IMG/VR virus record: IMGVR_UViG_3300034071_003115
Location: 1 to 64,000 of that record
DNA: 64,000 nt
From: a virus
Reading direction: 5' to 3' (one strand)
Made by a program: the position numbers and the translations under genes. The notes below the pieces were generated by a model that saw nothing but the letters and a program-made list of their open reading frames with translations, did not search any database and was not told where the DNA came from. Shown here one piece after another: positions 1 to 64,000 of the stretch. Numbering within the stretch: position 1 is the first letter of the stretch; the number at the start of each line of letters is the position of its first letter.

Positions 1-1
1 C

Positions 2-520
2 CCAGGAGACGACCAGACATGCACATCATGCGGAACAACGGGGAAGAGATATACCCGAGAATGTATCTGCTCAGAAACTGGCGGAAATACTAACGCGTGT
101 AACACATGCGGAAATTGCTACGACCCTTGCTTGACGACCCAAGAGGTCTGCACGGATAACTTCAAGTACCGCTATAAGCTGAAGGTTGACCGAATTGCGG
201 CTGGAACACGAACAAACCACTACACCTCTGCCGCACTCTACGACGACACAAGTGCGACGCAGGCATGGCAGGCGATTAACGTTGAGACTACGGGCTCAGA
301 CTATGTGGCCCAGGTCTATAGCGATACCTCGTGGACTACATCTGTGCTATCTTCTGGAACGCAGGCGTCGGGCCAGAGCGACCACCAGACCGCCGTCGGT
401 CACGGGATTGGGGTTGCCCCGCTCGGCACGGCAAACCCAGGCGAAACTGATAGTATTGACACGTTCAATGTTGAGTATGTATCACTGGGCGGAGATAGCG
501 TCGGAATCATTGTCGGATAA
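2..520 (+). CDS. C-terminal part of a Cys-rich structural or tail protein (5' partial)
   Basis: The reading frame is open to the left edge, so the start is missing; 172 residues are visible. The first 45 residues carry repeated Cys pairs (CTSC, CICS, CNTC, CYDPC), suggesting a metal-binding or disulfide knot. The remainder is rich in Ser, Thr, Gly and beta-branched residues, as in phage fibre or adhesin domains. It precedes an auxiliary gene block and could end the structural module. Family not recognised. Confidence 0.6.
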   Translation, partial: PGDDQTCTSCGTTGKRYTRECICSETGGNTNACNTCGNCYDPCLTTQEVCTDNFKYRYKLKVDRIAAGTRTNHYTSAALYDDTSATQAWQAINVETTGSDYVAQVYSDTSWTTSVLSSGTQASGQSDHQTAVGHGIGVAPLGTANPGETDSIDTFNVEYVSLGGDSVGIIVG

Positions 521-540
521 GAAATAAGCAGGGAGGTAAC

Positions 541-1116
541 ATGGGACAATTCATTTCACAGGTCATTCCAAACCCAAAGCCAGAAAAATCAGAATGGGAT
601 AAGGTCTTAGAGGCAAACGCGGAAAAAGGATCTGTCCTCTATTATTTCCTTCTTGATTCCGGCTGCAATTATTGCGAGATGTCCAAGCCATGGGTTGAAG
701 CGCTGGAAAAGAAATACTCGGCTAGGGGATTGACCGTAGTAAGAATATCAACAGCAGAAAGCGGTCATATCACTCAGGCGGCAGGAGTTTCCGGTGTCCC
801 TGTATTTCTATTTTCACACAATGGATCACCATTAAACCGAGTTGTTGGCTGGGGGGAAAAAGCATACATTGACATTGAGGTGCGTCTTGGCCTAACAGAT
901 TTCTTTGATGAAAAGGCCGGGCTTGAGGGATGGGCTGACGAAAACCTTCTTAAGGCGGTCAGGGAAAAGCGTGAAGAAAATGTCGGAACATGCCTAGGGT
1001 GTGACGACAAGAGCAATGCTGGGATTGCCGAACTTGCAGAAGGACTTAGCGCCGAGCTTGCGGAAATAAAGGCTGATCTTGCAGAGATAAAAAAGCTGCT
1101 TGGTGAAAAGTCATGA
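541..1116 (+). CDS. Thioredoxin-fold protein with C-terminal coiled coil
   Basis: 191 residues. A CNYC redox motif (C42/C45) follows a beta strand, and the thioredoxin cis-proline appears in GVPVF (P87), so a dithiol-disulfide role is likely. The last 35 residues are a heptad-like Leu/Ala/Glu helix, unusual for a simple thioredoxin and probably oligomerising. A strong GGGAGG site precedes ATG. The stop overlaps the next gene by 4 nt. Phage thioredoxins can serve as polymerase factors or reductant for ribonucleotide reductase; neither enzyme is visible here. Confidence 0.75.
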   Translation: MGQFISQVIPNPKPEKSEWDKVLEANAEKGSVLYYFLLDSGCNYCEMSKPWVEALEKKYSARGLTVVRISTAESGHITQAAGVSGVPVFLFSHNGSPLNRVVGWGEKAYIDIEVRLGLTDFFDEKAGLEGWADENLLKAVREKREENVGTCLGCDDKSNAGIAELAEGLSAELAEIKADLAEIKKLLGEKS

Positions 1117-1940
1117 ACTTTTTTAACCGACTTGCAAGGAAGATAAATAGCGCAAAAGTTATTGTTTTTAGGCCAGAGAACGAAGTGCTTGACGAAACTG
1201 GCTATGTTCCACCGAGACCAGCAAAGCACTACATTCCGGACTGGTACAAGAAGATCCCAGCACTAATAGATAGAAACAACGGCGTTAACCCAAGAACTCA
1301 AGAAAGAGATCACACGGTAAAAGGGTGTGTACCAATTCTTGACGCATTTACGTCTGGATACATTCAGGAGCTTAACATGGATATTGACATTCAGCGAGGT
1401 GGAGAGGGTGATGTTGCCTTTCAATGGCCTCGTCAAAACCCGTGGGAGCCGGTAAGAGCGCCAAGGCACCCGTCCGCGATGAAGGGATTCGTCCACCCAG
1501 ATGGATATGACAACAATCCCTACCTCTGGATACAGCCATTTGAGTTTAATGTCCCAAAAGGCTATTCAATACTTATAACCCACCCATTCAATAGATATGA
1601 CCTGCCATTCCTAACAATGTCTGCAATTATAGACGTTGATGCGTTTCCCCAAAGAGCTGAAATCACGTTCTATTTGAAAAACAACTTTTCTGGCATAATA
1701 GAAAAAGGAACGCCAATATTTCAAGTAATACCATTTAAAAGGGAAAAGTGGGAATCTGAGATCGCAGAATACGACAATGCCTGGCGTACACGGTGGGTCA
1801 ATCTAAGTAGGAATGTTTTTGGTGGCGCATACAAGAAAAACTTTTGGCACAAAAAGGAGTTCAACGAAAAGCCGCAACCGGCAAGGTGCCCGGTAACCGG
1901 CGCTACGGAAAAGCATGGAGAACAAGACAATGTCCGTTAA
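1113..1940 (+). CDS. Unknown phage protein, paralogue of the gene at 3006
   Basis: 275 residues. Shares with the 3006-3815 product an N-terminal P-x-W-[YW]-K-K segment, a central CVPxLD block and a C-terminal TPIxQxIPFKREKW motif, so the two are ancient duplicates. No catalytic signature or membrane segment is seen. It is translationally coupled to the thioredoxin-like gene (ATGA overlap). Families of this shape occur in environmental phages without assigned function; I do not assign one. Confidence 0.7.
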   Translation: MNFFNRLARKINSAKVIVFRPENEVLDETGYVPPRPAKHYIPDWYKKIPALIDRNNGVNPRTQERDHTVKGCVPILDAFTSGYIQELNMDIDIQRGGEGDVAFQWPRQNPWEPVRAPRHPSAMKGFVHPDGYDNNPYLWIQPFEFNVPKGYSILITHPFNRYDLPFLTMSAIIDVDAFPQRAEITFYLKNNFSGIIEKGTPIFQVIPFKREKWESEIAEYDNAWRTRWVNLSRNVFGGAYKKNFWHKKEFNEKPQPARCPVTGATEKHGEQDNVR

Positions 1941-2151
1941 GCCGTGGGATATGCTAGACCCAAATGCCGGAAGGGTTCCAACCGATGTGTTTGAAGAAAG
2001 AATAAAAGCCTGCAGTGCATGCGAGCACTTTATCAAGTTAACAAAACAGTGCAAAAAGTGTTTGTGCTTTATGAAGCTCAAGGCGCAGCTGCCAAAAGCA
2101 GAATGCCCAGTGGGCAAGTGGGGTCAGCATGAAGAAGCCAATTTACCATAA
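1930..2151 (+). CDS. Small zinc-binding protein (CxxC...CxxCxCFM...CPxGKW)
   Basis: 73 residues from ATG 1930, chosen because GGAG lies 9 nt upstream; an in-frame ATG at 1915 has a poor ribosome site. Cys pattern C-x2-C-x8-C-x2-C-x-C then CPVGKW matches a short zinc-binding family common in marine phages (DUF6171-like by memory). Overlaps both neighbours. Function unknown. Confidence 0.65.
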   Translation: MSVKPWDMLDPNAGRVPTDVFEERIKACSACEHFIKLTKQCKKCLCFMKLKAQLPKAECPVGKWGQHEEANLP

Positions 2152-3022
2152 TAGGCACAGATTCCTTGCGCTTGACCGTAATTTTGGCGCAAACGGGCGA
2201 TATACCGAAGATATAGAGTGGATTGAAAAAAGAGACTATAACGCAACATCTAGCGAATATATCGCAAATGGTTTTTCTCGCTGGATACAATCCATCGGCA
2301 AAGTTGACAGAATCAGGTTTGACGGAGAAGGCGACGGTCAGTTTTCGCAAGTCGTCTGTGCGGGGCTCGGTATTTCCAACACGGATATACCAGCCGCCTC
2401 TGAATTTAACCCTAGTCTTAGAAAAAGGATTGAGGACAGGGGCGCAATAAAAAAAGAGAACATTATTTGTGACGCCCTGATTCCGCCAGATCCTGGCGGA
2501 ACAATGGTTGTTATTGCAAACCAGCTTCTTGACGCATTCCCCTTTTCCGTCATGCGAAGAAGGACTCGGGGGGTTATCCTTGAGGAGCTTGCTGTTAGCG
2601 AAAAAAACAAGGGTGAATATGTCTATCAAAGACTTGTAAACGCCTCGCTGCATCAGGACGCGGACCTTGTCGCCGACTCCAGAAGCGGACTATTTGCCTA
2701 CTCCCCAGCAAAAATAAATTACGTAAACAATATACTCTCTAGGCGGGGTAAAACATATTTTGCTGTTATTGATTACGGCCATGGGAAGACGCCGGAGGAG
2801 TATCTAAACGATACAAAAGGAATCGCGTACTCCCCGACCTCGCTTCACTGGCTTCTTAAAATGGCAAAAAAATACAATGGTACAATAGCGTACTCGGACC
2901 TGCTGACTACTTGGTCGCACCTTCGGGAATACGACAGGCTCAACGAGCCGACTGGCTGGCAAAATTTAACCATTATTGAGACAAACAACGAAAAGGGGGA
3001 CATAAATGTTTGCAAAACTTAA
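2129..3022 (+). CDS. MidA/NDUFAF7-like SAM-dependent methyltransferase
   Basis: 297 residues. The segment ANQLLDAFPF (residues 130-139) and the later AVIDYGHG (about residue 212) correspond to the NEFFDALP and IDYG signatures of the MidA (Methyltransf_28) family, which methylates Arg on partner proteins in mitochondria and bacteria. The N-terminal SAM-binding part is divergent. It lies between two paralogous unknowns, which may be its substrates; that is inference. Confidence 0.55.
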   Translation: MKKPIYHNRHRFLALDRNFGANGRYTEDIEWIEKRDYNATSSEYIANGFSRWIQSIGKVDRIRFDGEGDGQFSQVVCAGLGISNTDIPAASEFNPSLRKRIEDRGAIKKENIICDALIPPDPGGTMVVIANQLLDAFPFSVMRRRTRGVILEELAVSEKNKGEYVYQRLVNASLHQDADLVADSRSGLFAYSPAKINYVNNILSRRGKTYFAVIDYGHGKTPEEYLNDTKGIAYSPTSLHWLLKMAKKYNGTIAYSDLLTTWSHLREYDRLNEPTGWQNLTIIETNNEKGDINVCKT

Positions 3023-3815
3023 GTCTATCTTTGGCGTTGATTCTGTTTCTGAGAAGAAAATTATTTTCTGGTCTGATGATGTCACTGACTACCCCGCTCC
3101 GGTACCTGCAGCCAGCGCAATACCCGAATGGTGGAAGAAGACAAAATCTTACGGCGGATTCAAAGAATGGGGCAAAGGTGATCAAAAGGAAATAAGCGTT
3201 AATAATGGTGGGGACAACGGGACCATTAAAAGATGCGTTCCGGTACTTGACTCAATGTCAATGGGCTATCTTGCGATTACTCCAGCGGATATGTACGTTG
3301 AGCCAAAGCACGTACACACTACAGAAAATAAAGATGGGCCGACTCAAGACTTCTCAATGGTTTATCCAAGACGCCATGAAAGAATTGACGCCCATCCATG
3401 GGGCCAAGCAAGTAAGCATCCATACGCAACACAGCAACCACTTGCAAAGGTATTTGTCCCTTGGAGGGTTGCTCTGCCTGAGGGTTACTCGCTAATCATT
3501 ACCGAGCCGCTAAATAATCCAAGCCCGCACTGGTCAGTTGTCTCTGGGGTTATGGACTCAGACGTTTTTTTTCCTAAGTTAAATTTTATGATAAGCATGA
3601 AGGAAGAAAAGTTCACAGGCATTATCCCAATGAAAACCCCAATCGCCCAGTTAATACCCTTTAAAAGAGAAAAATGGTCCTCTGTTGTAATTGATGACGC
3701 AGCGAGGTCTGGCGTGCAGGAGGACTCTAGGGAAAAAATAATAAACAGTAGGCTTGCAAAAGTCTTTAGTGCAGCATACAAAAAGTTCTTTTGGTCAAGA
3801 AAAGATTTTAGGTAA
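3006..3815 (+). CDS. Unknown phage protein, paralogue of the gene at 1113
   Basis: 269 residues. Same architecture as the 1113-1940 product: an IPEWWKK motif near residue 40, RCVPVLDS near 77, and TPIAQLIPFKREKW near 215. Overlaps the methyltransferase gene by 17 nt. Two divergent copies around a methyltransferase suggest the three act together. No function assigned. Confidence 0.7.
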   Translation: MFAKLKSIFGVDSVSEKKIIFWSDDVTDYPAPVPAASAIPEWWKKTKSYGGFKEWGKGDQKEISVNNGGDNGTIKRCVPVLDSMSMGYLAITPADMYVEPKHVHTTENKDGPTQDFSMVYPRRHERIDAHPWGQASKHPYATQQPLAKVFVPWRVALPEGYSLIITEPLNNPSPHWSVVSGVMDSDVFFPKLNFMISMKEEKFTGIIPMKTPIAQLIPFKREKWSSVVIDDAARSGVQEDSREKIINSRLAKVFSAAYKKFFWSRKDFR

Positions 3816-3824
3816 GGATTTGCC

Positions 3825-4406
3825 GTGGGACACAGAATAAAAGTTATTGATAATTTCGTTGATCAAGAAGACGCTGACAAAATTATCGGCATGATTGAAT
3901 CTGACTATCGCCGCGGCGATCTCGAGGCTTTCAAAGACAACCCAATGGTTGGCGTTATTTCAAATGAAAATCTTGAATCTGAAGCACTAATTAAAAAGTA
4001 TTCAGATAAACTGACCAGGTTACACCAAGAGGAGTTCGGGATTGCAGTAAATCTTTACACCGTCCAGGCCCACAACTGTCTTTGGGAACTGCGCTCGGAA
4101 GCAGGCCTGCATGTTGATTCTCATAAAAAGTCAGAACACATCATCACGAGTAGTATTCTATACCTTGGCGGAACATTTATTGGGGGAGACATTGAGTTTC
4201 CTCAGCAAAAATTTACATACTCTCCAAAAGCGTTGTCTGCCTTAATATACCCCAGTGGCGGGCTAGAGTACCCGCATAGAATGACAATGATTAGTCGCGG
4301 GTCCATGTACACGATGTCGCTGTGGCATTCTCACCTAGAGGAATTTTCCCTTAAAGAAAAATATCTGAATAGCGGACGTGCGGACCTGTATTCAATATGG
4401 AAATAA
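3825..4406 (+). CDS. 2-oxoglutarate/Fe(II)-dependent oxygenase (prolyl hydroxylase-like)
   Basis: 193 residues from GTG 3825. The iron facial triad is visible as H96-x-D98 (LHVDSH) and H151 (YPHRM), with R158 seven residues on as the expected 2-oxoglutarate ligand. A double-stranded beta helix (SILYLGG, FIGGDIEFP) lies between. Such enzymes in phages hydroxylate proteins or modify nucleotides; the target is unknown. The downstream glycosyltransferase overlaps it, so a hydroxylation-then-glycosylation pair is conceivable. Confidence 0.75.
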   Translation: MGHRIKVIDNFVDQEDADKIIGMIESDYRRGDLEAFKDNPMVGVISNENLESEALIKKYSDKLTRLHQEEFGIAVNLYTVQAHNCLWELRSEAGLHVDSHKKSEHIITSSILYLGGTFIGGDIEFPQQKFTYSPKALSALIYPSGGLEYPHRMTMISRGSMYTMSLWHSHLEEFSLKEKYLNSGRADLYSIWK

Positions 4407-5557
4407 AAACCGAACTAGAAAAAACAATATTCGTTGCTATTGCCTGTGTTGGCAATGACACCGAGCTCGTGAGGACGGTGTCAAGCTGTATTAACAATGC
4501 AAGTAATGGGTCAAGAGTCCATGTTGGGATTAACCTTGTTTACGGAATAAAGATGGACGAAGACGACATGTACATATATCACCTTGAGGAGGCGCTTTCT
4601 CAATTTGAAAACGCTAGATACTGCGTAAACTACATTTCGGACCCTCCGAGCATCGGCAAGGACAGGAATAACGCGTCTCGGCTATATCGGGGCGAGGATT
4701 ATTTTTTGCAGGTTGACGCTCATTGTTTTTTTATGCCAAACTGGGATACGGAGCTAATAGATGCTTTGGGCTCCGCAATAAAACTAGTTAACAACAAAAA
4801 AACCGTACTTACCGCAACTCTTCCAAAATATGAACTAAATGAAAACTCTATCACCGACAATGTTGAGCCAGAGCGCATTTGCTTTGGCTATAGTTATTGG
4901 ACGGGAGAGTTTAAGGAGCTAAGCCAAGAAGAGAAAGAAATTGTACCAAGTTGGGCACACACGAGCCCAGAGATGCATTCTTTTAGGCTGGCAAGAATGG
5001 TGCAGAAGACGGGGTTTTCCCCTGCCGTAAAGGTTACAGGGGCATTCATGTTTGGGAACAAACACTTTGCGGAAAAAGCGTCGCTCCCAGAACATATCGT
5101 ATTTTGGGAGGAGGAGATTGTGCAGTCTATTGAGCTGGTATCCCTTGGCTTTACGTTGGTTTACCCGTACATCCTTGCAAATATTTATCACTATTATCAG
5201 ATTGATGAGACAAACACTGGGCGAGGGTTTCGGTCTGGGTTGGGAAATCTCATAATGTCCTCCGCGTTTCATGCCGGTTACACCTTATCGGGGGAGGAGG
5301 ATGAGGAGACACTAAGAAATCCAGAAAAATGGCCAGAGTTAGATTCTGATCAAATAGAAAAAGCTGCAGTTGCCTGGAGGGCCGCCATAACCTCATCTTT
5401 TGAGTCTTATCTCAATAATCCAGAAAACCAAGCCAAGATCTCTGCCTTTTCAAAGTATAGTGGTGTAAGCTTTAAGACAGGTAAAACCGCATTTGACTTT
5501 CCGGAGATATATGCCAACATCGGTGCATTAGCAGTAGGGGAGAAGGAAAATGTCTGA
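4397..5557 (+). CDS. GlcNAc-type glycosyltransferase (GT-A fold)
   Basis: 386 residues. After an N-terminal Rossmann strand (IFVAIACVGND), the family motif PSIGKDRNNASRLYRGE leads into FLQVDAH (D107-x-H109), the nucleotide-sugar and metal site, then MPNWD. This is the layout of the GlcNAc-transferase family (PF11397) common in large viruses. Overlaps the oxygenase gene by 10 nt. It probably decorates a phage structural protein or a host surface. Confidence 0.75.
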   Translation: MEIKTELEKTIFVAIACVGNDTELVRTVSSCINNASNGSRVHVGINLVYGIKMDEDDMYIYHLEEALSQFENARYCVNYISDPPSIGKDRNNASRLYRGEDYFLQVDAHCFFMPNWDTELIDALGSAIKLVNNKKTVLTATLPKYELNENSITDNVEPERICFGYSYWTGEFKELSQEEKEIVPSWAHTSPEMHSFRLARMVQKTGFSPAVKVTGAFMFGNKHFAEKASLPEHIVFWEEEIVQSIELVSLGFTLVYPYILANIYHYYQIDETNTGRGFRSGLGNLIMSSAFHAGYTLSGEEDEETLRNPEKWPELDSDQIEKAAVAWRAAITSSFESYLNNPENQAKISAFSKYSGVSFKTGKTAFDFPEIYANIGALAVGEKENV

Positions 5558-5711
5558 TAACATTCAGATCACAGTAGAAGATCTGCTTAGGAAGATCGGG
5601 GCGATGGCCGTACAGGGCGACATCTATCAGTCGCAGATCGCTGCGCTGCAGGCAAAGATTGCCGAGATTGAGGCGGAGCTCGCTAAGTTTAAAGATCAAG
5701 AAAAGAAATAA
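5550..5711 (+). CDS. 53-residue coiled-coil protein
   Basis: Starts at ATG 5550 inside the glycosyltransferase end, with GAGAAGG upstream. The second half (QSQIAALQAKIAEIEAEL) is a clear heptad coiled coil, much like the C-terminal tail of the thioredoxin-like protein of this module, so the two might interact. Stop TAA overlaps the next ATG. Confidence 0.6.
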   Translation: MSDNIQITVEDLLRKIGAMAVQGDIYQSQIAALQAKIAEIEAELAKFKDQEKK

Positions 5712-5881
5712 TGCCAGTCTACGAGTACTTTTGCGACAAATGCGAAAAAAAAGTAGAAATTATGCACGCAATGTCCGACGAAAGCAAGAAAATACATAAA
5801 GAGTGCGGAAGAGAACTGAATAAAGTTTTTTCTGCGTCAAACATTTTTTATAAGGGCGACGGCTGGGCGCGTAGAGGCTAA
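5711..5881 (+). CDS. FmdB-like small zinc-ribbon protein
   Basis: 56 residues. MPVYEYFCDKCEKKVE is the N-terminal signature of the FmdB/zinc-ribbon-8 family (MPxYEYxCxxC). The second Cys pair is degenerate: only one Cys remains (KECGRE), so zinc binding may be incomplete. TAATG overlap with the upstream gene. Proposed regulatory role only by family name. Confidence 0.65.
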   Translation: MPVYEYFCDKCEKKVEIMHAMSDESKKIHKECGRELNKVFSASNIFYKGDGWARRG

Positions 5882-5886
5882 ATGAC

Positions 5887-5915
5887 TTGCGCTTGAAGTA
5901 GGCGCATAATATAGT
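5887..5915 (+). promoter_or_regulatory. Possible promoter of the lysis/membrane module
   Basis: TTGCGC (5887-5892), a 17-nt spacer and TATAGT (5910-5915), about 40 nt before GTG 5955. The -35 is imperfect. Confidence 0.35.
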
Positions 5916-5954
5916 GCAACACATCAATGCATCCACACAACATGAGGTGCCGAT

Positions 5955-6140
5955 GTGACTGCGAATAATGTCCAGCAAATCCTTGACCGCCTCGACAAGA
6001 TCGAGGAGGAGCTTTCTGCCATGCGCGTAGAAATGGCAGAAACGCGTGGCGCGTATCGACTTGCCAAATTTGTTATTGGCATTCTTGGCCTTACTGGCGT
6101 CAGTGGGATTGTAGCCTGGCTCTCCGGACAGGGAAAATGA
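5955..6140 (+). CDS. XhlA/holin-like single-span membrane protein
   Basis: 61 residues from GTG 5955 (ATG 5953 is out of frame). A charged amphipathic helix ([15 protein letters not shown]) is followed by one transmembrane segment ([18 protein letters not shown]), the layout of hemolysin XhlA or holin-partner proteins. Overlaps the next gene by 4 nt. Confidence 0.55.
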
Positions 6141-7396
6141 CCCAGAAGCAGTTTGTAGCTGCTGCAATCATCTGGCTGATTGTAAGCGCTTTATTCTTTG
6201 GATACGTCACATCTCCTGTTTATGCCCTTGACGATACCGATCAATGGGATCAGCAGGTAGACGCAAACGGAACCATAATCCTTACCGACGGAACGATTGT
6301 CATTGATGGTAGTAATAACGTGCTGCCGGGCCAGCCGTGGGTAAACACCGTGACTGGAATCACAACGAACTCATCCCTCGGCGAGACGGTGTCTTTCTCT
6401 TGGTCTTTTATCACAACCGACAATGCGTACTTTGACCGCCCGCAGGTTTTGCTTGCAGATATTTGGACCGATCTTGCCAACAATACGAAAAGCGCCAGCG
6501 GGACCGTTGAGGTCTACGTGACGGCTGGCGGGGCCTTTGGGTTCCGTGTTCTTTCACTTGATTCATGCTGTGGCGTTGGCACGCTGACAATCACAAACAC
6601 ATCTTGGGTCGTTGGTCCGCCATCAAGCCCAGAGCCAACCCCAACCCCGGAGCCAACCCCAGAGCCAACTCCTGAGCCAACCCCTGAACCAACCCCAGAA
6701 CCAACTCCAGAGCCCACGCCAGAGCCCACGCCAGAGCCCACGCCAGAGCCAACCCCTTCTCCTACCCCAGAACCGCCATCACCAAGCCCTAGCGTGCCTC
6801 CTACCCCCACGCCAGAGCCTTCTGTAGAGCCATCTCCGACCCCATTGCCAACACCAAACCCAACGCCAAGCCCAAATCCAACAGAGCCGCCACCATACCC
6901 GGTCGCGTCTCCAAGCCCAGAGCCGACTGTAGAGCCGACTCCAAGCCCAGAGGTGACAAATGAACCAACACCAGACCCGACTTCCGAGCCCGAGCCGACG
7001 CCCGAAGGAACCGTGGAGCCAAGTGCTTCGCCGGAACCTGCCCCTTCTGTTGATCCCACTCCTGTTCCTTCTCCTGAGCCGTCACAGCCCGCTTTGCCAG
7101 GTGTAGAGGAAATTGGCGCAGCGGTGGAGGCTGTTAGCGAAGCGGTTGGAGAAGTGGCCGCAGCCGTTGGCGAAGTGTTTGATGCAACCGTTGGTCAGGC
7201 CGCAGAGGCAATTGGCGAAGCGGTTGGCGAGGCGCTTGCGCCGGTAGCAAATCTTGGAAAGGATATTTCGGAAACGGAGCGAAAAGAGGCTGCTCCGACA
7301 ATTATTGCTGCGGTGGTTATCACCCAGGTAGCGCAGTCAGCCGTGGCGGCTGCTGCTACTGCTGCAAATCGACCACGGGGGAGAATCGGTAAATGA
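6137..7396 (+). CDS. Secreted or surface protein with long Pro-Glu-Pro-Thr repeat
   Basis: 419 residues. An N-terminal signal-anchor ([17 protein letters not shown]) is followed by a beta-rich domain to about residue 150, then some 160 residues of PEPT/PSPT repeats, then an Ala/Glu helical domain and a hydrophobic C-terminal segment. The PEPT stretch resembles rod-like wall-spanning linkers of Gram-positive surface proteins. It sits between holin-like genes, so it may span the wall during lysis or coat the virion. No enzyme motif. Confidence 0.7.
6632..6777 (+). repeat. 12-bp codon repeat encoding Pro-Glu-Pro-Thr
   Basis: Tandem degenerate copies of CCAGAGCCAACC with third-position drift. 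Several consecutive copies at 6706-6750 are near identical, indicating recent slippage or unequal exchange. Confidence 0.85.
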
Positions 7397-7593
7397 TTGA
7401 CTTTATAAAGAAGCACAAGGACACGCTAATTTCAGCTGCAAACGATATCATTAGCCAGTCGTGGACTATTTTTGGCCTTCTTATTGGCTGGATTGTCCTT
7501 CCGGATGGTGAGACCAGAAACTTTGTTGGCAATGTCCTTGGTTGGTTGACACTTATTTGGTTTGTCACCATCCCGCTTCGGCTTCGCGGATAG
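7393..7593 (+). CDS. Two-span small membrane protein, holin-like
   Basis: 66 residues overlapping the repeat-protein gene by ATGA. Two hydrophobic spans ([12 protein letters not shown] and [13 protein letters not shown]) are separated by a short polar turn with a basic C-terminus, a plausible class II holin topology. It is one of several small membrane proteins in the window, so the holin assignment is open. Confidence 0.55.
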
Positions 7594-7620
7594 CTCGCCC
7601 CGTAGAACATAAATACTTGA

Positions 7621-7645
7621 CCATGGTGATATGATGTCACCATGG
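7621..7645 (+). promoter_or_regulatory. Inverted repeat over the HNH start codon, with -10 in its centre
   Basis: Arms CCATGGTGA and TCACCATGG are perfect complements around TATGATG. The loop contains TATGAT (7629-7634), a good -10 whose transcript would begin at or next to ATG 7642. The dyad could be an operator, or an RNA hairpin hiding the start codon in read-through message. Confidence 0.6.
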
Positions 7646-8094
7646 ATGAAGTTACTAAGCGTGGAAGACCAAAGACCGATCCGTATGTTCGGTTTCTTCG
7701 CTATGTTCAAAAAGTAGAATCGGGCTGCTGGGAGTGGACTGGCGCTCTTGACCCGTCTGGGTATGGTGCCTTCAAGGACGACAAGGGCCGAAAGATCAAC
7801 GCCCATAAGTGGCATCATGAGTCCCAGCGCGGAGAGGTCCCAAAGGGTCTTCAGATCGACCACTTGTGCAGAAATAGAAAATGTGTCAACTTGGAACACC
7901 TTGAGGTTGTTACCCCAAGGATGAACACCCGCCGCGGCGATGCTGGAAAACTACGCAATACTCACTGCAAGCACGGACACGAGTATTCCTGGGAGAACAC
8001 TTACTGGAGAAAGAACGGCGACCGAGAGTGCCGAACTTGCAAGTACTACGGCGGCAGGATGGACCCAGTGGTAAATTTGACACCTCAGGGATGA
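7642..8094 (+). CDS. HNH homing-type endonuclease
   Basis: 150 residues. The HNH_3 layout is clear: CWEWTG (29-34), YGAF, AHKWHH (54-59), then IDHLCRNRKCVNLEHLEVVT with H74, N83 and H86 and the closing N95. A second Cys/His cluster (HCKHGH...CRTC) follows. Such free-standing nucleases spread between phages. It separates the lysis and tail genes and is likely a mobile intruder. Confidence 0.85.
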   Translation: MDEVTKRGRPKTDPYVRFLRYVQKVESGCWEWTGALDPSGYGAFKDDKGRKINAHKWHHESQRGEVPKGLQIDHLCRNRKCVNLEHLEVVTPRMNTRRGDAGKLRNTHCKHGHEYSWENTYWRKNGDRECRTCKYYGGRMDPVVNLTPQG

Positions 8095-8101
8095 TTGGCT
8101 A

Positions 8102-8123
8102 GGCTCCTTACAGAAAGGAGTCC
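8102..8123 (+). promoter_or_regulatory. Hairpin covering the ribosome site of the gene at 8126
   Basis: GGCTCCTT pairs with AAGGAGTCC (one bulge) across ACAGA. The 3' arm is the Shine-Dalgarno sequence itself, so translation could be gated. Confidence 0.4.
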
Positions 8124-8125
8124 AA

Positions 8126-8575
8126 ATGAAGGACACAACATTCTGGAGACGGTTGGCGGTAGATGGTCCAACCAGGGAATTCCAACTAAAGCTTGAGGGT
8201 GAGTCAAAAGACTTGAACCTTAAGGAATTTACTGAGAAGTGGTCAAAAATTCTTGGGTATAGCGAGTCGTCGATTGCCCACTGGACCGCCGGAACAAGAA
8301 CAATCCCAGAGAAGGCGATCCAGGCCGCTGGGATTGAAACGGTTGGCATTGAAAAGAAGAGCACCCTTGCGGCGGCAGAGGGACCTGCCGCAATAGGGAT
8401 GAAGGAACGCCAAAAGGTTATCAACAAAATGTGTGCTGGATGTGCTCTTGGAGACCGATTCTGCAGGATTAGTGACTGCCCATTGCGACCGTTTAGCCCG
8501 CTTCCGTTGCATCCAAAATCAATCACAATGGGGTGGGACGAATCCGAGCACAATCACGATGAGGAAACAGCGTAG
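8126..8575 (+). CDS. Unknown protein with HTH-like N-terminus and Cys cluster
   Basis: 149 residues. Residues 35-70 (LGYSESSIAHWTAGTRTIPEKA) look like a helix-turn-helix of the kind that reads sequence-dependent entry into a cassette. A CAGCALGDRFCRISDCPL cluster near residue 103 could bind zinc. Unrelated to the flanking structural genes by composition; possibly regulatory. Confidence 0.6.
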   Translation: MKDTTFWRRLAVDGPTREFQLKLEGESKDLNLKEFTEKWSKILGYSESSIAHWTAGTRTIPEKAIQAAGIETVGIEKKSTLAAAEGPAAIGMKERQKVINKMCAGCALGDRFCRISDCPLRPFSPLPLHPKSITMGWDESEHNHDEETA

Positions 8576-8587
8576 AACGAACCCCCC

Positions 8588-8615
8588 TTGTACCTTCTGT
8601 CAGATAGCGTACTAT
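8588..8615 (+). promoter_or_regulatory. Possible promoter giving a leaderless transcript
   Basis: TTGTAC (8588-8593), 16 nt, TACTAT (8610-8615), then 7 nt to GTG 8623. There is no Shine-Dalgarno before that GTG. Confidence 0.35.
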
Positions 8616-8622
8616 CCTCTTT

Positions 8623-9018
8623 GTGAACGGAATCTACGAAACGCTGTTTAGCAAGCTTGGTGGCGACGCAACTTTGCAGTCGCTGCTCGGCGGCACCAGC
8701 GGCGATAAGAAGATTTACCCGATCACCGCAACAGTTCGAACTGCCTTGCCAGCCGTGAAGATCTCGGTGGAAGGCGGGGAAACCGAAGTCGGCTTTAGTA
8801 TCAATAAGCCGAGCGTAGAGGTAATGGTGGTTTCGACTGCCGGAGCCACTGAGCTTGGCCAGATATCAAACCGAATCGATACCCTGCTAAACATTCAGAG
8901 CTTTGCCGGATCGGGGATTAAGGTCCATCTCGTTAAGAAAGTTGCCGAGCGAGATGAGTATGATGAGGCGACATTGGAGTATCGAAGGCGCCTTCGGTAC
9001 AACATGATAGTTAGATGA
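8623..9018 (+). CDS. Tail completion/terminator protein (DUF3168-like)
   Basis: 131 residues from GTG. An N-terminal helix (IYETLFSKLGGDATLQSLLGG), a PITATVRTALPAVKISVEGG strand pair, and a C-terminal RRRLRYNMIV strand match the size and pattern of gpU/DUF3168-type tail terminators. Its position directly before the tail tube gene supports this. Assignment is by pattern and synteny only. Confidence 0.6.
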   Translation: MNGIYETLFSKLGGDATLQSLLGGTSGDKKIYPITATVRTALPAVKISVEGGETEVGFSINKPSVEVMVVSTAGATELGQISNRIDTLLNIQSFAGSGIKVHLVKKVAERDEYDEATLEYRRRLRYNMIVR

Positions 9019-9031
9019 GGAGTAACGCAGC

Positions 9032-9583
9032 ATGCTGACACTAGGATCAGGCACACTTTCGGTTGCGCCTTGGGTTTCCGGGGCCAATCCCGCGGACCTT
9101 CCCACGACCTACACGACGCTCTACACCATCGGCGAAGTCGGTGGCGATGTTGAGTTCCGCGTGGAGTTCCAGGAAGCAGAGTTCCGCGGCCAGTCGAATT
9201 TCGTGATTGCACGTGGCTACTACGGTGGCAACGTCACGGCGTCGGCTCGTTCGGTTGAGATTAACTTTGAGAATCTTGCTCGGTTCTTCACCGCAGCCAA
9301 GACGACGCTTTCAACCGGCACGAACGGCATCACCGGCACTCACAACGTCTTTACGACGGAATACGACGACAAGCCATCAGCGATGTATGTGAAGTTCACC
9401 CACACGCGAACCGATGACCCAAACAAGAAGGTGATTGTTCACCTCTTCAAGGCGTTCTCGACCGCTCTGAACTTCCCATTCATGCGTGAGGCCATTTCAA
9501 CGATGGACATTGACTTCAATGCCATTGTTGACACGACCCTCACCGCTGGCGATCAGATCATCCGCGTGGAGATCGAGAGCTAA
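9032..9583 (+). CDS. Major tail tube protein
   Basis: 183 residues, beta-rich, with the order expected of siphovirus tail tubes: upstream tail terminator, downstream intrinsic terminator, then chaperone pair and tape measure. Motifs such as ARSVEINFENLARFF and the long loop rich in Thr and Gly fit the tube fold. A strong terminator follows, typical for a highly expressed tube gene. Confidence 0.75.
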   Translation: MLTLGSGTLSVAPWVSGANPADLPTTYTTLYTIGEVGGDVEFRVEFQEAEFRGQSNFVIARGYYGGNVTASARSVEINFENLARFFTAAKTTLSTGTNGITGTHNVFTTEYDDKPSAMYVKFTHTRTDDPNKKVIVHLFKAFSTALNFPFMREAISTMDIDFNAIVDTTLTAGDQIIRVEIES

Positions 9584-9606
9584 TCCGCCTTCTTTAGGCG
9601 TAATAG

Positions 9607-9637
9607 AACCCCTGGGGCTTGCCCCCAGGGGTTTTAT
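9607..9637 (+). terminator. Intrinsic terminator after the tail tube gene
   Basis: AACCCCTGGGG pairs with CCCCAGGGGTT across a short loop and is followed by TTTT. Confidence 0.9.
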
Positions 9638-9641
9638 GTTT

Positions 9642-9671
9642 TATAAATATCTATAGCGCTGGTTGCGCTAT
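9642..9671 (+). promoter_or_regulatory. T4-late-like TATAAATA plus hairpin before the tail-chaperone operon
   Basis: TATAAATA at 9642-9649 matches the T4 late promoter octamer. ATAGCGC/GCGCTAT (9653-9671) is a 7-bp hairpin ending in TATGAT (9669-9674), which could alternatively be a sigma-70 -10. No good -35 is present. Confidence 0.35.
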
Positions 9672-9718
9672 GATATCCACGCGGCGACTTGCCGTGATTG
9701 GAAAGATAGGAGAGAACA

Positions 9719-10018
9719 GTGGCAAACCTAGTAGAAATAAGCCCAAAGAAGGCACTTAGCCTTAACGACCTGGCGGATCTCGAAGAGAGATACGGGGCAA
9801 TTGACCAGATCGACTTTAACAAGTTTACCGTTCTCCGCTACGTCCTTTGGTTGGCGATTCGAAAGAATGAGCCAGAAGTTGATGAGCGAGAAGTCGGCGA
9901 ACGATTTGACATCAGAAGCATGCAGGAGACCGTGACCAAGGTTCTCCGCGACAGCGGACTTCTCCCAGAAGAGCCCACCGATGGTGAGCAAGTGGGAAAA
10001 GCACCAAGTCGGGCGTAG
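9719..10018 (+). CDS. Tail assembly chaperone (gpG-like)
   Basis: 99 residues from GTG with GATAGGAG upstream. Alpha-helical and acidic (DLADLEERYGAID, EVDEREVGERFDI), in the canonical slot between tail tube and tape measure. Its last codons contain the G GGA AAA slippery heptamer, which fixes the assignment better than the sequence itself. Confidence 0.8.
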   Translation: MANLVEISPKKALSLNDLADLEERYGAIDQIDFNKFTVLRYVLWLAIRKNEPEVDEREVGERFDIRSMQETVTKVLRDSGLLPEEPTDGEQVGKAPSRA

Positions 10019-10332
10019 GTTGGTCAGATATCGATTGGGGTGTGATTATGGGATCGTACGCTGACGCATTTGGCTATACGCCGAGTGACTTCATGCGTAT
10101 GACCCTCCCCCAGATCGCCTCATTCAGCAGATACATGGAAGAGCGCGACAAGAAGTTCAAGTCAAAGACCGACGACAGAGCGGCTGGCGGCAAGAGAATC
10201 CTCAGCGCGCCCGACAAGGAATCATCCATTGACGCTCTTGTTATGCAGTTTGGATCTCCAGAAGCCAAGCAATCGCTAGTTCGAGACCGAATTGAGAAAA
10301 TGCGCAATAGGGCGGCGGAGAGAGATAAGTAA
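9719..10332 (+). CDS. Frameshifted tail assembly chaperone fusion (gpGT-like)
   Basis: A -1 slip at 9994-10000 joins the first 94 codons of the gpG-like protein to the -1 frame, which is open through to TAA 10330-10332, giving about 204 residues. The fused part reads WSDIDWGVIMGSYADAFGY then SDFMRMTLPQ, typical of gpT domains that begin with an aromatic DLxW-type motif. Independent initiation at GTG 10042 is possible, but the open joining sequence and slippery site favour frameshifting. Confidence 0.8.
9994..10000 (+). other. Programmed -1 ribosomal frameshift site
   Basis: G GGA AAA read in the gpG frame, the X XXY YYZ pattern used by many siphovirus tail chaperones. The zero-frame stop follows 16 nt later, at 10016-10018. 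Confidence 0.85.
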
Positions 10333-13300
10333 ATGTCTGACAAAGACTACGATGCTTTTTTTGGCGCTGATGATGTAGGCACAAACTATAAGGAATCAGC
10401 TAATCTTCGCGAAGAAGGCTACGTAGAGCAGCTTCTAACCACCCTAAACTACGGCAATAGACTCTCGGGTGACGATGAGATAGACGTTGCGTCTGCGTTT
10501 AATATGATGAGGCCGGTAGACGCCGAACGCCTTGCGCACAGAATTTTGCTTGGCGACAAGTCAGCACTTGTTAGCTCAATTCCTGCAGTACAAGATGGAC
10601 TCAATACCGTTAGGCGAGTGTCTGAGGCAATGGGCCCAAGCTGGGATCAGGAAAGAAAAATTACCCTTGAGGTAGTTCGCAGTTCTATTAATGAAAAGAT
10701 ATCAAAGCAAAACAAAGCATCTGGAAAATCAAAAGATCCGTATGTAGATCAGATCACTAAGCGAATTGGTAAAAGGGTTGCAGAAAGAAAACTTTCTACA
10801 AAAAACCCTCAGCAGATTCTTGACGCGCTCTATCGAGAGCTCGCATCTACCAGTGGCCTGAATCCGTATCAAAGATACAAGCTTCTTGGCGCCGTTGGCA
10901 GGGGCCCCCTCGGAAAAGCAGACGCAAAGTCAAGGGGCTTTAACTCCGCAATGCTTGATCTTGTTAAGAAAAACGGAGTTCAGGGAGTAAGGGCGGCTGC
11001 ATCGATACTCTCCCTTCTCGGGGGCAAGGGCATGGAAGGTTTGAGGTTTGATAAAAAAGGAAATCCAACAAACCTTAGATCTCTTATTCAAGGAACCGGA
11101 AAAGATGTTTCGATTCCTGGATCTGTTCAAGGACTCATCAAGGATGACTTGACGGTTATTTCAAGAGAGGCTGCCAGGCTGATGGCTGCCGACAGAAGGA
11201 TGACTGCAGAAAAGGCCCTTTCTCAAGCGCTTCAAAATATTCGCGAAGGGAAGGCCCTTACCGTAAAAAGGCAAGTCACCGTAAAGGCAACCGGCAAGAG
11301 GGTAATGGTTGGTGGCGATGCAAGAAAAAAGAGACAGATGTGGATCAGCGGGAAGGCCCCGATTAGTATTCCGGATACGGCAAACGGAATAAGGCAATTT
11401 GAGGATGCGCTTTCTAGGGGCCTTAGCGACAGGTCCGGTTTTGCGTCTGCGTTTGTTTCTGCAATTGCGTCCTCTAAGTCCACAGCGTCAAACATACGAT
11501 CCCTTGCAAAGCAGCGACAAGCAGCTGCAAGGCAGAAAATTGCAAGAAAAGAAACATCGGCAAAAAGGGTATCTGCGGCAACTTCAAGGATTAAGGACCC
11601 ATTTGCAGCTCTTGCTAATTTTCAGGATTTTGAAGGGGCTGTTCACAAAAGCCCGATAAGGGCCTACGCGGCAATCAGAAAAGACCTTGACTACTATAAG
11701 CGACTGCTTTCTCAGAACGGACCAGATTTTTTCAACAGCTTTGAGGGGCAGGCGATAGTTGGAAGGGTTCAAGGTCACCTTTCGCTTCTTAGGGCACTTA
11801 GCGATTCATTTGGATCAAAAGAATACAGGAACCTCACAAGCAAGGAGCGAGGGGCCGCATGGTTTGCGACGGGGGACCCGGATCTTAAACGAGCAGTAAC
11901 GCTCGTAAAGGAAAGAAGAAAGAATCTCAGTCAGGACGATAAGAATCTCCTGTTCACCGTAGCGTCTCTTGCTGGCACCTCAAAGACCAGGGGCTTGATG
12001 CCAATGGTTCAAATGGCAGAAGACATTGCAAGCGGAAAGCTGCAATTCAGAACGCCAAGAGAAAAGATGACTACAGAGCAGTTGATTCAAAGAGACGCCC
12101 CAAAGTTCAGGGCTGGTCTAAAGAAATACAACGAAAGAACAAGCAAACTCTTTGAAGCGATTAAAAAGGGAAAGTTTGACGAAAAGATTGTTAACCATCT
12201 TGGATCTGAAGAGACCCCTCTTAATGTTTCTGAATACGATTTTATCATTCAGCGCTCCGGTGGAAGATTTGCTGGAAAAGTAAGAAATCAATTCCTCAGG
12301 GGAGATAAAAACGCAACCTCACGCAGGAAGATACTTGAAGAGGCCGCTGGCAAGCTTGTTGACAACTACAAGAAAGCCATTGCAACGGCAACTTCATCTC
12401 CTGGAATTCAGTCAACAGAAGCTGCAAGGGCGGCCGGTCTTGAGTTGACAAGGGTTTTGCCGTCGCTCCATAGGGCATATTTGACGCTAGGCGGCGAGGA
12501 TGGGGTAATACTTACGGGCAGATCTTCAAGGGAAATAAGGTCTAGCGCAATTGCCAAGCCTGCCGTCATAGTAAAGCAATCCGGAAGCTTCCTTGCAAGC
12601 AGTCCTGCCTTTATGGGCGCATTCCTTTCAAGGTTTATGCCAAAAGTTACAGAAGAAAGGTACTCAACAAGTCTTATCGGACCAAATCCTGAATTTGCAA
12701 AGTACAAAAAAGAAATTCTGGACCCGATGAGAAAAAAGCGTGGAATTGCAGAGCTGCAAAAAGAAGAAAAAAGACTTGGTAAAATCAGCGAAACCCTTAA
12801 AAGAAAACTTGCGCTTATTGAAAGAAGACCAGCAGGAACAGAGAGCGCAAGAAAACAGAAAGAAGCAGCAATTGCGCTTATCACAAAAGAGTCAGAGCAG
12901 CACAGGCAAAAAGTTATAGCCCTTGGTCGTAAAATTGAAAAAACAGGATACACCGCGGCTCTAAAAAACGCACCCCCTGCATTTCTTACCGAACAAATTC
13001 CGTCCTCTAAGCCAACTGTAAAAGGGACGTTTGCAAGGCTTGCCGTTCTTCTTTCTGGCGAAGGAGCAAAATACGGTCTTTATGGAACAAGGGAAGGAAA
13101 GCAGTTCCAGAGAATGCAAGCGCAGGGTGATGTCTCTGTCGCAACAGGAGCCGCAAACCAGGCCCTACAGCAGCTTGCTGCCGACATTGCTGCAAACATA
13201 AGCCCAGCTGCAAGAAAGGAAATAGCAAAGCAAGAGCGAGCAGATGCAAGGGCGGCAAAGAAGGCTGAGGCTACCGCTGCTGCCGTCGATCAGTCCGCTG

Positions 13301-16300
13301 CCGCAATTGCAACAGCCGCAGGCGAGTCTGTTGTTAAAGAGGCTAAGAAGGGCAGAGCTGCCACCGGAACAAGAGCGGCTGCTGCAACTAGGGCGGCGCA
13401 AGAGGCTGCAGTTCCAGCCATTGCTGCTGGCGGTGCTGGCGGCGGCGGTGGCGGGCGAAGAGGGAGAAGGACTGCGGTAGCCCCCGGCGGACAGCCTGCT
13501 GGCGTTCCGCCAATTGGTGGTAAAAACGTATCGTCAATGAACAAGAACGCGGCTGCGATGGCGCAGCTATTTGGCGCACTTTCTACAATTGCACCGGTAT
13601 CCCCTAAGAAGCTGAGCGATCTAAGGGCGACAATCCGCGGACTTGCCGAAATGATGGCAGAGCTCCGTGGTATTTCCGGTGGAAAGATTACAACCAAGGG
13701 ACTCGCTGCGGCCCTTGGAAGGCAGGCGGCAGTGGCCACGCCAATAATGGCAGCTGGGGCTGGCGGTGCGGGTGTTGGTAGGGGGGCGACGGGAACTGGC
13801 GGTGGAGGTGGCGGCGGCGGAGGCAGTGGAAGATTCCTACCAGGATTTATGCCTGTTGGCGGACAAGAGATTAGGAATGCAGAAAAAGAAGCCGCACGCG
13901 GTATTGAGCGACAATCTGGAATTCTTGGAAGATTTGTTGATCAGATAAAATTCGGATTTAGCCAGCAGATAGTTGGTCAGATCAGCCAGGGCGTTGGTTC
14001 GCTCCTGTCGCACCTCCAGGGCGGAATTATTGGATTCAATGCACAGCTCGAAAACTCTGCGGTTGCATTCCAGACACTGTTTGAAAACGAGCAGAAGGCA
14101 ATGGGAGCAACGAATGTTGATATTACCAAGGCATCAGATCAGGCAGATACACTTGTAAAGTCTATTCAGCAGTTTGCAAACGTAACGCCGTTCAGATTCC
14201 CTGAACTTGTTGAATCAGCAAGAAGGATGCGCGCGTTCGGTTTCGAAACAAAAGAAATCATGCCAAATCTTCAAATTATTGGTGACGCTGTTGCGGCGCT
14301 TGGCGGAGAAGACGACAAGCTAAACCGAATCACTTATGCACTTGGGCAGATGAAGCAATCTGGTCGCGTATACCAAAACGACATGATGCAGCTGGCAAAC
14401 GCAGGTATTGCTGGATACGAGCTCCTTTCAAAGGCCGTCATGAAACAGATGGTCCAACAGGGAGAGGCAACAATAAGCTACTATGACTCCGTAAAAAAGC
14501 GAACCGTAACAATCACTAAAGAGATGCTCACCTCAACAGACAGGGACGCAAAGCTTGCAGCAGAATCTGCCCTTAATGCGCAGGTCAACAGGTTTGTAAA
14601 GCTTGGCAAGGAGGGCGCAAGGCAGCAATACGGAATTTCCATGCAAGCGGCAAAGGGCGCTAAGGGAATTTCCAAGGAAACCGTAGATCTTATTTTGAAT
14701 CAAGGACCGGTTCAGGCAATGCGAGTACTTTCAAAGCGAGGAAAAATTGAAGGAGCCGCAGCTGCAAGAAAGATCCTTGAGGAGATGTCGCTTGTCTTCG
14801 GCGGAGGAATGGAGAAGCTCTCAAGGACATTCCAGGGAGCACTTTCTACACTTCAGGACACAAGCCAGTACATGGTTGCGGTCGTTACAAAGCCAATATA
14901 TGACGGACTTAGAGATGTCATGTATGACATCGGCCTTGTATTCCAGTCAAGGGCCGCAAGAACAGCAACTGCAAACTTTGCCTCACAGTTCAGTGGAATG
15001 CTTGATGAAATTGCCCCAACCCTTCAGGCAACAGTTCAAATATTCCAGAAGTTTGGGGAAGGGGTTATCAGGCTTTTCACCGCACTCGGGCAAGGCGGAG
15101 GATCTGGCGTATTTGCAGTAATCGGAGACGGAATAAGGGCGATATCCGAGCTGATGAGGATAGACTTTGTCAGGGCCGCCGCGGTTGCGGCGCTTGCAAT
15201 GAGGGGAATTGCCCTGGCGTTCAACACAAACCCAATTCTTCTTGGTATAACAGCCGTGATCGCTGCATTCGGCGTGCTCTCAAAGGAATATGCTCAAAAC
15301 AGCGCGTTCAGAGGAGTAGTTGACAACTTTGCGGTTCCAATGCAGGGGCTTGTTCGCGAAGTTCAGTCCAAGCTTGTTCCTGCCCTTCAATCCCTTGCGT
15401 CAGGTGCTGGCGGTGCGTTCTTCGCTGAGCTGATCACTGGAATTACGCTTGTAATGCCGCTAATAAGCGTATTTATACGGCTGCTGAACATCTTCCTTGA
15501 GCTCCTTACAAGTATACCATTTGCAGTAGAGGCAATTGGGGCTTCTCTTGCGATTTTGGCAACCGGTAAGCTTTTTGGAAAACTTCTTTTTGGTTCCGCT
15601 GCAAAATTTGGTCCCGCAGGAGAGCTTATCAAGGCACCTTCTGGCGGTGCACTTGGAGGCCTCCAGAAGCTCTTTGGCTCACTTGGTGCGTTTAGCGCAG
15701 GAACTGTTGCCTCCAGACAGGCATATCAGATGGGCGCTCCGCTTGCCAACAAGGCAAGAACTGCGGCTGGTGAACTTAAGATTCAAAAAGTGGTCATGCA
15801 GAAGGTTGTTGACCAGACCGGAAACGCTTTCAGCCCCGTTCAAAGACAAAATATTTCAGCAACAGTTGCAGCAGCGCAGGCGCAAGTTTCCGCAACAGCA
15901 CAGACGGCGCAGGGCGTAAGGAACCTTTCTGGGGTCGGTGGATCAAGACTTATTGGGGTTGCGGCACGGCAAGAATACATGTCCGGAGTCAGTGCCCTTG
16001 CAACAAGGGATACCCCAATAGCAGCCAGGCTGGCAGGTTTCGGCGCAGACCTTAAGTCTACTGGGGGATTCTTCAGGAATGCAGTAAGCGTCTTCAAGGA
16101 AAGTATCTCCACTTTTGCAAGGTCTATTGGCGGTGCCTTTGCGGGGCTTAGAGGAGCTTCTGCTTCGAGGGCTGCGGCAGTTGGATTGGCGGGCGGACCC
16201 CTAAGGCCAAGCATAGAGCGCGGAATCGGGGCATACCTCAGCACAAAAGGGGCAAAAAATGTTGTTCAGGATAGTGGTGGATTTGCTAACGCACTAAAGA

Positions 16301-18717
16301 CTGGGGCGGGCGGACTTGCAGCACTAGGAAAGTCCCTGAAAGACGGGCTTGGACTGGTTGGTAAGTCTACCGTTCTTTTGACCGGCTTCTTTGCACTGTT
16401 TGACATTTTTGTCAACAAGGCAGATGTTATTAGGACGGCAATTTCATCTATAACATCCGTTATTGGCGGACTAGCTGGATTCCTGCTCGGGGGTCCAATC
16501 GGCGCCATCATCGGCTCAATGCTCGGGTCAGCGGCAGGCGGAGTGATATCTGATGCCGTTGGAAGACCGCAATTCCAAGACGGAGAGGTTGCTGGCGAAG
16601 GCGTTGAGATGGACATGACCCAGGCACAGATGGAGCAAGAAATCTGGAACAACGCATTGACAGACGGCAAGATGACGTTTGCCGAGATGGTTTCAATTGC
16701 CGAACAAATTCCCCTTAAGGTTGACGACATTGTTACGTCATTCAAGGCCCTAAATCCGGAAATCGAATCAATAAATTTCGGAATTAAAGATGTTCTTGCT
16801 GCGCTCAATGAGGCTGGCGGTTCGCTTAGCGCAGAAGAGGCGTTCACGAACGCGGCGGCACCTCTTGGCCTAAATACCAAAGAGATGCAGCAGAATATGG
16901 TTCTGCTAGACAACATTCAATCAATGATTCAGAAGGTTTACGAAAACAAGCTTGCGTTTGAGTTTAAGACGCCAATCAGAAACGAATCGGGCGGAATAGT
17001 AAACAATCAGCTTGCAAATCTTGCCGCAATGAAGGCTCAGGCTGAAATTGTCGCCGCGGTAATGCAGGCTGGCCCGTTCACAAACGTAGACCAACTAAAC
17101 CAAATGCTAGATACGCTTGCAAGCCGATTTATGGTAAGCAAAGAGCAGGCAGAGCAGTGGAATCTTCTCATCAATGGTGCTGAAGACTCAACTGAAGGCC
17201 TTTCAAGGGCAATTGAGAAGCTTAACGAAAAGCTTTCCTTCCTTAAGGCTAAGTTCAACATAGCATCCGGAGCCCTGCAAAACAGAATTCAGGCTCTGTT
17301 TGACAAGAGATTCAAAGAGCAGCTTGAGAAGGCAAAAGAGGCGTTCCTTGCAACCCAGGAAGTCATTGTCGAGGGAACGACCTGGAACCTTAAGGCACTT
17401 AAGGACGAAATTGAGGAGCAAGAGAAGAAGAATAGACTGCTCGCTGTTGAGAAAAGCCTTCGAGATGCAAATAGAAACATAGAAATGGCACGGCTTGCAC
17501 TCTACGACGCATCTATTGATCCGCTTGAAGCTGCGGCAAGAATGCGAGAGGCCGAAGAGGCAAAGACTGATGCCGTAAAGCAGGCTGCGCTTGAGAGAAA
17601 GAGAATTGCCCTTGACGAGGCAATGGCAAGCGAACCGGTAACCAGGGGACTTGAGGAAATTGACGAGAGGTTTGAGGCGATGAGAATGAAGTTCCAGGAA
17701 GAGATGCAAAGAATCATGCTTCTCTTGGAACAAGGAAAAATTACAGGCGCAGAGGCAATTGCGAGAATTAAGGCCCTATACGGTCAATCGTTTGCAAGTA
17801 TTGGCGACCTTGATGCGGAGCTTGCCGAAGATGCTGCCAATTTTGGGGAGTCATTCTTGGGGTCCTGGACAAAGACAATTGAAAAATTCATCAAGCTTGC
17901 AGATAAGATTGCCAAGCTTGTCAAGAAAATCAAGCAGCTGCAAAACTCGCTTAACAACCCCGGAACAGGAGCCAATGACGATGACCCAGGAGGACAGTAC
18001 ACAACTCCGCCTGGGTCTGCTGGAAACGGTACATCAACGCTTGGCGGAAGGCCGTACGACAACTGGAGAGAGCATGGCGTCGGTGCTCAAATGGAAAAGC
18101 AGGTTGAGTCAGATGCCGCAGGGATGCAGGTTACCGCAAACAAGATGACTCTCGGTGCCCTAAGGCTGAGATTCATGACACTTTGGAAAGAAGTTCAAGA
18201 TAGCGCAAAGAAAATGGCGCCAACAGGAATTTCTCCAACGGTTTGGGGGATTACACATTCAAATGCGCTAAAGATGTTCCTTGTTGGCACTGAGATGAGA
18301 AGGCTCTTTGCAACATCGATGAGCGTCGCACCGTCCTCAGCAGATTCTATACAGAAGCAGTTTGAGGTGCAGGTCACAAAGCTCAAGTCCACACTTAGCC
18401 CGCTTGGGAAGTATAACCCTGTTGCCGGTTTTGCAAGCGGCGGAACTATGATGGGCCCTGGTATATTTAGGGTAGGCGAGGCTGGCACGGAAACAATGCA
18501 GGTTACCCCGTATGGTGTCGCCAGGGTGTTCCCAAGGACATATCGACCAATACACGGCATTAGTGCAGCTGGCGGTAGCACATCCGGAGCGGTAAACGCA
18601 AGTGTTATAATCAACAACCCAACTGTTAGAAGCGACCAAGACATCAGGAAGCTTGCCGAAGAAGTCTCAAGGGCCCAAAGGTCACTGTTGAGGTCGTCAG
18701 GCGTAGGAAGGATCTAA
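10333..18717 (+). CDS. Tape measure protein
   Basis: 2,794 residues, the longest gene in the window. Residues 1-1050 are charged and helical with unusual Arg/Lys-rich stretches. Gly/Ala linkers lie near 1040 and 1160. The tape-measure core (helices around NSAVAFQTLF and LVESARRMRAFGFE) spans roughly 1190-1500. Hydrophobic segments occur near 1630-1750 and 2010-2070. The C-terminus carries GFASGGTMMGPGIFRVGEAGTE, a motif common at tape-measure ends. At about 1.5 angstrom per residue the tail would be near 420 nm. Confidence 0.9.
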   Translation: MSDKDYDAFFGADDVGTNYKESANLREEGYVEQLLTTLNYGNRLSGDDEIDVASAFNMMRPVDAERLAHRILLGDKSALVSSIPAVQDGLNTVRRVSEAMGPSWDQERKITLEVVRSSINEKISKQNKASGKSKDPYVDQITKRIGKRVAERKLSTKNPQQILDALYRELASTSGLNPYQRYKLLGAVGRGPLGKADAKSRGFNSAMLDLVKKNGVQGVRAAASILSLLGGKGMEGLRFDKKGNPTNLRSLIQGTGKDVSIPGSVQGLIKDDLTVISREAARLMAADRRMTAEKALSQALQNIREGKALTVKRQVTVKATGKRVMVGGDARKKRQMWISGKAPISIPDTANGIRQFEDALSRGLSDRSGFASAFVSAIASSKSTASNIRSLAKQRQAAARQKIARKETSAKRVSAATSRIKDPFAALANFQDFEGAVHKSPIRAYAAIRKDLDYYKRLLSQNGPDFFNSFEGQAIVGRVQGHLSLLRALSDSFGSKEYRNLTSKERGAAWFATGDPDLKRAVTLVKERRKNLSQDDKNLLFTVASLAGTSKTRGLMPMVQMAEDIASGKLQFRTPREKMTTEQLIQRDAPKFRAGLKKYNERTSKLFEAIKKGKFDEKIVNHLGSEETPLNVSEYDFIIQRSGGRFAGKVRNQFLRGDKNATSRRKILEEAAGKLVDNYKKAIATATSSPGIQSTEAARAAGLELTRVLPSLHRAYLTLGGEDGVILTGRSSREIRSSAIAKPAVIVKQSGSFLASSPAFMGAFLSRFMPKVTEERYSTSLIGPNPEFAKYKKEILDPMRKKRGIAELQKEEKRLGKISETLKRKLALIERRPAGTESARKQKEAAIALITKESEQHRQKVIALGRKIEKTGYTAALKNAPPAFLTEQIPSSKPTVKGTFARLAVLLSGEGAKYGLYGTREGKQFQRMQAQGDVSVATGAANQALQQLAADIAANISPAARKEIAKQERADARAAKKAEATAAAVDQSAAAIATAAGESVVKEAKKGRAATGTRAAAATRAAQEAAVPAIAAGGAGGGGGGRRGRRTAVAPGGQPAGVPPIGGKNVSSMNKNAAAMAQLFGALSTIAPVSPKKLSDLRATIRGLAEMMAELRGISGGKITTKGLAAALGRQAAVATPIMAAGAGGAGVGRGATGTGGGGGGGGGSGRFLPGFMPVGGQEIRNAEKEAARGIERQSGILGRFVDQIKFGFSQQIVGQISQGVGSLLSHLQGGIIGFNAQLENSAVAFQTLFENEQKAMGATNVDITKASDQADTLVKSIQQFANVTPFRFPELVESARRMRAFGFETKEIMPNLQIIGDAVAALGGEDDKLNRITYALGQMKQSGRVYQNDMMQLANAGIAGYELLSKAVMKQMVQQGEATISYYDSVKKRTVTITKEMLTSTDRDAKLAAESALNAQVNRFVKLGKEGARQQYGISMQAAKGAKGISKETVDLILNQGPVQAMRVLSKRGKIEGAAAARKILEEMSLVFGGGMEKLSRTFQGALSTLQDTSQYMVAVVTKPIYDGLRDVMYDIGLVFQSRAARTATANFASQFSGMLDEIAPTLQATVQIFQKFGEGVIRLFTALGQGGGSGVFAVIGDGIRAISELMRIDFVRAAAVAALAMRGIALAFNTNPILLGITAVIAAFGVLSKEYAQNSAFRGVVDNFAVPMQGLVREVQSKLVPALQSLASGAGGAFFAELITGITLVMPLISVFIRLLNIFLELLTSIPFAVEAIGASLAILATGKLFGKLLFGSAAKFGPAGELIKAPSGGALGGLQKLFGSLGAFSAGTVASRQAYQMGAPLANKARTAAGELKIQKVVMQKVVDQTGNAFSPVQRQNISATVAAAQAQVSATAQTAQGVRNLSGVGGSRLIGVAARQEYMSGVSALATRDTPIAARLAGFGADLKSTGGFFRNAVSVFKESISTFARSIGGAFAGLRGASASRAAAVGLAGGPLRPSIERGIGAYLSTKGAKNVVQDSGGFANALKTGAGGLAALGKSLKDGLGLVGKSTVLLTGFFALFDIFVNKADVIRTAISSITSVIGGLAGFLLGGPIGAIIGSMLGSAAGGVISDAVGRPQFQDGEVAGEGVEMDMTQAQMEQEIWNNALTDGKMTFAEMVSIAEQIPLKVDDIVTSFKALNPEIESINFGIKDVLAALNEAGGSLSAEEAFTNAAAPLGLNTKEMQQNMVLLDNIQSMIQKVYENKLAFEFKTPIRNESGGIVNNQLANLAAMKAQAEIVAAVMQAGPFTNVDQLNQMLDTLASRFMVSKEQAEQWNLLINGAEDSTEGLSRAIEKLNEKLSFLKAKFNIASGALQNRIQALFDKRFKEQLEKAKEAFLATQEVIVEGTTWNLKALKDEIEEQEKKNRLLAVEKSLRDANRNIEMARLALYDASIDPLEAAARMREAEEAKTDAVKQAALERKRIALDEAMASEPVTRGLEEIDERFEAMRMKFQEEMQRIMLLLEQGKITGAEAIARIKALYGQSFASIGDLDAELAEDAANFGESFLGSWTKTIEKFIKLADKIAKLVKKIKQLQNSLNNPGTGANDDDPGGQYTTPPGSAGNGTSTLGGRPYDNWREHGVGAQMEKQVESDAAGMQVTANKMTLGALRLRFMTLWKEVQDSAKKMAPTGISPTVWGITHSNALKMFLVGTEMRRLFATSMSVAPSSADSIQKQFEVQVTKLKSTLSPLGKYNPVAGFASGGTMMGPGIFRVGEAGTETMQVTPYGVARVFPRTYRPIHGISAAGGSTSGAVNASVIINNPTVRSDQDIRKLAEEVSRAQRSLLRSSGVGRI

Positions 18718-21700
18718 ATGGCTTCGGTAAGAGTACTGGTAAAGCTTAAGTACGAAGGAGAGACTGCTGCTTTTTATGACATTAGCGGCCGGGTCGATTA
18801 TGAAAATCTTTCCTGGGAATCAAACAGCGAAGGCACCAGCGCTAACGCTCGAGTTCCGGTATGGACAATTCTTCCAAAGTCGTCAACCGAAGTATCCGGA
18901 TACGCTGGGGCAACGTTTGCTGAAAAGTTAAACGCGGCGATAGCGGATGAGTCGTTCTTGATAGAGATTCCAAACAGGGCAGAAATCAGGATTGTTGATG
19001 TTGAAACATCTCCAGACACTGCTTTGTTTGCCGGGATTATCACAAGAATATCTAGCAACCGACAGGGCGGAAGCATCATTCAGGATGTTGAGTGCGCCGA
19101 CAATACCGCAATACTTGAAGAGCACGTTGTTGCCGACTACTATGCCCCAAGAGATTCCAGAGATATTGACGTAATATACGGTGGAACAACCACATACACT
19201 TCTTCCGCCTCGCTTCCCTCTGTGGTCGGGCAGATTGACGGGCTCTCGCTCTCGTCTGAGTCTACTGGTGGGAATCTATCCGACGGAACCTACGAGGTTC
19301 GAGCTCAGGCAAGAAACTCCACAATGACCGGCAGAGACTCCGCAACGCCTCAGTATGGACCGGTCACAAAGGCGGTTTCACTTGCGCTGTCTGCGGGAAC
19401 AGGCACACAGAGGCTGAAGATAAAATGGAAAAACCCGGGATCTGCAGACAGCGTCAGGATATATGTAAAAAGAACGTCTGCCTCAGGATCTGGCACGCAG
19501 AATGTTGAATATCTAGGCAAGACGGCAAACACACTTACATCGCAAAAGACGATTACTGCGGCAACAAGAACATCCAATGTTGTTGAGATAACAACATCAT
19601 CAGCACACGGGCTTTCAGTTGAAGACCCGATTGTTGTATCTATTCCGCAAACGCCTGGGTTCTCTGTTGCCCAAACGGACTTTGCCCTTGTCAAAGCTGT
19701 TCCAAATAGCACAAAAATCACATACGACAGCGTTGGCGATGACGGCTCTGCGACCATCACTGGCGCGTATCTCACCTCTGGGGGATCAGCGCTTGTCGGA
19801 TCTCTATCAACCGTTGAATCCCCAACTGTTTTGACGAGCTCATCCGCGAGGGGCTGGGCCGATGGTGAGATATACACGGTTGGCGGAAACAACTACAGGC
19901 TTGGTGTTGGGGCAGACAACGTTCGTGGATGGCTGTATCCGATCTCAGTCTTTGGTGGGCTTTTCGATAACTCATGGGTTAGCGAAATCGGACTCGACAC
20001 CAGCACGTACGTTGAGGCCGTGGACACACAGTACAGGTTTAGTCCCTACTTCCAGGAGAGCGACACGCCAAATGCCGAGCAGTATGGCGGACGAACGATT
20101 AGAAACATACTCGACTATATCTCCGAAAAGACTGGAGCCGAGTACTGGGTTGACAAGGGGTCGTTTGACGGGGGTGGCGCCTATTCTTGCAGGCTTCACT
20201 ATCGTGCAAAAACACCAAAAGAGCTTGTCGTTAACGGGCTTTACGACGGGAATATCGACGGCTGGACCACCGCCTCAGGGTTTACAATTGGATCTTCAAC
20301 GAGCGGCCCGTACGGGGCTGGGTACACGGTTACAAGCAGCACCTCGGGAACAGCGATATCAACAGCATCTGCAAACAGAATTCCGGTGGTCCATAACGAA
20401 GATTATTTTATCTCTGTTCGCGCCAAGGCAAGCAATCACGTTAACAGGCTTGATGCCCACTACGCGTTTTATGACGCTTCAGGAACAGAGATATCAAGAC
20501 ACTCGATTGGAAACCTATATGCAGCTGGTCAGTGGGAGAAGCTTTGGAAAGTTGCACATGTATCAAATTCATCCGCGGCGTATATTGGATTGGTCGGTGA
20601 GTGCACAAGCAGCCAGAGCGGATCGGTAAGCTTCACTGACTGGAGCGTAATCAAGATCACTGGGGCTATGGGCTATGGGGACTTTGAGGATTTAAATACG
20701 TACACCATTCCGATCTATGAAATGGAGGTGCCAAGCAGCCCAGTAGAGTCCGGAAACACTGCTAACAGGCTGCACCTCTATGCCGTGTTTAGGACAAGAG
20801 ACTCAAGCGGAAACAAAGTTGCACTAACGGATACGAGCGGCAATCCAGTTCAGTATGTCGACTACGACTTTGTGCCAGGAATCTGGGCGACAAACGGAAA
20901 AATTGTAGAGGCGGCAATTACCGACGAAAGGGTAGAAACGCTTGCCGACGCAGAGCTTTCTGCCGAGGGGTACTGGAAAGAAAACGGGCTGCCTATAGAG
21001 TCATACACGTTTGAGATGAGGCCGAGAAACGCGTCCGACTCAGTGTATCCAGTTCCTGAAGTTGGAGACGTGATTCCATTTATATGGAATACGATGGAAA
21101 TTGCAAAACCAATGATCGTAAAATCTGTTGCCGCAAAAATGCTTGGCATGGATATCGTCTATACAATAACCGTAGGTGGCGATGTAAGGCTGCAGAGAAG
21201 CGCTTTTATCAGGCTTAGCGAGAGAATCAGGGAAATTGATGATGTAAATCCGGTCCCTCCAACGCCAGATATTCCTTCGGATTTAACTGTTTCCGCAAAC
21301 GACAAATCTGTTGCTGTTTCCTGGTCTTTTGATGAGACTAGGGAAGTAAACAAAAAACTCGCCTCATTTGAAATTCAGCGGCAAGACGCGATATTTAGGG
21401 CAATCTCTGAGATTTCAAGAAGCGGGTCGACAGTAACTGTTACAACTGCCGTAAATCATGGCCTTGTAGTCAGTGACGTAATAAGAATTGACCTTGAGCC
21501 AACAGCAACCAACATCATGGCGCTTGAGGGCCAGTGGTCTGTCGCCTCAACGACAACAACAAGCTTTACGTTTGCATCGCTTACAAGCGGAACAATTTCA
21601 ACCACAAGCGTCAGCGGCTACGTCTATTACAATTTTACAGACTTTAGAACTGTTCAAAATACAAAAGCAACATATGTAAACGACGGCGGGCTAACAAACG

Positions 21701-23721
21701 CCCTTCAGTATCGCTATAAGGTACGCTCACTCTCAAGCGACCTTACTGCAAGCTCGTTTACTGAAGTAAGCAGTCCAACAGAGCCAAACGAGCCGACGGT
21801 TACAGTTGCGGACGGGTCAATTACTGCGGAAAAGCTTGTATCAAGCCTCAAGGCGATAGAGATATTCAGCGGCCCGACGCTTCCGACCCTCCCGAGCGCC
21901 TCGTACACCGAAGGAACAATCGTTTACCACCTTGGCGGAACACCTCCAGGGCTGAGAAAGGTTGGCGTTGGCGGGGCGTGGGAAAACGCAATCGGGTCAT
22001 CGGATGTCGTTGCAAACAGCATCACCGCAGGGCTTATTTCGACCGCAGGGCTGGACGCCTCGGTCATAAAGTCCGGCGCCCTGGTTATTGACTCAAGATT
22101 TGGAGTCGGTAATCTTCGGGATGTTTCCCATAAGGCTCAGTCGGGAACGACTGCAACGCTTACAACGACAGCCAATCACGGGTACTCTTCGGGAAATATC
22201 GTAAAGATAACAGAGGTCGGCGCTCCGTTCAACGGAACATTTACAATCCTTGCAAGCCCAGCGCCCACTGCAACTAAGTTTTCATACACTGTCGGGACAA
22301 GCGCAACTGTTGCGGAGACAGAGGTTCTGCCATACGGGGCCTCTCTGGTCAATAGCGGAACAAATGCAATTACCTCAACGTATTTTACCGTCAGTAACAC
22401 TGGGCAGATTACCGCTACAAGCGCCAACATTAGCGGGGCCATTACTGCAACATCTGGAAGTTTTACCGGTGAAATTACTGCGGGCTCAGGAACAATCGGC
22501 GGATTTGACATCAATGCCTCATCGCTGACTGCCGGGTCTGGTTCAAGCGCGGTTGGAATGGCACCAGGGACGTTCCCATTCTTTGCTGGCAACGCAACCG
22601 CCGCATCTGCCCCGTTCAGGGTAAGCGCCGCTGGTGCCGTAACTGCATCGAGTGTCACTATTACAGGTGGCAGCATTACCGGTACATCTCTTAATATCAC
22701 TGCTGCGGCAACATTTCAAAACAGGAGTTCCGACGGGACACTTTCGCCAGCTGTCGTGACAAAGGGGGACGGTACCCAGGGCGATGTCGCCGCAGCCAGC
22801 GGAGGAATTTTACACCTCGGGGCGACATCAGCTGCTTCCGCAGGGGCAGGTGGAACATTCACTTCAAGACTTCAGCTTGAAAACGGATTTGCCAACTTTA
22901 GAGGTAGTGTTGTTGAAGCCAAACGATTTGATGTCTACGAGTCGGATGCTGACGTTAGCGACGGCACGCGCCGAGGAACGATTCGCGGAAGCGACACCGT
23001 TGCTGGTCGTATCGTCGTTGAAAACACTGCTGGGTCTGGAAATGTGATCCTTTATGTTGATGGAGACATAGAGACAGTAAATAATGGGAGCATAACTGGA
23101 AACTCATTTCTTCAAACAAACGGCGTTAATACTGGGGATTTAGTCGGAGAGACTTATTCCGTGGGAAGTGGTCTAAATGGAATGTACGTATCGTCTGGCG
23201 GCGCTACGGCCATTAGAAGGACAAGCCTTACTGCCTCAGAACATGTTCTTCAGATAGTCAGGGGCTGGACGGGTTCTGCAACTACCGCTGTGAGGGCTAT
23301 AGAATTTGCCAGATTTGCCGGAAACACCGGGGCGTCAGTGGTGGAAACTAGAGGCGGTATAAACATGGTCGGGGCAGGAAGTTCCCCTGTATTCACTACA
23401 GCGTCTGACTATAGGCTAAAGTCAAACATAAGAAATGCAGAAGAAGAAATTGATTTTACATATATCATTAAGAACATACAGCCAAGACTTTATACCTATA
23501 TGGACTCTGATGAAAATGTACTCGGCTTCGTTGCCCACGAGCTTCAGCCCCACATTCCTATTGCCGTAACTGGATACAAGGATCAGGTTGACGAAAACGG
23601 AGATCCTGTGTATCAAGAGGTAATGGCGGGGAATACGCTTATTTACGTTATTGGGGCCCTTCGTGAAGCGATCAAAAAGATTGACCTGCTGGAATCTCGA
23701 GTCGCAGAACTAGAGGGTTAA
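18718..23721 (+). CDS. Large tail/fibre protein with S74 intramolecular chaperone
   Basis: 1,667 residues starting at the codon after the tape measure stop. The N-terminal part resembles baseplate hub or distal-tail proteins; the middle holds fibronectin-like and carbohydrate-binding-like beta domains; Gly/Ser/Thr repeats follow from about 1130. The C-terminal 105 residues are a peptidase S74 chaperone: SDYRLK places S1563 and K1568 in the catalytic dyad spacing, followed by GFVAHELQ and a terminal coiled coil. Autocleavage would release a trimeric fibre. Confidence 0.85.
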   Translation: MASVRVLVKLKYEGETAAFYDISGRVDYENLSWESNSEGTSANARVPVWTILPKSSTEVSGYAGATFAEKLNAAIADESFLIEIPNRAEIRIVDVETSPDTALFAGIITRISSNRQGGSIIQDVECADNTAILEEHVVADYYAPRDSRDIDVIYGGTTTYTSSASLPSVVGQIDGLSLSSESTGGNLSDGTYEVRAQARNSTMTGRDSATPQYGPVTKAVSLALSAGTGTQRLKIKWKNPGSADSVRIYVKRTSASGSGTQNVEYLGKTANTLTSQKTITAATRTSNVVEITTSSAHGLSVEDPIVVSIPQTPGFSVAQTDFALVKAVPNSTKITYDSVGDDGSATITGAYLTSGGSALVGSLSTVESPTVLTSSSARGWADGEIYTVGGNNYRLGVGADNVRGWLYPISVFGGLFDNSWVSEIGLDTSTYVEAVDTQYRFSPYFQESDTPNAEQYGGRTIRNILDYISEKTGAEYWVDKGSFDGGGAYSCRLHYRAKTPKELVVNGLYDGNIDGWTTASGFTIGSSTSGPYGAGYTVTSSTSGTAISTASANRIPVVHNEDYFISVRAKASNHVNRLDAHYAFYDASGTEISRHSIGNLYAAGQWEKLWKVAHVSNSSAAYIGLVGECTSSQSGSVSFTDWSVIKITGAMGYGDFEDLNTYTIPIYEMEVPSSPVESGNTANRLHLYAVFRTRDSSGNKVALTDTSGNPVQYVDYDFVPGIWATNGKIVEAAITDERVETLADAELSAEGYWKENGLPIESYTFEMRPRNASDSVYPVPEVGDVIPFIWNTMEIAKPMIVKSVAAKMLGMDIVYTITVGGDVRLQRSAFIRLSERIREIDDVNPVPPTPDIPSDLTVSANDKSVAVSWSFDETREVNKKLASFEIQRQDAIFRAISEISRSGSTVTVTTAVNHGLVVSDVIRIDLEPTATNIMALEGQWSVASTTTTSFTFASLTSGTISTTSVSGYVYYNFTDFRTVQNTKATYVNDGGLTNALQYRYKVRSLSSDLTASSFTEVSSPTEPNEPTVTVADGSITAEKLVSSLKAIEIFSGPTLPTLPSASYTEGTIVYHLGGTPPGLRKVGVGGAWENAIGSSDVVANSITAGLISTAGLDASVIKSGALVIDSRFGVGNLRDVSHKAQSGTTATLTTTANHGYSSGNIVKITEVGAPFNGTFTILASPAPTATKFSYTVGTSATVAETEVLPYGASLVNSGTNAITSTYFTVSNTGQITATSANISGAITATSGSFTGEITAGSGTIGGFDINASSLTAGSGSSAVGMAPGTFPFFAGNATAASAPFRVSAAGAVTASSVTITGGSITGTSLNITAAATFQNRSSDGTLSPAVVTKGDGTQGDVAAASGGILHLGATSAASAGAGGTFTSRLQLENGFANFRGSVVEAKRFDVYESDADVSDGTRRGTIRGSDTVAGRIVVENTAGSGNVILYVDGDIETVNNGSITGNSFLQTNGVNTGDLVGETYSVGSGLNGMYVSSGGATAIRRTSLTASEHVLQIVRGWTGSATTAVRAIEFARFAGNTGASVVETRGGINMVGAGSSPVFTTASDYRLKSNIRNAEEEIDFTYIIKNIQPRLYTYMDSDENVLGFVAHELQPHIPIAVTGYKDQVDENGDPVYQEVMAGNTLIYVIGALREAIKKIDLLESRVAELEG

Positions 23722-23756
23722 GACTGGGCCTTGGCGTCGCAGAACTGGAGGGCTAG
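23701..23756 (+). repeat. Duplicated gene terminus
   Basis: The last 21 nt of the tail protein gene (Val-Ala-Glu-Leu-Glu-Gly-stop) recur at 23736-23756 with 3 differences, again encoding VAELEG and a stop. This is a remnant of a duplicated or replaced 3' end. Confidence 0.7.
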
Positions 23757-23821
23757 AAAAACCAGCCTTGCGCTGGTAAAATGACATAGCCTCAAATGGG
23801 GTTCTAGTTAGGGGGTTTCAG

Positions 23822-24445
23822 ATGAAGCTTAAGGTTAAGTCTCAGCTGGACCACGAGGAAAAGGGCGGAATTCTGGACGACTGCGGTCCATCCAGCGTCG
23901 CCGCTGCTGTTTCCTGGGTCTATCAATATGCTCCTGGCAAGGATTTCTCTGCCGCGGACGGAATCAAGGCAAAGGAGTCCGCAACCGGCCACAAGGACAA
24001 GCAGGGTGTATCCGACAACGGATCGTCCCTTGGCGACCTTATCAAGACCGCCAAGCAGCTTGGTGCAAATGCCCGATGGGCAAAGGATTGGGCCGATGTC
24101 GTGAATAGCTGCAAGAAGGGCGCCGCGCTTGCCGTGTGGGTGCAGCAGCCGATTGGCTACCCGAAGGAAGTCGAAGTAAGCGCCTGGCATGCTGGCTGGG
24201 CGAGATACTGGGCAAAGAAGGACAAGTCGCACATCACCGCTGGCTATGGTCATATGACCTGCGCTGCGTGGGACCCCGTAGAGGGCTGGATGTGGGCGTG
24301 CCCAACGCGTTCAGGCAAGGGCAAGGAGCAGTTTGCGGTCAACGTGACCGAGGCGCAGCTCAAGGCTATTGCGGACTCCAAGAGGGTCTCCGGAGAGCAC
24401 AACGCCCCGCCCTTCAAGCATGTCATCATCATTGAGAAGAAGTAG
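23822..24445 (+). CDS. C39/papain-like peptidase, endolysin candidate
   Basis: 207 residues. DCGPSSVAAAV puts a nucleophile Cys (C21) at the start of a helix; GYGHMTCAAWDP gives H144 and D151 in the usual His-Asp spacing. This is the layout of C39 peptidases used as the cysteine amidase or endopeptidase part of actinophage lysins. No separate wall-binding domain is obvious. It lies between the tail module and a holin-like gene, which supports a lysis role. Confidence 0.65.
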   Translation: MKLKVKSQLDHEEKGGILDDCGPSSVAAAVSWVYQYAPGKDFSAADGIKAKESATGHKDKQGVSDNGSSLGDLIKTAKQLGANARWAKDWADVVNSCKKGAALAVWVQQPIGYPKEVEVSAWHAGWARYWAKKDKSHITAGYGHMTCAAWDPVEGWMWACPTRSGKGKEQFAVNVTEAQLKAIADSKRVSGEHNAPPFKHVIIIEKK

Positions 24446-24460
24446 AGAGGATTTTGAATA

Positions 24461-24856
24461 ATGATTAAGAGCGCAATTATTTGGATTAAAGACAACACCG
24501 GAATCGACGAGATGCTCCTGGAGGCCGCCCGTGCCTTTATCGCAACCTCGATTGCCGTTGCTCTTGGTCTTGGCATCCCGCTTCTTGACATCAGCGGCGG
24601 CGACTTCCGAACGGTTGTTTCAGCTGGTCTGGCAGCGTGCCTACAGGTTATCGTCCGCGCCCTCAACCCAGAGGACGGAAAGTTTGGGGTAGGCAAGGCG
24701 AAGGCCGTTGCAGCCGAGAAGGCTTCCACGTCCCACATTCAGGGAACTGCTATCGATACCGACGGAGACGGAATCGCTGACGAGCTTGCAGGGAGCCTCG
24801 CCAATGAGGCTTATGGCTCGCTTGACGACGAGGAAGACACCAAGCCGCGAGTCTGA
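24461..24856 (+). CDS. Holin-like membrane protein with Ca-loop tail
   Basis: 131 residues. Two hydrophobic stretches (FIATSIAVALGLGIPLL and VVSAGLAACLQVIVRAL) form the N-terminal half. The acidic C-terminal half contains DTDGDGIADE, an EF-hand or thrombospondin-type calcium loop. It directly follows the endolysin candidate with AGAGGA upstream. Holin role inferred from position and topology. Confidence 0.6.
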   Translation: MIKSAIIWIKDNTGIDEMLLEAARAFIATSIAVALGLGIPLLDISGGDFRTVVSAGLAACLQVIVRALNPEDGKFGVGKAKAVAAEKASTSHIQGTAIDTDGDGIADELAGSLANEAYGSLDDEEDTKPRV

Positions 24857-24903
24857 TATACTCGTTCCACGGCCAAATGGCCGAGAAAGGGACGGTAATT
24901 GAC

Positions 24904-25029
24904 ATGGCAGCAACTAAGAAGACAAAGAAGCCAGCAGCAAAAAAGGCTTCTCCATCGAAGAAGGCAGCGCCAAAGGCACCAAAGCCCAAGGCAAAGAAGG
25001 GCCTACTAGCCCGAATCTTCTCTCGATAA
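24904..25029 (+). CDS. Lys/Ala/Pro-rich basic mini-protein (histone H1-like)
   Basis: 41 residues, about 15 of them Lys, in AAKKA/PKAPK repeats, ending GLLARIFSR. It resembles a free histone H1-like tail and probably binds DNA or RNA, or acts at the membrane. GGGACGG lies upstream and an intrinsic terminator follows at once. Confidence 0.65.
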   Translation: MAATKKTKKPAAKKASPSKKAAPKAPKPKAKKGLLARIFSR

Positions 25030-25035
25030 TATAGA

Positions 25036-25069
25036 AGACCCCCAGGGGAAACCCTGGGGGTCTTTCTTT
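25036..25069 (+). terminator. Intrinsic terminator ending the tail/lysis operon
   Basis: AGACCCCCAGGG and CCCTGGGGGTCT pair around GAAA, then TTCTTT. Confidence 0.92.
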
Positions 25070-25082
25070 ATCCACACGTATG

Positions 25083-25136
25083 TTGAAAACTTTTCGTCTA
25101 TTTGTTATGATCATTTTACTTGGCCTGTATGCCAAG
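25083..25136 (+). promoter_or_regulatory. Sigma-70 type promoter with leader hairpin
   Basis: TTGAAA (25083-25088), a 17-nt spacer and TATGAT (25106-25111). The leader then folds CTTGGC/GCCAAG (25119-25136) before the AAGGAG site. Confidence 0.8.
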
Positions 25137-25158
25137 GTAAAGGTTGAAGGAGATGGAA

Positions 25159-25401
25159 ATGTCAGTTAGTGACATGCTAGATGAAATGCGCAAGGACTCC
25201 GCAAAGAAGGGCCCATCGTGCGCAATCGGCTTGACGTACACGCGTCTTGCCGTTCAAGAGCAAACCGCCTTCAAGGAGGCGATGAAAGACGAAACGATTC
25301 AGTCGACTGCGATCGCTCGCTGGCTGGGTCAGAAAGGATATTCCGTGAAGCCGCATACGATGTCTCGGCATCGTCGCGGTCAGTGCGGGTGTGAACGATG
25401 A
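25159..25401 (+). CDS. HTH DNA-binding protein, possibly small terminase
   Basis: 80 residues from ATG 25159 (AAGGAG 6 nt upstream); ATG 25153 and TTG 25144 are worse placed. STAIARWLGQKGYSVKPHTMSRHRRG is a homeodomain-like HTH seen in actinophage small terminase subunits and resolvase-like proteins. It has its own promoter and overlaps the phosphoesterase gene. No large terminase adjoins it, so the terminase idea is tentative. Confidence 0.6.
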   Translation: MSVSDMLDEMRKDSAKKGPSCAIGLTYTRLAVQEQTAFKEAMKDETIQSTAIARWLGQKGYSVKPHTMSRHRRGQCGCER

Positions 25402-26603
25402 GCGAAGAATTTGAAAAAATACTCGCGGTTCAGCGAGATATGGAAAACGCAAAAAAGCCAAGGCGACAACACCCAGAAGGGTGGGAGCCAGGCGTGCAGT
25501 GGAACGGCAACGAGGGGACTGTTACGACCACTGGAATGCCAGCAGAAAATGCACCAGACTGGGCAACGGTTCTTAGAGTTTGGGGTCTTGACCCTGAACA
25601 CTTTGAGGTTGTTGAGCCAGTGCTATTCAATGTCTGGGGAGACACGCTTGGCGTATTGAATCGACAATGGAAGGGCAAGGTTGTCCGAAAGGTCGCCTCG
25701 ATGGGCTCAGATGTCCAGGAGATGGTTGAGGAGATTAAGAAGCACAAGTTCTCCAGGCCAGAGGTTTCATCAGACGGTAGCGCAATGATTGTCGCGATAT
25801 CAGACCTGCAGCTCGGCAAGGGCGAAAACGGCGGAAGCGTCAAGATTGTTGAACGATTCCTTGCTGGGATTAATGAGGTTGAAAATCGCTGGAAGGAACT
25901 AAGGAAGTTTGGCAGGCCGCTATCACGTTTAGTTGTTGTTGGCCTCGGTGACATCATCGAGAACTGCGACGGGCACTACGACATGCAGGCGTTCCAGGCA
26001 GACCTTGATCGTCGAGAGCAAATTACGGTTGCCCGAAGGCTGGTTACGAAGGCCATTATGCAGTGGTCTAAGTTTGCCCCAGAGGTGATCGTTGCTTGCG
26101 TGCCTGGGAACCATGGTGAAAACAGGCGAGGCGGTAAGGCGTTTACAACCTTTGGAGACAATGACGACGTTGCCGTGTTTGAGCAGGTGGCAGAGATTCT
26201 TTCCGCCAATCCAGACGCATTTGGACACGTCAAGTTTGTGATTCCAAAGAATGACTTGACCCTGACGCTTGACGTCTACGGGACGGTGGTTGGGCTTGCC
26301 CACGGGCATCAGGCTCGACGAGGCGGCAGCAATGCAGTAGGAAAAGTGGAGAATTGGTGGGCAAAGCAGGCTCTTGGCATGCAGCCTGTATCCGATGCCA
26401 CGCTTCTCTTGACGGGCCACTACCATCACCTTGCGATGTCAACGCATGGTGCAAGAACGCATATCCAGGCCCCAAGCCTTGATGGTGGCTCTCAGTGGTA
26501 TAAGGAAGTTGCTGGAGTTGACGCCCCGACTGGGATTCTTACCTTGGTGGTAGATTCAAACGGTTGGGACGATATGAAGGTTTTGCGCTGTAAACTGAAT
26601 TAA
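25398..26603 (+). CDS. Calcineurin-like metallophosphoesterase (SbcD/Mre11-like)
   Basis: 401 residues. All dimetal motifs are visible: SDLQLG (D136), GLGDIIE (D185), PGNHGE (N238, H239), AHGHQ and GHYHH (about 340). The N-terminal 120 residues are an extra helical domain. Phages use such enzymes as DNA exonucleases or nucleotide phosphodiesterases. Its stop overlaps the convergent minus-strand stop at 26600. Confidence 0.8.
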   Translation: MSEEFEKILAVQRDMENAKKPRRQHPEGWEPGVQWNGNEGTVTTTGMPAENAPDWATVLRVWGLDPEHFEVVEPVLFNVWGDTLGVLNRQWKGKVVRKVASMGSDVQEMVEEIKKHKFSRPEVSSDGSAMIVAISDLQLGKGENGGSVKIVERFLAGINEVENRWKELRKFGRPLSRLVVVGLGDIIENCDGHYDMQAFQADLDRREQITVARRLVTKAIMQWSKFAPEVIVACVPGNHGENRRGGKAFTTFGDNDDVAVFEQVAEILSANPDAFGHVKFVIPKNDLTLTLDVYGTVVGLAHGHQARRGGSNAVGKVENWWAKQALGMQPVSDATLLLTGHYHHLAMSTHGARTHIQAPSLDGGSQWYKEVAGVDAPTGILTLVVDSNGWDDMKVLRCKLN

Positions 26604-26935
26604 CGCTCGACCCTCTCTGCGCGAACAAGAAGATGGTGGCGGACTGCCTCAAAGTCAATCGCGATGACGCGAAACTCGTAGGAGTCCGCCACCATTCTGT
26701 CATTTAGCTTCGGTCGTTCCCTGCCCTCCAGGTATGGAGTCCAGAATCGATATACCTGCCTTGCCGCTGGGCCAGTTGGATTGGCGTACTCTCGGCTTCC
26801 ATCCTCTCGGAGCGACTGGTAGTGGCACTTCTTTACCCAGATGATTTCATCTGTGGTTACTGGTGTGCCTGTCGCGTCTTGTGTCGTCATGCCCTTGCGC
26901 TTGAGGGTGACGGTTGTCATCGCCCCTGGGATCAT
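26600..26935 (-). CDS. Head closure (stopper) protein
   Basis: 111 residues, last gene of the minus head operon. The Val/Thr-rich N-terminus (TTVTLKRKG), QVYRFWTPYLEGRERPKLND and a YEFRVIAIDFEAVRHHLLV strand match the size and beta-barrel pattern of gp16-like stoppers. Overlaps the adaptor by 4 nt. A second start at MTTVT is also possible. Confidence 0.55.
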   Translation of the reverse strand: MIPGAMTTVTLKRKGMTTQDATGTPVTTDEIIWVKKCHYQSLREDGSREYANPTGPAARQVYRFWTPYLEGRERPKLNDRMVADSYEFRVIAIDFEAVRHHLLVRAERVER

Positions 26936-27852
26936 CGAATAGACACCGCAATATACTGATCAAGGATTGCTGCAGCCGTTGGTGGTATTGCCAGTGCAGA
27001 CTGCTTCCCTGGGGCAACCTGCGGAAGCCTTTCCATTGTTGTGTCGCCAACCGTAAGCCTTGTCAATTGGCCCATTCCGGTCTGATAGAGCGCGTCCCTT
27101 GAGGCGAGGTCTATGGCGATCAGCGCAGTCGCGTCTTTGATCTCCTGAGGCGTCACGGTGTATCCGTGGGTATAGTTGATCTTGGCTACCGGATCGATAA
27201 GCCCAAGAGCAACAATTGCCGGGAATAGGGAGTAGGTTACGTTCGCCAGGCTTGTCACTTCAACATAGTTTTGACTTGTGTTTATGAACAGGTCTGAAAG
27301 GTTGAAAGTGGCCTTTTGCTGATTGCTAACAAATACCTCAAATGAATTGACGGCAATGATTGGCCTGGAGTACGGAAACACCCTTCTTGTCTCCTGGTTC
27401 CACTTGTGCTGCTCAACTGTGGTCTTGTATCTGAATGAGAACCCGCAGTATCCGTCAACCATCCTGGAGGCGACGCCAACCAGCTTTTCAAGCCTGTTGT
27501 CGCTCGAGTCGCTTCCATCTGGCAGGGAGAGTGCCCCAAGCTCGTATTCTCGGAGCTCAGCAACCGTCACATAGCCAGTGTCAACGCCCTGATACGGACT
27601 TGACCAGGCGCCGTTGTTCGAGCTCCCAGTCAGTCGCCATACGTACCAGTAGCCATAAGGTGAATCGCTGTCCGAATATGAGTACGTACCGATCTTGGCG
27701 TCAAGCGTTATTACGGTGCCAAGATTGGAAAACGCTCCGGTCTGGGTGCTTGCGTCGGCCTGGGACGCGGCCTTACCGATTTGAATCCCTGTATATGTTG
27801 CGGCTGCGGTAGCTGGATTCGGGACAGATACGTTCACTCTTATCATTTTCAC
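26932..27852 (-). CDS. Head-tail adaptor with N-terminal extension
   Basis: 306 residues. The C-terminal 200 residues (VAELREYELG, VGVASRMVDGYCGFSF, KDATALIAIDLASRDAL) form the helical bundle typical of gp6/gp15 connector adaptors. The first 90 residues are an extra beta domain (VPNPATAAATYTG, YGYWYVWRLTG) resembling a small fibronectin-like decoration. Such fusions are uncommon. Confidence 0.65.
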   Translation of the reverse strand: MKMIRVNVSVPNPATAAATYTGIQIGKAASQADASTQTGAFSNLGTVITLDAKIGTYSYSDSDSPYGYWYVWRLTGSSNNGAWSSPYQGVDTGYVTVAELREYELGALSLPDGSDSSDNRLEKLVGVASRMVDGYCGFSFRYKTTVEQHKWNQETRRVFPYSRPIIAVNSFEVFVSNQQKATFNLSDLFINTSQNYVEVTSLANVTYSLFPAIVALGLIDPVAKINYTHGYTVTPQEIKDATALIAIDLASRDALYQTGMGQLTRLTVGDTTMERLPQVAPGKQSALAIPPTAAAILDQYIAVSIR

Positions 27853-27856
27853 ATCC

Positions 27857-27907
27857 TAAAACAATGGGGCCCGCATTGCACTAAAAAAGTGTCTGCGAGC
27901 CCCATTG
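27857..27907 (-). terminator. Terminator or attenuator between head genes
   Basis: CAATGGGGC and GCCCCATTG pair around an inner CACT/AGTG hairpin; on the minus strand TTTTAG follows. It separates the capsid and connector genes and may tune stoichiometry. Confidence 0.75.
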
Positions 27908-27919
27908 AAGCTAGATTGA

Positions 27920-28240
27920 TTACTCGGACTTGCCGAAAACCTTTTCAAGCTCGGCCTTTTGGGCGGCCGAAAGCTCCTGCTTCGGAGCTGCCGGTGCATC
28001 AGTCTCGACCGTGCAGCCCTGGGCAACAGCCTGGACTAGGTACTTAGCCTTAATGCGCGCAACACCCTCGTGGAAACGGGCAACGGTGCCGTCTCCAAAA
28101 ACAAGCGAAGAAAGACCGCTGTGGTTTCGTACGCGAACTACCTCGTCGTCTGAAACCGCAGCCTTAGCTGCGGTTACGGCCTTCTGGGCAACTGCATTTA
28201 CATCAACCGTTGGTGTTTCCTTCTTAACGTCGTCAAACAT
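27920..28240 (-). CDS. Small capsid-associated protein, unknown
   Basis: 106 residues with AAGGAG before ATG. An Ala/Val-rich helix (VNAVAQKAVTAAKAAVSDD) precedes a beta core (GLSSLVFGDGTVARFHEGVARI). The C-terminus is acidic. It follows the capsid gene, the usual place for head fibre or decoration proteins; function not assigned. Confidence 0.6.
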   Translation of the reverse strand: MFDDVKKETPTVDVNAVAQKAVTAAKAAVSDDEVVRVRNHSGLSSLVFGDGTVARFHEGVARIKAKYLVQAVAQGCTVETDAPAAPKQELSAAQKAELEKVFGKSE

Positions 28241-28259
28241 TTATTGCTCCTTCGCTTCC

Positions 28260-28288
28260 GGGGCCCCAGGAATTAATCCTGGGGCCCC
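28260..28288 (-). promoter_or_regulatory. GC-rich hairpin after the capsid gene
   Basis: GGGGCCCCAGGA pairs with TCCTGGGGCCCC over ATTAA. No T-run follows, so it is more likely an mRNA-end stabiliser or leaky attenuator than a full terminator. Confidence 0.6.
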
Positions 28289-28306
28289 AGTTGCAATACT
28301 TACGGA

Positions 28307-29542
28307 TTAGACCGTAACGCGAACCTTCGCCTGGAACTGTGGAGCCTTGTTTGCAAACCCGAACATCACATACATGATGTAGAGGCGCGTAAGGGCACCG
28401 TTCACGCCGATCGGAATCTCGAGCGTCGTGATTGAGTCGGAGCCAAGGTATGGCATCGACCAGCCAGCCTCGTCCACCACGTACATATCGCGGTAGTCGG
28501 TGCCGGAAATTGCGTATGAACCAATGGCATCGCCAGGAACGGCAAGGATTGGCAGTGAGCCAGCAGCCGTCACGACGGAACCGAAGGTTGCACCAGCAGC
28601 CTGCTCCGTCTGCGAAGGCGCATTGTAACGAACGAGGTTTGTAAGCTCATTCACAAGGCCTGCGTAGTCGGTTGGGGTGCAGATGACGGCCGACGGAGCG
28701 CCACCGTTGTCCAGGACGCCAGCGACAGCGGTATTGATGGTTGAAAGGTACGAAGCCGTGCCCTTCCCAACAATCTCGTTGCCAGCTGAAGCAGCCGTAC
28801 CAAGAAGCTTGCGGAGGCCATCGAACGAGTTGGCGTCATAAGCACCAAGCTCGGTTGCTGCGCCCGCGCTCGCGGTAACGGTTGCGTTGCCCTGGAACAG
28901 GGTCTTCTGAAGCTTGTGCGCAATGGCGGTTACGCCGCTGCCAAGCTCCTGCGAAAGGCCATTGAACGGCGAGCCGCCCTGACCAAGCGCGAACTGATTC
29001 TTAAGCGTGATACCACGGCGGGTCGCAAGAACGGCCACATTGGTCGTCTGGCGAGCATACGTCGAGTTATCGTCGGTTACAGTGCCGGTCTCCGTCTGGA
29101 AGACTGCATCACCGTAAGCGGTCTGCTGATTGAACGCGTGCACGAGGCCGTTTGCAGGCTCCTTGCGGATGCGGTCAAAGAATGGGAACTTCTTAACGAA
29201 CAGGCTGTAAAGGATTGGCTCGAGGTCCTGGCGGATAAGCGCCGAACCACCGCTGCTGTCAAGTGCCTTTGCAATCTGTGGGTTCGACAACGCAAGCTGG
29301 TTAAGGACACCGGCATCAGCCTGCTTCCCAACTTCTCGCGAGGCCTGAACATCAAGCATCTCGTTGAGTTCCGATGCGCTCATCTTCGAGAACTTCTTGC
29401 GAAGTTCGCGCTGAACGGCATAGGCCTCAGCAGGATCAAAATCGGACTTCTTCTCGACATCGAGATCTCGGCCGATCGGAGCGCCGTTGAGGGACTCTAG
29501 GCCCTTCGCGACGTCATCCAACTTCTCTCGTACTTCAGACAT
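28307..29542 (-). CDS. Major capsid protein (HK97 fold)
   Basis: 411 residues. The first 100 are charged and helical, like an HK97 delta domain, before the region beginning SGGSALIRQDLEP. The mature part has N-arm, spine-helix and P-domain patterns (FPFFDRIRKEPANGLVHAFNQ, AIAHKLQKTLFQGN) and ends in a beta-rich tail. It lies directly downstream of the protease gene, separated by 2 nt. Confidence 0.85.
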   Translation of the reverse strand: MSEVREKLDDVAKGLESLNGAPIGRDLDVEKKSDFDPAEAYAVQRELRKKFSKMSASELNEMLDVQASREVGKQADAGVLNQLALSNPQIAKALDSSGGSALIRQDLEPILYSLFVKKFPFFDRIRKEPANGLVHAFNQQTAYGDAVFQTETGTVTDDNSTYARQTTNVAVLATRRGITLKNQFALGQGGSPFNGLSQELGSGVTAIAHKLQKTLFQGNATVTASAGAATELGAYDANSFDGLRKLLGTAASAGNEIVGKGTASYLSTINTAVAGVLDNGGAPSAVICTPTDYAGLVNELTNLVRYNAPSQTEQAAGATFGSVVTAAGSLPILAVPGDAIGSYAISGTDYRDMYVVDEAGWSMPYLGSDSITTLEIPIGVNGALTRLYIMYVMFGFANKAPQFQAKVRVTV

Positions 29543-29544
29543 TT

Positions 29545-31146
29545 TTACTCCTCGTCTTGCGCCTCAAGGACGCGCTGAACATATGGGCTCAACCAAGGCG
29601 CGCGCTCTGCGGCCTTGACGTTGACCTTCTGTGAATTCCTGTCGACGAACTTTCGACCGATCCCAAGATCGCTAATGCGATCAATAAGATCGAGCGCTTT
29701 CGCAAGATCTTCTTCGACCTTGGCCTTCGACTCAAGGAGCTCGGTCACTTTTGCCGCGAGGGCGGTAACCTCCTCCTGAGCAGCATTGGCTGCATCGAGA
29801 GCTGACTTCGCGATCGACTCCACTTCCTCAAAGGAAGAGGCCTCGGTCTCGACACTAATAACAACCGCCTCGGCCACTTCGGGCTGTACGGATGATTCAT
29901 CGGCAATGGACTTTTCGGCGTCGCCGGTAACGAGCTCAGCGCCGAGCTCTTGCAGGGCCTCGACATTGGCGTCGACAGGCTCCTCCTCAACGACTTCCTT
30001 CTCGTCCTCTACCTTCTCAGTAACTTCGCCATCGGCCACATCTTCGGCAGAAGCCTTGATTTCATCAAGCTTCTCCTCTGAGTCCGCGGCTGCCGCATCC
30101 GGAGCGGAGGGAGCAACAGATGCGGCAGCTGGCTGCTTCTCTTCAGAATCCGTGCTGACCGTAACGGTCACGCGGGTCTTCTTCTCTAGATCATTGGTCT
30201 CGTCCCCGGCGGCGGTCTCAACGACCTCCCCAGCGAAGAGATCCTTCTCGGTCTCTGACATTTCTGTCTCCTCGTCTTCTTCCGCCATAGGGAGCGGATT
30301 AATTTTGGTGAGAGCGCTGACCTTTTGGCCAACGAGCATCTCGGTTGCTTCCCAGTTTCCCTCTTCGCCCTCATAAATGCGAACAAGAGCTGCTGGATCT
30401 TCTGGTGTGGCTTCAATTGAATACTCTGAACCTTCAGCACCAAGGGTGCCTTCGGTCATAACGTACTCAACAGCGCCGCACATTGTCTCGCCGTCCTCAT
30501 TTGACCAGAGAACCCAGTCCCCAGCAATGACGGAGCCAGCCTCTGCCTTAGAGGTTACTTCTGTCTCTGACTTCTCTTCTTCGATCACGCCCTCAAGCTC
30601 GTCAATATCGACGCTACCAGAGCGGAGGCTCTTTACTGCGTTCTGCAGGTAGGATCTCTGGTTGGCAGGAATGCCAACAACGCTCGCCTCAAGTAGGCGA
30701 ACCTTCTCAATAAGGATTGACTCGGGCCTGTCTCCTTCGGCAGCCTTGCGACGCGCCTTTTCAACGCGGGCTCCAATGGAGAGACCAAGCTTAACCCCGC
30801 GCTTGATTGCGCGATAAGCGCGAAGCGCCTCTGGGTTTTCGTCTTCGTTTACCACCCGAATATTGAGATCGAGGTCATAAACCTCTTCGTTTGTTTCGCT
30901 GTCATATCGTCTAACAATCTGGGCATCCGTGGCGGAGCCAAAAAGGTCCTCTGGGACATTGTAATTATGATTGAGGAACACCGTCATATTCTGTCTGGCT
31001 GTTTCAGCCATTGTCTTCAGGGCATCCAGCGACATCTCATCGCCATGCAGGTCCCGAATTGTTGAAGAAGTTGTTCCGGTTACATATCGCTCGCCATTTT
31101 CAGACTCATAGGCCTTCAGGGCGTTGGTGTAAATTTTAAAGTCCAA
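29545..31146 (-). CDS. Prohead protease fused to a long acidic scaffold-like region
   Basis: 533 residues starting with TTG 31146. The first 190 are an HK97-type S78/U35 protease, with H60 (VFLNHNY) and S123 (LGLSIGA) as catalytic residues. Residues about 190-450 are acidic and low in complexity, then a coiled coil (AQEEVTALAAKVTELLESK) leads to a basic C-terminus. The tail looks like a built-in scaffold; families with separate proteins have about 200 plus 200-300 residues. Confidence 0.85.
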   Translation of the reverse strand: MDFKIYTNALKAYESENGERYVTGTTSSTIRDLHGDEMSLDALKTMAETARQNMTVFLNHNYNVPEDLFGSATDAQIVRRYDSETNEEVYDLDLNIRVVNEDENPEALRAYRAIKRGVKLGLSIGARVEKARRKAAEGDRPESILIEKVRLLEASVVGIPANQRSYLQNAVKSLRSGSVDIDELEGVIEEEKSETEVTSKAEAGSVIAGDWVLWSNEDGETMCGAVEYVMTEGTLGAEGSEYSIEATPEDPAALVRIYEGEEGNWEATEMLVGQKVSALTKINPLPMAEEDEETEMSETEKDLFAGEVVETAAGDETNDLEKKTRVTVTVSTDSEEKQPAAASVAPSAPDAAAADSEEKLDEIKASAEDVADGEVTEKVEDEKEVVEEEPVDANVEALQELGAELVTGDAEKSIADESSVQPEVAEAVVISVETEASSFEEVESIAKSALDAANAAQEEVTALAAKVTELLESKAKVEEDLAKALDLIDRISDLGIGRKFVDRNSQKVNVKAAERAPWLSPYVQRVLEAQDEE

Positions 31147-31327
31147 GATCAGACCCCCAATTCTTATGGCCGTCGACAGGCCGATCGGAACCCCTGTTAG
31201 ACATCGGTGTCAGCAGATAGTCCCGTATAAGCACCATCGAATCATCCCCTCTTATATTCATTATTGCAAGACCTTTGCTTCCTACATGAATCTACCATAG
31301 CGTGTCAATGACTAGTATTTACGGTCT
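31147..31327. promoter_or_regulatory. Divergent control region between head (-) and portal (+) operons
   Basis: 181 nt without a gene. On the minus strand TATAAGAG (complement of 31249-31256) is embedded in TGAATATAAGAGG and then ATTCGATGG, echoing the TATAARTA...GTTCGATGG module of the 44-50 kb array. A minus TTGACA (31303-31308) lacks a good -10. Confidence 0.4.
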
Positions 31328-31330
31328 ATG

Positions 31331-31336
31331 TATAAT
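31331..31336 (+). promoter_or_regulatory. -10 box of a leaderless promoter
   Basis: A perfect TATAAT, 6 nt before ATG 31343; no Shine-Dalgarno is present, so transcription would start on or beside the start codon. Confidence 0.5.
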
Positions 31337-31342
31337 TGCCGC

Positions 31343-31849
31343 ATGTGTGAAGATACGGCAGTCAAGTGCCGGTTGTGCTTAGAGCTAAACGACGCTGAGG
31401 GCGGTATTCTCGATATCGTGCTGGCTATACGGCGCATCCAGAAGACCCTGGCGCCAGTCATGAGAAGATACGAGGAGATACATCGGGCGCATCCGAGGTG
31501 CGCCCTATGCACAATAATGGTCGGTGAGGACCATATGGAGCAAGACCTTATTCCAGAGCCAATGGTCCCCAGAGCAAAGGGTCAAAAAAGATACTCCGTT
31601 TGTAAGCAGTGCCACAAGGTGCTTTCAAGGGTTAAACGAAGCGTTCCCCAGCAGATCAAATACCAGCGCCATGTCGAAGAAGAACTCACAAGGCTGGAAC
31701 ATGTTAACGACAAGGAGTACGATGGCTTCTGGGAAACTTTCCGAAAGGAAAACCCATTTGATATGGAAGATTATGCAGGGCTCGAGATGGCCATGGTTGC
31801 GATTGGCTCAAACACTGAGTCCGAAGGCGACGAGGAAGGCGAAAAGTAG
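31343..31849 (+). CDS. Cys-rich zinc-ribbon protein, unknown
   Basis: 168 residues from ATG 31343, preferred because ATG 31328 would lie upstream of the predicted transcript start. Three Cys pairs (CEDTAVKCRLC, CALC, CKQC) bracket two helical parts; the C-terminus is acidic. It opens the portal operon. This position in other phages often holds a packaging or regulatory factor; none recognised. Confidence 0.6.
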   Translation: MCEDTAVKCRLCLELNDAEGGILDIVLAIRRIQKTLAPVMRRYEEIHRAHPRCALCTIMVGEDHMEQDLIPEPMVPRAKGQKRYSVCKQCHKVLSRVKRSVPQQIKYQRHVEEELTRLEHVNDKEYDGFWETFRKENPFDMEDYAGLEMAMVAIGSNTESEGDEEGEK

Positions 31850-32088
31850 TGCTTGACATTAGCGAGAGCATCGAGCTGCAGTTTGAAGACGGCAAGTTCG
31901 TTGTGCCAAAATGGTGGGGAAGGCTTCCTTCATTTAAAGGAGTTGGTATAGTTGACGGAGTGCGACTTATACCTTTTAATTACACAGAAGCTAGACAGAT
32001 TGTCAACAAGGACCTTGATGGCATGGCTGTTTCTAATGCGATAAGGTCCTGGAGAACAAGAAAGCCGAAGGAGCAAGACTCGTGGTAA
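31849..32088 (+). CDS. Unknown 79-residue protein
   Basis: GTG 31849 overlaps the upstream TAG. Contains FEDGKFVVPKWWGRLPSFKG and a C-terminal basic stretch. No family recognised. Overlap of 7 nt with the portal gene implies coupling. Confidence 0.55.
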   Translation: MLDISESIELQFEDGKFVVPKWWGRLPSFKGVGIVDGVRLIPFNYTEARQIVNKDLDGMAVSNAIRSWRTRKPKEQDSW

Positions 32089-34235
32089 TGATGCCGTGGG
32101 AGCGCGTAAAGCGCCAAGTTGAAAGCACGCAAGCAGAAGCTGATGTTCAAGCAATAAAGGATGCAATCCTTATTCCAAATTACGACTCGCAGCCTTACGC
32201 GCGAGGCGCTGGCAAGGGTACTGTGCAGAAGCGTTCAGTTAATCAGCTTCGCAAGTGGTCCCGAACAAACCCATGGATTAGATCTGCAATTAATCTTCGC
32301 AGGCAGCAGATCAGCCGCGCAAAGTGGGACATTGTCAGCATTGATGGCAACGGTGAAGTCAACGAAGCAAACGTAAAGACGATTAAGGATCTTTTGCGAG
32401 ATCCAAATACGCGTCTTGATTCGTGGAGGTCATTCATCGAGCCAATCGTTGAGGATATTCTTGTCCTGGATCAGGGCTGCATTGAGAAAGAACATACTGT
32501 CGGGGCGCGGGCGGGAAGAAGCGGAAGGCCGGTTAAGAACCTTTGGCCAAAAGATGGTGCAAGAATCGCTTTCGACCCGGACTGGGACGGAACAAACCTA
32601 AAGAAGCCGCGATACTTTGAATACGACGAGACCGGAAAGATCATTGCCGAGTACCTGAACGAAGAGATGATTGTCATTGTGGGAAACCGAGTGACGTATT
32701 CCCCGCTCGGCCTCTCACCGCTAGAGGTTCTTGCTGAGACCATTGAGGCGGACCTTCGGGCGGCTAAGTACAACAACAACATTGTTGAGCAGGCGACCCC
32801 ACCGGGAATTATTGATCTTGGCGAAGGCGTTCGCCCTGATCAGGTTGATGCCTTCAAGAACTATTGGGAAGGCGAAATCGCAGGCAAGAGCCAGACCGCG
32901 ATCACCGGTGGCGGTAAGGGGGTCAAGTGGATTCCTATGGCGCAGTCAAACCGAGACATGCAGTTCATGGAGTGGCAGATCTATCTTGCACGCAAGATCT
33001 GCGCAGTCTTCGGCGTTCAGGCGCAAGACATCGGGCTAAACTTTGACGTGAACAAGAGTTCGTCAGAGTACGGCGCGGCGTTCACTGCCGACAACGGCAT
33101 TGCTCCGCTTTGCGAACTTATTGCGGACTACATCACTAGAGAAGTTGTTTGGCTTTATGACAAGGGCTTGCGATTTGTCTACACTGATGTTGGTCGCGAG
33201 TCTGCGCAGACAGTTGCTGACTACTACAAGGCAGCACTTGCCGGACTTCCATGGCTTCGACTCAATGACGCGCTCAAGGAGCGCGGACAGGAAGGCGTTG
33301 GGCTGATGGGCGATGAAGTATGGATGCCAAGCCCGCTTGGGTATATGCCAATGAGATATTACGAGCTCTACCTTAAGGGTAAGGTTGGCGATCCCGACGC
33401 GCCAGAACAGGAGCCAACACCTGGTGGAGACGTCCCGGATGGCGGGGCCGGAAACAACGGGGCAGGGAGCCAAGAGCCAGATCAGGGCAAAGACCAACTT
33501 GAGTCTAAGCCGAATCCTGAAATGAATCCAAATCAGCAACCGTCTAAGAAGAGCGTTGTTCTCGTTGACGCAGAGGCGTTGCTCAGTGACGAGTGCCCTT
33601 CACACATCATTGACGCAATAGATGGATTTGTTGAGGGCGGTTCTTCGGTGGTTGCAATCACCTCGACAAAGGGACAAGTTGATTTTGTTAGAAGTCAGCT
33701 TGCCGAAGCGGGATTTGACGCCGAGGTTTATGAAAGCAGCTTCCCGACAAGTGCAATTGATTACTTCAAGAGACAGAAGGTCAGCGAGATTATTCGGGCT
33801 GGCGCAGCAATCGTTTCCTATTACGACCCATCAGCCGACTCCTCCTACAAGGCTGCTGGCGCAGCAATTCCAAACCTTGGAGATATTGAAGTTGAAAAGG
33901 CCGACACAATCAACCTTAATGTTCCTGCAGGAGTAAGGGCAGAAGCGAGACGTGGGCTTGATTGGCGAAAAGAGTTTGGCAGGGGCGGAATTGGACCTGG
34001 TCAAGTAACCGCAAGAATGCTCACGGGAAACAAGATGACAATTGCAAGAGTGAAAAAGATGCGCGCATACCTTGCGCGTCACGAAGTAGACAAGAAGGGC
34101 GAAGGTTGGGCCCCTGGCCAAAAGGGATTCCCATCTGCCGGGAGAATTGCCTGGGCTCTTTGGGGCGGTGATCCGGGAAAGGCCTGGTCGAATAAGGTGA
34201 TGAGGTCAGTTGAGGCCAAAGAGCGAAAGCGATAG
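32082..34235 (+). CDS. Portal protein with C-terminal fused domains
   Basis: 717 residues from GTG 32082 (AAGGAG 8 nt upstream). Residues 30-440 show portal features: RKWSRTNPWIRSAINLRRQQIS, VTYSPLGLSPLEVL, and the helical clip/wing region. After a Gly/Pro/Gln linker (440-485) comes a HAD-like segment (VVLVDAEALLSDE, 490-600) and a C-terminal module FPSAGRIAWALWGGDPGKAW (about 675) otherwise seen at the ends of phage head polyproteins. The extensions are unusual for a portal. Confidence 0.8.
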   Translation: MVMMPWERVKRQVESTQAEADVQAIKDAILIPNYDSQPYARGAGKGTVQKRSVNQLRKWSRTNPWIRSAINLRRQQISRAKWDIVSIDGNGEVNEANVKTIKDLLRDPNTRLDSWRSFIEPIVEDILVLDQGCIEKEHTVGARAGRSGRPVKNLWPKDGARIAFDPDWDGTNLKKPRYFEYDETGKIIAEYLNEEMIVIVGNRVTYSPLGLSPLEVLAETIEADLRAAKYNNNIVEQATPPGIIDLGEGVRPDQVDAFKNYWEGEIAGKSQTAITGGGKGVKWIPMAQSNRDMQFMEWQIYLARKICAVFGVQAQDIGLNFDVNKSSSEYGAAFTADNGIAPLCELIADYITREVVWLYDKGLRFVYTDVGRESAQTVADYYKAALAGLPWLRLNDALKERGQEGVGLMGDEVWMPSPLGYMPMRYYELYLKGKVGDPDAPEQEPTPGGDVPDGGAGNNGAGSQEPDQGKDQLESKPNPEMNPNQQPSKKSVVLVDAEALLSDECPSHIIDAIDGFVEGGSSVVAITSTKGQVDFVRSQLAEAGFDAEVYESSFPTSAIDYFKRQKVSEIIRAGAAIVSYYDPSADSSYKAAGAAIPNLGDIEVEKADTINLNVPAGVRAEARRGLDWRKEFGRGGIGPGQVTARMLTGNKMTIARVKKMRAYLARHEVDKKGEGWAPGQKGFPSAGRIAWALWGGDPGKAWSNKVMRSVEAKERKR

Positions 34236-34241
34236 GCTTCT

Positions 34242-34382
34242 ATGGCAGATAAGTTTTACCACCAGCAGCCATGCTTCTGTATCCCCTGTCGAGTCATGAA
34301 AGCGGACGGGGTAAAGCCGCGACCGGTTGCGCAAGAGCAGGATCGTCCAAAGAAGAAAGCCAAGCGATCTAAGAAGGTCTAA
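34242..34382 (+). CDS. 46-residue basic protein with CFCIPC motif
   Basis: CFCIPC near the N-terminus and a Lys-rich tail (RPKKKAKRSKKV). The stop overlaps the HNH start (TAATG). Too short for the supplied reading-frame cut-off, but its spacing and codon use fit the operon. Confidence 0.5.
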   Translation: MADKFYHQQPCFCIPCRVMKADGVKPRPVAQEQDRPKKKAKRSKKV

Positions 34383-34696
34383 TGGGGCATAAAGATCCAG
34401 TCACGCCAAAGATGAGGAAAGATGTCCTGCAGAGGGACAGGGGTTGCATTGGTCCTCGAGTCGGAATGCACGATGAGTGCGGCAGCCAGTTCGGGTCCGG
34501 CGGGCAGATCGTCCTTGAGCTTGACCACGTCTTTAACTCTGGCTTTGGCAAGCGTGGCCCCTCGGAGATGTGGAATCTGGTGACGCTGTGCGGGTGGCAT
34601 CATAAAATGAAAACAGAATCCTCTCGCAAGTGGCGAGAGGCACTGTATGAATACTTAGAGGGATTTGAATATGATCGAAGTGGAGAGCTTTCCTAG
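34382..34696 (+). CDS. HNH endonuclease
   Basis: 104 residues. LELDHV (D48, H49), WNLVTLCGWHH (N65, H73, H74) form the beta-beta-alpha metal site. HNH proteins next to the portal or terminase often act in genome packaging (as HK97 gp74); here that context is half present since no large terminase is found. Confidence 0.8.
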   Translation: MGHKDPVTPKMRKDVLQRDRGCIGPRVGMHDECGSQFGSGGQIVLELDHVFNSGFGKRGPSEMWNLVTLCGWHHKMKTESSRKWREALYEYLEGFEYDRSGELS

Positions 34697-34844
34697 ACCA
34701 AGATGCGACAATCGCCAGTGCATGGCGAAGTCGGCGGGGATCATCGGCAGGGGCCTGGGTCCTATTGTGAAAAGAGGCAATCGCAAATATCACATTGGGT
34801 GCCTACCCAACGTAGGCTTGACCAAGGGTGATATCATCAAGTAA
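34671..34844 (+). CDS. 57-residue Cys/His mini-protein
   Basis: Starts 26 nt before the HNH stop. CDNRQC and HIGC could form one zinc site. The stop codon forms the first bases of the next promoter's -10 box. Confidence 0.5.
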   Translation: MIEVESFPRPRCDNRQCMAKSAGIIGRGLGPIVKRGNRKYHIGCLPNVGLTKGDIIK

Positions 34845-34853
34845 GATGATATC
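34818..34853 (+). promoter_or_regulatory. Promoter with overlapping operator-like dyad
   Basis: TTGACC (34818-34823), an 18-nt spacer and TAAGAT (34842-34847). The dyad GATATCATC...GATGATATC (34830-34853) straddles the -10. The repressor-like gene at 35323 is in this operon, so autoregulation is plausible. Confidence 0.75.
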
Positions 34854-34869
34854 CTGAAAGGAGGGGCAT

Positions 34870-35148
34870 ATGTCCAATAAGGGTGCCCTCGGATTGTCTT
34901 GCTACGCATGTGGCGGGACGCTCTTTCAGCTACGGCTGAAGGTGTATTTTTGTGCGAACGCGCACTGTAATCCTGGCGGCAGGGTGATGGGTTTAGCGGA
35001 GGCCATTGAGGCCCCCGGCTCAAACACCTCAAAGTGTGTCCTAGATAGGTGCACTGTGCACGGCAGGGGAAGGGAAGAAAATGCAGGAAATGGAACTGAT
35101 GCTGCTCGGTCGGAGCAAGTTCAGGGAGTATCTCCAGCAATCTCTTGA
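34870..35148 (+). CDS. Zinc-finger protein, start of the replication operon
   Basis: 92 residues with a very strong GAAAGGAGG site. CYACGG...CANAHC is a clear four-ligand zinc finger in the first 35 residues. The C-terminal third overlaps the next gene and looks unconstrained, so the functional part may be only the finger. Confidence 0.55.
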   Translation: MSNKGALGLSCYACGGTLFQLRLKVYFCANAHCNPGGRVMGLAEAIEAPGSNTSKCVLDRCTVHGRGREENAGNGTDAARSEQVQGVSPAIS

Positions 35149-35323
35149 CGAGAGCGCTCATATTAAGCCGAAGGAGATGATTGCGTTTGAGGCGGCCAAC
35201 GCCGCATCCAACGACCTTGATACGCTAGTTGCATACGATGACATTTTGGCGTATCGTAGGGGCATCTCGATAGCGATGGAGGACTGGGTTGCAAATCCAG
35301 TGCTAGAAAGCAAGGAAGGGTAA
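35081..35323 (+). CDS. Unknown acidic helical protein
   Basis: 80 residues, ATG 35081 with GGGAAG upstream. Helical (KF REYLQQSLDESAH), no motif. Overlaps the upstream gene by 68 nt and the HTH gene by 1 nt, so it is coupled to the HTH gene. Confidence 0.6.
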   Translation: MQEMELMLLGRSKFREYLQQSLDESAHIKPKEMIAFEAANAASNDLDTLVAYDDILAYRRGISIAMEDWVANPVLESKEG

Positions 35324-35604
35324 TGAAGCAAACTGGTCCGAATTTTGCGGAGCAGCGCATTATTCAGAGGAAGAAAACTGCTCGGGTGTGGAAACTCCTA
35401 GAAGAAACTGGGATCAAGAGGCGATACATCGCCAAGCATCTTGGTGTATCGTACGGCTACCTAAATCAGGTGCAGTATGGTCAGGCGCCTATCAGTGGCC
35501 CGATGCGCAAGAAGATCTCTGAATTTCTTGGGATTGAAGAAGGAAGACTCTTCGAGGACCTCGATGAGTATTTGAATAAGGAGGAAGCAAATGGCATTCG
35601 ATAA
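35323..35604 (+). CDS. Cro/CI-type HTH regulator
   Basis: 93 residues. IKRRYIAKHLGVSYGYLNQVQYG is a classical helix-turn-helix, with a short C-terminal dimer helix (ISEFLGIEEGRLFEDL) as in Cro-like proteins. It is the best candidate to bind the dyad at 34830-34853. Confidence 0.75.
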   Translation: MKQTGPNFAEQRIIQRKKTARVWKLLEETGIKRRYIAKHLGVSYGYLNQVQYGQAPISGPMRKKISEFLGIEEGRLFEDLDEYLNKEEANGIR

Positions 35605-36190
35605 GAGCGCACTTAAGGATTACGTGGATGTCGCAGAGCGAATCCGCGCATGGTACGAGGCGTACCCCAACGCACGCATTGAAACCAGAATTGTTGAGCA
35701 CAACGAAAAGCGTGTAGTCGTAGAGGCGCGAGCATATCGCGGCGTTAAGGGCGACAACGGACCTGACGATGCACTTGGCTTCATAGATGATCGCCCAGCG
35801 GGAATTGGCCACAGCGCAATGCAGATTCCTGGCGCAACGCCGTACACCCGCGGCTCAGAGATTGAGAATTGCGAGACATCGGCAGTTGGTCGCGCGTTGG
35901 TAATGGCTGGCCTTCCGTCAAAGAGAATCGCGTCTGACGACGAGATCAAGTCAAAGGGCGGAAAGTCAGCAGCAAAGGCCGCCGCTGAGGTTTTTGACGA
36001 AGACGTCGCACTCCCGCCACACATCCAGAAGTTTGTCGATGCATTCGCCAAGGCGAAGACGATTGATGAACTTACTGAGATTGGAAAGTCGATCAACGAG
36101 TCGAACGCCGACGGTGTTGATATTGACGAACTTTCCCGTGAGTTCTTGATCAAGAGATTCCGCGCTCGCCGAGCTGAGCTCGTCGGATGA
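35591..36190 (+). CDS. Single-strand annealing protein candidate (ERF/Sak-like)
   Basis: 199 residues. The block YTRGSEIENCETSAVGRALVMAGL then IASDDEI resembles the ETSAIGRAL signature of ERF/Sak-type recombinases; a helical C-terminal domain follows. It lies just before a RecB/Cas4-like nuclease, the usual exonuclease partner. Assignment rests on one motif and context. Confidence 0.55.
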   Translation: MAFDKSALKDYVDVAERIRAWYEAYPNARIETRIVEHNEKRVVVEARAYRGVKGDNGPDDALGFIDDRPAGIGHSAMQIPGATPYTRGSEIENCETSAVGRALVMAGLPSKRIASDDEIKSKGGKSAAKAAAEVFDEDVALPPHIQKFVDAFAKAKTIDELTEIGKSINESNADGVDIDELSREFLIKRFRARRAELVG

Positions 36191-37059
36191 TTGAGGAGAG
36201 AAACCCGCAGCACATCAGTGTAAGTGAGTTGCGCGAATTCCTTTCGTGCCCACTCCGCTGGTGGTACAAGTATCGGCTCGGTATGTGGACCAACAGGACG
36301 ACGGCGTACTTCGCCCTGGGCACCTCGGTCCACGCCGGACTTCAGCGATGGTACGAGCCCATTACGGGCGGCAAGCGAAATGGCGACCTTACGCCGGTGT
36401 TCGATCACTATCGAAAAGTTTGGTCAATAGAGTCGGCGCAGGTGGACTGGGGCGCAGAAAAAGAGCGCGATATCCTGAGCGAGGGCTTTAATGGCGAAGA
36501 GATGCTTCGGGCTGCTGTTCTTGAGGGCGACGACTGGACTGCAAAGTATGTTGAGCACTCAATGATGTCGGAGATTTCCCACTCGAAACTTGGGAAGCTT
36601 CCGATGAAGTTGAAGACAAATCTCGACATGCTCACCACAGATCTCCGCGTGGTCGAGCACAAGACCGCACAGAGAAGGTGGGAGAAGGATCGAGAGCGCG
36701 GAGACATTCAGGCAACCGCCTATGTGAATGCTGTTCGCCAAAACTATGACCACGACCCATCGGTGACATTCAATATCATTAGCAACTCGGCTAAGGGCGT
36801 GAATGTTGATCGAAGAACTACTACCCGCACGCAGGAAGATATTGACAAGATGTACATCGGGGCTCGCGCGTTCCTTGACGCAATCGAGAAGGGCGCGATC
36901 TATCCGAACCCAACGGCGTTTGCGCATGCAAACTGCGAATTCAAGGAACTGTGCGATAAGTGGGAGAGCCACCCGCAGCAGATTCCCGAAAAGAGAAAAG
37001 AGCTGTACAATCTGGTCCCAGCACTGAAGAAAGACCTTTGGCCTGACTGGGAAAAATAA
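36187..37059 (+). CDS. PD-(D/E)XK exonuclease (RecB/Cas4-like)
   Basis: 290 residues. SVSELREFLSCPLRWWYKY, GTSVHAGL, the catalytic TNLDML...VVEHKT (D, E, K), QATAY and two C-terminal Cys (CEFKELC) reproduce the Cas4-like nuclease with an iron-sulfur or zinc site. It starts inside the annealing-protein stop (ATGA). Together they would form a recombination pair. Confidence 0.85.
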   Translation: MIEERNPQHISVSELREFLSCPLRWWYKYRLGMWTNRTTAYFALGTSVHAGLQRWYEPITGGKRNGDLTPVFDHYRKVWSIESAQVDWGAEKERDILSEGFNGEEMLRAAVLEGDDWTAKYVEHSMMSEISHSKLGKLPMKLKTNLDMLTTDLRVVEHKTAQRRWEKDRERGDIQATAYVNAVRQNYDHDPSVTFNIISNSAKGVNVDRRTTTRTQEDIDKMYIGARAFLDAIEKGAIYPNPTAFAHANCEFKELCDKWESHPQQIPEKRKELYNLVPALKKDLWPDWEK

Positions 37060-37154
37060 TGATCTGCACGTGCAAGAACTGTGGTGCGGAATTCATTGGT
37101 GAGTTCGGAGAAGAAAACAACTACTGCATGGATTGCGATCCAGAAGGAGATTAG
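37059..37154 (+). CDS. 31-residue zinc-ribbon micro-protein
   Basis: CTCKNC and CMDC give a compact four-Cys ribbon. TAATG overlap with the nuclease gene. Its end supplies the AAGGAG for the next start. Confidence 0.6.
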   Translation: MICTCKNCGAEFIGEFGEENNYCMDCDPEGD

Positions 37155-37156
37155 CG

Positions 37157-37849
37157 GTGGGCATGACACCGATTATTCCTCTTGAAGAGATGGGGGACGC
37201 CCGCGTCTACTGGAGATGCTATAGCGATCTCCCGCGACACAAGAAACTTTGGCGGCTGCCAGATAACAACGCGCGATGGGCATGGATTGTTCTGTTGTGC
37301 GCGGCATCAGAAACCGACGGAGTGTTTGAGTCCGATCAGCACATTGAAGCAATGGTCGGATCGCAAAACACAAAGTTCCTTCCGCACTTCCGACGCGTTG
37401 GGCTTCTCGACGGACTCGTGGTTCACGATTGGGACGAGTGGCAGGTTCCATCTGATGGAATGCGCGAGGCAAGGGAGGCGCTTGCAGCGGCCGCTCGCGA
37501 CCGACTAAACCGTCTCGGCCTTCGCGACGAACACGATGCGCAGGTAAAGGTTCGGAGCATGAAAGAGTGGATGGAATACATTGTGGCAGGGCCGAACCGA
37601 CAGGGAAGACTTGTTGAATTCATGGGACAGATGAATGGCATCGTCCCACAGAGAGCCGACTACGCTCGCATTGCAAAGCTGATGCGCGAATATCCAGGTG
37701 GAATTCCCGCGCTAATGTCTGCCATCTGCGACGCGGCACTGCGCGACCTCAAGGGCGACCCAATTGCATATTTGACAGCGATCGGAAAAGGCAGTAAGAA
37801 GAGGGTGCACACAACATCATCTGTTCGTGATGCACAGTTGGAGGAGTAG
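37157..37849 (+). CDS. Replisome organiser / DnaD-like initiator
   Basis: 230 residues from GTG 37157 (AAGGAG 7 nt upstream); the longer frame from 37133 lacks a site. VYWRCYSDLPRHKKLW, WAWIVLLCAASETDGVF and VGLLDGLVV form the winged-helix pattern of phage replisome organisers. It precedes the DnaC-like ATPase, fitting origin binding and helicase loading. Confidence 0.6.
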   Translation: MGMTPIIPLEEMGDARVYWRCYSDLPRHKKLWRLPDNNARWAWIVLLCAASETDGVFESDQHIEAMVGSQNTKFLPHFRRVGLLDGLVVHDWDEWQVPSDGMREAREALAAAARDRLNRLGLRDEHDAQVKVRSMKEWMEYIVAGPNRQGRLVEFMGQMNGIVPQRADYARIAKLMREYPGGIPALMSAICDAALRDLKGDPIAYLTAIGKGSKKRVHTTSSVRDAQLEE

Positions 37850-37936
37850 ATGTTGCAGCCAGCACTGTTTATGTTGCTCGTCGCGGTGATCCTCTTGGTC
37901 GCCGCTGCGGGGGAGCGAGATAATGACAACAAGTAG
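37850..37936 (+). CDS. 28-residue single-span membrane peptide
   Basis: LFMLLVAVILLVAAAG is one transmembrane helix with a charged tail. GGAGGAG lies directly upstream and it overlaps the next start by 14 nt. Confidence 0.45.
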   Translation: MLQPALFMLLVAVILLVAAAGERDNDNK

Positions 37937-38579
37937 CACCGAAGTTGTATACCTGGAGGACATCATGTGGGGCGAGAGCAAGCCGCCGCAGGACCTCGAA
38001 AAAGCGCTTCTAGGCGTTGGAATCCCAAAAAGGTACTTAGACAGCACCTTCGCCAATTTCGAGGCGCAGGGTGGCTCTAAGACGGCCCTTGAGGCCTCAA
38101 TGGAGTGGGCAAAGGCACCGATTGGGGAGCGGGGCCTTCTTTTTGTTGGGCCGCCAGGTACGGGAAAGACCCACCTTGCCGTGGCGTCAGTCCGAGAGAA
38201 AGTTGCCGCTGGTCTTGGTGGAGTTCGCTTTATCAATGTGCCGATCTTTTTAGATCGGATTCGCCAGTCAATGAAGTACAATGATCCAGAAGTCATGAAC
38301 TTGTTTGACTTTTGTTTGACACGCGCAAGCGTCGTGGTCCTTGATGATCTTGGGAAGGAGAAGGCAACCGACTGGGCGGCAGAGCGACTCTACGTCCTTG
38401 TTGAGAGCCGATATAGTGCCTGTCTCGCGACGATCGCCACGACGAACCGCGGCCTTGACGAACTCGATGCCCTTGGATATGGGGCTCTCATCTCCCGACT
38501 ACAGCAGACCTGTCGCGCCATCAAGGTGGGCGGGGATGACCAGCGTATCAGGCTTGGAAGGCTGGACGGAAGGGCTTGA
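37923..38579 (+). CDS. DnaC-like helicase loader ATPase
   Basis: 218 residues. Walker A GPPGTGKT (76-83), Walker B VVVLDD (137-142), sensor TTN (173-175) and the following SRL arginine region match DnaC/IstB AAA+ loaders. No helicase is visible, so it likely recruits the host DnaB. Confidence 0.85.
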   Translation: MTTSSTEVVYLEDIMWGESKPPQDLEKALLGVGIPKRYLDSTFANFEAQGGSKTALEASMEWAKAPIGERGLLFVGPPGTGKTHLAVASVREKVAAGLGGVRFINVPIFLDRIRQSMKYNDPEVMNLFDFCLTRASVVVLDDLGKEKATDWAAERLYVLVESRYSACLATIATTNRGLDELDALGYGALISRLQQTCRAIKVGGDDQRIRLGRLDGRA

Positions 38580-38931
38580 GATTGTCCTTGTAGGAAGACC
38601 GCCATCATGGAACCGCGCGTATCGCGTTGCGGGCAAAATCATCTACATGACACGAGAAGCAAAAGCATGGAAGGAGATCGTGACATATGCGACACAGAAA
38701 GCGTTAGTCACAAGGCCGGACTTCCTGCCGGTAGACGGGAAGAGGATTGTCATCGACATCTGGGCGCATTTGAAAAGACCGATGGATGCTGATAATCTAT
38801 TGAAGCTAACGCTAGATGCGGTAGCGGCTGGATTGGTCGTCAATGACCGATGGTTTATCCCACGAGTTTGGGAAATGGAATTTGGAGCAGCGGAAGAATA
38901 TGTCCGACTGGTCCTAAGTCAGGAGAAGTGA
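38536..38931 (+). CDS. RusA-like Holliday junction resolvase
   Basis: 131 residues from ATG 38536, whose GGGCGGGG is the only ribosome-like site; the longer frame from 38341 would be an antisense-like extension through the ATPase. RPPSWNRAYR and RPMDADNLLKLTLDAV followed by NDRW are the RusA acidic motifs. It would trim branched replication or recombination intermediates. Confidence 0.8.
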   Translation: MTSVSGLEGWTEGLEIVLVGRPPSWNRAYRVAGKIIYMTREAKAWKEIVTYATQKALVTRPDFLPVDGKRIVIDIWAHLKRPMDADNLLKLTLDAVAAGLVVNDRWFIPRVWEMEFGAAEEYVRLVLSQEK

Positions 38932-38932
38932 A

Positions 38933-39310
38933 ATGGCAAAGGAAAGGATTGAAGTAACTGGCAGGCTTGGAAGCAAGCCAGAACTTCGCAGCACCAAGAC
39001 AGGAAAGAACGTTTCATCGTTTAGCGTTGCAGTGAAGAACAAGCGCGGCGGCGAAGAGACCACCAATTGGTACGACGTATCCATTTGGGAGAAGCAGGCA
39101 GAACTTGCTGTACAGCTGCTCGACAAGGGTGATCTTGTGTGCGTTGAAGGCGTTCCGTCCGTGAAGACTTTTCAGACCCGCAGCGGCGAGTCCAAGTCTT
39201 CCATTCAGATCACGGCGCGCACATTTGATCTTCTTGCCAAGGGCAAGGGTGCCGCTGGCGCAGTCAAGCAGGCCGCGCCTGAAGAAGACTTTTCCGAGGT
39301 TCCGTTCTGA
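38933..39310 (+). CDS. ssb: Single-stranded DNA-binding protein
   Basis: 125 residues. The OB-fold begins ERIEVTGRLGSKPELRSTK, with SFSVAV and YDVSIWEKQAE as core strands. The acidic C-terminal tip FSEVPF matches the partner-binding tail of bacterial SSB. Overlaps the next start by one base. Confidence 0.92.
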   Translation: MAKERIEVTGRLGSKPELRSTKTGKNVSSFSVAVKNKRGGEETTNWYDVSIWEKQAELAVQLLDKGDLVCVEGVPSVKTFQTRSGESKSSIQITARTFDLLAKGKGAAGAVKQAAPEEDFSEVPF

Positions 39311-39411
39311 TGGATCTCGGAACGTTCTTTAGTTACGTGGCGGCAGTCGTTGTCGGCTCCACGCTCACGTTGGCCCTCTGGACCCTTTGGTTCAGAATCG
39401 TCAATAGATAA
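39310..39411 (+). CDS. 33-residue membrane peptide
   Basis: YVAAVVVGSTLTLALWTLWF is a single span. TGATG overlap with ssb. Confidence 0.5.
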   Translation: MDLGTFFSYVAAVVVGSTLTLALWTLWFRIVNR

Positions 39412-39434
39412 TTGTGTTGCTTCTCCTTCGGAGA

Positions 39435-39474
39435 CTCGTACCCAAGGGTTACACCATTGGCTCTTGGGTACGAG
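39435..39474 (+). promoter_or_regulatory. 12-bp perfect hairpin in an intergenic gap
   Basis: CTCGTACCCAAG and CTTGGGTACGAG are exact complements around a 16-nt loop. There is no T-run, so this is not a normal terminator; it could be an operator or an RNA processing stem. Confidence 0.6.
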
Positions 39475-39502
39475 AACTAGTTATCCTCGCGCGCGGCTCA
39501 AG

Positions 39503-39799
39503 ATGAAGCAGGGTCGAATGGTTATCGCCAATGTAGACGGATCGATCATTGTGACCCCCTATAACCAACTTCGTTACGATGGCTTCTCGAAATTTTTTTT
39601 GGGAAAAACTGAGGTAGCGGCTAGTCTCGCTACTACCATCATTCGCCTGCTTCCCGACCGCCGCTACAGGCAACTGATTGCCACACGGGTAGTCCCCGCT
39701 GTTCGCCCACGGTTTTGGGCGGCCTGGATGCTAGACGCATGGCACGTAAGCGAACCGATACATGAAAACTCACTAGAAAGAATCAAGAATTACACATGA
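39503..39799 (+). CDS. Unknown 98-residue protein
   Basis: Read from ATG 39503, after the hairpin; ATG 39518 is an alternative. VIANVDGSIIVTP then a basic region (RLLPDRRYRQL). The longer frame from 39350 runs through the hairpin and is unlikely. No family recognised. Confidence 0.5.
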   Translation: MKQGRMVIANVDGSIIVTPYNQLRYDGFSKFFLGKTEVAASLATTIIRLLPDRRYRQLIATRVVPAVRPRFWAAWMLDAWHVSEPIHENSLERIKNYT

Positions 39800-40293
39800 A
39801 CAGCAGAGCGATCTGCACCGCCACAGTAAACGGCGTGCACGTCAAACTTTATCGAGATACACTAGACGACGGAACAGCACGAGTGATCGGGTTCACCGAG
39901 CATGGACAAGAGTATGGACTATGGAGGATTGAGGGCATGGAAGAGCAAACAACGATTACGCGACCAGCAATTGAACAGCGTGAAGACGTCCTGTACGCCG
40001 ATGGGTGGGAAGATTGCCTCGTAGGACACGGGACAATCTTTCACGGGTCTGACGGACAGATGATTGTTGCTATCTACGACCGCAACAAGATCCTACAGCG
40101 CTTGTTTGACGACTTTGTGTCGACCTGCGAGGCGAACAACCCAGGGGACACTCATGAGGGCTGCTTCCACATTGAGGAGGCGGACGAATACATTTCCTTC
40201 AATATCGAGGGTGGATTTATCAAGCCCGGCATGCCTGTGTTCGCCTCGTTCGAGGCACAGCCAATTGTCATCAACGAGTCGGTGCAATTTTGA
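39796..40293 (+). CDS. Unknown 165-residue protein
   Basis: ATGA overlap with the upstream gene. Beta-rich N-terminus (CTATVNGVHVKLYRD, YGLWRIEG) and an acidic centre. No motif identified. Confidence 0.6.
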   Translation: MNSRAICTATVNGVHVKLYRDTLDDGTARVIGFTEHGQEYGLWRIEGMEEQTTITRPAIEQREDVLYADGWEDCLVGHGTIFHGSDGQMIVAIYDRNKILQRLFDDFVSTCEANNPGDTHEGCFHIEEADEYISFNIEGGFIKPGMPVFASFEAQPIVINESVQF

Positions 40294-40505
40294 AGCATTG
40301 CTCACGCTGCCAGCAGGTTTGGCCGCCAGAATGTGAGTTTTACCGCCGCGGCAAGATGCAGTGCCGCTCATGCGAGCACGGGGTAAAAAACTTTTCGCCC
40401 TCACGCATGGCTGAAGAACAAATAGCGGAATTAGAGAGATCTAGGAAACGACTAGCAGCAAGAGAGGCAGGGAAAGATGTGTGCCGGTGTGGCGATGCGT
40501 TCTGA
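40290..40505 (+). CDS. Zinc-ribbon protein of the CxRCxxxWP type
   Basis: 71 residues from TTG 40290. CSRCQQVWPPECEFYRRG then CRSC is shared with the product at 41762 (CKRCLEWWPNDGEFY, CIAC), so these are paralogues. This half-zinc-finger is common ahead of phage HNH or packaging genes. A C-terminal CRC adds further Cys. Confidence 0.6.
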   Translation: MKHCSRCQQVWPPECEFYRRGKMQCRSCEHGVKNFSPSRMAEEQIAELERSRKRLAAREAGKDVCRCGDAF

Positions 40506-40553
40506 ATTTTTATGGGAATCAACATGCAGGCCTGCTCTCGCAGGGGGTGAGTA

Positions 40554-41126
40554 ATGAACAGAGTGTTGACGTTTTTAAACAAGATATCAGGGGAACTTGC
40601 AGTGGTGCTGCTGATTGGCCTTGTGTCGACAACCACCGCCTGGACGGCAATCCAAGCGTCATTCCATAACAACGCATCGTCTGCCGCCTATGGCGACTAC
40701 CAGTTGATTATGGCTGAAGCGAATAACCTGTGGATTACGGCAGAGGTGAAGTACCGAGCCGACCTGCTGACTTGGGACACCGACCTTGGCGGCTCCTATG
40801 AGTTCAGCGTCTATGCGGTGCCATGCCAGCAGGAAAACCCAGAAGGCCAACTGCCAGACTGTGCCGCATATATGGACGCCGTGTATGGACCATACAACCA
40901 GACATTCGATAGCGGAGAGGAGCCCCTTGCGCTATCTGAGCGCGAAGGCAACTACAGCAACCGCCTGCAGGTGCTCACGGGCATCTTTGCTGTTGCCCTG
41001 TTTGCCCTTGGCGTAACCTCACCCATGAAGAGCAGGAAGAACGCCTCCTACCTCGTGGCGTTTGCCGCAACCCTCTGGGTGACTGGAGTTGCGCTTATGT
41101 TAACAATCCCCGTAATTTTGCTTTAG
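40554..41126 (+). CDS. Multi-span membrane protein (DUF4337-like)
   Basis: 190 residues. One span near the N-terminus (AVVLLIGLVSTTTAW), a 90-residue periplasmic-like loop with two Cys, then two spans (LTGIFAVALFALGV, WVTGVALMLTIPVI). The arrangement recalls DUF4337. Possible role in envelope modification; not assigned. Confidence 0.6.
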   Translation: MNRVLTFLNKISGELAVVLLIGLVSTTTAWTAIQASFHNNASSAAYGDYQLIMAEANNLWITAEVKYRADLLTWDTDLGGSYEFSVYAVPCQQENPEGQLPDCAAYMDAVYGPYNQTFDSGEEPLALSEREGNYSNRLQVLTGIFAVALFALGVTSPMKSRKNASYLVAFAATLWVTGVALMLTIPVILL

Positions 41127-41134
41127 GAGGAAAT

Positions 41135-41236
41135 ATGATTCCCGAAACCGCGTGTACTTGCGACAGTGTTGATGCGCGAATAGAACGTGAGCTTATGGAG
41201 ATGAGGAATATGATTACCGAAACCGCGTGTACTTGC
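41135..41236 (+). repeat. Direct repeat of the MazG gene start
   Basis: ATGATT[C/A]CCGAAACCGCG and the bases after it (28 nt in all, 1 mismatch) occur at 41135 and 41210, in frame, each with its own GA-rich site and ATG. Confidence 0.8.
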
Positions 41237-41644
41237 GGCTGTACTGGGTGCAGCGAAGGCAACTGCTGCGACCACAAGGCGTGGGCCAGCGGATTTGACG
41301 ATTACCAGCGAGGCGCTGCCATGACCGCTCGTGGCGACATCTACCTCGACCCAGAACAGGGGCGCGTTGCGATTGCAGCGATGGGCCTTGCTGGGGAGTC
41401 TGGTGAGCTGATCGATCACCTCAAGAAGTGGATTGGACACGGACACGCTGTCGATCGCGACTACATCACCAAGGAGCTTGGTGATATCCTTTGGTATGTG
41501 GCTGAGATTGCCTCAGTTGCTCGGATCGACCTTTCGGAGGTTGCGGTTCAGAACGAGAAGAAGCTCCGCCTCAGATACCCGAAAGGATTTTCCGTAGATC
41601 GCAGCGTCAACAGGAGTGAGCATGAAAAAGATTCGCAAGGTTGA
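41135..41644 (+). CDS. MazG-like NTP pyrophosphohydrolase with Cys-rich N-terminus
   Basis: 169 residues. GLAGESGELIDHLKKWIGHG and ELGDILWYVAEI contain the ExxE and ExxD metal ligands of MazG enzymes, which hydrolyse (d)NTPs or ppGpp-like alarmones. The first 50 residues are Cys-rich, partly from a 25-codon duplication (see 41135-41236). Restart at M26 (41210) is possible. Confidence 0.85.
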   Translation: MIPETACTCDSVDARIERELMEMRNMITETACTCGCTGCSEGNCCDHKAWASGFDDYQRGAAMTARGDIYLDPEQGRVAIAAMGLAGESGELIDHLKKWIGHGHAVDRDYITKELGDILWYVAEIASVARIDLSEVAVQNEKKLRLRYPKGFSVDRSVNRSEHEKDSQG

Positions 41645-41762
41645 TGATCAGCGCTACAAGTATGAACACAAAGAAATCTATGTGACGACGCCCGTAGAAT
41701 CATTTTTCTACGCGTTTGTTGCATTCGCAATCATCTGGGTCGTTGCGGAGATTATTAGCTAA
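41622..41762 (+). CDS. 46-residue single-span membrane protein
   Basis: Basic N-terminus (KKIRKVDDQRYKYEHKE), then SFFYAFVAFAIIWVVAEIIS as one span. Overlaps the MazG end by 23 nt and the next gene by 1. Confidence 0.5.
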   Translation: MKKIRKVDDQRYKYEHKEIYVTTPVESFFYAFVAFAIIWVVAEIIS

Positions 41763-41941
41763 TGATACGCAAGTGCAAAAGATGTCTAGAGTGGTGGCCG
41801 AACGACGGAGAATTCTACCACTCAAGGAAGCATCCAATGTGCATTGCATGCAATGTGGAAGTTGAAGATTTTGAAAGGCGGAGAGAATACATGCGCCAGG
41901 CTGCCAAGAAGTATCGAGATAAAATCAAGGCGAGCGCATAA
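41762..41941 (+). CDS. Zinc-ribbon protein, paralogue of the gene at 40290
   Basis: 59 residues: CKRCLEWWPNDGEFY and CIAC, then a basic helix (RREYMRQAAKKYRDKIKA) that could contact nucleic acid. TAATG overlaps at both ends. Confidence 0.6.
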   Translation: MIRKCKRCLEWWPNDGEFYHSRKHPMCIACNVEVEDFERRREYMRQAAKKYRDKIKASA

Positions 41942-42594
41942 TGCCGCACGTCATTGCAAACATTCCAACCGTTTCGTGCTACGTCCGCAGGGAATACCTG
42001 CGAGACCTTCAGGATGGCCACGGAGAGTTCACCCCAGCCTACTGGGTGACCGTCAAGGCGCCACGGCACCGCGCGCTGTATATCGAGGCATTCCTGCCGG
42101 AATACGGGGCGTTGTATGACAAACTTCCCATTAGCGCGTACGTCCAGAACCCAGAAACGCCAACACCCGATCTTCCGCTGGGTCTCTTGCAGATGTGGGA
42201 TGTCAACTCCTCAGGAATTGCCGTCATCGAGAAGACCCTGCTCAAGGGGATGCCATGCAAGTACCTTGATAAGGCAGGCGCATGGCACAAGGGCTCATAC
42301 TTATTTACGGTGGACATGGTGCAGCCCGAGCCGAACGAAGTGGACACCGACTGGGCTGCCATTCCGGCAGAGCACAAGTCCTACAACTTCATTAGACTAG
42401 ACAACGGGCAGTTTGCCGCTCAGCCGAACAACCGTGTCATCTGGATGGATGAGGCGACGGTGTTTAAGAATCCGAAGATGCCGGACTTCAAGGTCAGCAC
42501 GCAACTGTTCTCTGCAGAGGGCGAACGGTGGGCCGCTCTCGGCGATGAAGATTCGTGGAACTACTCAAAGAAGGAGAAGGTTGTCAATGGGTAA
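41941..42594 (+). CDS. Unknown 217-residue phage protein
   Basis: TAATG start. Contains FTPAYWVTVKAPRHRALYIEAF and many Pro/Trp turns. Conserved-looking but unassigned. It overlaps the glycosyltransferase gene by 8 nt. Confidence 0.6.
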   Translation: MPHVIANIPTVSCYVRREYLRDLQDGHGEFTPAYWVTVKAPRHRALYIEAFLPEYGALYDKLPISAYVQNPETPTPDLPLGLLQMWDVNSSGIAVIEKTLLKGMPCKYLDKAGAWHKGSYLFTVDMVQPEPNEVDTDWAAIPAEHKSYNFIRLDNGQFAAQPNNRVIWMDEATVFKNPKMPDFKVSTQLFSAEGERWAALGDEDSWNYSKKEKVVNG

Positions 42595-43384
42595 GAAGGC
42601 AAAACAAATGCGCAATCAGGCAAAACAGAACTTGCCGTCGATTTATTCCGGCGGACCGATCGCCCACGAGATGCACCCAGGAAACACAATGGGGTTGCTG
42701 GAGCTTCAGCGGGATTGCATGCACAACGGCATTCAGTTCAAGTGGAAGATGGTGCACGGATCATCGATCCTCACCGATGCAAGGAATGTCTTGTTGCACT
42801 CATTCCTTGAGAGCGGCTACTCGCACCTTTTCATGGTTGACTCGGATATCGAGTTTTCGGGAAAGGATGTCCTTCGGGCGGTTGCATCTGGCGAGTCGAT
42901 CGTGGCCCTTCCGTGCGCTAAGAGGATTGCGAATTTCGAACTAGCGGTTGAGGTGCTGCGCAAGTATCCTGAAATTCCAGCAAAAAATTTGCCAGCATAC
43001 ATCGGCGGAATGAACTTCCTTCCTATTGACGAAGAGCGCCCTGACGGAAGAATGCTTCTCAAGTCGCAGCGAGCAGGAACCGGCGCGATGATTATTCGTC
43101 GAGAGGCACTGCTGGACTTCCAGGAAAAGTATCCAGACCGCTGGTATCAGAACACCCTAACAAATCAGCGTCTCACCGAATTCTTCCGCTTTATGGTGCA
43201 TCCAGAAACCAAGGAGCACTGGGGCGAAGACTTTGGATTCTGCATGGACATGCGCGCAATTGGGTACGACATCAACGTGCTTGTGGACGCACGAACGGTT
43301 CACCACGGTGGGTTTGGGTACGAAACAGATTTCGCAAAGCTTGCGTCAAACTATATGAAGGAGACAGACAATGAGCAGGATTGA
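42587..43384 (+). CDS. GT-A family glycosyltransferase
   Basis: 265 residues from ATG 42587 (AAGGAGAAGG upstream); the frame from 42413 is a shadow of the previous gene. LFMVDSDIEF carries the DxD metal site; later EHWGEDFGFCMDMRAIGYD and HHGG fit the acceptor side. It is a second, distinct glycosyltransferase and could modify DNA bases, protein or host glycans. Confidence 0.75.
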   Translation: MGKKAKQMRNQAKQNLPSIYSGGPIAHEMHPGNTMGLLELQRDCMHNGIQFKWKMVHGSSILTDARNVLLHSFLESGYSHLFMVDSDIEFSGKDVLRAVASGESIVALPCAKRIANFELAVEVLRKYPEIPAKNLPAYIGGMNFLPIDEERPDGRMLLKSQRAGTGAMIIRREALLDFQEKYPDRWYQNTLTNQRLTEFFRFMVHPETKEHWGEDFGFCMDMRAIGYDINVLVDARTVHHGGFGYETDFAKLASNYMKETDNEQD

Positions 43385-43628
43385 ACGACTCGCGGCGCAG
43401 CTCCCAGAAGGAGAGGTGCTTTCGATCATGGAGTATTTGCACGAGACAAAGGAATGGGCCGTATGCACTAGTGCGTGGGACCCAAAGGCAGAGAATGTCA
43501 ATACAGCACTTGACTACCTTCGCGGCACCGAGTCGCCGAAGGGAAACTGGATCGTTAAGCGTCGCGCTGTCGGCGAGACCCCAGAGATTGCAGTCCAGAA
43601 ACTTGTATCCGGAGAAGAGAATGTCTAA
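43371..43628 (+). CDS. Unknown 85-residue protein
   Basis: Overlaps the glycosyltransferase end by 14 nt. EVLSIMEYLHETKEWAV and a basic C-terminal half (GNWIVKRRAVGETPEIAVQK). Not recognised. Confidence 0.55.
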   Translation: MSRIERLAAQLPEGEVLSIMEYLHETKEWAVCTSAWDPKAENVNTALDYLRGTESPKGNWIVKRRAVGETPEIAVQKLVSGEENV

Positions 43629-43869
43629 GTGGGTTGACTTTGCAATGCTCTCCTTTGAGGAGGCAGACGCAGCCGTTTCTGGATTCGGATTCACCATTCA
43701 CGGCGTTCACCGCGCAATGGTCGACAACGACTGGATGGCAGTCGCGCACAGCCGAAAAGGGGCGGTCGTATCGGCACGAGGAAGAAATCCTCACGAGGCG
43801 GTCTGTAGGCTCGCGTGGGAGCTCACGATACGCCAGGCGAATCAACAAGGCTCTACGGGCCGCAAATAG
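43621..43869 (+). CDS. Unknown 82-residue protein
   Basis: Read from ATG 43621 with GGAGAAG upstream; the longer frame from 43381 duplicates the previous gene. FGFTIHGVHRAMVDNDWMAVAHSR is followed by a helical end. The last gene before the cassette region. Not recognised. Confidence 0.55.
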   Translation: MSKWVDFAMLSFEEADAAVSGFGFTIHGVHRAMVDNDWMAVAHSRKGAVVSARGRNPHEAVCRLAWELTIRQANQQGSTGRK

Positions 43870-44002
43870 GCATTTCCGGGGCTTCTGGAAGGCCCTCCGC
43901 AAGCGATTATAGAACCGCCAACCCCTCGTCTGTAAAAAAATCCGCCGCGTCCCTAGTCGCACGGTGGGGGAGGGGGGTCGAGGACGCATTCTGGGGGTTG
44001 GG

Positions 44003-44112
44003 AGCATCCTCCGGATGCTACACGCCCCCAAAGAAAGCACGATCAAGACCATAGGCGATGATGGGGTCAGCGGTGGCGTTGCCGCCGCGGTGGTAGTTAG
44101 GAGGTACGCACA
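44003..44112 (+). promoter_or_regulatory. Leader element E1 of the plus cassette array
   Basis: Hairpin AGCATCC-TCC-GGATGCT (44003-44019), then AAAGAAAGCACGATC and GGCGATGATGGGGTCAGCGG (about 44054-44073), then AGGAGG. This first copy lacks the upstream dyad and TATAARTA block. The 243-nt gap from 43870 holds no gene. Confidence 0.6.
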
Positions 44113-44496
44113 ATGTACGCAATGCTCTTGCTTCTTTCGCCGATGGCGGCGGCGGCTCTTTCTTTCGTTCTCCGCGGTGATGCGGTGCTCTCGGTTCTCT
44201 TCGGTTTCGCGGCTCTCGGCGTTGTATCGTTCGCGGGTTTCGTTTACGAGTTCGGTGATCTCGCAATGGAGCACCGCTACGCGAAGAACCCACGCGAGGC
44301 AGACGGCGAGGTGGTCGCGTTCGGTCTGGTGTGCGCGGTGTCTGGAATCGCTGGCACGGCGATCTCGTGGCTCCTGGGTGCGGGCGATGCGATGTCGCTC
44401 CTTCTGGGTGTGGCGAGCGTGGGCGCGGCGTGGCTCGCAATCTTCGCGGTGGTCGTTGCCGATGAGAAGATGCGCCGCCGCTACGGCAAGCGATAG
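44113..44496 (+). CDS. Four-span membrane protein
   Basis: 127 residues. Hydrophobic segments around 2-18, 25-44, 75-92 and 98-116 with a basic C-terminus (KMRRRYGKR). AGGAGGTACGCA precedes ATG. First gene of the plus cassette array. Function unknown. Confidence 0.7.
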   Translation: MYAMLLLLSPMAAAALSFVLRGDAVLSVLFGFAALGVVSFAGFVYEFGDLAMEHRYAKNPREADGEVVAFGLVCAVSGIAGTAISWLLGAGDAMSLLLGVASVGAAWLAIFAVVVADEKMRRRYGKR

Positions 44497-44516
44497 CACA
44501 CACACGAAACGCAACC

Positions 44517-44559
44517 GCCCCCGTCCTCCGCGAGCGCGCGGAGGGCGGGGGCTTCTTTG
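44517..44559 (+). terminator. Terminator of the first plus cassette
   Basis: GCCCCCG/CGGGGGC extended by CCTCCGCG/CGCGGAGG, then CTTCTTT. Confidence 0.9.
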
Positions 44560-44589
44560 TACCTATGTGACTTCGGTGGCGGTCGCGCC

Positions 44590-44735
44590 CCCTGGGGCTG
44601 CTGTTCTATATGTAACTCACAGTATGAATATAAATAACAAATAACATAATAAGTTCGATGGACTCGCCTCCGGCGAGTACAGACCGAGTATGAAAACGCT
44701 ATTGTATGAGTGCGCGATGATGAGGGCGAGCCACC
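44590..44735 (+). promoter_or_regulatory. Leader element E2
   Basis: Dyad GTTCTATATGTAAC (44603-44616), TATAAATAAC, AATAAGTTCGATGG, hairpin ACTCGCC-TCC-GGCGAGT (44662-44678), then GCGATGATGAGGG. One unit of the plus-array intergenic module. Confidence 0.7.
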
Positions 44736-44760
44736 GAAGGCTCGGAAGGGAGACAATGGT

Positions 44761-45045
44761 ATGACTTGGCATCGACCTGATGAAGGCTGCGACGTCACCG
44801 TACGCGGTGATGCTGATGACGTCATCACGATCACTTGCGTGAATACGGAAGGCGTGATGAGTCCGAAGCCGCACCGCTATCACGTCACGCTAAGCGCGAA
44901 TGCGAACGCGCTGATGGTGATGGAAGCGGATGGCTACGGCGGCATCCACTACTTCAGTGACGCTGAAGCGAAGCGGGTGCTGATGGAAGACGAAGTCTGG
45001 TACGAACTACCAGCATTCTTCCGCAATAGAATCGTCTGGCAATAG
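44761..45045 (+). CDS. Cassette protein, unknown (94 residues)
   Basis: ATG 44761 with GGGAGAC upstream. Beta-rich: CDVTVRGDADDVITITCV, HVTLSANANALMVME. The N-terminal extension in the longer frame falls in the leader element and is rejected. No family recognised. Confidence 0.6.
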   Translation: MTWHRPDEGCDVTVRGDADDVITITCVNTEGVMSPKPHRYHVTLSANANALMVMEADGYGGIHYFSDAEAKRVLMEDEVWYELPAFFRNRIVWQ

Positions 45046-45052
45046 CGTGATG

Positions 45053-45085
45053 GTGATGCGCGGCGAATGCGACGCCGCGCATCAC
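45053..45085 (+). promoter_or_regulatory. Intercistronic hairpin, loop AATGCGA
   Basis: A 13-bp perfect stem (GTGATGCGCGGCG) around loop AATGCGA, between two genes of one cassette, 22 nt before the second start. Confidence 0.8.
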
Positions 45086-45106
45086 TTCACTGAAGGGAGA
45101 ATCACA

Positions 45107-45427
45107 ATGGTGAAGCACGTGAACCCGATCGAATGGAAGTTCGTGTATGAGCATCGCTCGACGCTGACGGAGCGCGAGAATCGCACTAGGATGGAAGCAG
45201 AATCCGATCGTGTATCGGATAGGATCGTGAAGGCTATCGAAGCGATTCGGAAGGATCGTCCATCGTCGTGGATCGACGAACTCGATACCCGCGCATTCTT
45301 CATTCTGAAGGACGCGCTCGATCCGATCGGATACGAAGTGTTGCGTCAGGATGAGGACGGCGCGTGGATCGTACGCGAACGATGGAATACTGGAACGGAC
45401 TGGAACGCACGACTGGTCATCGTCTGA
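45107..45427 (+). CDS. Cassette protein, helical unknown (106 residues)
   Basis: ATG 45107 with GAAGGGAG upstream. Charged helices (YEHRSTLTERENRTRMEAES) and a C-terminal WIVRERW strand. Second gene of its cassette. Not recognised. Confidence 0.6.
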   Translation: MVKHVNPIEWKFVYEHRSTLTERENRTRMEAESDRVSDRIVKAIEAIRKDRPSSWIDELDTRAFFILKDALDPIGYEVLRQDEDGAWIVRERWNTGTDWNARLVIV

Positions 45428-45432
45428 TCGGC

Positions 45433-45477
45433 CTCCCCCCGTTCACCGCAGGCGCGGTGGGCGGGGGGAAGTTCTTT
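45433..45477 (+). terminator. Terminator of the second plus cassette
   Basis: CCCCCCGTTCACCGC pairs with GCGGTGGGCGGGGGG, then GTTCTTT. The fold is nearly identical to the one at 50406. Confidence 0.85.
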
Positions 45478-45489
45478 CGCAACCCCCCG

Positions 45490-45657
45490 GGTGCTGCTGT
45501 TCTATCTCTAACTGGCTGACTATAAGTAAATAACATAACAACATAAGTTCGACAGGCTCGCCTCCGGCGAGTACGACGCCGCTAAAAGAACGCGAATCAA
45601 CATCTAGGAGATGATGGAGCAGCCGCGGACGCGCGGTGTGATGAATGCGACATCACA
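45490..45657 (+). promoter_or_regulatory. Leader element E3
   Basis: Dyad GTTCTATCTCTAAC (45499-45512), TATAAGTAAATAAC, CATAAGTTCGACAGG, hairpin CTCGCC-TCC-GGCGAG (45557-45571), AAAAGAAC, GAGATGATGG, and a TGTGATG/CATCACA hairpin with loop AATGCGA (45637-45657). Confidence 0.7.
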
Positions 45658-45683
45658 ATGGTCTAGCAGAAAGGTGGCTTGGA

Positions 45684-45995
45684 ATGATCAAGACAATCGG
45701 CGAAGCGATCGAAGCGCTTCGCAAGGTGGTAGCAGAAGCGCAAGACATCTTCGCGGAAACGGAGAATCTTGTCGCGAAAGCAGAAGCGATTCTTTCGCTC
45801 GCAACGATCACGGGAAGCGCTGGTGATGCGATCAAGGCAAGCGAGAATGTTGGCGCTAGTAGAATGGCGTACCTTCGCGCTCGTCTCGAATTGGAGAAGC
45901 AGCGATTCTACCTTTCGCAATTGGAGAAGGTAGCAGCCGAGAAGGGTAACGACTGGGAAGGCAACAAGGGAATCCAAATCCAGTCGATTCAGTAA
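45684..45995 (+). CDS. Coiled-coil cassette protein (103 residues)
   Basis: ATG 45684; AAGGTGG upstream. Nearly all helical, with heptads at EAIEALRKVVAEAQDIF and RLELEKQRFYLSQLEKV. Probably oligomeric; no motif. Confidence 0.6.
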   Translation: MIKTIGEAIEALRKVVAEAQDIFAETENLVAKAEAILSLATITGSAGDAIKASENVGASRMAYLRARLELEKQRFYLSQLEKVAAEKGNDWEGNKGIQIQSIQ

Positions 45996-46000
45996 GGACT

Positions 46001-46040
46001 TCCCCCTCACCGCGGACGCGCGGTGAGGGGGATGGTTCTG
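46001..46040 (+). terminator. Terminator of the third plus cassette
   Basis: TCCCCCTCACCGCG and CGCGGTGAGGGGGA around GAC(G), then GGTTCT. Confidence 0.85.
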
Positions 46041-46049
46041 TCGCGGCCC

Positions 46050-46195
46050 CCCGTGCTGCTGTTAGATGTGTAACCCACAAGAGATATATAAGTAACAATA
46101 TATAAGTAATAAGTTCGATAGACACGCCTCCGGCGCGTACTAGCTGAGAAGAAATACCGCGCCGTATCAATAGGGGATGATGTGCCTAGCCCCGA
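46050..46195 (+). promoter_or_regulatory. Leader element E4
   Basis: Dyad GTTAGATGTGTAAC (46061-46074), two TATAAGTAA copies, AATAAGTTCGATAG, hairpin ACACGCC-TCC-GGCGCGT (46122-46138, one A/C mismatch), GAAGAAA, GGGGATGATG. Confidence 0.7.
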
Positions 46196-46230
46196 TAGCA
46201 AGGGCGCTGCAGCAATAGGGGGATACGCAA

Positions 46231-46461
46231 ATGGGCAAGCGGATCAACCGCAAGCAAGCGATAGACCGCATCAAGGAGCGTCTACCGTTTGTTTCGCACA
46301 CGGGAAATTTCCGCGGCGAATTGATCGGTACGCAATACATGGTGTATTCGTACCGCGTATGCATCGCGGATTTTACCAATGGCGCGTGGAGCATTGACCC
46401 CACGCGATGGAGCGCGACAACATCGCGCCATCAAGGCATCGTGCGCCGCGCGATCGCCTAA
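46231..46461 (+). CDS. Cassette protein, unknown (76 residues)
   Basis: ATG 46231 with AGGGGGA upstream. Basic N-terminus (MGKRINRKQAIDRIKERL), then SYRVCIADFTNGAW strands and a basic end. Possibly nucleic-acid binding. Confidence 0.6.
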   Translation: MGKRINRKQAIDRIKERLPFVSHTGNFRGELIGTQYMVYSYRVCIADFTNGAWSIDPTRWSATTSRHQGIVRRAIA

Positions 46462-46496
46462 CGGATCGGCCCGCGTATAAAGGCGGGCGAGGCAAG

Positions 46497-46540
46497 GGAG
46501 CAGGGGGACGAGAGAGCCCCCTGCTCGCTCCTTTATTTTT
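46497..46540 (+). terminator. Terminator of the fourth plus cassette
   Basis: GAGCAGGGGG/CCCCCTGCTC over a 9-nt loop, followed by CTTTATTTTTTT. Different in fold from its neighbours. Confidence 0.9.
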
Positions 46541-46584
46541 TTCTCTTTTTTTATCCAGAGCCAAGGTGGCGGTCACACTCTCTT

Positions 46585-46700
46585 GTGGAATATAAGTAAC
46601 TAAATATAAGTAATAAGTTCCACGGCCTCGCCTCCGGCGAGTACGACACCAGAAAAAGAATCTCTCCGTATGACTCGGCGATGATGGTGTCAGCGGCGCT
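46585..46700 (+). promoter_or_regulatory. Leader element E5
   Basis: Two TATAAGTAA copies but no GTTAGAT dyad; AATAAGTTCCACGG; hairpin CTCGCC-TCC-GGCGAG (46627-46641); AGAAAAAGAATCT; GGCGATGATGGTGTCAGCGG. Confidence 0.65.
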
Positions 46701-46734
46701 GCTGTGGCGTCGCATCAGTACGGGAGGGAACGGT

Positions 46735-47076
46735 ATGGAATCGCTATTGGCACTGATCGCCACGCTAGGCGGCGTGACGGTACGCGCGCGCGGAATGCGC
46801 GCAGTGAATCCTGCACGCGGGTACGCAGTAGGGTCGACTGATCGCACTGCGATCCTGCTGCCGCTCGACACCACGGAACGCGCACTACGCACTGCACTAT
46901 TGGAATGCGCAGTGCAGTACGGTACGCGTCACGCAGGCGCGTGGGTCGAGGATGGGATGATTCACGTTGACCCCACCACGATCATCAGCAGCAGGCGCGC
47001 TGCGCTAGGCACTGCGAAGGCGAATCGTCAGCGTGCGATCTACGGATTCAAGGAACGCGAAACGATCTACGTCTAG
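46735..47076 (+). CDS. Cassette protein, unknown (113 residues)
   Basis: ATG 46735 with GGGAGGGAA upstream. IATLGGVTVRARGMRA and GAWVEDGMIHVDPTT are beta strands; the C-terminus is basic (AKANRQRAIYGFKE). Not recognised. Confidence 0.6.
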   Translation: MESLLALIATLGGVTVRARGMRAVNPARGYAVGSTDRTAILLPLDTTERALRTALLECAVQYGTRHAGAWVEDGMIHVDPTTIISSRRAALGTAKANRQRAIYGFKERETIYV

Positions 47077-47081
47077 CAGGC

Positions 47082-47122
47082 ATCCCCCCAGCCGCAAGGT
47101 CCCGCGGCTGGGGGGATTGCTC
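47082..47122 (+). terminator. Terminator of the fifth plus cassette
   Basis: ATCCCCCCAGCCGC with GCGGCTGGGGGGAT, then TGCTCT. Confidence 0.8.
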
Positions 47123-47129
47123 TATCGCG

Positions 47130-47306
47130 GCCCCCTCCATCCTGCTGTTAGATGTGTAATCTCCATGTGCAATATAAGTAACATAATTCATATCACGTTC
47201 GATGGGCCCGCCTCCGGCGGACACAGGTCGAGAAAAAGAATCTCGATGTACATCCGTGCGATGCTGGTGGTACCGCCGACGGGTGGGGCGAGCAATGCGA
47301 GCTCGC
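47130..47306 (+). promoter_or_regulatory. Leader element E6
   Basis: Dyad GTTAGATGTGTAAT (47147-47160), TATAAGTAAC, ACGTTCGATGG, hairpin CCGCC-TCC-GGCGG (47208-47220), CGAGAAAAAGAATCTCG as a second hairpin, GCGATGCTGG (variant), and a GCGAGC/GCTCGC hairpin with loop AATGCGA (47288-47306). Confidence 0.7.
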
Positions 47307-47333
47307 AATTGGTTAGTGAACAGGAGGTTCAAC

Positions 47334-47606
47334 ATGCCAAAGGAGTTGAGGTCATTCATGATCCTCGTCTCAAAGGTCGTTGAGGGCGAGATCGCCGTCA
47401 TCGCAGAGACCGAGGAGAAGGCACGCGAGATCGCAATGGATCTTGCGTCGAATCACCCAGACACTTACCTCGACAACGATACGGATGTCGTTGTCGACTC
47501 AGTCCGCAGCGCCAGCGATCACGATCTCGAGTATCTGATCTTCAACGGCGCCAACGGATCTGAGTGGGACGCAAAGAGGCTGATCAAGATGTCCTTCGAG
47601 AAGTAG
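47334..47606 (+). CDS. Cassette protein, unknown (90 residues)
   Basis: ATG 47334 with AGGAGG upstream. FMILVSKVVEGEIAVIAET, ATNHPDTY-like helix-turn and DVVVDSVRSASDHDLE give an alpha/beta ferredoxin-like pattern. Not recognised. Confidence 0.6.
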   Translation: MPKELRSFMILVSKVVEGEIAVIAETEEKAREIAMDLASNHPDTYLDNDTDVVVDSVRSASDHDLEYLIFNGANGSEWDAKRLIKMSFEK

Positions 47607-47613
47607 TACCGAG

Positions 47614-47658
47614 AACCCCAGTCGGCAGCGGACGCGCTGCTGGCTGGGGTTTCTTTTT
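47614..47658 (+). terminator. Terminator of the sixth plus cassette
   Basis: AACCCCAG...GGCAGCG with CGCTGCTGGCTGGGGTT, then TCTTTTT. Confidence 0.9.
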
Positions 47659-47684
47659 GCCCTGCACAAAGCTCTACCTCGGCC

Positions 47685-47832
47685 CCCTGGGGCCTGTAGT
47701 TCTATATCTAACACACAATATGAATATAAATAAGAGCAATAAGTTCCATGGCCACGCCTCCGGCGTGTACGACCTCGGCCTAAAAATCTCAATCAACAGA
47801 AACGCGATGATGGGGTCAGCGGACGCGGTGCG
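47685..47832 (+). promoter_or_regulatory. Leader element E7
   Basis: Dyad GTTCTATATCTAAC (47699-47712), TATAAATAAG, AATAAGTTCCATGG, hairpin CACGCC-TCC-GGCGTG (47753-47767), CTAAAAATCTC, GCGATGATGGGGTCAGCGG. Confidence 0.7.
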
Positions 47833-47883
47833 GCATGAGCCGTTGCGACACCGAAGTGCGCGGTAGCAAAAAGGAGGACAGAG

Positions 47884-48285
47884 ATGTCCGAGAAGGAACG
47901 CTCGCAACAGCGCGCAAACCTCTTCGCTGAAGTCGTCAGTGAAGTCGTGAATCCAGTCGTGGCTCAAGAGGAGCGCACGCACGAATGGGAGTTCATCGCC
48001 AGAGACGCTGACGATGACTACGATGATGTTGCGTGGTCGTTGCACAATGGTTCACGAGAAATCATTGAGCAGTACGCAGCAACAAAGAGCACTGGCGCGG
48101 ATGCGATGTACGTCCTTGAGAAGCCTCACAAGTTTCTTGATGGCGTTGCGGAGTTCATTGAGAACATGGACGTCGCAACTTCAGAGAAGGAGTACATGAC
48201 TCGCAAGTTTGGTTATTGGCATTGTATGGAGTGCGACGCTGAAGCGTACTCTATTGAGAGCGGCGACGAGGAACCCTGCGAGTAG
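47884..48285 (+). CDS. Cassette protein ending in a WHCxxCDA motif (133 residues)
   Basis: ATG 47884 with AGGAGG upstream. Helical body; the C-terminal WHCMECDAEA plus a final Cys forms a half zinc site also present in the product at 48934 (WECADCDAVA). These two are diverged paralogues with the same tail. Confidence 0.65.
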   Translation: MSEKERSQQRANLFAEVVSEVVNPVVAQEERTHEWEFIARDADDDYDDVAWSLHNGSREIIEQYAATKSTGADAMYVLEKPHKFLDGVAEFIENMDVATSEKEYMTRKFGYWHCMECDAEAYSIESGDEEPCE

Positions 48286-48310
48286 GAATCTCGTCGCAGT
48301 TCAATCAAAC

Positions 48311-48341
48311 GAGGTGCGAGCGAATGCGACGCTCGCACCTC
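48311..48341 (+). promoter_or_regulatory. Intercistronic hairpin, loop AATGCGA
   Basis: 12-bp perfect stem (GAGGTGCGAGCG) with the same loop as at 45053, upstream of the gene at 48364. Confidence 0.8.
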
Positions 48342-48363
48342 ACCATCAGTGAAGGAGAGAATC

Positions 48364-48672
48364 ATGTTCAAGTCAGACGGAAAGAAGATCAAACTCAACG
48401 CGTTCGGAACGGATTACACGGCGGAGATTCTTGTTGATCAGTATCACAACGGCAACACTGCCGTTGTGTTGTACACAGAGCACGAGCCACTGTGCTCTCT
48501 CTCTGTGAACACTGAGAAGATTCTTCCAACGGGTCACTTCTACTTGAAGGAGTGGTCAGAGAATCTTGAGATCGCTCACAATCAGAGCGTTCAGGAGATC
48601 ATCAAGGAGTGTGGTCAGCATGAGGACTACGCTTCTGGATACGTCGTGGCACGCTGCTTCACGATCTCCTAA
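48364..48672 (+). CDS. DUF4313-like cassette protein (102 residues)
   Basis: ATG 48364 with AAGGAGAG upstream (a GTG at 48349 is inside the ribosome site). TAEILVDQYHNGNTAVVLYTE, CSLSVNT, LKEWSENLEI and the spacing to the end match DUF4313, a small family in phages and plasmids with no known function. Confidence 0.65.
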   Translation: MFKSDGKKIKLNAFGTDYTAEILVDQYHNGNTAVVLYTEHEPLCSLSVNTEKILPTGHFYLKEWSENLEIAHNQSVQEIIKECGQHEDYASGYVVARCFTIS

Positions 48673-48679
48673 AGTCTAG

Positions 48680-48717
48680 CCCCCCTTCCACCCAGCGCGG
48701 TGGGAGGGGGGTTAGTT
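48680..48717 (+). terminator. Terminator of the seventh plus cassette
   Basis: CCCCCCTTCCACC with GGTGGGAGGGGGG, then TTAGTT. Confidence 0.8.
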
Positions 48718-48724
48718 ATACCGC

Positions 48725-48875
48725 GGCACCCTGTGCTGCTGTTAGATCTCTAACCCCCTCACAATGTAAATAAATAAATAAGAGGAATAAGTTCCACGGG
48801 CGCGCCTCCGGCGCGTACGGCCCGAGAAAAAAAATCTCACGGAGTAGAAGCCTGATGATGGGTGCAGCGGCGGCA
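48725..48875 (+). promoter_or_regulatory. Leader element E8
   Basis: Dyad GTTAGATCTCTAAC (48741-48754, perfect), TAAATAAATAAATAAG, AATAAGTTCCACGGG, hairpin CGCGCC-TCC-GGCGCG (48801-48815), GAGAAAAAAAATCTC, CCTGATGATGGGTGCAGCGG. Confidence 0.7.
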
Positions 48876-48933
48876 CTACGGCGAAGGAGCCGATGTGATG
48901 GTGAAGCGTCGCAGGTAGCATTGGAGGTTCACG

Positions 48934-49293
48934 ATGAGTGCAATGAAGCGCATTGCAATCGCATTGGAGCGTGGTGCTCAACTCACCACGCACGATTGGA
49001 AGTTTGTTGAGAATCGCAGCAACTCGCTGCAAGCGCGTGTCGCATACGCGCAACTTCTCAACGAGTATGTTGTCGAGTTTGCGCGAACGCTCGACACCGC
49101 CGACCACGCGGTCGACGCAATCGAATCGCCGCACGATTACGCGGGAGAGATTGCCGCGTGGTTGTCGGAGAATCGCGACGAGCACGACGAGGAGATTGCT
49201 GCTCTCGGTCGATGGGAGTGCGCGGATTGCGACGCGGTTGCAACGCGTATGGACATCTACATCGACGAAGCAGAAACCTGCATCGTTGAGTGA
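48934..49293 (+). CDS. Cassette protein ending in a WECxxCDA motif (119 residues)
   Basis: ATG 48934 with GGAGG upstream. Helical body; C-terminal WECADCDAVA and a final Cys, as in the product at 47884. First gene of a four-gene cassette. Confidence 0.65.
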   Translation: MSAMKRIAIALERGAQLTTHDWKFVENRSNSLQARVAYAQLLNEYVVEFARTLDTADHAVDAIESPHDYAGEIAAWLSENRDEHDEEIAALGRWECADCDAVATRMDIYIDEAETCIVE

Positions 49294-49299
49294 AGCAAA

Positions 49300-49332
49300 G
49301 GAGTGTGGAAGCGCGCGGCGCTTCCACACTCC
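49300..49332 (+). promoter_or_regulatory. Intercistronic hairpin, loop CGCGG
   Basis: 14-bp perfect stem (GGAGTGTGGAAGCG) between the first two genes of the cassette. Confidence 0.8.
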
Positions 49333-49353
49333 ACAAGTTTGGAGGACAGCACA

Positions 49354-49674
49354 ATGAGCAAGAAAGCAAAGCAAACAAAGCGCACAGCAACGGAGTCGAT
49401 CGGCGTGATCAACAAGTTGCTTGCACGCAGCATTGAGCAGCGCGCGCTTGCTGCCGATGTTGTCGAGTTTGAGCGCGCAACACTCGTGGAACTTGCGATC
49501 GAGTCGAAGCCAAACAAGAAGTTGGTTGCGAAGTCGGAAGCGGCACTCGCAACGGCAACGGCAACGCTCGCATACTTCGAGGAGAACACGCGCACGCTGC
49601 AAGCGAAACTTGCAAGCGCGATGAAGTCGGTTGCGAAAGCAACAGCGAAGCAGCGCGACGCTGCTAACGCGTAA
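49354..49674 (+). CDS. Ala/Lys-rich helical cassette protein (106 residues)
   Basis: ATG 49354 with GGAGGAC upstream. Basic N-terminus (SKKAKQTKRTATES), then long coiled-coil helices. Could bind nucleic acid. Confidence 0.6.
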   Translation: MSKKAKQTKRTATESIGVINKLLARSIEQRALAADVVEFERATLVELAIESKPNKKLVAKSEAALATATATLAYFEENTRTLQAKLASAMKSVAKATAKQRDAANA

Positions 49675-49679
49675 TCACA

Positions 49680-49712
49680 GCGGGGTGCGGGCGCGCGGCG
49701 CTCGCACCTCGC
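49680..49712 (+). promoter_or_regulatory. Intercistronic hairpin, loop CGCGG
   Basis: 14-bp stem with two G-T pairs (GCGGGGTGCGGGCG). Nearly identical to the one at 49965; with the flank to the start codon it forms a repeat of about 62 nt. Confidence 0.75.
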
Positions 49713-49732
49713 AACAGCATTGGAGGTTCACG

Positions 49733-49954
49733 ATGTTTGACGATGACGGAAATCTTTCTTGTGAGTGGTGCCACGCAACAGAATCGGAAACAGAGATCAA
49801 AAAGGAGTGGGACGATCACGAGGGAAACAGCGTCACGATTTATGGAAGCAATCGAAACGCGCTTGCTCTTTGTCGTCAATGCTTCTACGAGTCGCAACTC
49901 GACGAAGCAATCAGCGATCTCAAAGAGGTTTATCGCAAACTCGCGGAAGGTTGA
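49733..49954 (+). CDS. Zinc-ribbon cassette protein (73 residues)
   Basis: ATG 49733 with TGGAGG upstream. CEWCHATES and CRQCFYES form a four-Cys site as in DksA/TraR-like ribbons; the rest is helical. Confidence 0.65.
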   Translation: MFDDDGNLSCEWCHATESETEIKKEWDDHEGNSVTIYGSNRNALALCRQCFYESQLDEAISDLKEVYRKLAEG

Positions 49955-49964
49955 TCAAACAAAT

Positions 49965-49997
49965 GCGGGGTGCGGGCGCGCGGCGCTCGCACCTCGC
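49965..49997 (+). promoter_or_regulatory. Intercistronic hairpin, loop CGCGG
   Basis: Second copy of the 49680 hairpin, 22 nt before the start at 50019. Confidence 0.75.
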
Positions 49998-50018
49998 GCA
50001 AGCATTTGGAGGTTCACG

Positions 50019-50399
50019 ATGTTTGAGTGTGAAGCACACGGACAATGCGCGATGACGGACAAAGGAGAGTGCCAAGAGTGCTGCATCGACGAGCAGCGAT
50101 GTGAGGAGTGCGGAATCGAGGAAGGCACTCCGCACGCAGCGAAAGTTTCTTTCCGCGACACGATCGAGCAAATGCTTTGCGACGATTGCGTCGAGTGTGA
50201 GGATTGCGGAACAAGCGCTTTGTCGAGCGTTGAGCCGAACAGCGACTTCGACGCGATTCTTTGCGAGGAGTGCGTCGAGGAGCGCGAAGCAGAGTGGCAG
50301 CGCGACGAGGAGGAGCGCAAGGAGCGCAACCTCGATTACGCGTCGAAGCGCGAGGACGAAACCGATCCGTTGACGCAGCACGAGGACGGCTGGCGCTAA
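50019..50399 (+). CDS. Multi-zinc-ribbon cassette protein (126 residues)
   Basis: ATG 50019 with TGGAGG upstream. At least five CxxC pairs (CQECC, CEEC, CDDC, CEDC, CEEC) in 85 residues, then an acidic Glu/Arg helix. It shares its first residues (MF) and upstream 62 nt with the gene at 49733, so it arose by local duplication plus domain swap. Confidence 0.65.
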   Translation: MFECEAHGQCAMTDKGECQECCIDEQRCEECGIEEGTPHAAKVSFRDTIEQMLCDDCVECEDCGTSALSSVEPNSDFDAILCEECVEEREAEWQRDEEERKERNLDYASKREDETDPLTQHEDGWR

Positions 50400-50405
50400 C
50401 GGAGT

Positions 50406-50444
50406 CCTCCCCCCGTTCACCGCAAGCGCGGTGGGCGGGGGGAG
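50406..50444 (+). terminator. Terminator of the eighth plus cassette
   Basis: CCTCCCCCCGTTCACCGC with GCGGTGGGCGGGGGGAGG around a 4-nt AAGC loop, then CTCT. Confidence 0.85.
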
Positions 50445-50459
50445 GCTCTAACGCAGCCC

Positions 50460-50568
50460 CCTGGGTGCTGCTGTTAGATGTCTAACACACAAGCGATAAG
50501 TAAATAACATAAATAATATAAACGGGGAATAATATAAGTTCCAACATTACGGGCCGCGGCCCGTAATG
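50460..50568 (+). promoter_or_regulatory. Orphan module at the array junction (E9/P0)
   Basis: The plus-type module (dyad GTTAGATGTCTAAC at 50473-50486, GATAAGTAAATAAC, ATATAAGTTCC) is followed not by a TCC-loop stem but by a minus-type palindrome (arm CATTACGGGC, 50545-50568). No gene follows on the plus strand; the next gene comes from the other side. Confidence 0.7.
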
Positions 50569-50584
50569 CCCCCACAAATGTTAT

Positions 50585-50613
50585 GCCCCCGCAAGTCCCA
50601 GACCTGCGGGGGC
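50585..50613 (-). terminator. Hairpin ending the minus array
   Basis: GCCCCCGCA/TGCGGGGGC just after the last minus stop codon; no T-run, so possibly weak. Confidence 0.6.
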
Positions 50614-50620
50614 TAGTTAG

Positions 50621-50830
50621 TTAGCGGCGGTCCCAGAGGTACTGCGAGCCGTCCCAATCATCCTCGTACATCATCGCGTCCTTGTCGCCAAGCAGCGCAG
50701 CAGCCTCGGCGCGAAGTTCATCGCGGAACTCCTTACCGCAATAGTCGTGGTACCAGACTCCGCTGAACTCGTCCGTCCACTTGCCATCCTCGCTCGTGAT
50801 TGTTTCGCTGCACCAATCGCACCTGAACAT
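50621..50830 (-). CDS. Zinc-ribbon cassette protein (69 residues)
   Basis: FRCDWCSETI...YHDYCGKEF gives C-x2-C and HxxC ligands near the N-terminus; the C-terminus is acidic (MMYEDDWDGSQYLWDRR). AAGGAGGC precedes ATG. Last cassette of the minus array. Confidence 0.65.
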   Translation of the reverse strand: MFRCDWCSETITSEDGKWTDEFSGVWYHDYCGKEFRDELRAEAAALLGDKDAMMYEDDWDGSQYLWDRR

Positions 50831-50944
50831 TTCTGCCTCCTTATTGCTACCACCCCAAGCGGGGTACCCCCATCATAGAGTCGCCATTTCCAATCCGTCA
50901 AGCCCCTAGTTTCGGGAGAGTCTCGTGCGCCGCGGCGCACGAGA
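50831..50944 (-). promoter_or_regulatory. Cassette control region U1
   Basis: Palindrome arm TCTCGTGCGC with CGCG centre (50921-50944), -35 TTGACG (50896-50901), 18-nt spacer, -10 TATGAT (50872-50877), leader hairpin CCCC-GCTT-GGGG, then AAGGAGG. Here the palindrome lies about 20 nt further from the -35 than in the other units. Confidence 0.8.
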
Positions 50945-50951
50945 GCCGAAC

Positions 50952-50989
50952 AAAAGAAAACGCCAGCGGGGGTAGCATCCCGCTGGCGT
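50952..50989 (-). terminator. Terminator
   Basis: ACGCCAGCGGG/CCCGCTGGCGT followed on the minus strand by TTTTCTTTTG. Confidence 0.9.
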
Positions 50990-51009
50990 GTTGCTAACGA
51001 TTGTGCGCG

Positions 51010-51294
51010 CTATCCGCGATAGTAGTCCATCTTGTCAATGAACTCATCATCAACATTGACCGAGTTGTATGAAACCGAGAATCCCTTCTTCTCCATCGCC
51101 GCGATGAAGAGAGGCGCATCGCAATCTTCTTCTAGGTAGACGCTACCATTGCGCTCATACGAGCAGTTGCTCACCTTGTCCGCGATACCAAGCGTGCGAA
51201 GCATTGCCTTCTCCGCTACGAGGTATCCGTGCCCTGGCGTGGATACGAACCGCGTCACATAGGTTGCTTGGATACCGAAGTCCCCTCCAAACAT
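51010..51294 (-). CDS. Cassette protein, unknown (94 residues)
   Basis: Start at 51294 after AAGGAGGC; the longer frame runs into the leader hairpin. VTRFVSTPGHGYLVAEKAMLRTLG, then GSVYLEEDCDAPLFIAAMEKKGF: an alpha/beta sandwich pattern. Not recognised. Confidence 0.6.
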   Translation of the reverse strand: MFGGDFGIQATYVTRFVSTPGHGYLVAEKAMLRTLGIADKVSNCSYERNGSVYLEEDCDAPLFIAAMEKKGFSVSYNSVNVDDEFIDKMDYYRG

Positions 51295-51401
51295 TATTGC
51301 CTCCTTATTGCTACCCTCACGGCAACTGCCGCAAGGCAATACTACGCGAACTCCCGCTTGCTTGTCAAGCGTTCTATTCCACCCTGCCGCGGCAGGGTGG
51401 A
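51295..51401 (-). promoter_or_regulatory. Cassette control region U2
   Basis: Palindrome arm TCCACCCTGC, CGCG centre (51378-51401); GAAC; -35 TTGACA (51363-51368); 18 nt; -10 TAGTAT (51339-51344); leader hairpin CGGC-AGTT-GCCG. No separate terminator lies between this palindrome and the previous gene. Confidence 0.8.
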
Positions 51402-51428
51402 GCCGACCCTAATACCTGCCGCTTTCGT

Positions 51429-51758
51429 TTACGCTTCCGCGTTCGCCGTCTGCTCCTGCTCGTTGCGAATCGCTTCGTCCGTGTGATGGCTCGCGATTTC
51501 CGTCCAGTTCACCGACGAGAGGCAACCGCCCACGAAGTCCGCAACTAGTCCCGCGGGCTGCTCGCCGATGAACTCCTCAACCTGCTCGCGAATCCATCGC
51601 CCCATCTCATAGGCGGAGAAGTTTGGGTCGCTGTCGTTCGTTTCTGCAAAGTAGCGCGCCTGCTCACCAACCTCAAAGAGGTCAAGCAGCCCCTCCTCAA
51701 TCCAAAGATTGGTGACCCAAGTTTCCCAGTTCGTCCAGCCATTGTAGCCTTCGCTCAT
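51429..51758 (-). CDS. NGWTNWETW-family phage protein (109 residues)
   Basis: Start 51758 after AAGGAGGC; the 146-residue frame begins inside the palindrome and is rejected. YNGWTNWETWVTNLWIEE is a signature of a small family found in many phages (DUF7249-like by memory), with an acidic C-terminal half. Function unknown. Confidence 0.7.
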   Translation of the reverse strand: MSEGYNGWTNWETWVTNLWIEEGLLDLFEVGEQARYFAETNDSDPNFSAYEMGRWIREQVEEFIGEQPAGLVADFVGGCLSSVNWTEIASHHTDEAIRNEQEQTANAEA

Positions 51759-51862
51759 TTTTGCCTCCTTGCTACCTAGCGGGAAGTCCCCGCCACTGAA
51801 TACTAAGCGAACTCCTAGCCGCTCGTCAAGTGTTCTATTCCAACCTGCCGCGGCAGGTTGGA
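51759..51862 (-). promoter_or_regulatory. Cassette control region U3
   Basis: Palindrome arm TCCAACCTGC, CGCG centre (51839-51862); -35 TTGACG (51824-51829); 18 nt; -10 TAGTAT (51800-51805); leader hairpin GCGGG-GACTT-CCCGC; AAGGAGG. Confidence 0.8.
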
Positions 51863-51870
51863 GCTCCACA

Positions 51871-51904
51871 AAGAAACAACGGCGGGGATTTCTCCCCGCC
51901 GTTG
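51871..51904 (-). terminator. Terminator
   Basis: CAACGGCGGGGA/TCCCCGCCGTTG, then TTTCTTTG on the minus strand. Confidence 0.9.
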
Positions 51905-51925
51905 TCGTTCCCGATTTTGTGCGCG

Positions 51926-52333
51926 CTACTTGATTGGGTAGTTGCCCAGTTCTAGCAGCGTCTTGATTTCCGCAGCCTGTTCATCGGTGAGGGCGAGAGT
52001 CTTGCCGTCCTCGTCCTCTGCGGTGAGTACGCAGTTGCCATAGATGTTGTCCGCGTACCCTCCCAGGATTTCGTTGCGGAGTGATGTCGCCGCATGATTG
52101 CGGAGGACTGGCTCGTTGTAGAGACCTTCCTCGTCGCACCAGAGCACGACGCTAGTTGCGCCATACTTGCCAGAAACCGCAACCTCCGTCATGTCCCACT
52201 CGCCTACTCGGTAGAGTTCGGTGAGCGTGTTGCCGTCATCGTTGAAGTCCACGACCTCAACCCAGTTGAACAGCGCGGGCGTTGAAGCACCAACTTCAAG
52301 CGCACCGACTCCGAACTTGATTGCCTTACCCAT
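51926..52333 (-). CDS. DUF3846-like cassette protein (135 residues)
   Basis: ATG 52333 follows AAGGAGGC. YNEPVLRNHAATSLRNEIL, GGYADNIYGNCVLT and DEDGKTLALTDEQ correspond to the pattern of DUF3846 (NPxA...IxGxVVV), an uncharacterised phage and plasmid family. Confidence 0.6.
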   Translation of the reverse strand: MGKAIKFGVGALEVGASTPALFNWVEVVDFNDDGNTLTELYRVGEWDMTEVAVSGKYGATSVVLWCDEEGLYNEPVLRNHAATSLRNEILGGYADNIYGNCVLTAEDEDGKTLALTDEQAAEIKTLLELGNYPIK

Positions 52334-52438
52334 TTTCCGCCTCCTTGCTACTCATCGGGAAGCCCCGACACCAGAATCTTACGCGATAAGTTCCAGACCT
52401 GTCAAGGGTTCAAATCCAAGTCGCCGCGGCGACTTGGA
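52334..52438 (-). promoter_or_regulatory. Cassette control region U4
   Basis: Palindrome arm TCCAAGTCGC, CGCG centre (52415-52438); GAAC; -35 TTGACA (52400-52405); 18 nt; -10 TAAGAT (52376-52381); leader hairpin TCGGG-GCTT-CCCGA. Confidence 0.85.
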
Positions 52439-52443
52439 GCCGA

Positions 52444-52491
52444 ACAAAATGATGAGGGTCTGACTGGCACCACACCAACCAGACCCTCATC
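52444..52491 (-). terminator. Terminator of the ncRNA unit
   Basis: 12-bp stem at 52451-52462/52480-52491 followed by ATTTTGTTC; the T-run merges into the GTTC of element U4. Confidence 0.9.
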
Positions 52492-52687
52492 GGCATTTCG
52501 CTGCCTTTGACGCTTATCCTCTTGCGAGGAGAGGCTTCACCTCTCGGCTACCTCTTGCGAACGGCATAGGTGTCGGTTAGGCACCCCCACCGCTCGTCCT
52601 TATCGTCTCGGGTAGTTCGTCTACAACTACCAACCAGCCGCAGCCCCATAAGCCCGCCACCTTCACAGCGGCACCAGAGCGGCTCGT
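52444..52687 (-). ncRNA. Candidate structured non-coding RNA, about 240 nt
   Basis: A complete transcription unit (own promoter and terminator) without a convincing long reading frame. It holds local stems GGTAGTT/AACTACC, GAGAGG/CCTCTC and a GNRA-capped TCCTC-GCAA-GAGGA, plus a repeated CGCAAGAGG. The terminator stem GATGAGGGTCTG/CAGACCCTCATC ends it. Alternatives are micro-proteins: a 34-codon frame with AAGGTGG upstream and a 29-codon GTG frame. It lacks the AAGGAGGC leader of the coding cassettes. Confidence 0.55.
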
Positions 52688-52755
52688 GAGGTGATTCTAA
52701 ACGAACATCTTCCAGCCGTCAAGAGTTCTAATCACACGGGCCGCGGCCCGTGTGA
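52688..52755 (-). promoter_or_regulatory. Cassette control region U5 (ncRNA)
   Basis: Palindrome arm TCACACGGGC, CGCG centre (52732-52755); GAAC; -35 TTGACG (52717-52722); 17 nt; -10 TAGAAT (52694-52699). Confidence 0.8.
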
Positions 52756-52761
52756 GGTGAA

Positions 52762-52788
52762 CAAAAAAGGCGAGGTTTCCCTCGCCTT
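52762..52788 (-). terminator. Terminator
   Basis: AAGGCGAGG/CCTCGCCTT, then TTTTTTG on the minus strand. Confidence 0.9.
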
Positions 52789-52807
52789 TCTTGACCAGAC
52801 CCCCCGA

Positions 52808-53089
52808 TTACTTGACTTCGTAGACCTCGCCGCCAAAGCGAACCGCCGTGATTGCGTCAAGCGCAACCGAACGATACGCCTTCTTGGTGATGTCGTAGAC
52901 GAAGATGAGGTCTTTCGCCGCCGCGTCATACGCAGCCTCACCGCCTTTGAGATGCTTCTTGACTCCGAGTCGCGCCGTCATCTTGCGAACCTCGCCCGTC
53001 GTGCGCTTCACGAAGTCCACGCCGAAGATTGCGCCGTTGCTGTTGCGAATCATTTCGGCTGCCTCTGCCAACTTGATTGCCTTGCTCAT
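52808..53089 (-). CDS. WYL_2-like Sm/SH3 beta-barrel protein (93 residues)
   Basis: Start 53089 after AAGGAGGC. FGVDFVKRTTGEVRKMTARLG, GVKKHLKGG, and AYRSVALDAITAVRFGGE match the WYL_2 (formerly DUF2693) family, small SH3-like barrels in phages and plasmids, sometimes linked to nucleic-acid binding. Length is typical. Confidence 0.75.
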   Translation of the reverse strand: MSKAIKLAEAAEMIRNSNGAIFGVDFVKRTTGEVRKMTARLGVKKHLKGGEAAYDAAAKDLIFVYDITKKAYRSVALDAITAVRFGGEVYEVK

Positions 53090-53192
53090 TTCTGCCTCCT
53101 TGCTACTCTGCCCCAATCGGGGTACTCCGATTCTAAGCGAACACCTAGCCAGCCGTCAAGGGTTCTATTCCAAGTGGCCGCCGCCACTTGGA
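53090..53192 (-). promoter_or_regulatory. Cassette control region U6
   Basis: Palindrome arm TCCAAGTGGC with CGCC centre (53169-53192); -35 TTGACG (53154-53159); 18 nt; -10 TAGAAT (53130-53135); leader hairpin CCCC-GATT-GGGG. Confidence 0.85.
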
Positions 53193-53197
53193 GCCGA

Positions 53198-53223
53198 ACA
53201 AAAATGCCGCCCGAAGGCGGCAT
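53198..53223 (-). terminator. Terminator
   Basis: ATGCCGCC-CGAA-GGCGGCAT, then TTTTTGTTC on the minus strand. Confidence 0.9.
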
Positions 53224-53237
53224 CTTTGCTTTCTGGA

Positions 53238-53576
53238 CTACTCGGCTTGGTGGAGCGCGATGATCTGAGCCATCTCGCGCTCGGCTGCCCACTCCTCTGA
53301 GAAGGCAACGAAGTCAATGAATCCATCGTTGCGCCAATGGACGACGATGTTGCCGAACCTGTCGTAAGTCCCATCAAGTTCAGTTGAGATCATCTCATCT
53401 GGCTGAGCGAAACCTTCCAACATATCGCCGTAGATTTCAGCGAACTTTAGATCGTATCCGTCAAGACGAGGAGCGACCTTTGGATCAACGAACCAATCGC
53501 CCCTGCAACTGCCCTGTGAGCATTGAAACTTTGTGAAGTCGCCCTTTGTGAGTGAGACTGCCAGAGCCTTGAACAT
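53238..53576 (-). CDS. Cassette protein, unknown (112 residues)
   Basis: Start 53576 after GAGGAGGC. CSQGSCRGDWFVDPK suggests a disulfide or metal pair; RFGNIVVHWRNDGFIDFVAF is a beta hairpin. Not recognised. Confidence 0.6.
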   Translation of the reverse strand: MFKALAVSLTKGDFTKFQCSQGSCRGDWFVDPKVAPRLDGYDLKFAEIYGDMLEGFAQPDEMISTELDGTYDRFGNIVVHWRNDGFIDFVAFSEEWAAEREMAQIIALHQAE

Positions 53577-53680
53577 TTGAGCCTCCTCTGCTACCGCCCC
53601 AAGTGGGGTGAACCCATTGTAATCAAACTTCTCGCAAGGTGTCAAGAGGTTCTAGTGGAACAGGCCGCCGCCTGTTCCAC
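53577..53680 (-). promoter_or_regulatory. Cassette control region U7
   Basis: Palindrome arm TGGAACAGGC (13-bp-like extension to GTG), CGCC centre (53655-53680); -35 TTGACA (53640-53645); 18 nt; -10 TACAAT (53616-53621); leader hairpin CCCC-ACTT-GGGG. Confidence 0.85.
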
Positions 53681-53685
53681 CTGAA

Positions 53686-53726
53686 CAAAATACAAGACCC
53701 TCGGAGCCGTCGCCCCGAGGGTCTTG
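53686..53726 (-). terminator. Terminator
   Basis: CAAGACCCTCGG/CCGAGGGTCTTG, then TATTTTG on the minus strand. Confidence 0.9.
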
Positions 53727-53801
53727 CTTCGGATTTGTTGTCTAGGGACTAATCACTTTCCCTAGACTCCTTTTCCTTCCGCTCCGCCGATCCATTGGCA
53801 C

Positions 53802-53897
53802 CTAGCGGTCATCGTCCTTTGCGTCTCTATACCCGCATTTTTTGGCTGCGGCATCTGCTCGCTCGTCCAGAGTCTCACCTAGTCGGTGTCGCTTCAT
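53802..53897 (-). CDS. 31-residue acidic/basic micro-protein, or part of a small RNA
   Basis: ATG 53897 with GGAAGCG 9 nt upstream; product includes LGETLDERADAAAKKCGYRD. The transcript (about 53914 to 53686) continues past the stop through GTCTAGGGA/TCCCTAGAC, a 9-bp stem, to the terminator, so about 100 nt are untranslated. The unit may be coding, non-coding or both. It shares GGACGAGCG with the ncRNA at 52444. Confidence 0.45.
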   Translation of the reverse strand: MKRHRLGETLDERADAAAKKCGYRDAKDDDR

Positions 53898-53993
53898 CTA
53901 GAATCGCTTCCGACAAGTGGATTCTCCCACACCCGAAACAGACCTGTCAAGCCCCTATTTCAGTTCCATTCCAATCACCCGCCGGTGATTGGA
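53898..53993 (-). promoter_or_regulatory. Cassette control region U8
   Basis: Palindrome arm TCCAATCACC, CGCC centre (53970-53993); -35 TTGACA (53945-53950); 18 nt; -10 GAGAAT (53921-53926). The usual leader hairpin and AAGGAGG are missing here. Confidence 0.75.
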
Positions 53994-54007
53994 GCCGAAC
54001 TATTTAT

Positions 54008-54349
54008 TTAGTTTGCTGGTGCTTCTGAGGAAGCGATTGCGTCGCTCAACGAGTAGAAGACAGGGTGTTCGTATCCGTTGCCTAGTTCTGATTTGTGAAT
54101 CAACTCAAACCACGAGTTATTTATCCACTCAAATCGCTCAATGTCTTTCTCCGCCTCTGCGAGTTTCTCGTCGGAGTCTATGCCGACATCTTCCAAGTCC
54201 CTCGTCGTGCGAAGATGGACAAACTGCCCATCATCTCGCTTGTACCTAATGTTCATCTCGCCACACCTGAACACCAGATAGTCGCCGAGGTCTTTGATCG
54301 CCTCGTCGTCTTCGTGATAGGTGTAGAAGGCTGCGTCTTCCCTGCTCAT
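54008..54349 (-). CDS. Cassette protein, unknown (113 residues)
   Basis: ATG 54349 overlaps the upstream stop (ATGA). DLGDYLVFRCGEMNIRYKRDDGQFVHLRTT and a helical, acidic C-terminal half. Second gene of a two-gene cassette. Not recognised. Confidence 0.6.
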   Translation of the reverse strand: MSREDAAFYTYHEDDEAIKDLGDYLVFRCGEMNIRYKRDDGQFVHLRTTRDLEDVGIDSDEKLAEAEKDIERFEWINNSWFELIHKSELGNGYEHPVFYSLSDAIASSEAPAN

Positions 54350-54570
54350 ACACAACCCAGAACGGAGAATCCGTCTGCCGCGATTCCTTCCAGAATCGGT
54401 TCGGCATAGCGTGGCTCAACGACAAGAGCCTGACCCCAATAGGTCGCCTCCGAGTCCACCCTATCGCGCAGCCACGAGCGAGCCTCTGCTGTGAGTGGGG
54501 TGATGAGGGTAATCGTTCCCTCGCTTACGAACGAGAAGTCCGCGAAGTCGGACTTATCTCCCTTTCCCAT
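54346..54570 (-). CDS. Cassette protein, unknown (74 residues)
   Basis: ATG 54570 after GAGGAGGC. TITLITPLTAEARSWLRDRV and YAEPILEGIAADGFSVL: a short alpha/beta fold. Not recognised. Confidence 0.6.
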   Translation of the reverse strand: MGKGDKSDFADFSFVSEGTITLITPLTAEARSWLRDRVDSEATYWGQALVVEPRYAEPILEGIAADGFSVLGCV

Positions 54571-54676
54571 TTCTTGCCTCCTCTTTCTGCGGCACTACTT
54601 CGCCGCAAGACAAGGGTACAACAGCGACCACTAGGTCGTCAAGAGGTTCTAGTCAAACGGGCCGCGGCCCGTTTGA
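54571..54676 (-). promoter_or_regulatory. Cassette control region U9
   Basis: Palindrome arm TCAAACGGGC, CGCG centre (54653-54676); -35 TTGACG (54637-54642); the best -10 is weak (TACCCT, 54613-54618); leader hairpin TGCGGC/GCCGCA with an 8-nt loop. Confidence 0.7.
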
Positions 54677-54683
54677 GGCGAAC

Positions 54684-54726
54684 AAAAAAGAGGGATCAAG
54701 TTGGCTGCGATCAACTTGATCCCTCT
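54684..54726 (-). terminator. Terminator
   Basis: 15-bp perfect stem (AGAGGGATCAAGTTG), then TTTTTTG on the minus strand. Confidence 0.9.
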
Positions 54727-54762
54727 GTTGGGGCGTAGGGGAGGCTCTATCCTACGCCGTAG

Positions 54763-55029
54763 TCATAGTGCCGCGGCTTGTGGCTTGCGGCAGTCGTATC
54801 CTAGCAGGCAACTGAACGGCTCGTGATCAACGGGATCAATCGCCCACTCAAGGCAAGTCCCACAAGATTCACCGCACCAGTTTACTTCGTCCCAGTCAAA
54901 GACAGGGTGAAGATTATTGCCCTCGTTATCCTTCGTGTCTTCGCTGTCAAGCGTATCGCCGAAGCGTGCCTTCGCGCAGGCTAGGCAATGAACGGAAGCG
55001 TCAAACTGCCAAGCGATCGGTGTTGACAT
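54763..55029 (-). CDS. Zinc-ribbon cassette protein (88 residues)
   Basis: ATG 55029 after AAGGAGGA. HCLACAKARFGDTLD and CGESCGTCLEW form two Cys clusters separated by an acidic N-P-V-F-D-W stretch, the layout of a small actinophage family that begins with a hydrophobic WxF... strand. Confidence 0.6.
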   Translation of the reverse strand: MSTPIAWQFDASVHCLACAKARFGDTLDSEDTKDNEGNNLHPVFDWDEVNWCGESCGTCLEWAIDPVDHEPFSCLLGYDCRKPQAAAL

Positions 55030-55133
55030 ACATTCCTCCTTATTCGCAGCGTCGGTACTTCCGACAATCGGATTGTCCCATACCTCGGGCTGTCCGTCAA
55101 ATGTTCCAGCCCAAGCACCCGCGGGTGCTTGGG
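55030..55133 (-). promoter_or_regulatory. Cassette control region U10
   Basis: Palindrome arm CCCAAGCACC, CGCG centre (55110-55133); -35 TTGACG (55095-55100); 17 nt; -10 GACAAT (55072-55077); leader hairpin TCGG-AAGTA-CCGA. Confidence 0.8.
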
Positions 55134-55150
55134 GGCGAACTATTTATTGC

Positions 55151-55384
55151 TCAATACACGCCAGTCCCGCCGCAGCCGCACGCTCCGTCTTGGCACATCA
55201 CGCCCTCGTCAAGCAACATTGCGCAGCCGTACTTATCTGATCGGTGCTCCTCGCACTTCACGCAGTATCGGGAGGGCAGCCCAGAGGAGTTGTTGTCCGC
55301 CCAATACGCAAACGGCTCCTCACAGAAATCACAGGATACTACTCCCTGCGGTTCGCCGACTGGAATCTCAAAGTGGTCGCTCAT
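55151..55384 (-). CDS. Cys-rich cassette protein (77 residues)
   Basis: Start overlaps the upstream stop (TAATG). CDFCEEPF, CVKCEEH and a C-terminal CQDGACGCGG give three Cys clusters. Second gene of its cassette. Confidence 0.6.
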   Translation of the reverse strand: MSDHFEIPVGEPQGVVSCDFCEEPFAYWADNNSSGLPSRYCVKCEEHRSDKYGCAMLLDEGVMCQDGACGCGGTGVY

Positions 55385-55626
55385 TACAGCGCACCATAGC
55401 AGTCATCGCAGAGATTACGAACTTCATCATAGGCGTATTCTGCGCCGTTCCAGCCATAGGAGAACTTTCGCCCCTTGCCCTCAAATGGGCAACGCTTATC
55501 AAGTCGCAGCACTTCCTCGCCCTCGCACTCCTGAACGAGCGGGTGGTCGTGCGTTTCACACTCGCATTGGTCGTAGTAGCAATCTCCGTTGCCACACATC
55601 GTCATTGAGCCTTGTAGGTACGCCAT
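55384..55626 (-). CDS. Cys-rich cassette protein (80 residues)
   Basis: ATG 55626 after AAGGAGGC. CGNGDCYYDQCECETHDH, CEGEE, CPFEG and CDDC. Probably binds two metals. Not related by sequence to its partner at 55151 apart from Cys content. Confidence 0.6.
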   Translation of the reverse strand: MAYLQGSMTMCGNGDCYYDQCECETHDHPLVQECEGEEVLRLDKRCPFEGKGRKFSYGWNGAEYAYDEVRNLCDDCYGAL

Positions 55627-55731
55627 TGTTGCCTCCTTGCTCGCAGCACCCCAAGCGGGGTAGCCCTATTGTAAATCCACTTGCTTCTATCCGTCAAGAG
55701 GTTCTATCCCAGATGGCCGCGGCCATCTGGG
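55627..55731 (-). promoter_or_regulatory. Cassette control region U11
   Basis: Palindrome arm CCCAGATGGC, CGCG centre (55708-55731); -35 TTGACG (55692-55697); 18 nt; -10 TACAAT (55668-55673); leader hairpin CCCC-GCTT-GGGG. Confidence 0.85.
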
Positions 55732-55745
55732 GGAGAACTATTTAT

Positions 55746-55946
55746 TTACTTCCAGTCGCTTGGGATTTCACGCCAAGTCAATCCCCCGTTATCGCAGTCT
55801 GCCGAGTAGATGTCGCACTCTTGACACCACACCACATAGCAGTCCTCTAAATGCTTGTCGCAGTCAGACCAAAGCCAATGCTCTTCCCGCCTATCCATCG
55901 GGCAGTCGCAGGGCTTTCGTTTAGATGTGGGGAATAGGCGGCTCAC
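55746..55946 (-). CDS. Cys-rich cassette protein (66 residues)
   Basis: ATGA overlap with the upstream gene. CDCPMDRREEHW and CYVVWCQECDIYSADC: several closely spaced Cys. Ends 14 nt before the next palindrome. Confidence 0.6.
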   Translation of the reverse strand: MSRLFPTSKRKPCDCPMDRREEHWLWSDCDKHLEDCYVVWCQECDIYSADCDNGGLTWREIPSDWK

Positions 55947-56392
55947 AATACCTCACACCCTTTCAGGTCAGCGCACTTCTCCAAGAACGCCTGCCACTCT
56001 CGGATAAGACCAACCCACGAAGTCGCCTCCTCGCTTGGGAACGCCTTCGTGTGGTCGTCCATAAACGGATTGTTTGCGATTATGGCAATCATTTCGTTTT
56101 TGATTTGCTCATCGCTCATAGACGCGATTTTCTCGGAGAGTGCGCGGCACTCATAGTCCTTGATGACCTCGCCGCTATTATCAAGTAGATTCTCGTTCAC
56201 CTCGTCAAAGCCAATCGCATCGTGGAACTCACGCAACATCGGCATACCCCAGATGTTCAGACGGAAGTAGAGCGTATCGGGAGCCTTCTCGTCATACGAG
56301 CCGTCCTCGTTTACCCACATTGAGCGGTGCTTCTTTGCGTGTTCAGCCGCAGCCTTTCGGTCTGGTAGCAGCGAGTAGATGTCGTATCCCAT
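55943..56392 (-). CDS. Cassette protein, unknown (149 residues)
   Basis: ATG 56392 after GGAGGC. MGYDIYSLLPD at the N-terminus and LYFRLNIWGMPMLREFHDAIG resemble small phage proteins of the MGYDIY type, then helices. Not assigned. Confidence 0.6.
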   Translation of the reverse strand: MGYDIYSLLPDRKAAAEHAKKHRSMWVNEDGSYDEKAPDTLYFRLNIWGMPMLREFHDAIGFDEVNENLLDNSGEVIKDYECRALSEKIASMSDEQIKNEMIAIIANNPFMDDHTKAFPSEEATSWVGLIREWQAFLEKCADLKGCEVL

Positions 56393-56497
56393 TTCCAGCC
56401 TCCTTTATTACAAACCCCAAGCGGGGCAACACCATTGTAAGCAGATTTGCCGTCAGCCGTCAAGGGGTTCTAACCCAAATGGCCGCGGCCATTTGGG
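56393..56497 (-). promoter_or_regulatory. Cassette control region U12
   Basis: Palindrome arm CCCAAATGGC, CGCG centre (56474-56497); -35 TTGACG (56458-56463); 18 nt; -10 TACAAT (56434-56439); leader hairpin CCCC-GCTT-GGGG. Confidence 0.85.
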
Positions 56498-56503
56498 GCT
56501 GAA

Positions 56504-56534
56504 CAAAAAACAAGCCCCCCGAAGGGGGCTTGTT
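56504..56534 (-). terminator. Bidirectional-looking terminator
   Basis: ACAAGCCCCC-CGAA-GGGGGCTTGT with A-run before and T-run after it. Confidence 0.9.
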
Positions 56535-56543
56535 TTTCTTGGG

Positions 56544-56621
56544 CTACTTTCTTACTTCGCTAACGATTGCGTATGTAAACGAAGCGAGCAGAAGAAGAAA
56601 GCCCCAAAACAACTCAATCAT
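56544..56621 (-). CDS. 25-residue membrane peptide
   Basis: ATGA overlap with the DUF932 gene. ELFWGFLLLLASFTYAIV is one span, with a charged end. Short, but the overlap and the terminator right after it support it. Confidence 0.5.
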   Translation of the reverse strand: MIELFWGFLLLLASFTYAIVSEVRK

Positions 56622-57583
56622 CGGGAAAGCGCGAGGACTGCCTCGCGCTTTGTCTTCGCTGCGAAACCTGTGTCTAGCATTACGCTAGAAGCACGAGCGT
56701 CCGAAGCAGAAGAGCGTACCCCGCCGCGATACGAAACGCCATAGTCCAGATACTCGGCGATGGCGTTGTATACGCCCCACTTCGTATCGCGCAAACCTTC
56801 TAGATTCTCCGCGTTATTGAGAATCGCGATTGTTGCCTTCGCTCGCTCCGACATTACTTCCTTCCCACGCTTCTCCGACTCCGACAGCGGGAAGATTCTC
56901 GTGATGACGCGGAATGCCTCATCGCGATCCATCTTCTCCGCGATCATACGCGAGCCGATGACCGAAAACTCCTCAACCGCGCTTGCGGCAAGTCCGAGTG
57001 CGCGCTTCGCCTCTGCGACTTTCTCCTCAATCTTCGCGGTGTGGCGAAGTGTGAACGACATCTTCGCGCTGCCCAACGCTGCGTTGAGCGTGTTCATACA
57101 AACAACGCGGATTGGCGTAATCATCGCTTTGAGTGGGAACAAGCCGTTGTGCCCATTGGCAATCACAAGGTAGGTGTTGGTATCACCATTGTCGCCCTTG
57201 ATCTTGATCCTCTCTGGAATCTCCAACGCGGAGAAGACGATCTGCCCACCTTTGAGTGAACCCGCCGACTCGTAGCGTGCGCCCTCGTCAAGCAACGCGT
57301 CCGCGAACGACATCATCTCGTCGTTCTGGATTGGCGTGTAGCGATCACCGACAACGCCCAAGACCGAGCCATCGGTGCTGCGAACATTTGCGCGCTTGCC
57401 GTTGATCGCGATTTGCTTGCCGTCAAGCGTCGTGAAGATCGGCTGCTGCTTTACTGCCCAATCAAGACCAGCCGCAACGATCATCTCCGCGCTCGTTGTG
57501 AGTCCATTATTGGCAACGCCGAGTTTGTGCCACGGCGCGCCCCTTTCCGCGTTGTATGCCATCGTTTCTACTTCGTGTGCCAT
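56618..57583 (-). CDS. DUF932 (TIGR03299) phage/plasmid protein
   Basis: 321 residues. WHKLGV near residue 19, GVVGDRYTPIQNDEMMSFAD, and IRVVCMNTLNAALG are the landmarks of the DUF932 family, widespread in phages and plasmids and sometimes linked to recombination or methylation regions. Longest gene in the minus array. It has its own cassette promoter. Confidence 0.85.
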   Translation of the reverse strand: MAHEVETMAYNAERGAPWHKLGVANNGLTTSAEMIVAAGLDWAVKQQPIFTTLDGKQIAINGKRANVRSTDGSVLGVVGDRYTPIQNDEMMSFADALLDEGARYESAGSLKGGQIVFSALEIPERIKIKGDNGDTNTYLVIANGHNGLFPLKAMITPIRVVCMNTLNAALGSAKMSFTLRHTAKIEEKVAEAKRALGLAASAVEEFSVIGSRMIAEKMDRDEAFRVITRIFPLSESEKRGKEVMSERAKATIAILNNAENLEGLRDTKWGVYNAIAEYLDYGVSYRGGVRSSASDARASSVMLDTGFAAKTKREAVLALSR

Positions 57584-57686
57584 TTGCGTCCTCCTTTTTT
57601 CTCAACGGCAACTGCCGCTAGATGGATTGTCGCATACTTCCCGAGATTGCGTCAAGTTCTAGTCCAAAGGGCCGCGGCCCTTTGGA
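57584..57686 (-). promoter_or_regulatory. Cassette control region U13
   Basis: Palindrome arm TCCAAAGGGC, CGCG centre (57663-57686); GAAC; -35 TTGACG (57650-57655); 18 nt; -10 GACAAT (57626-57631); leader hairpin CGGC-AGTT-GCCG. Confidence 0.85.
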
Positions 57687-57701
57687 GCCGAACTATTATC
57701 T

Positions 57702-57986
57702 TTATGCGTGTCGGTGCGCTTCTACAAAGTCGCAGTTCGGGATAAAGCACCAGCCTTCATCTCGCGCTTCCGCGTCCGACATAAATGGCGGGTGAAACTC
57801 ACACTCGCAGGGAGCGCAGTCCAAGCAGTAAACCAGATAACCCTCTGGCACACCGCTCTCATACTGATCAAAGTCAAGAACATCAAAGCGCGTGTTTGGC
57901 TCGCCGTTCCACGCACCGATGACTTTCTCATCGGGGTAAACAAGCGGAGCCGAGCAGCGAGTACACGCGTGAAGTTCACCGCTCAT
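57702..57986 (-). CDS. Zinc-ribbon cassette protein (94 residues)
   Basis: Start 57986, within the end of the upstream gene (11-nt overlap). CTRCSAPLVYPDE, CLDCAPCECEF and CFIPNC. Third gene of its cassette; the longer frame from 58136 is a shadow. Confidence 0.6.
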   Translation of the reverse strand: MSGELHACTRCSAPLVYPDEKVIGAWNGEPNTRFDVLDFDQYESGVPEGYLVYCLDCAPCECEFHPPFMSDAEARDEGWCFIPNCDFVEAHRHA

Positions 57987-58152
57987 CGGTAATCTCCTCC
58001 GCGCTCCAAACAATAATCTCTGGCGTAGTGTCCCAAGGTGCTGGCTCCTCTGCCAACTCAAACGCCTTGCCCTCTGCCTCGCCCTGATCCAAGGCTTCCA
58101 CCTCAAACTCGCGATAGCCAGTGTGTTGTAGAACAACGATCCACTTACTCAT
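57976..58152 (-). CDS. Cassette protein, unknown (58 residues)
   Basis: ATG 58152 with GGAGGGC upstream, overlapping the previous stop by 8 nt. WIVVLQHTGYREFEVEALDQGEAE: beta-beta-alpha, like a DUF-type ferredoxin half. Not recognised. Confidence 0.55.
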   Translation of the reverse strand: MSKWIVVLQHTGYREFEVEALDQGEAEGKAFELAEEPAPWDTTPEIIVWSAEEITDER

Positions 58153-58462
58153 TGTCGCCCTCCCACTCTGCGCCCTGCTCAATCAAGGAGAAGAATCCAT
58201 CGTTCGGATTCTTGTCTGGGTGTACGCTCGCAACCGCCTGAACGAATCGCAGCGAGCAAGAGTTCTCGTACCACTCCATAATCGTACTCAACATTTCGTT
58301 AGGGTTGGAATCTTTTGCCTCAATGAGCGTCGTGTAGCCATACTCCTTCATCTGCTCCACCTGCGCGTCGTCAAGCAGAACATAGATTTTGTGGCAATCG
58401 TCAAAGCCGATACCCTTTGCGATTTCCACCATCTCCTCAACCTTGTCCCAACTTACTGCCAT
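58145..58462 (-). CDS. Cassette protein, unknown (105 residues)
   Basis: ATG 58462 after GAGGAGGC. Helical (WDKVEEMVEIAKGIGFDDCHK, DAQVEQMKEYGY). First of three coupled genes. Confidence 0.6.
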   Translation of the reverse strand: MAVSWDKVEEMVEIAKGIGFDDCHKIYVLLDDAQVEQMKEYGYTTLIEAKDSNPNEMLSTIMEWYENSCSLRFVQAVASVHPDKNPNDGFFSLIEQGAEWEGDNE

Positions 58463-58564
58463 TTCAGCCTCCTCACTACAACGGCAAGTGCCGTCTAGTG
58501 GATTGTCGCATACCCAAAGCCCAGCCGTCAAGCGTTCTACCCCAAGGAGCCGCCGCTCCTTGGG
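58463..58564 (-). promoter_or_regulatory. Cassette control region U14
   Basis: Palindrome arm CCCAAGGAGC with CGCC centre (58541-58564); GAAC; -35 TTGACG (58526-58531); 18 nt; -10 GACAAT (58502-58507); leader hairpin ACGGC-ACTT-GCCGT. Confidence 0.85.
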
Positions 58565-58571
58565 CAAGAAC

Positions 58572-58602
58572 AAAAACAAACGAGCCGCCCGAAGGCGGCC
58601 CG
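58572..58602 (-). terminator. Terminator
   Basis: GCCGCC-CGAA-GGCGGC core with a mismatch below it, then TTTGTTTTTG on the minus strand. Confidence 0.8.
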
Positions 58603-58624
58603 CTTGATTACTTGATCTCGAAGA

Positions 58625-59170
58625 TCAGACTGGCTGATTCTCTGGCAGCGCAGCCTCTTCCTTCGTAATCTTTCCCGCTCGGATTGCGTCGCGCAGTTCG
58701 ATGCTCTCTTTGTGTGTGATCGCATCGAGATCAGGGTTGTGCTTCTCTGCGTATTTCAGTTCTTTCAGACCCTCATGCTCCATGCGCTCCATAACGCGCT
58801 TGCGCCAAGCACCAGCGGTTTCGTATGAGGCGTTGGTTTCCAGTCCGATGTGCTGCTCCAAGTCTGCTCTGGTAATCATGCGCGGTTCCCACTTGATGTT
58901 TCCGTCGTCTTCATACCCAGAAAACACAACACTCTTGTCGATCCATGCGACCGAGTAAGCGAGCGCCATGCGCTTCTCCCACTCGTCAAGATTCTCTGGC
59001 GTGATCTCGTTGAGCCCAATGCTCATCGTGTGCCAGATAATCGAGTTGGTGATCGGATGAAGGTACTCCTCACCGCGAGTCGTGCCGTCATGGGCGCTGC
59101 TCCTTGTTGCCGTTCGGTAGCAAACATCGTCCGCGTTCTTTACATTTTTTACTGACCAGTTGAGCGGCAT
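58625..59170 (-). CDS. Cassette protein, unknown (181 residues)
   Basis: ATG 59170 after AAGGAGGC. ITNSIIWHTMSIGLNEITPENLDEW and later DLEQHIGLETNASYETAG; a C-terminal charged helix. Second gene of its cassette. Not recognised. Confidence 0.6.
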   Translation of the reverse strand: MPLNWSVKNVKNADDVCYRTATRSSAHDGTTRGEEYLHPITNSIIWHTMSIGLNEITPENLDEWEKRMALAYSVAWIDKSVVFSGYEDDGNIKWEPRMITRADLEQHIGLETNASYETAGAWRKRVMERMEHEGLKELKYAEKHNPDLDAITHKESIELRDAIRAGKITKEEAALPENQPV

Positions 59171-59179
59171 ACAGCCTCC

Positions 59180-59407
59180 TTACTTCTTCTTGGTGGCGCG
59201 CTTTGCGCCAGACTCACGAATCGCACGCTCCAATCGCTCGGTGCGCTTATCAGCGTGATGGCTGCTGATGACGAAGAACGCCCAGATCGTTGCTGGCAGC
59301 CAGCCGATCAGCGTGAGTTGGAGAACAAGCGCGATGATTGCCTGAACCCATTTGCCAGCAGCCAGAAACCCAAACGCTGGAAAGAGCAACGCCAATAGGT
59401 ACTTCAT
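59180..59407 (-). CDS. Pmp3/YqaE-like two-span membrane protein (75 residues)
   Basis: ATG 59407 after GGAGG. LLALLFPAFGFLAAGKWVQA and a second span LIGWLPATIWAFFVI match the Pmp3/UPF0057 small membrane family, involved in membrane potential in cells. The Arg/Lys-rich C-terminus is longer than usual. Confidence 0.6.
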   Translation of the reverse strand: MKYLLALLFPAFGFLAAGKWVQAIIALVLQLTLIGWLPATIWAFFVISSHHADKRTERLERAIRESGAKRATKKK

Positions 59408-59512
59408 TTTCTACCTCCTTACTTTCTATCGGGAATCCCCGACCACTTGATTTTCTCACGGGTCATAGCGACCTGTCAAATGGTCTACCCCAGACACCGG
59501 CGGGTGTCTGGG
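59408..59512 (-). promoter_or_regulatory. Cassette control region U15
   Basis: Palindrome arm CCCAGACACC with GGCG centre (59489-59512); -35 TTGACA (59474-59479); 18 nt; -10 GAAAAT (59450-59455); leader hairpin CGGG-GATT-CCCG. The left flank is GGTC rather than GTTC. Confidence 0.8.
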
Positions 59513-59526
59513 CGCGAACAATAATA

Positions 59527-59558
59527 AATAAGCCCCGCCATTTCTGGCGAGGCTTATT
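59527..59558 (-). terminator. Terminator
   Basis: AATAAGCC...GGCTTATT with inner CGCC/GGCG, then TATTATTG on the minus strand. Confidence 0.8.
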
Positions 59559-59601
59559 CACACTCGGGCTAACGCTGTGATTTCATCAGCCCTGTATCTA
59601 A

Positions 59602-60414
59602 TCAGCCCCCGACAACGCCGCCGAAGTGTTTATCACAGAACTTCTCAAACTCGTTCATTGGTACGGCATCATAATCACGCTCGCCGTACTCAATCTCGTC
59701 GTCCTCGCCCTTGTGCCACGCTTCGTCTGGCAAATCATCTGCGTTGTAATCACTTACGCTTACAACCTCTCCGTTCTCGTACACAATCTCACCTGCGAAA
59801 CCCATACCGCCTTCGCAGTATCGGTGAGCGATTGCGAGCGTTGGAAACTGCTTGGCGAGCGCGGCAATCACAGGCTCCGCAGGAGCCCAAGCCGTATCAA
59901 AGTTGTACGAAACGATTCCGTCAATCTTGCTATCGTCATCGCCGCGGTCGCTCCATACTTCACCGCAGTTCCACTTGGAGCCCCAGTTAGAAACATTCCA
60001 GTTGTACCACCAGTCTGGGTGCGATGAGTTCTGCTTGACCTTGTGAATCGGACAGATTGGCGTACCGCCAAACATCAGGGCGGTATCATCTTGGATTGTG
60101 CCGTTGCTTGATTCTTCCTTCACAACTGGAATACCATCAACGCACCACTCGCCCTGCTTTCGCATTACATCTTTGCCGTCGTTATCGGTGTACGAAACGA
60201 TTTCTGGTAGGTCATCTCGCTCAACCCACACCTGCTTACAGCCGCATTGGAAATCGTTCTGACCCTCGTTGATTGCGTAGAACTTGCTATCGGGTGGCGG
60301 CACAATCTTCGCAAAGTCGAAGTCGCCCTCGCTGCCCTTCACAAACTCAACCAACCTTGCGACCTCTGCTTCGTCGCCGCTAATGTCTACTTGGTTCACA
60401 CACCAGTTAGGCAT
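59602..60414 (-). CDS. DUF1281-type (YubB-like) protein (270 residues)
   Basis: MPNWCVNQVDISGDEAEV at the start, WWYNWNVSNWGSKWN near residue 135 and an acidic end are the hallmarks of the DUF1281/YubB ferredoxin-like family of plasmids and phages. Function unknown. ATG follows AAGGAGG. Confidence 0.8.
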   Translation of the reverse strand: MPNWCVNQVDISGDEAEVARLVEFVKGSEGDFDFAKIVPPPDSKFYAINEGQNDFQCGCKQVWVERDDLPEIVSYTDNDGKDVMRKQGEWCVDGIPVVKEESSNGTIQDDTALMFGGTPICPIHKVKQNSSHPDWWYNWNVSNWGSKWNCGEVWSDRGDDDSKIDGIVSYNFDTAWAPAEPVIAALAKQFPTLAIAHRYCEGGMGFAGEIVYENGEVVSVSDYNADDLPDEAWHKGEDDEIEYGERDYDAVPMNEFEKFCDKHFGGVVGG

Positions 60415-60534
60415 CTTTCTTTCCTCCTTGTATCACAGACAGGGAAGCCCCTGCCCCTAGATTGTAAGGCAACTTCTAGCCATCGGTCAAGTTGCCAGCC
60501 AGAGTTCTATCTCAACTGGCGGCGGCCAGTTGAG
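60415..60534 (-). promoter_or_regulatory. Cassette control region U16
   Basis: Palindrome arm CTCAACTGGC with GGCG centre (60511-60534); GAAC; then 13 nt more to -35 TTGACC (60485-60490); 18 nt; -10 TACAAT (60461-60466); leader hairpin CAGGG-GCTT-CCCTG. Confidence 0.8.
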
Positions 60535-60556
60535 GGCGAACTAAAATTTTGCGTTT

Positions 60557-60889
60557 TTAGCGATCGAAGGACATTGCGCTAACTCCATCAGGGGTCATAA
60601 CAACATGTCCACCCTCTACGAAGATTCGACCACCGTCGTTCGCTTCATCATCAGATGAAATAACAAGGGAATAACGCTTGCCGCCCTGCTCTACGAATAA
60701 CACTGGCATGTAAGGGTCAGCACCGCCATCGCCTAACACCGTGCCCCCAATAATCGTTGCGCCAATAAGCGGCTCAACCATTTCTGTCCGAAGGTAGTGC
60801 CGCTCAATCTGGTCGCGGCTCAAGCCGAGTCGCTCCTTGACCAACTGGTCTCTGCTGCTCAATAACTGAGCAATCGTTTCCACTGCCAT
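60557..60889 (-). CDS. Cassette protein, unknown (110 residues)
   Basis: Start 60889 after AAGGAGGA; the longer frame is leader sequence. Coiled-coil N-terminus (LLSSRDQLVKERLGLSRDQIERH), then a beta domain (YMPVLFVEQGGKRYSLVI). First cassette of the minus array. Confidence 0.6.
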   Translation of the reverse strand: MAVETIAQLLSSRDQLVKERLGLSRDQIERHYLRTEMVEPLIGATIIGGTVLGDGGADPYMPVLFVEQGGKRYSLVISSDDEANDGGRIFVEGGHVVMTPDGVSAMSFDR

Positions 60890-60960
60890 AACTTCCTCCT
60901 TATGCCTACGGCTAACTGCCGTAGGGGGATTGTAAGCGATCGCTATAACTTGTGTCAAGC
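60890..60960 (-). promoter_or_regulatory. Control region U17, first minus promoter
   Basis: -35 TTGACA (60953-60958), 18 nt, -10 TACAAT (60929-60934), leader hairpin CTACGGC/GCCGTAG. No 24-bp palindrome; only a small GCTTC-CGCA-GAAGC hairpin lies upstream. Confidence 0.8.
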
Positions 60961-61072
60961 CCTCGGGTTCGACCCTCGCTTCTGCGGAAGCTCGGCTACC
61001 CCAAAAAAAACATCTTGTCAAGTCCTCCCCCAAAACGACCCCCGAATAATAACTGAACTTCGGTAGGCCAAC

Positions 61073-61138
61073 TTGACCGCCCTATAACTTCTGTGCCATA
61101 CTCCGCTCACGCCGCACAAATGACGGCGCGCAATAACA
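61073..61138 (+). promoter_or_regulatory. Divergent promoter for the 61-63 kb operon
   Basis: TTGACC (61073-61078), 18 nt, CATACT (61097-61102), a CGCCG/CGGCG leader hairpin, then AAGGAGG. Same spacing as the minus array promoters. Confidence 0.7.
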
Positions 61139-61150
61139 AGGAGGTACGCA

Positions 61151-61222
61151 ATGGCACGAAGGCGCATGGGACGAAGGTCAAAGCGAGCGGGTTGGTTCCT
61201 GCTTTGGTTTATCGGGCTGTAA
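61151..61222 (+). CDS. 23-residue Arg-rich membrane peptide
   Basis: Preceded by a perfect AAGGAGG at 10 nt. RRRMGRRSKRAG then WFLLWFIGL: six or more Arg followed by a short hydrophobic end. Its stop overlaps the next ribosome site. Could be a leader peptide or toxin-like membrane peptide. Confidence 0.55.
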   Translation: MARRRMGRRSKRAGWFLLWFIGL

Positions 61223-61234
61223 GGAGGTATGACC

Positions 61235-61477
61235 ATGAAGCGATACCGCGTATTCATCCAGAAGGTCGATGACTTCTTGGCAGAGTTGTCTTATGAGGAC
61301 GGCGACTTGCTCGGCTTGGAAGGTGAGCAGTTGCTTACCGCGATTGCGGCAGATGCCGCGGATCAAGGCCTTGGCGAGTGGACGTTCTTGGAAGGTAACT
61401 CGATTGCCACGTCGATCGTCGAGGTCAATGAAGACGGCACCGAAGGCGAGCCGTTCCTGATCAACGAGGAGTTGTAG
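61235..61477 (+). CDS. Unknown 80-residue protein
   Basis: ATG 61235, with AAGGAGG 7 nt upstream, is better placed than ATG 61229. Beta-alpha-beta with NSIATSIVEVNEDGTEG near the end. Similar in shape to the product at 61871. Confidence 0.6.
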   Translation: MKRYRVFIQKVDDFLAELSYEDGDLLGLEGEQLLTAIAADAADQGLGEWTFLEGNSIATSIVEVNEDGTEGEPFLINEEL

Positions 61478-61478
61478 C

Positions 61479-61874
61479 ATGTGGGAGTTGATTCATGACG
61501 AAAGCATCACCGCAAATGAGAACCTGTCGATCTGGTACCGCGAAACGGAAAACCTCGATAAGTTCATCCTGTTTGAGATGAACAAGCAGGGGCTCACCGT
61601 GGCGTACTACCACAATGCGTTTGACGCGCTTGATGGTCGATTCGCCGCGGCAGAGATCTGCTATGGGTGGGATGTTCTCCAAGTCGAGAACCGCGAGAAG
61701 GACGCGTTCCTTACGCGGGTCAGCATGGACGACAACATCAAGTCCACGATCTCATGTGATCATGACTTCTCCTGCGAGGAGATCTTCCACGCAGCGCAGG
61801 TGGTCTTGGGTAATGAGGAGTGCGAGGGCTGTGAGTCCTGCGCTCGCTACGGCACGGAAGGAGTTGGAGCATGA
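61479..61874 (+). CDS. Unknown 131-residue protein with Cys end
   Basis: LSIWYRETENLDKFILFEMN and AAEICYGWDVLQVENREKD are strands of a beta sheet; the C-terminus carries CEGCESC. One nt after the previous stop and ATGA-coupled to the next gene. Confidence 0.6.
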   Translation: MWELIHDESITANENLSIWYRETENLDKFILFEMNKQGLTVAYYHNAFDALDGRFAAAEICYGWDVLQVENREKDAFLTRVSMDDNIKSTISCDHDFSCEEIFHAAQVVLGNEECEGCESCARYGTEGVGA

Positions 61875-62062
61875 AGTACACCGTGAAGGTACTCTTCCCT
61901 CACTATCTCGATGTCGGGGTAGAGGAGGAGAACATCGAGAAGGCGCGAGAGGCGGCGATCAAAGCAGCCTCCTACACGCCGATCGACGAGTGGCGCGGCG
62001 ATCTTCTCGAGGTGTATGAAACTGAGTGGATTGACGAAGACGGCATCCACACCATCATTTAG
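61871..62062 (+). CDS. Unknown 63-residue protein
   Basis: KYTVKVLFPHYLDVGVEEENIEK, then a helix and a final strand: a small alpha/beta fold. Common shape among phage early proteins. Confidence 0.6.
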   Translation: MKYTVKVLFPHYLDVGVEEENIEKAREAAIKAASYTPIDEWRGDLLEVYETEWIDEDGIHTII

Positions 62063-62071
62063 GAGGTAAGT

Positions 62072-62368
62072 ATGTTGGTTCATAAATCATGTGATCTTGG
62101 ACACGTCGATGGAGATCGAAAGGGGATCTACTTCCTCGGCAACATCTCCGTATCGTTTGAGCCGTTCGGCACCCCATCTGGGTTGGGCGGCGTGCAGGTG
62201 GGCATCGCCAATGATTACTCAATGGGAGAGGGCGGCGGCTACATCTCATCGATCGAGTGCTACGACTGTGGTAAGTCGATCAGCGAGTTTGTCGGCGATA
62301 TTGAAACCCATAAGTTAGAGCGGTTTTTGGATGACCGCGCAGAAGACTACGACTTGGTTGAAGTATGA
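62072..62368 (+). CDS. Unknown 98-residue protein with GHV...CYDCG
   Basis: AGGAGG upstream. HKSCDLGHVDGD at the start and IECYDCGKSISEF near residue 65, a pattern shared with the next product (HKGHHIEVG, LECLDCSEVI), so the two are diverged duplicates. Confidence 0.6.
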   Translation: MLVHKSCDLGHVDGDRKGIYFLGNISVSFEPFGTPSGLGGVQVGIANDYSMGEGGGYISSIECYDCGKSISEFVGDIETHKLERFLDDRAEDYDLVEV

Positions 62369-62583
62369 GCGAACACAAGGGTCATCACATTGAGGTCGGG
62401 GTGTACGGCCCCGACCTCGAGAAGAACGATCAGTTACTATTCGACCACAGCGGCATACACAACCTTGCGTTGGAATGCCTTGACTGTAGCGAAGTAATCG
62501 TGGACTATGACATCACGCCACTGATGACTGTGGCAGAGGCACGGAACCTGATTTCCGAAGCAATCAAGGAGATCCTCGTATGA
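62365..62583 (+). CDS. Unknown 72-residue protein, paralogue of the one at 62072
   Basis: ATGA-coupled. GHHIEVGVYGPDLE then CLDCSEVIVDYDI; a helical end. Zinc binding is possible through two Cys and His. Confidence 0.6.
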   Translation: MSEHKGHHIEVGVYGPDLEKNDQLLFDHSGIHNLALECLDCSEVIVDYDITPLMTVAEARNLISEAIKEILV

Positions 62584-62738
62584 TGCAGGAAATAATCTCG
62601 TTGGCCACTGGACTAGGTGTTGGAGCAGTATTTGGATTTGTTGGAGCCGCAGTACCAGCACCACCCAACGTTGCCGGGATTCTAGGCATTGTGGGAATAA
62701 CCCTTGGCTACGTCGCGATGACGGCGATCCGAAGATGA
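62580..62738 (+). CDS. XapX-domain membrane protein (52 residues)
   Basis: GLGVGAVFGFVGAAVPAPP then GILGIVGITLGYVA fits the XapX (DUF1427) pattern of a two-helix hairpin around a PAPP turn. ATGATG start, coupled at both ends. Function unknown. Confidence 0.65.
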   Translation: MMQEIISLATGLGVGAVFGFVGAAVPAPPNVAGILGIVGITLGYVAMTAIRR

Positions 62739-63133
62739 ATCAATCAACAAAAGAGTTCCGCCAAATCGTTGAGTCGTGGGCCGATGCTCGGAACATGACC
62801 AAGAAAGAGTTATACCGCTTCATGTCGACCCACTACGGTCGATCTGGATATTGGATGGACGTTCGCGACCGAGGCGTGATCACTCCGACAGAAGAAGATC
62901 TCGAATGGCTGCGAGAGAAGATCGACGCAGACCAGGGGAAGGATCGCATCCAAGATATTGAACAGTATCAATGCTATGACTGCGAGGACAGATACCCAGG
63001 CCTGCCGTTTTATACCATGATCCCGTCGACCGTGCAGGAATATGGAGCATTCTTGTGCCAGTTCTGTTTCAAGGGACTGGAGAAGAAGGGATTCGTTCCC
63101 GACCAGGCTGACGACCCTCGCCAGATTTTCTAG
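62735..63133 (+). CDS. Unknown 132-residue protein with HTH-like start and zinc site
   Basis: N-terminal helices (RQIVESWADARNMTKKELYRFM) resemble an HTH; a later CYDCEDRYPG and CQFC give a zinc ribbon. Last gene of the operon. Could be a regulator of the repeat region that follows. Confidence 0.55.
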   Translation: MNQSTKEFRQIVESWADARNMTKKELYRFMSTHYGRSGYWMDVRDRGVITPTEEDLEWLREKIDADQGKDRIQDIEQYQCYDCEDRYPGLPFYTMIPSTVQEYGAFLCQFCFKGLEKKGFVPDQADDPRQIF

Positions 63134-63329
63134 CCAGGGGGCGGCGGCGGAACTTCGCATAATAGGCCCCTGAATAACTCAAGGGGTATCTAACTACCAC
63201 CCCCGACATAAACGCGTCTCTCCGTGGCGCAAATCGGCACCTACGTCGACGTCTGAGCGTGCCCTGCGGACCCCCTCCTAATAGCAAGCGAAATAACTCC
63301 CGCTATATGCGATGTGAATAACTGGTGTG

Positions 63330-63405
63330 TGGTAGGGACGCCTGGACTCGAACCAGGAACCGCTGAGATATAAGCTCAGTGCTCTAACCGTTGAGCTACG
63401 TCCCC
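63330..63405 (-). tRNA. tRNA-Ile (anticodon UAU) with encoded CCA
   Basis: Minus-strand cloverleaf: acceptor GGGGACG/CGTCCCT (last pair G-U), D stem GCTC/GAGC, anticodon stem CTGAG/CTCAG with loop CTTATAT, T arm CCTGG-TTCGAGT-CCAGG, then A and CCA. The anticodon TAT reads AUA. 73 nt without CCA. Confidence 0.93.
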
Positions 63406-63480
63406 GTATATGCATCGTGAATAACTTCTATGCATTATAGGCTGCCGAATAACTGAACCCCTAATAGGAGGCGAAATAAC

Positions 63481-63669
63481 TCAGTCTTCTGGCTCCCGGT
63501 AAAAGCCGTATGGGTCCCGTGCCGCAGTGATGTCCTTAATGCATCGCATGCACACGACGAATAACGTTTTTGATTCATCTTCTTGCTCGTAGACCAGGGC
63601 AACCTCGTTGCAGAAGTTGCAAATCCCTAGTGGTCTGGGAGTAGGCTCGCTGCCTTGTGCTGTTTTTAT
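63481..63669 (-). CDS. Zinc-ribbon protein with no standard start codon (62 residues)
   Basis: The frame runs from a TAG at 63679-63681 to TGA 63481-63483 without ATG, GTG or TTG before ICNFCNEVALVYE. The AGGGAG at 63674-63679 sits 4-5 nt before ATA (63669), with ATT just upstream. The product has CNFC and CMRC, a clear ribbon, and ends FYREPED. Either a rare ATA/ATT start, a sequencing error, or a remnant. Confidence 0.5.
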   Translation of the reverse strand: MKTAQGSEPTPRPLGICNFCNEVALVYEQEDESKTLFVVCMRCIKDITAARDPYGFYREPED

Positions 63670-63836
63670 AATAACTCCCTATTAGGCGCTGTAATAACTC
63701 ACGTTTGCGAGGGAAAACGCAACGAATGCGCTAGGGGCGTTGAGGGAGGGATTCGGGCGGGGGGTGTCGCAGTGTTTTCGACCCGCCACGCCCTCTACCA
63801 AAACTATCATCTCTTTTATATTCATCAACCCCATCA

Positions 63837-63878
63837 TTATGCACATTCACGCTCAGATATCCACAACGCTGTGCATAA
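63837..63878. promoter_or_regulatory. DnaA-box cluster, possible replication origin
   Basis: TTATGCACA (63837-63845), ATATCCACA (63857-63865) and TGTGCATAA (63870-63878, inverse) each match the TTATNCACA box (one mismatch in the second). An A/T-rich stretch (about 63801-63825) lies beside them. Confidence 0.5.
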
Positions 63879-63889
63879 ACAGCAATCGC

Positions 63890-64000
63890 TTACCCCTGAG
63901 AAATAATCCCCTCATGCACCGTTTCTCCATCGGCTTTCATACCGTATGCGAGGGATTGGCGCATCTCCCAGTGGTTGCTCTGCCCACACATCAACTGCAC
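63890..64000 (-). CDS. C-terminal end of an unknown protein (partial)
   Basis: The minus frame is open to the right edge; 36 residues are visible, including HWEMRQSLAYGMKADGE, ending at TAA 63890-63892. Too short to identify, and possible starts (GTG 64000, ATG 63991) cannot be judged. Confidence 0.35.
   Translation of the reverse strand: MQLMCGQSNHWEMRQSLAYGMKADGETVHEGIISQG

Follow-up and report, generated by a model that had tools for sequence, protein, structure and literature searches.

The stretch analysed here (the window) comprises bases 1–64,000 of a 79,109-base virus record, and the phage is called G000 in the comparisons below. Near the end of the window, the minus strand carries two genes lying within an array of short repeats: a tRNA-Ile (TAT) at 63330–63405, recognized by both ARAGORN and Rfam, and a small Cys-rich ORF with a CxxC..CxxC pattern at 63481–63672, identified from its translation. 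The search of Rfam matched the tRNA alone and no other known RNA family. At the beginning of the Cys ORF (63667–63675, minus strand) there is no in-frame ATG, GTG or TTG in G000, G001 or L091, and the start is probably ATT or ATA; the homologues in relatives have an ATG. Further along lie an AAGAGATGATA block (63805–63815, minus strand), which is common to G000 and a sister group of phages, a cluster of three DnaA boxes (63837–63878), and the 3′ part of an 87-aa ORF (63890–64000, minus strand) that extends past the window end (whole ORF, 63890–64153) and has no Pfam or PHROG match.

Just past the window end, at 64202–64173 on the minus strand, we found a sigma-70 promoter (TTGACA-18-TATACT, an 11/12 match), and a GC-rich block is located at about 64210–64300, outside the window (L002). 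Read on the minus strand, the promoter is followed by the 87-aa ORF, the DnaA boxes, the AAGAGATGATA block, the Cys ORF and the tRNA-Ile. It was the one strong site in a sigma-70 scan, which elsewhere in the region returned only weak 9/12 sites, and both of its hexamers are recognizable in G002, G005 and G006. Since a scan of the minus strand from promoter to tRNA found no terminator-like site, read-through would be the simplest source of the Cys gene and tRNA transcripts.

Structure of the repeat array

The preliminary description of this DNA had reported about eight direct repeats in a single orientation, and this was borne out: exactly eight AGTTATT words (AATAACT in the plus-strand reading), identical in orientation and all on the minus strand, occur at 63173–63699, compared with about 0.025 expected per 540 nt under the genome dinucleotide model. 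The supposed 17-20-mers are 21-nt units composed of two blocks with a mostly variable middle of 8 nt. In seven of the eight copies an A/T box follows as second block, invariably 8 nt after the first (AGTTATT-N8-[A/T box]), and the last base of the N8 is C. None of 20,000 random eight-position sets drawn from the same stretch reached this two-block match, while 20 of 759 circular shifts equalled it. From start to start, the AGTTATT words are 23, 195, 27, 28, 103, 25 and 119 nt apart, an irregular series in which the value of 103 corresponds to the 76-nt tRNA-Ile plus 27. A search for the repeat elsewhere, which the preliminary description had recommended, gave six scattered AGTTATT copies in the rest of the window and no recurrence of the two-block element, which is confined to this one locus.

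Conservation in close relatives and in a sister group

Relatives were fetched from IMG/VR by TerL and the matching locus was then located in the close ones, giving an alignment of seven phages including G000. Repeat 1 (63679–63699, box TAATAG) precedes the Cys gene in all seven, with changing flanking bases. In G005, G006 and G007 it consists of AGTTATT, a Shine-Dalgarno-like stretch and CATATG, whose ATG seems to start the Cys gene, and G008 has a variant (AGGTATT). Repeat 2 (63670–63676), an AGTTATT without second block located where the Cys reading frame begins, is found only in G000 and G001. Repeat 3 (63461–63481, TATTAG), which overlaps the stop codon of the Cys gene, occurs only in G000, G001 and L091; like repeat 8, it is confined to G000 and its nearest relatives. 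Repeats 4 to 7 are kept in both G005 and G006, where repeats 4 (63434–63454, TATAAT; retained as RGTTATT) and 5 (63406–63426, ATATAC) also precede the tRNA-Ile, the last base of repeat 5 standing directly before G1 of the tRNA at the same junction. Repeat 6 (63303–63323, ATATAG), which includes TTATTCACA, lies 6 nt past the tRNA CCA, and its post-tRNA counterpart reads GTTATT in G006, G007 and G008 and GTTATG in G005. The GTTATT of repeat 7 (63278–63298, TATTAG) is kept in G005–G008. Repeat 8 (63159–63179, TATTAT), absent from G005–G008, is directed into the 3′ end of a plus-strand operon, and the hairpin around it is no more stable than shuffled sequences. In G007, at 47773–47848 (L221:7773–7848), the stop codon of the Cys gene is inside the tRNA-Ile and the repeat of the next gene begins right at the tRNA CCA end.

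A group of sister phages (G010, G011, G013, G014, G015, G021 and G027), whose TerL is about 70% identical where known, carries an RGTTATTC array in one orientation and at a single place per record. Where its surroundings were read, the array follows a GC-rich block and AAGATGATA and is itself followed by TTAAG-N4-CTTAA palindromes and then by a sigma-70 promoter that precedes a small gene. G000 has the GC-rich block, AAGATGATA and the array in the same order as the sister phages, in which they make up a noncoding control region, and the orientation of the array relative to this order agrees between the two groups; the homology of the two control regions is drawn from this shared order and from short blocks, not from a full alignment. 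Repeats of the sister group are mostly spaced by 9–18 bp and those of G000 and its relatives by at least 22–28 bp, so that there is no fixed helical phasing, and the sister arrays lack the second A/T box seen in the G000 group. When we scanned without specifying a motif, the array was the top noncoding direct-repeat cluster in G000, G006, G010, G011 and G014, and the top cluster of any kind in G013. Scans of the virus collection with the repeat alone returned mostly unrelated matches. Among 12 genomes compared, homologues of the minus-strand ORF at 60557–61033 were present in all seven that bear the array, and the five genomes lacking an RGTTATTC array had none. What is conserved is an array of short words at one locus and in one orientation, interrupted by small genes in one of the two groups.

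A putative protein-binding array

Since similar arrays recur at a single place in the genomes of related phages, this one probably serves for the docking of a DNA-binding protein. We tentatively favour the reading that the AGTTATT words are cis-acting putative binding sites for a sequence-specific DNA-binding protein, located in a control region of which each genome has a single copy, and that they would govern the leftward unit; a replication origin, neutral repeats and promoters follow in that order of likelihood. The protein would most likely be phage-encoded, and several molecules of it, seated on asymmetric words of one orientation, could build a nucleoprotein array that acts on the unit extending leftward from the 64.2-kb sigma-70 promoter over the 87-aa gene, the Cys gene and the tRNA-Ile, either as an operator or as a transcription-roadblock array. 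What the sequences show directly are the repeats, their conservation and restriction to one locus, the common order of the control region and the promoter sequence; binding, the nature of the protein and an effect on transcription are inferred. In G000 the Cys gene and the tRNA stand between array units, and in the sister phages nothing interrupts the array; the uninterrupted array would presumably be the older form.

All eight repeats are on the minus strand downstream of the minus-strand sigma-70 promoter, the single orientation that would be looked for in an operator or stoperator array. The stoperators of mycobacteriophage L5 are asymmetric repressor sites that are dispersed over the genome and whose repressor is known. 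Our array resembles them in its asymmetric sites, in their uniform orientation relative to transcription and in its location inside a transcribed region, but it occupies one locus instead of being dispersed genome-wide, and its binding protein is putative. The variable spacing, the lack of such an array in G012 (partly fetched), G016 and G018, and the absence of the second A/T box in the sister phages argue against a binding array.

Repeated intergenic motifs without an assigned function are common in phages. The Start-Associated Sequences of Cluster K mycobacteriophages, and comparable motifs in the Microbacterium phage clusters EC, EF, EG and EI, accompany many genes genome-wide, have sequences such as GGGATAGGAGCCC and others, and are of unexplained function (PMC3203893, PMC7302621). 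Like them, the present repeats are short, conserved, intergenic, mostly of one orientation and often placed just before gene starts; unlike them, they stand at one locus, have another sequence and also bracket a tRNA, whereas many genes carry a Start-Associated Sequence, a GGGATAGGAGCCC-like motif, at the ribosome binding site (PMC3203893). A general element placed after stop codons was rejected, as TGA-GTTATT and TAG-GTTATT junctions concern only about 15 of 752 genes. The array offers a clear single locus within a control region conserved across a group of uncultured phages, and together with the contrast between uninterrupted and interrupted forms this makes a role in replication or transcription directly testable; the locus also reveals a place at which small genes enter such phages.

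A possible replication origin

The preliminary description had proposed an origin of replication, which we regard as possible but not favoured, the evidence being mixed. The AGTTATT words would here serve as iterons for a phage initiator, with DnaA boxes and an A/T-rich stretch beside them, where a phage DnaC-like loader would load the host helicase. The DnaA-box cluster at 63837 is indeed present, with TTATGCACA at 63837 (plus strand), ATATCCACA at 63857 (plus strand, one mismatch) and TTATGCACA at 63870–63878 (minus strand); exact TTWTNCACA boxes number eight in the whole genome. The array and the three boxes are within about 200 bp, G005 and G006 retain the boxes, each genome has one array, and a 60-mer at 63800 with 33% GC is among the lowest 0.7%, yet outside the 15 lowest sites. 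The genome also encodes an initiator-like protein (37133–37849; PHROG replication initiation protein) and a helicase loader (at 37923), and the initiator gene itself proved free of iteron-like repeats.

This initiator does not co-occur with the array, its homologues being present in G009, G016 and G017, which are without an RGTTATTC array, and undetected in the array-bearing G013 and G014 (G010 and G012 seemed incomplete for replication genes and were not weighed). We rejected AGTTATT as the iterons of the 37133 gene on this ground and on the lack of iteron-like repeats in the gene; the array may have a different initiator. Moreover, DnaA boxes are absent from the locus in G002, G007 and G008, and none were found near the sister-group arrays. 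The GC-skew check that had been suggested gave a third-position (GC3) skew that is flat, small and patternless; it shows no sign of an origin, is uninformative and was discarded as an indicator. In the iteron origins of plasmids RK2, P1 and R6K, the iterons are typically 17–22 bp long and adjacent (PMC4980987). The array shares with these origins its one-orientation direct repeats near DnaA boxes and A/T-rich DNA, but in place of regular 17–22 bp repeats it has a 7-bp core with an A/T box, irregular distances, genes between the repeats, unlike a compact origin, and no link to the phage initiator. The term iteron-like is apt as a description of conserved direct repeats beside DnaA boxes, and does not carry over to an origin, which we do not favour because of the missing co-occurrence with the initiator, the irregular spacing and the flat skew.

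Neutral repeats, a locus-specific factor or promoters as less likely readings

That the repeats are neutral or recombination-prone, with GTTA-rich words multiplying by slippage in intergenic DNA and serving at most as junctions for the insertion of small genes, seems to us rather unlikely. Other GTTA-type tandem repeats do occur in related phages, such as GGTTATG/GGGTTAT in G009 and several GGGTTAG-type arrays at other intergenic places in G017, and the missing or differing GTTA arrays of G009, G012 and G016–G018 leave room for turnover of GTTA words without any binding. In addition, G007 and G008 have an additional 56-aa gene exactly between two GTTATT units that is absent there in G000, G005 and G006, and in two sister genomes, G011 and G013, the tRNA-Ile is found apart from the array. 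However, position and sequence are kept across diverged phages whose flanks are free to change, and each sister genome has one array, which suggests selection.

An improbable variant is that AGTTATT-N8-TATTAG is recognized, at this locus only, by a putative phage transcription or RNA-maturation factor controlling the tRNA and small-gene cassettes one by one; if so, new genes could be added between the units of an existing binding array.

Very improbable, lastly, is the promoter alternative put forward in the preliminary description; each AGTTATT-N8-TATTAG unit would here be a phage-specific promoter and start a transcript of the Cys gene or the tRNA. Its appeal lies in the two-block structure with an A/T box at a fixed distance, in repeats oriented like the genes, in a box that ends exactly before G1 of the tRNA in three phages, and in a gene for a sigma-70 region 4 protein that five relatives have at most about 3 kb from the array (G007, at L221:8520–8735 on the minus strand, G008, G010, G013 and G014). 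However, no sigma region 4 was found in G000, G005 or G006, and the blocks are 8 nt apart where sigma-70 needs 16–18, so that a sigma-70 promoter at each repeat was rejected. Because the box in G005–G007 contains the ATG of the gene and a Shine-Dalgarno-like stretch stands between the blocks, transcripts must begin further upstream, and in three phages the block cannot work as a -10 box for the tRNA, whose first base comes directly after it. The overlapping tRNA and Cys gene of G007 and G008 have no unit in front of the tRNA, the sister arrays are without the second block, and the two-block element has no further occurrence in the window. The 71-aa sigma region 4 proteins of G007 and G008 comprise little beyond that region.

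In promoters of T7 type, which measure about 21–23 bp, a spacer separates an A/T block from a TATA-like block with G residues at its end. The array units show a similar layout, but the bases between their blocks are variable, the start codon of the relatives overlaps the second block, and no single-subunit polymerase was detected: PF00940 was absent from nine phage records (possibly incomplete), with a positive T7 control, and the T7-type reading was rejected on this ground.

Other repeated elements in these genomes

On the minus strand at 50500–60600 there are at least 12 intergenic cassettes made of GTTC, a perfect palindrome and TAGAAC, followed by a near-consensus sigma-70 promoter (TTGACG/TTGACA...TACAAT) and then, ahead of small genes, by a 5′ stem and AGGAGG. 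They are conserved in G005–G007 and resemble the promoter-stem-loop cassettes of T4-type phages. A second family of intergenic elements, spaced by about 500 bp, combines GTTAGTTATATTAYGG with adjacent GGCGCGGAGCGCC hairpins, at 12560–18076 in G006 (L214), 48434–49969 in G005 and 30244–34944 in G007. We rejected an identity of the array with these GTTAGTTATATTAYGG elements of G005–G007, since in G006, the one checked, they are antisense to the adjacent small genes and their spacing differs. Finally, at 70286–70409 of the genome (L002:8286–8409), two adjoining long inverted repeats have similar centres, CCTGAGGTAY-N3-RTACCGAAGG, and the first of them terminates in GGAATAACC, which is complementary to the repeat GGTTATTCC of the sister group.
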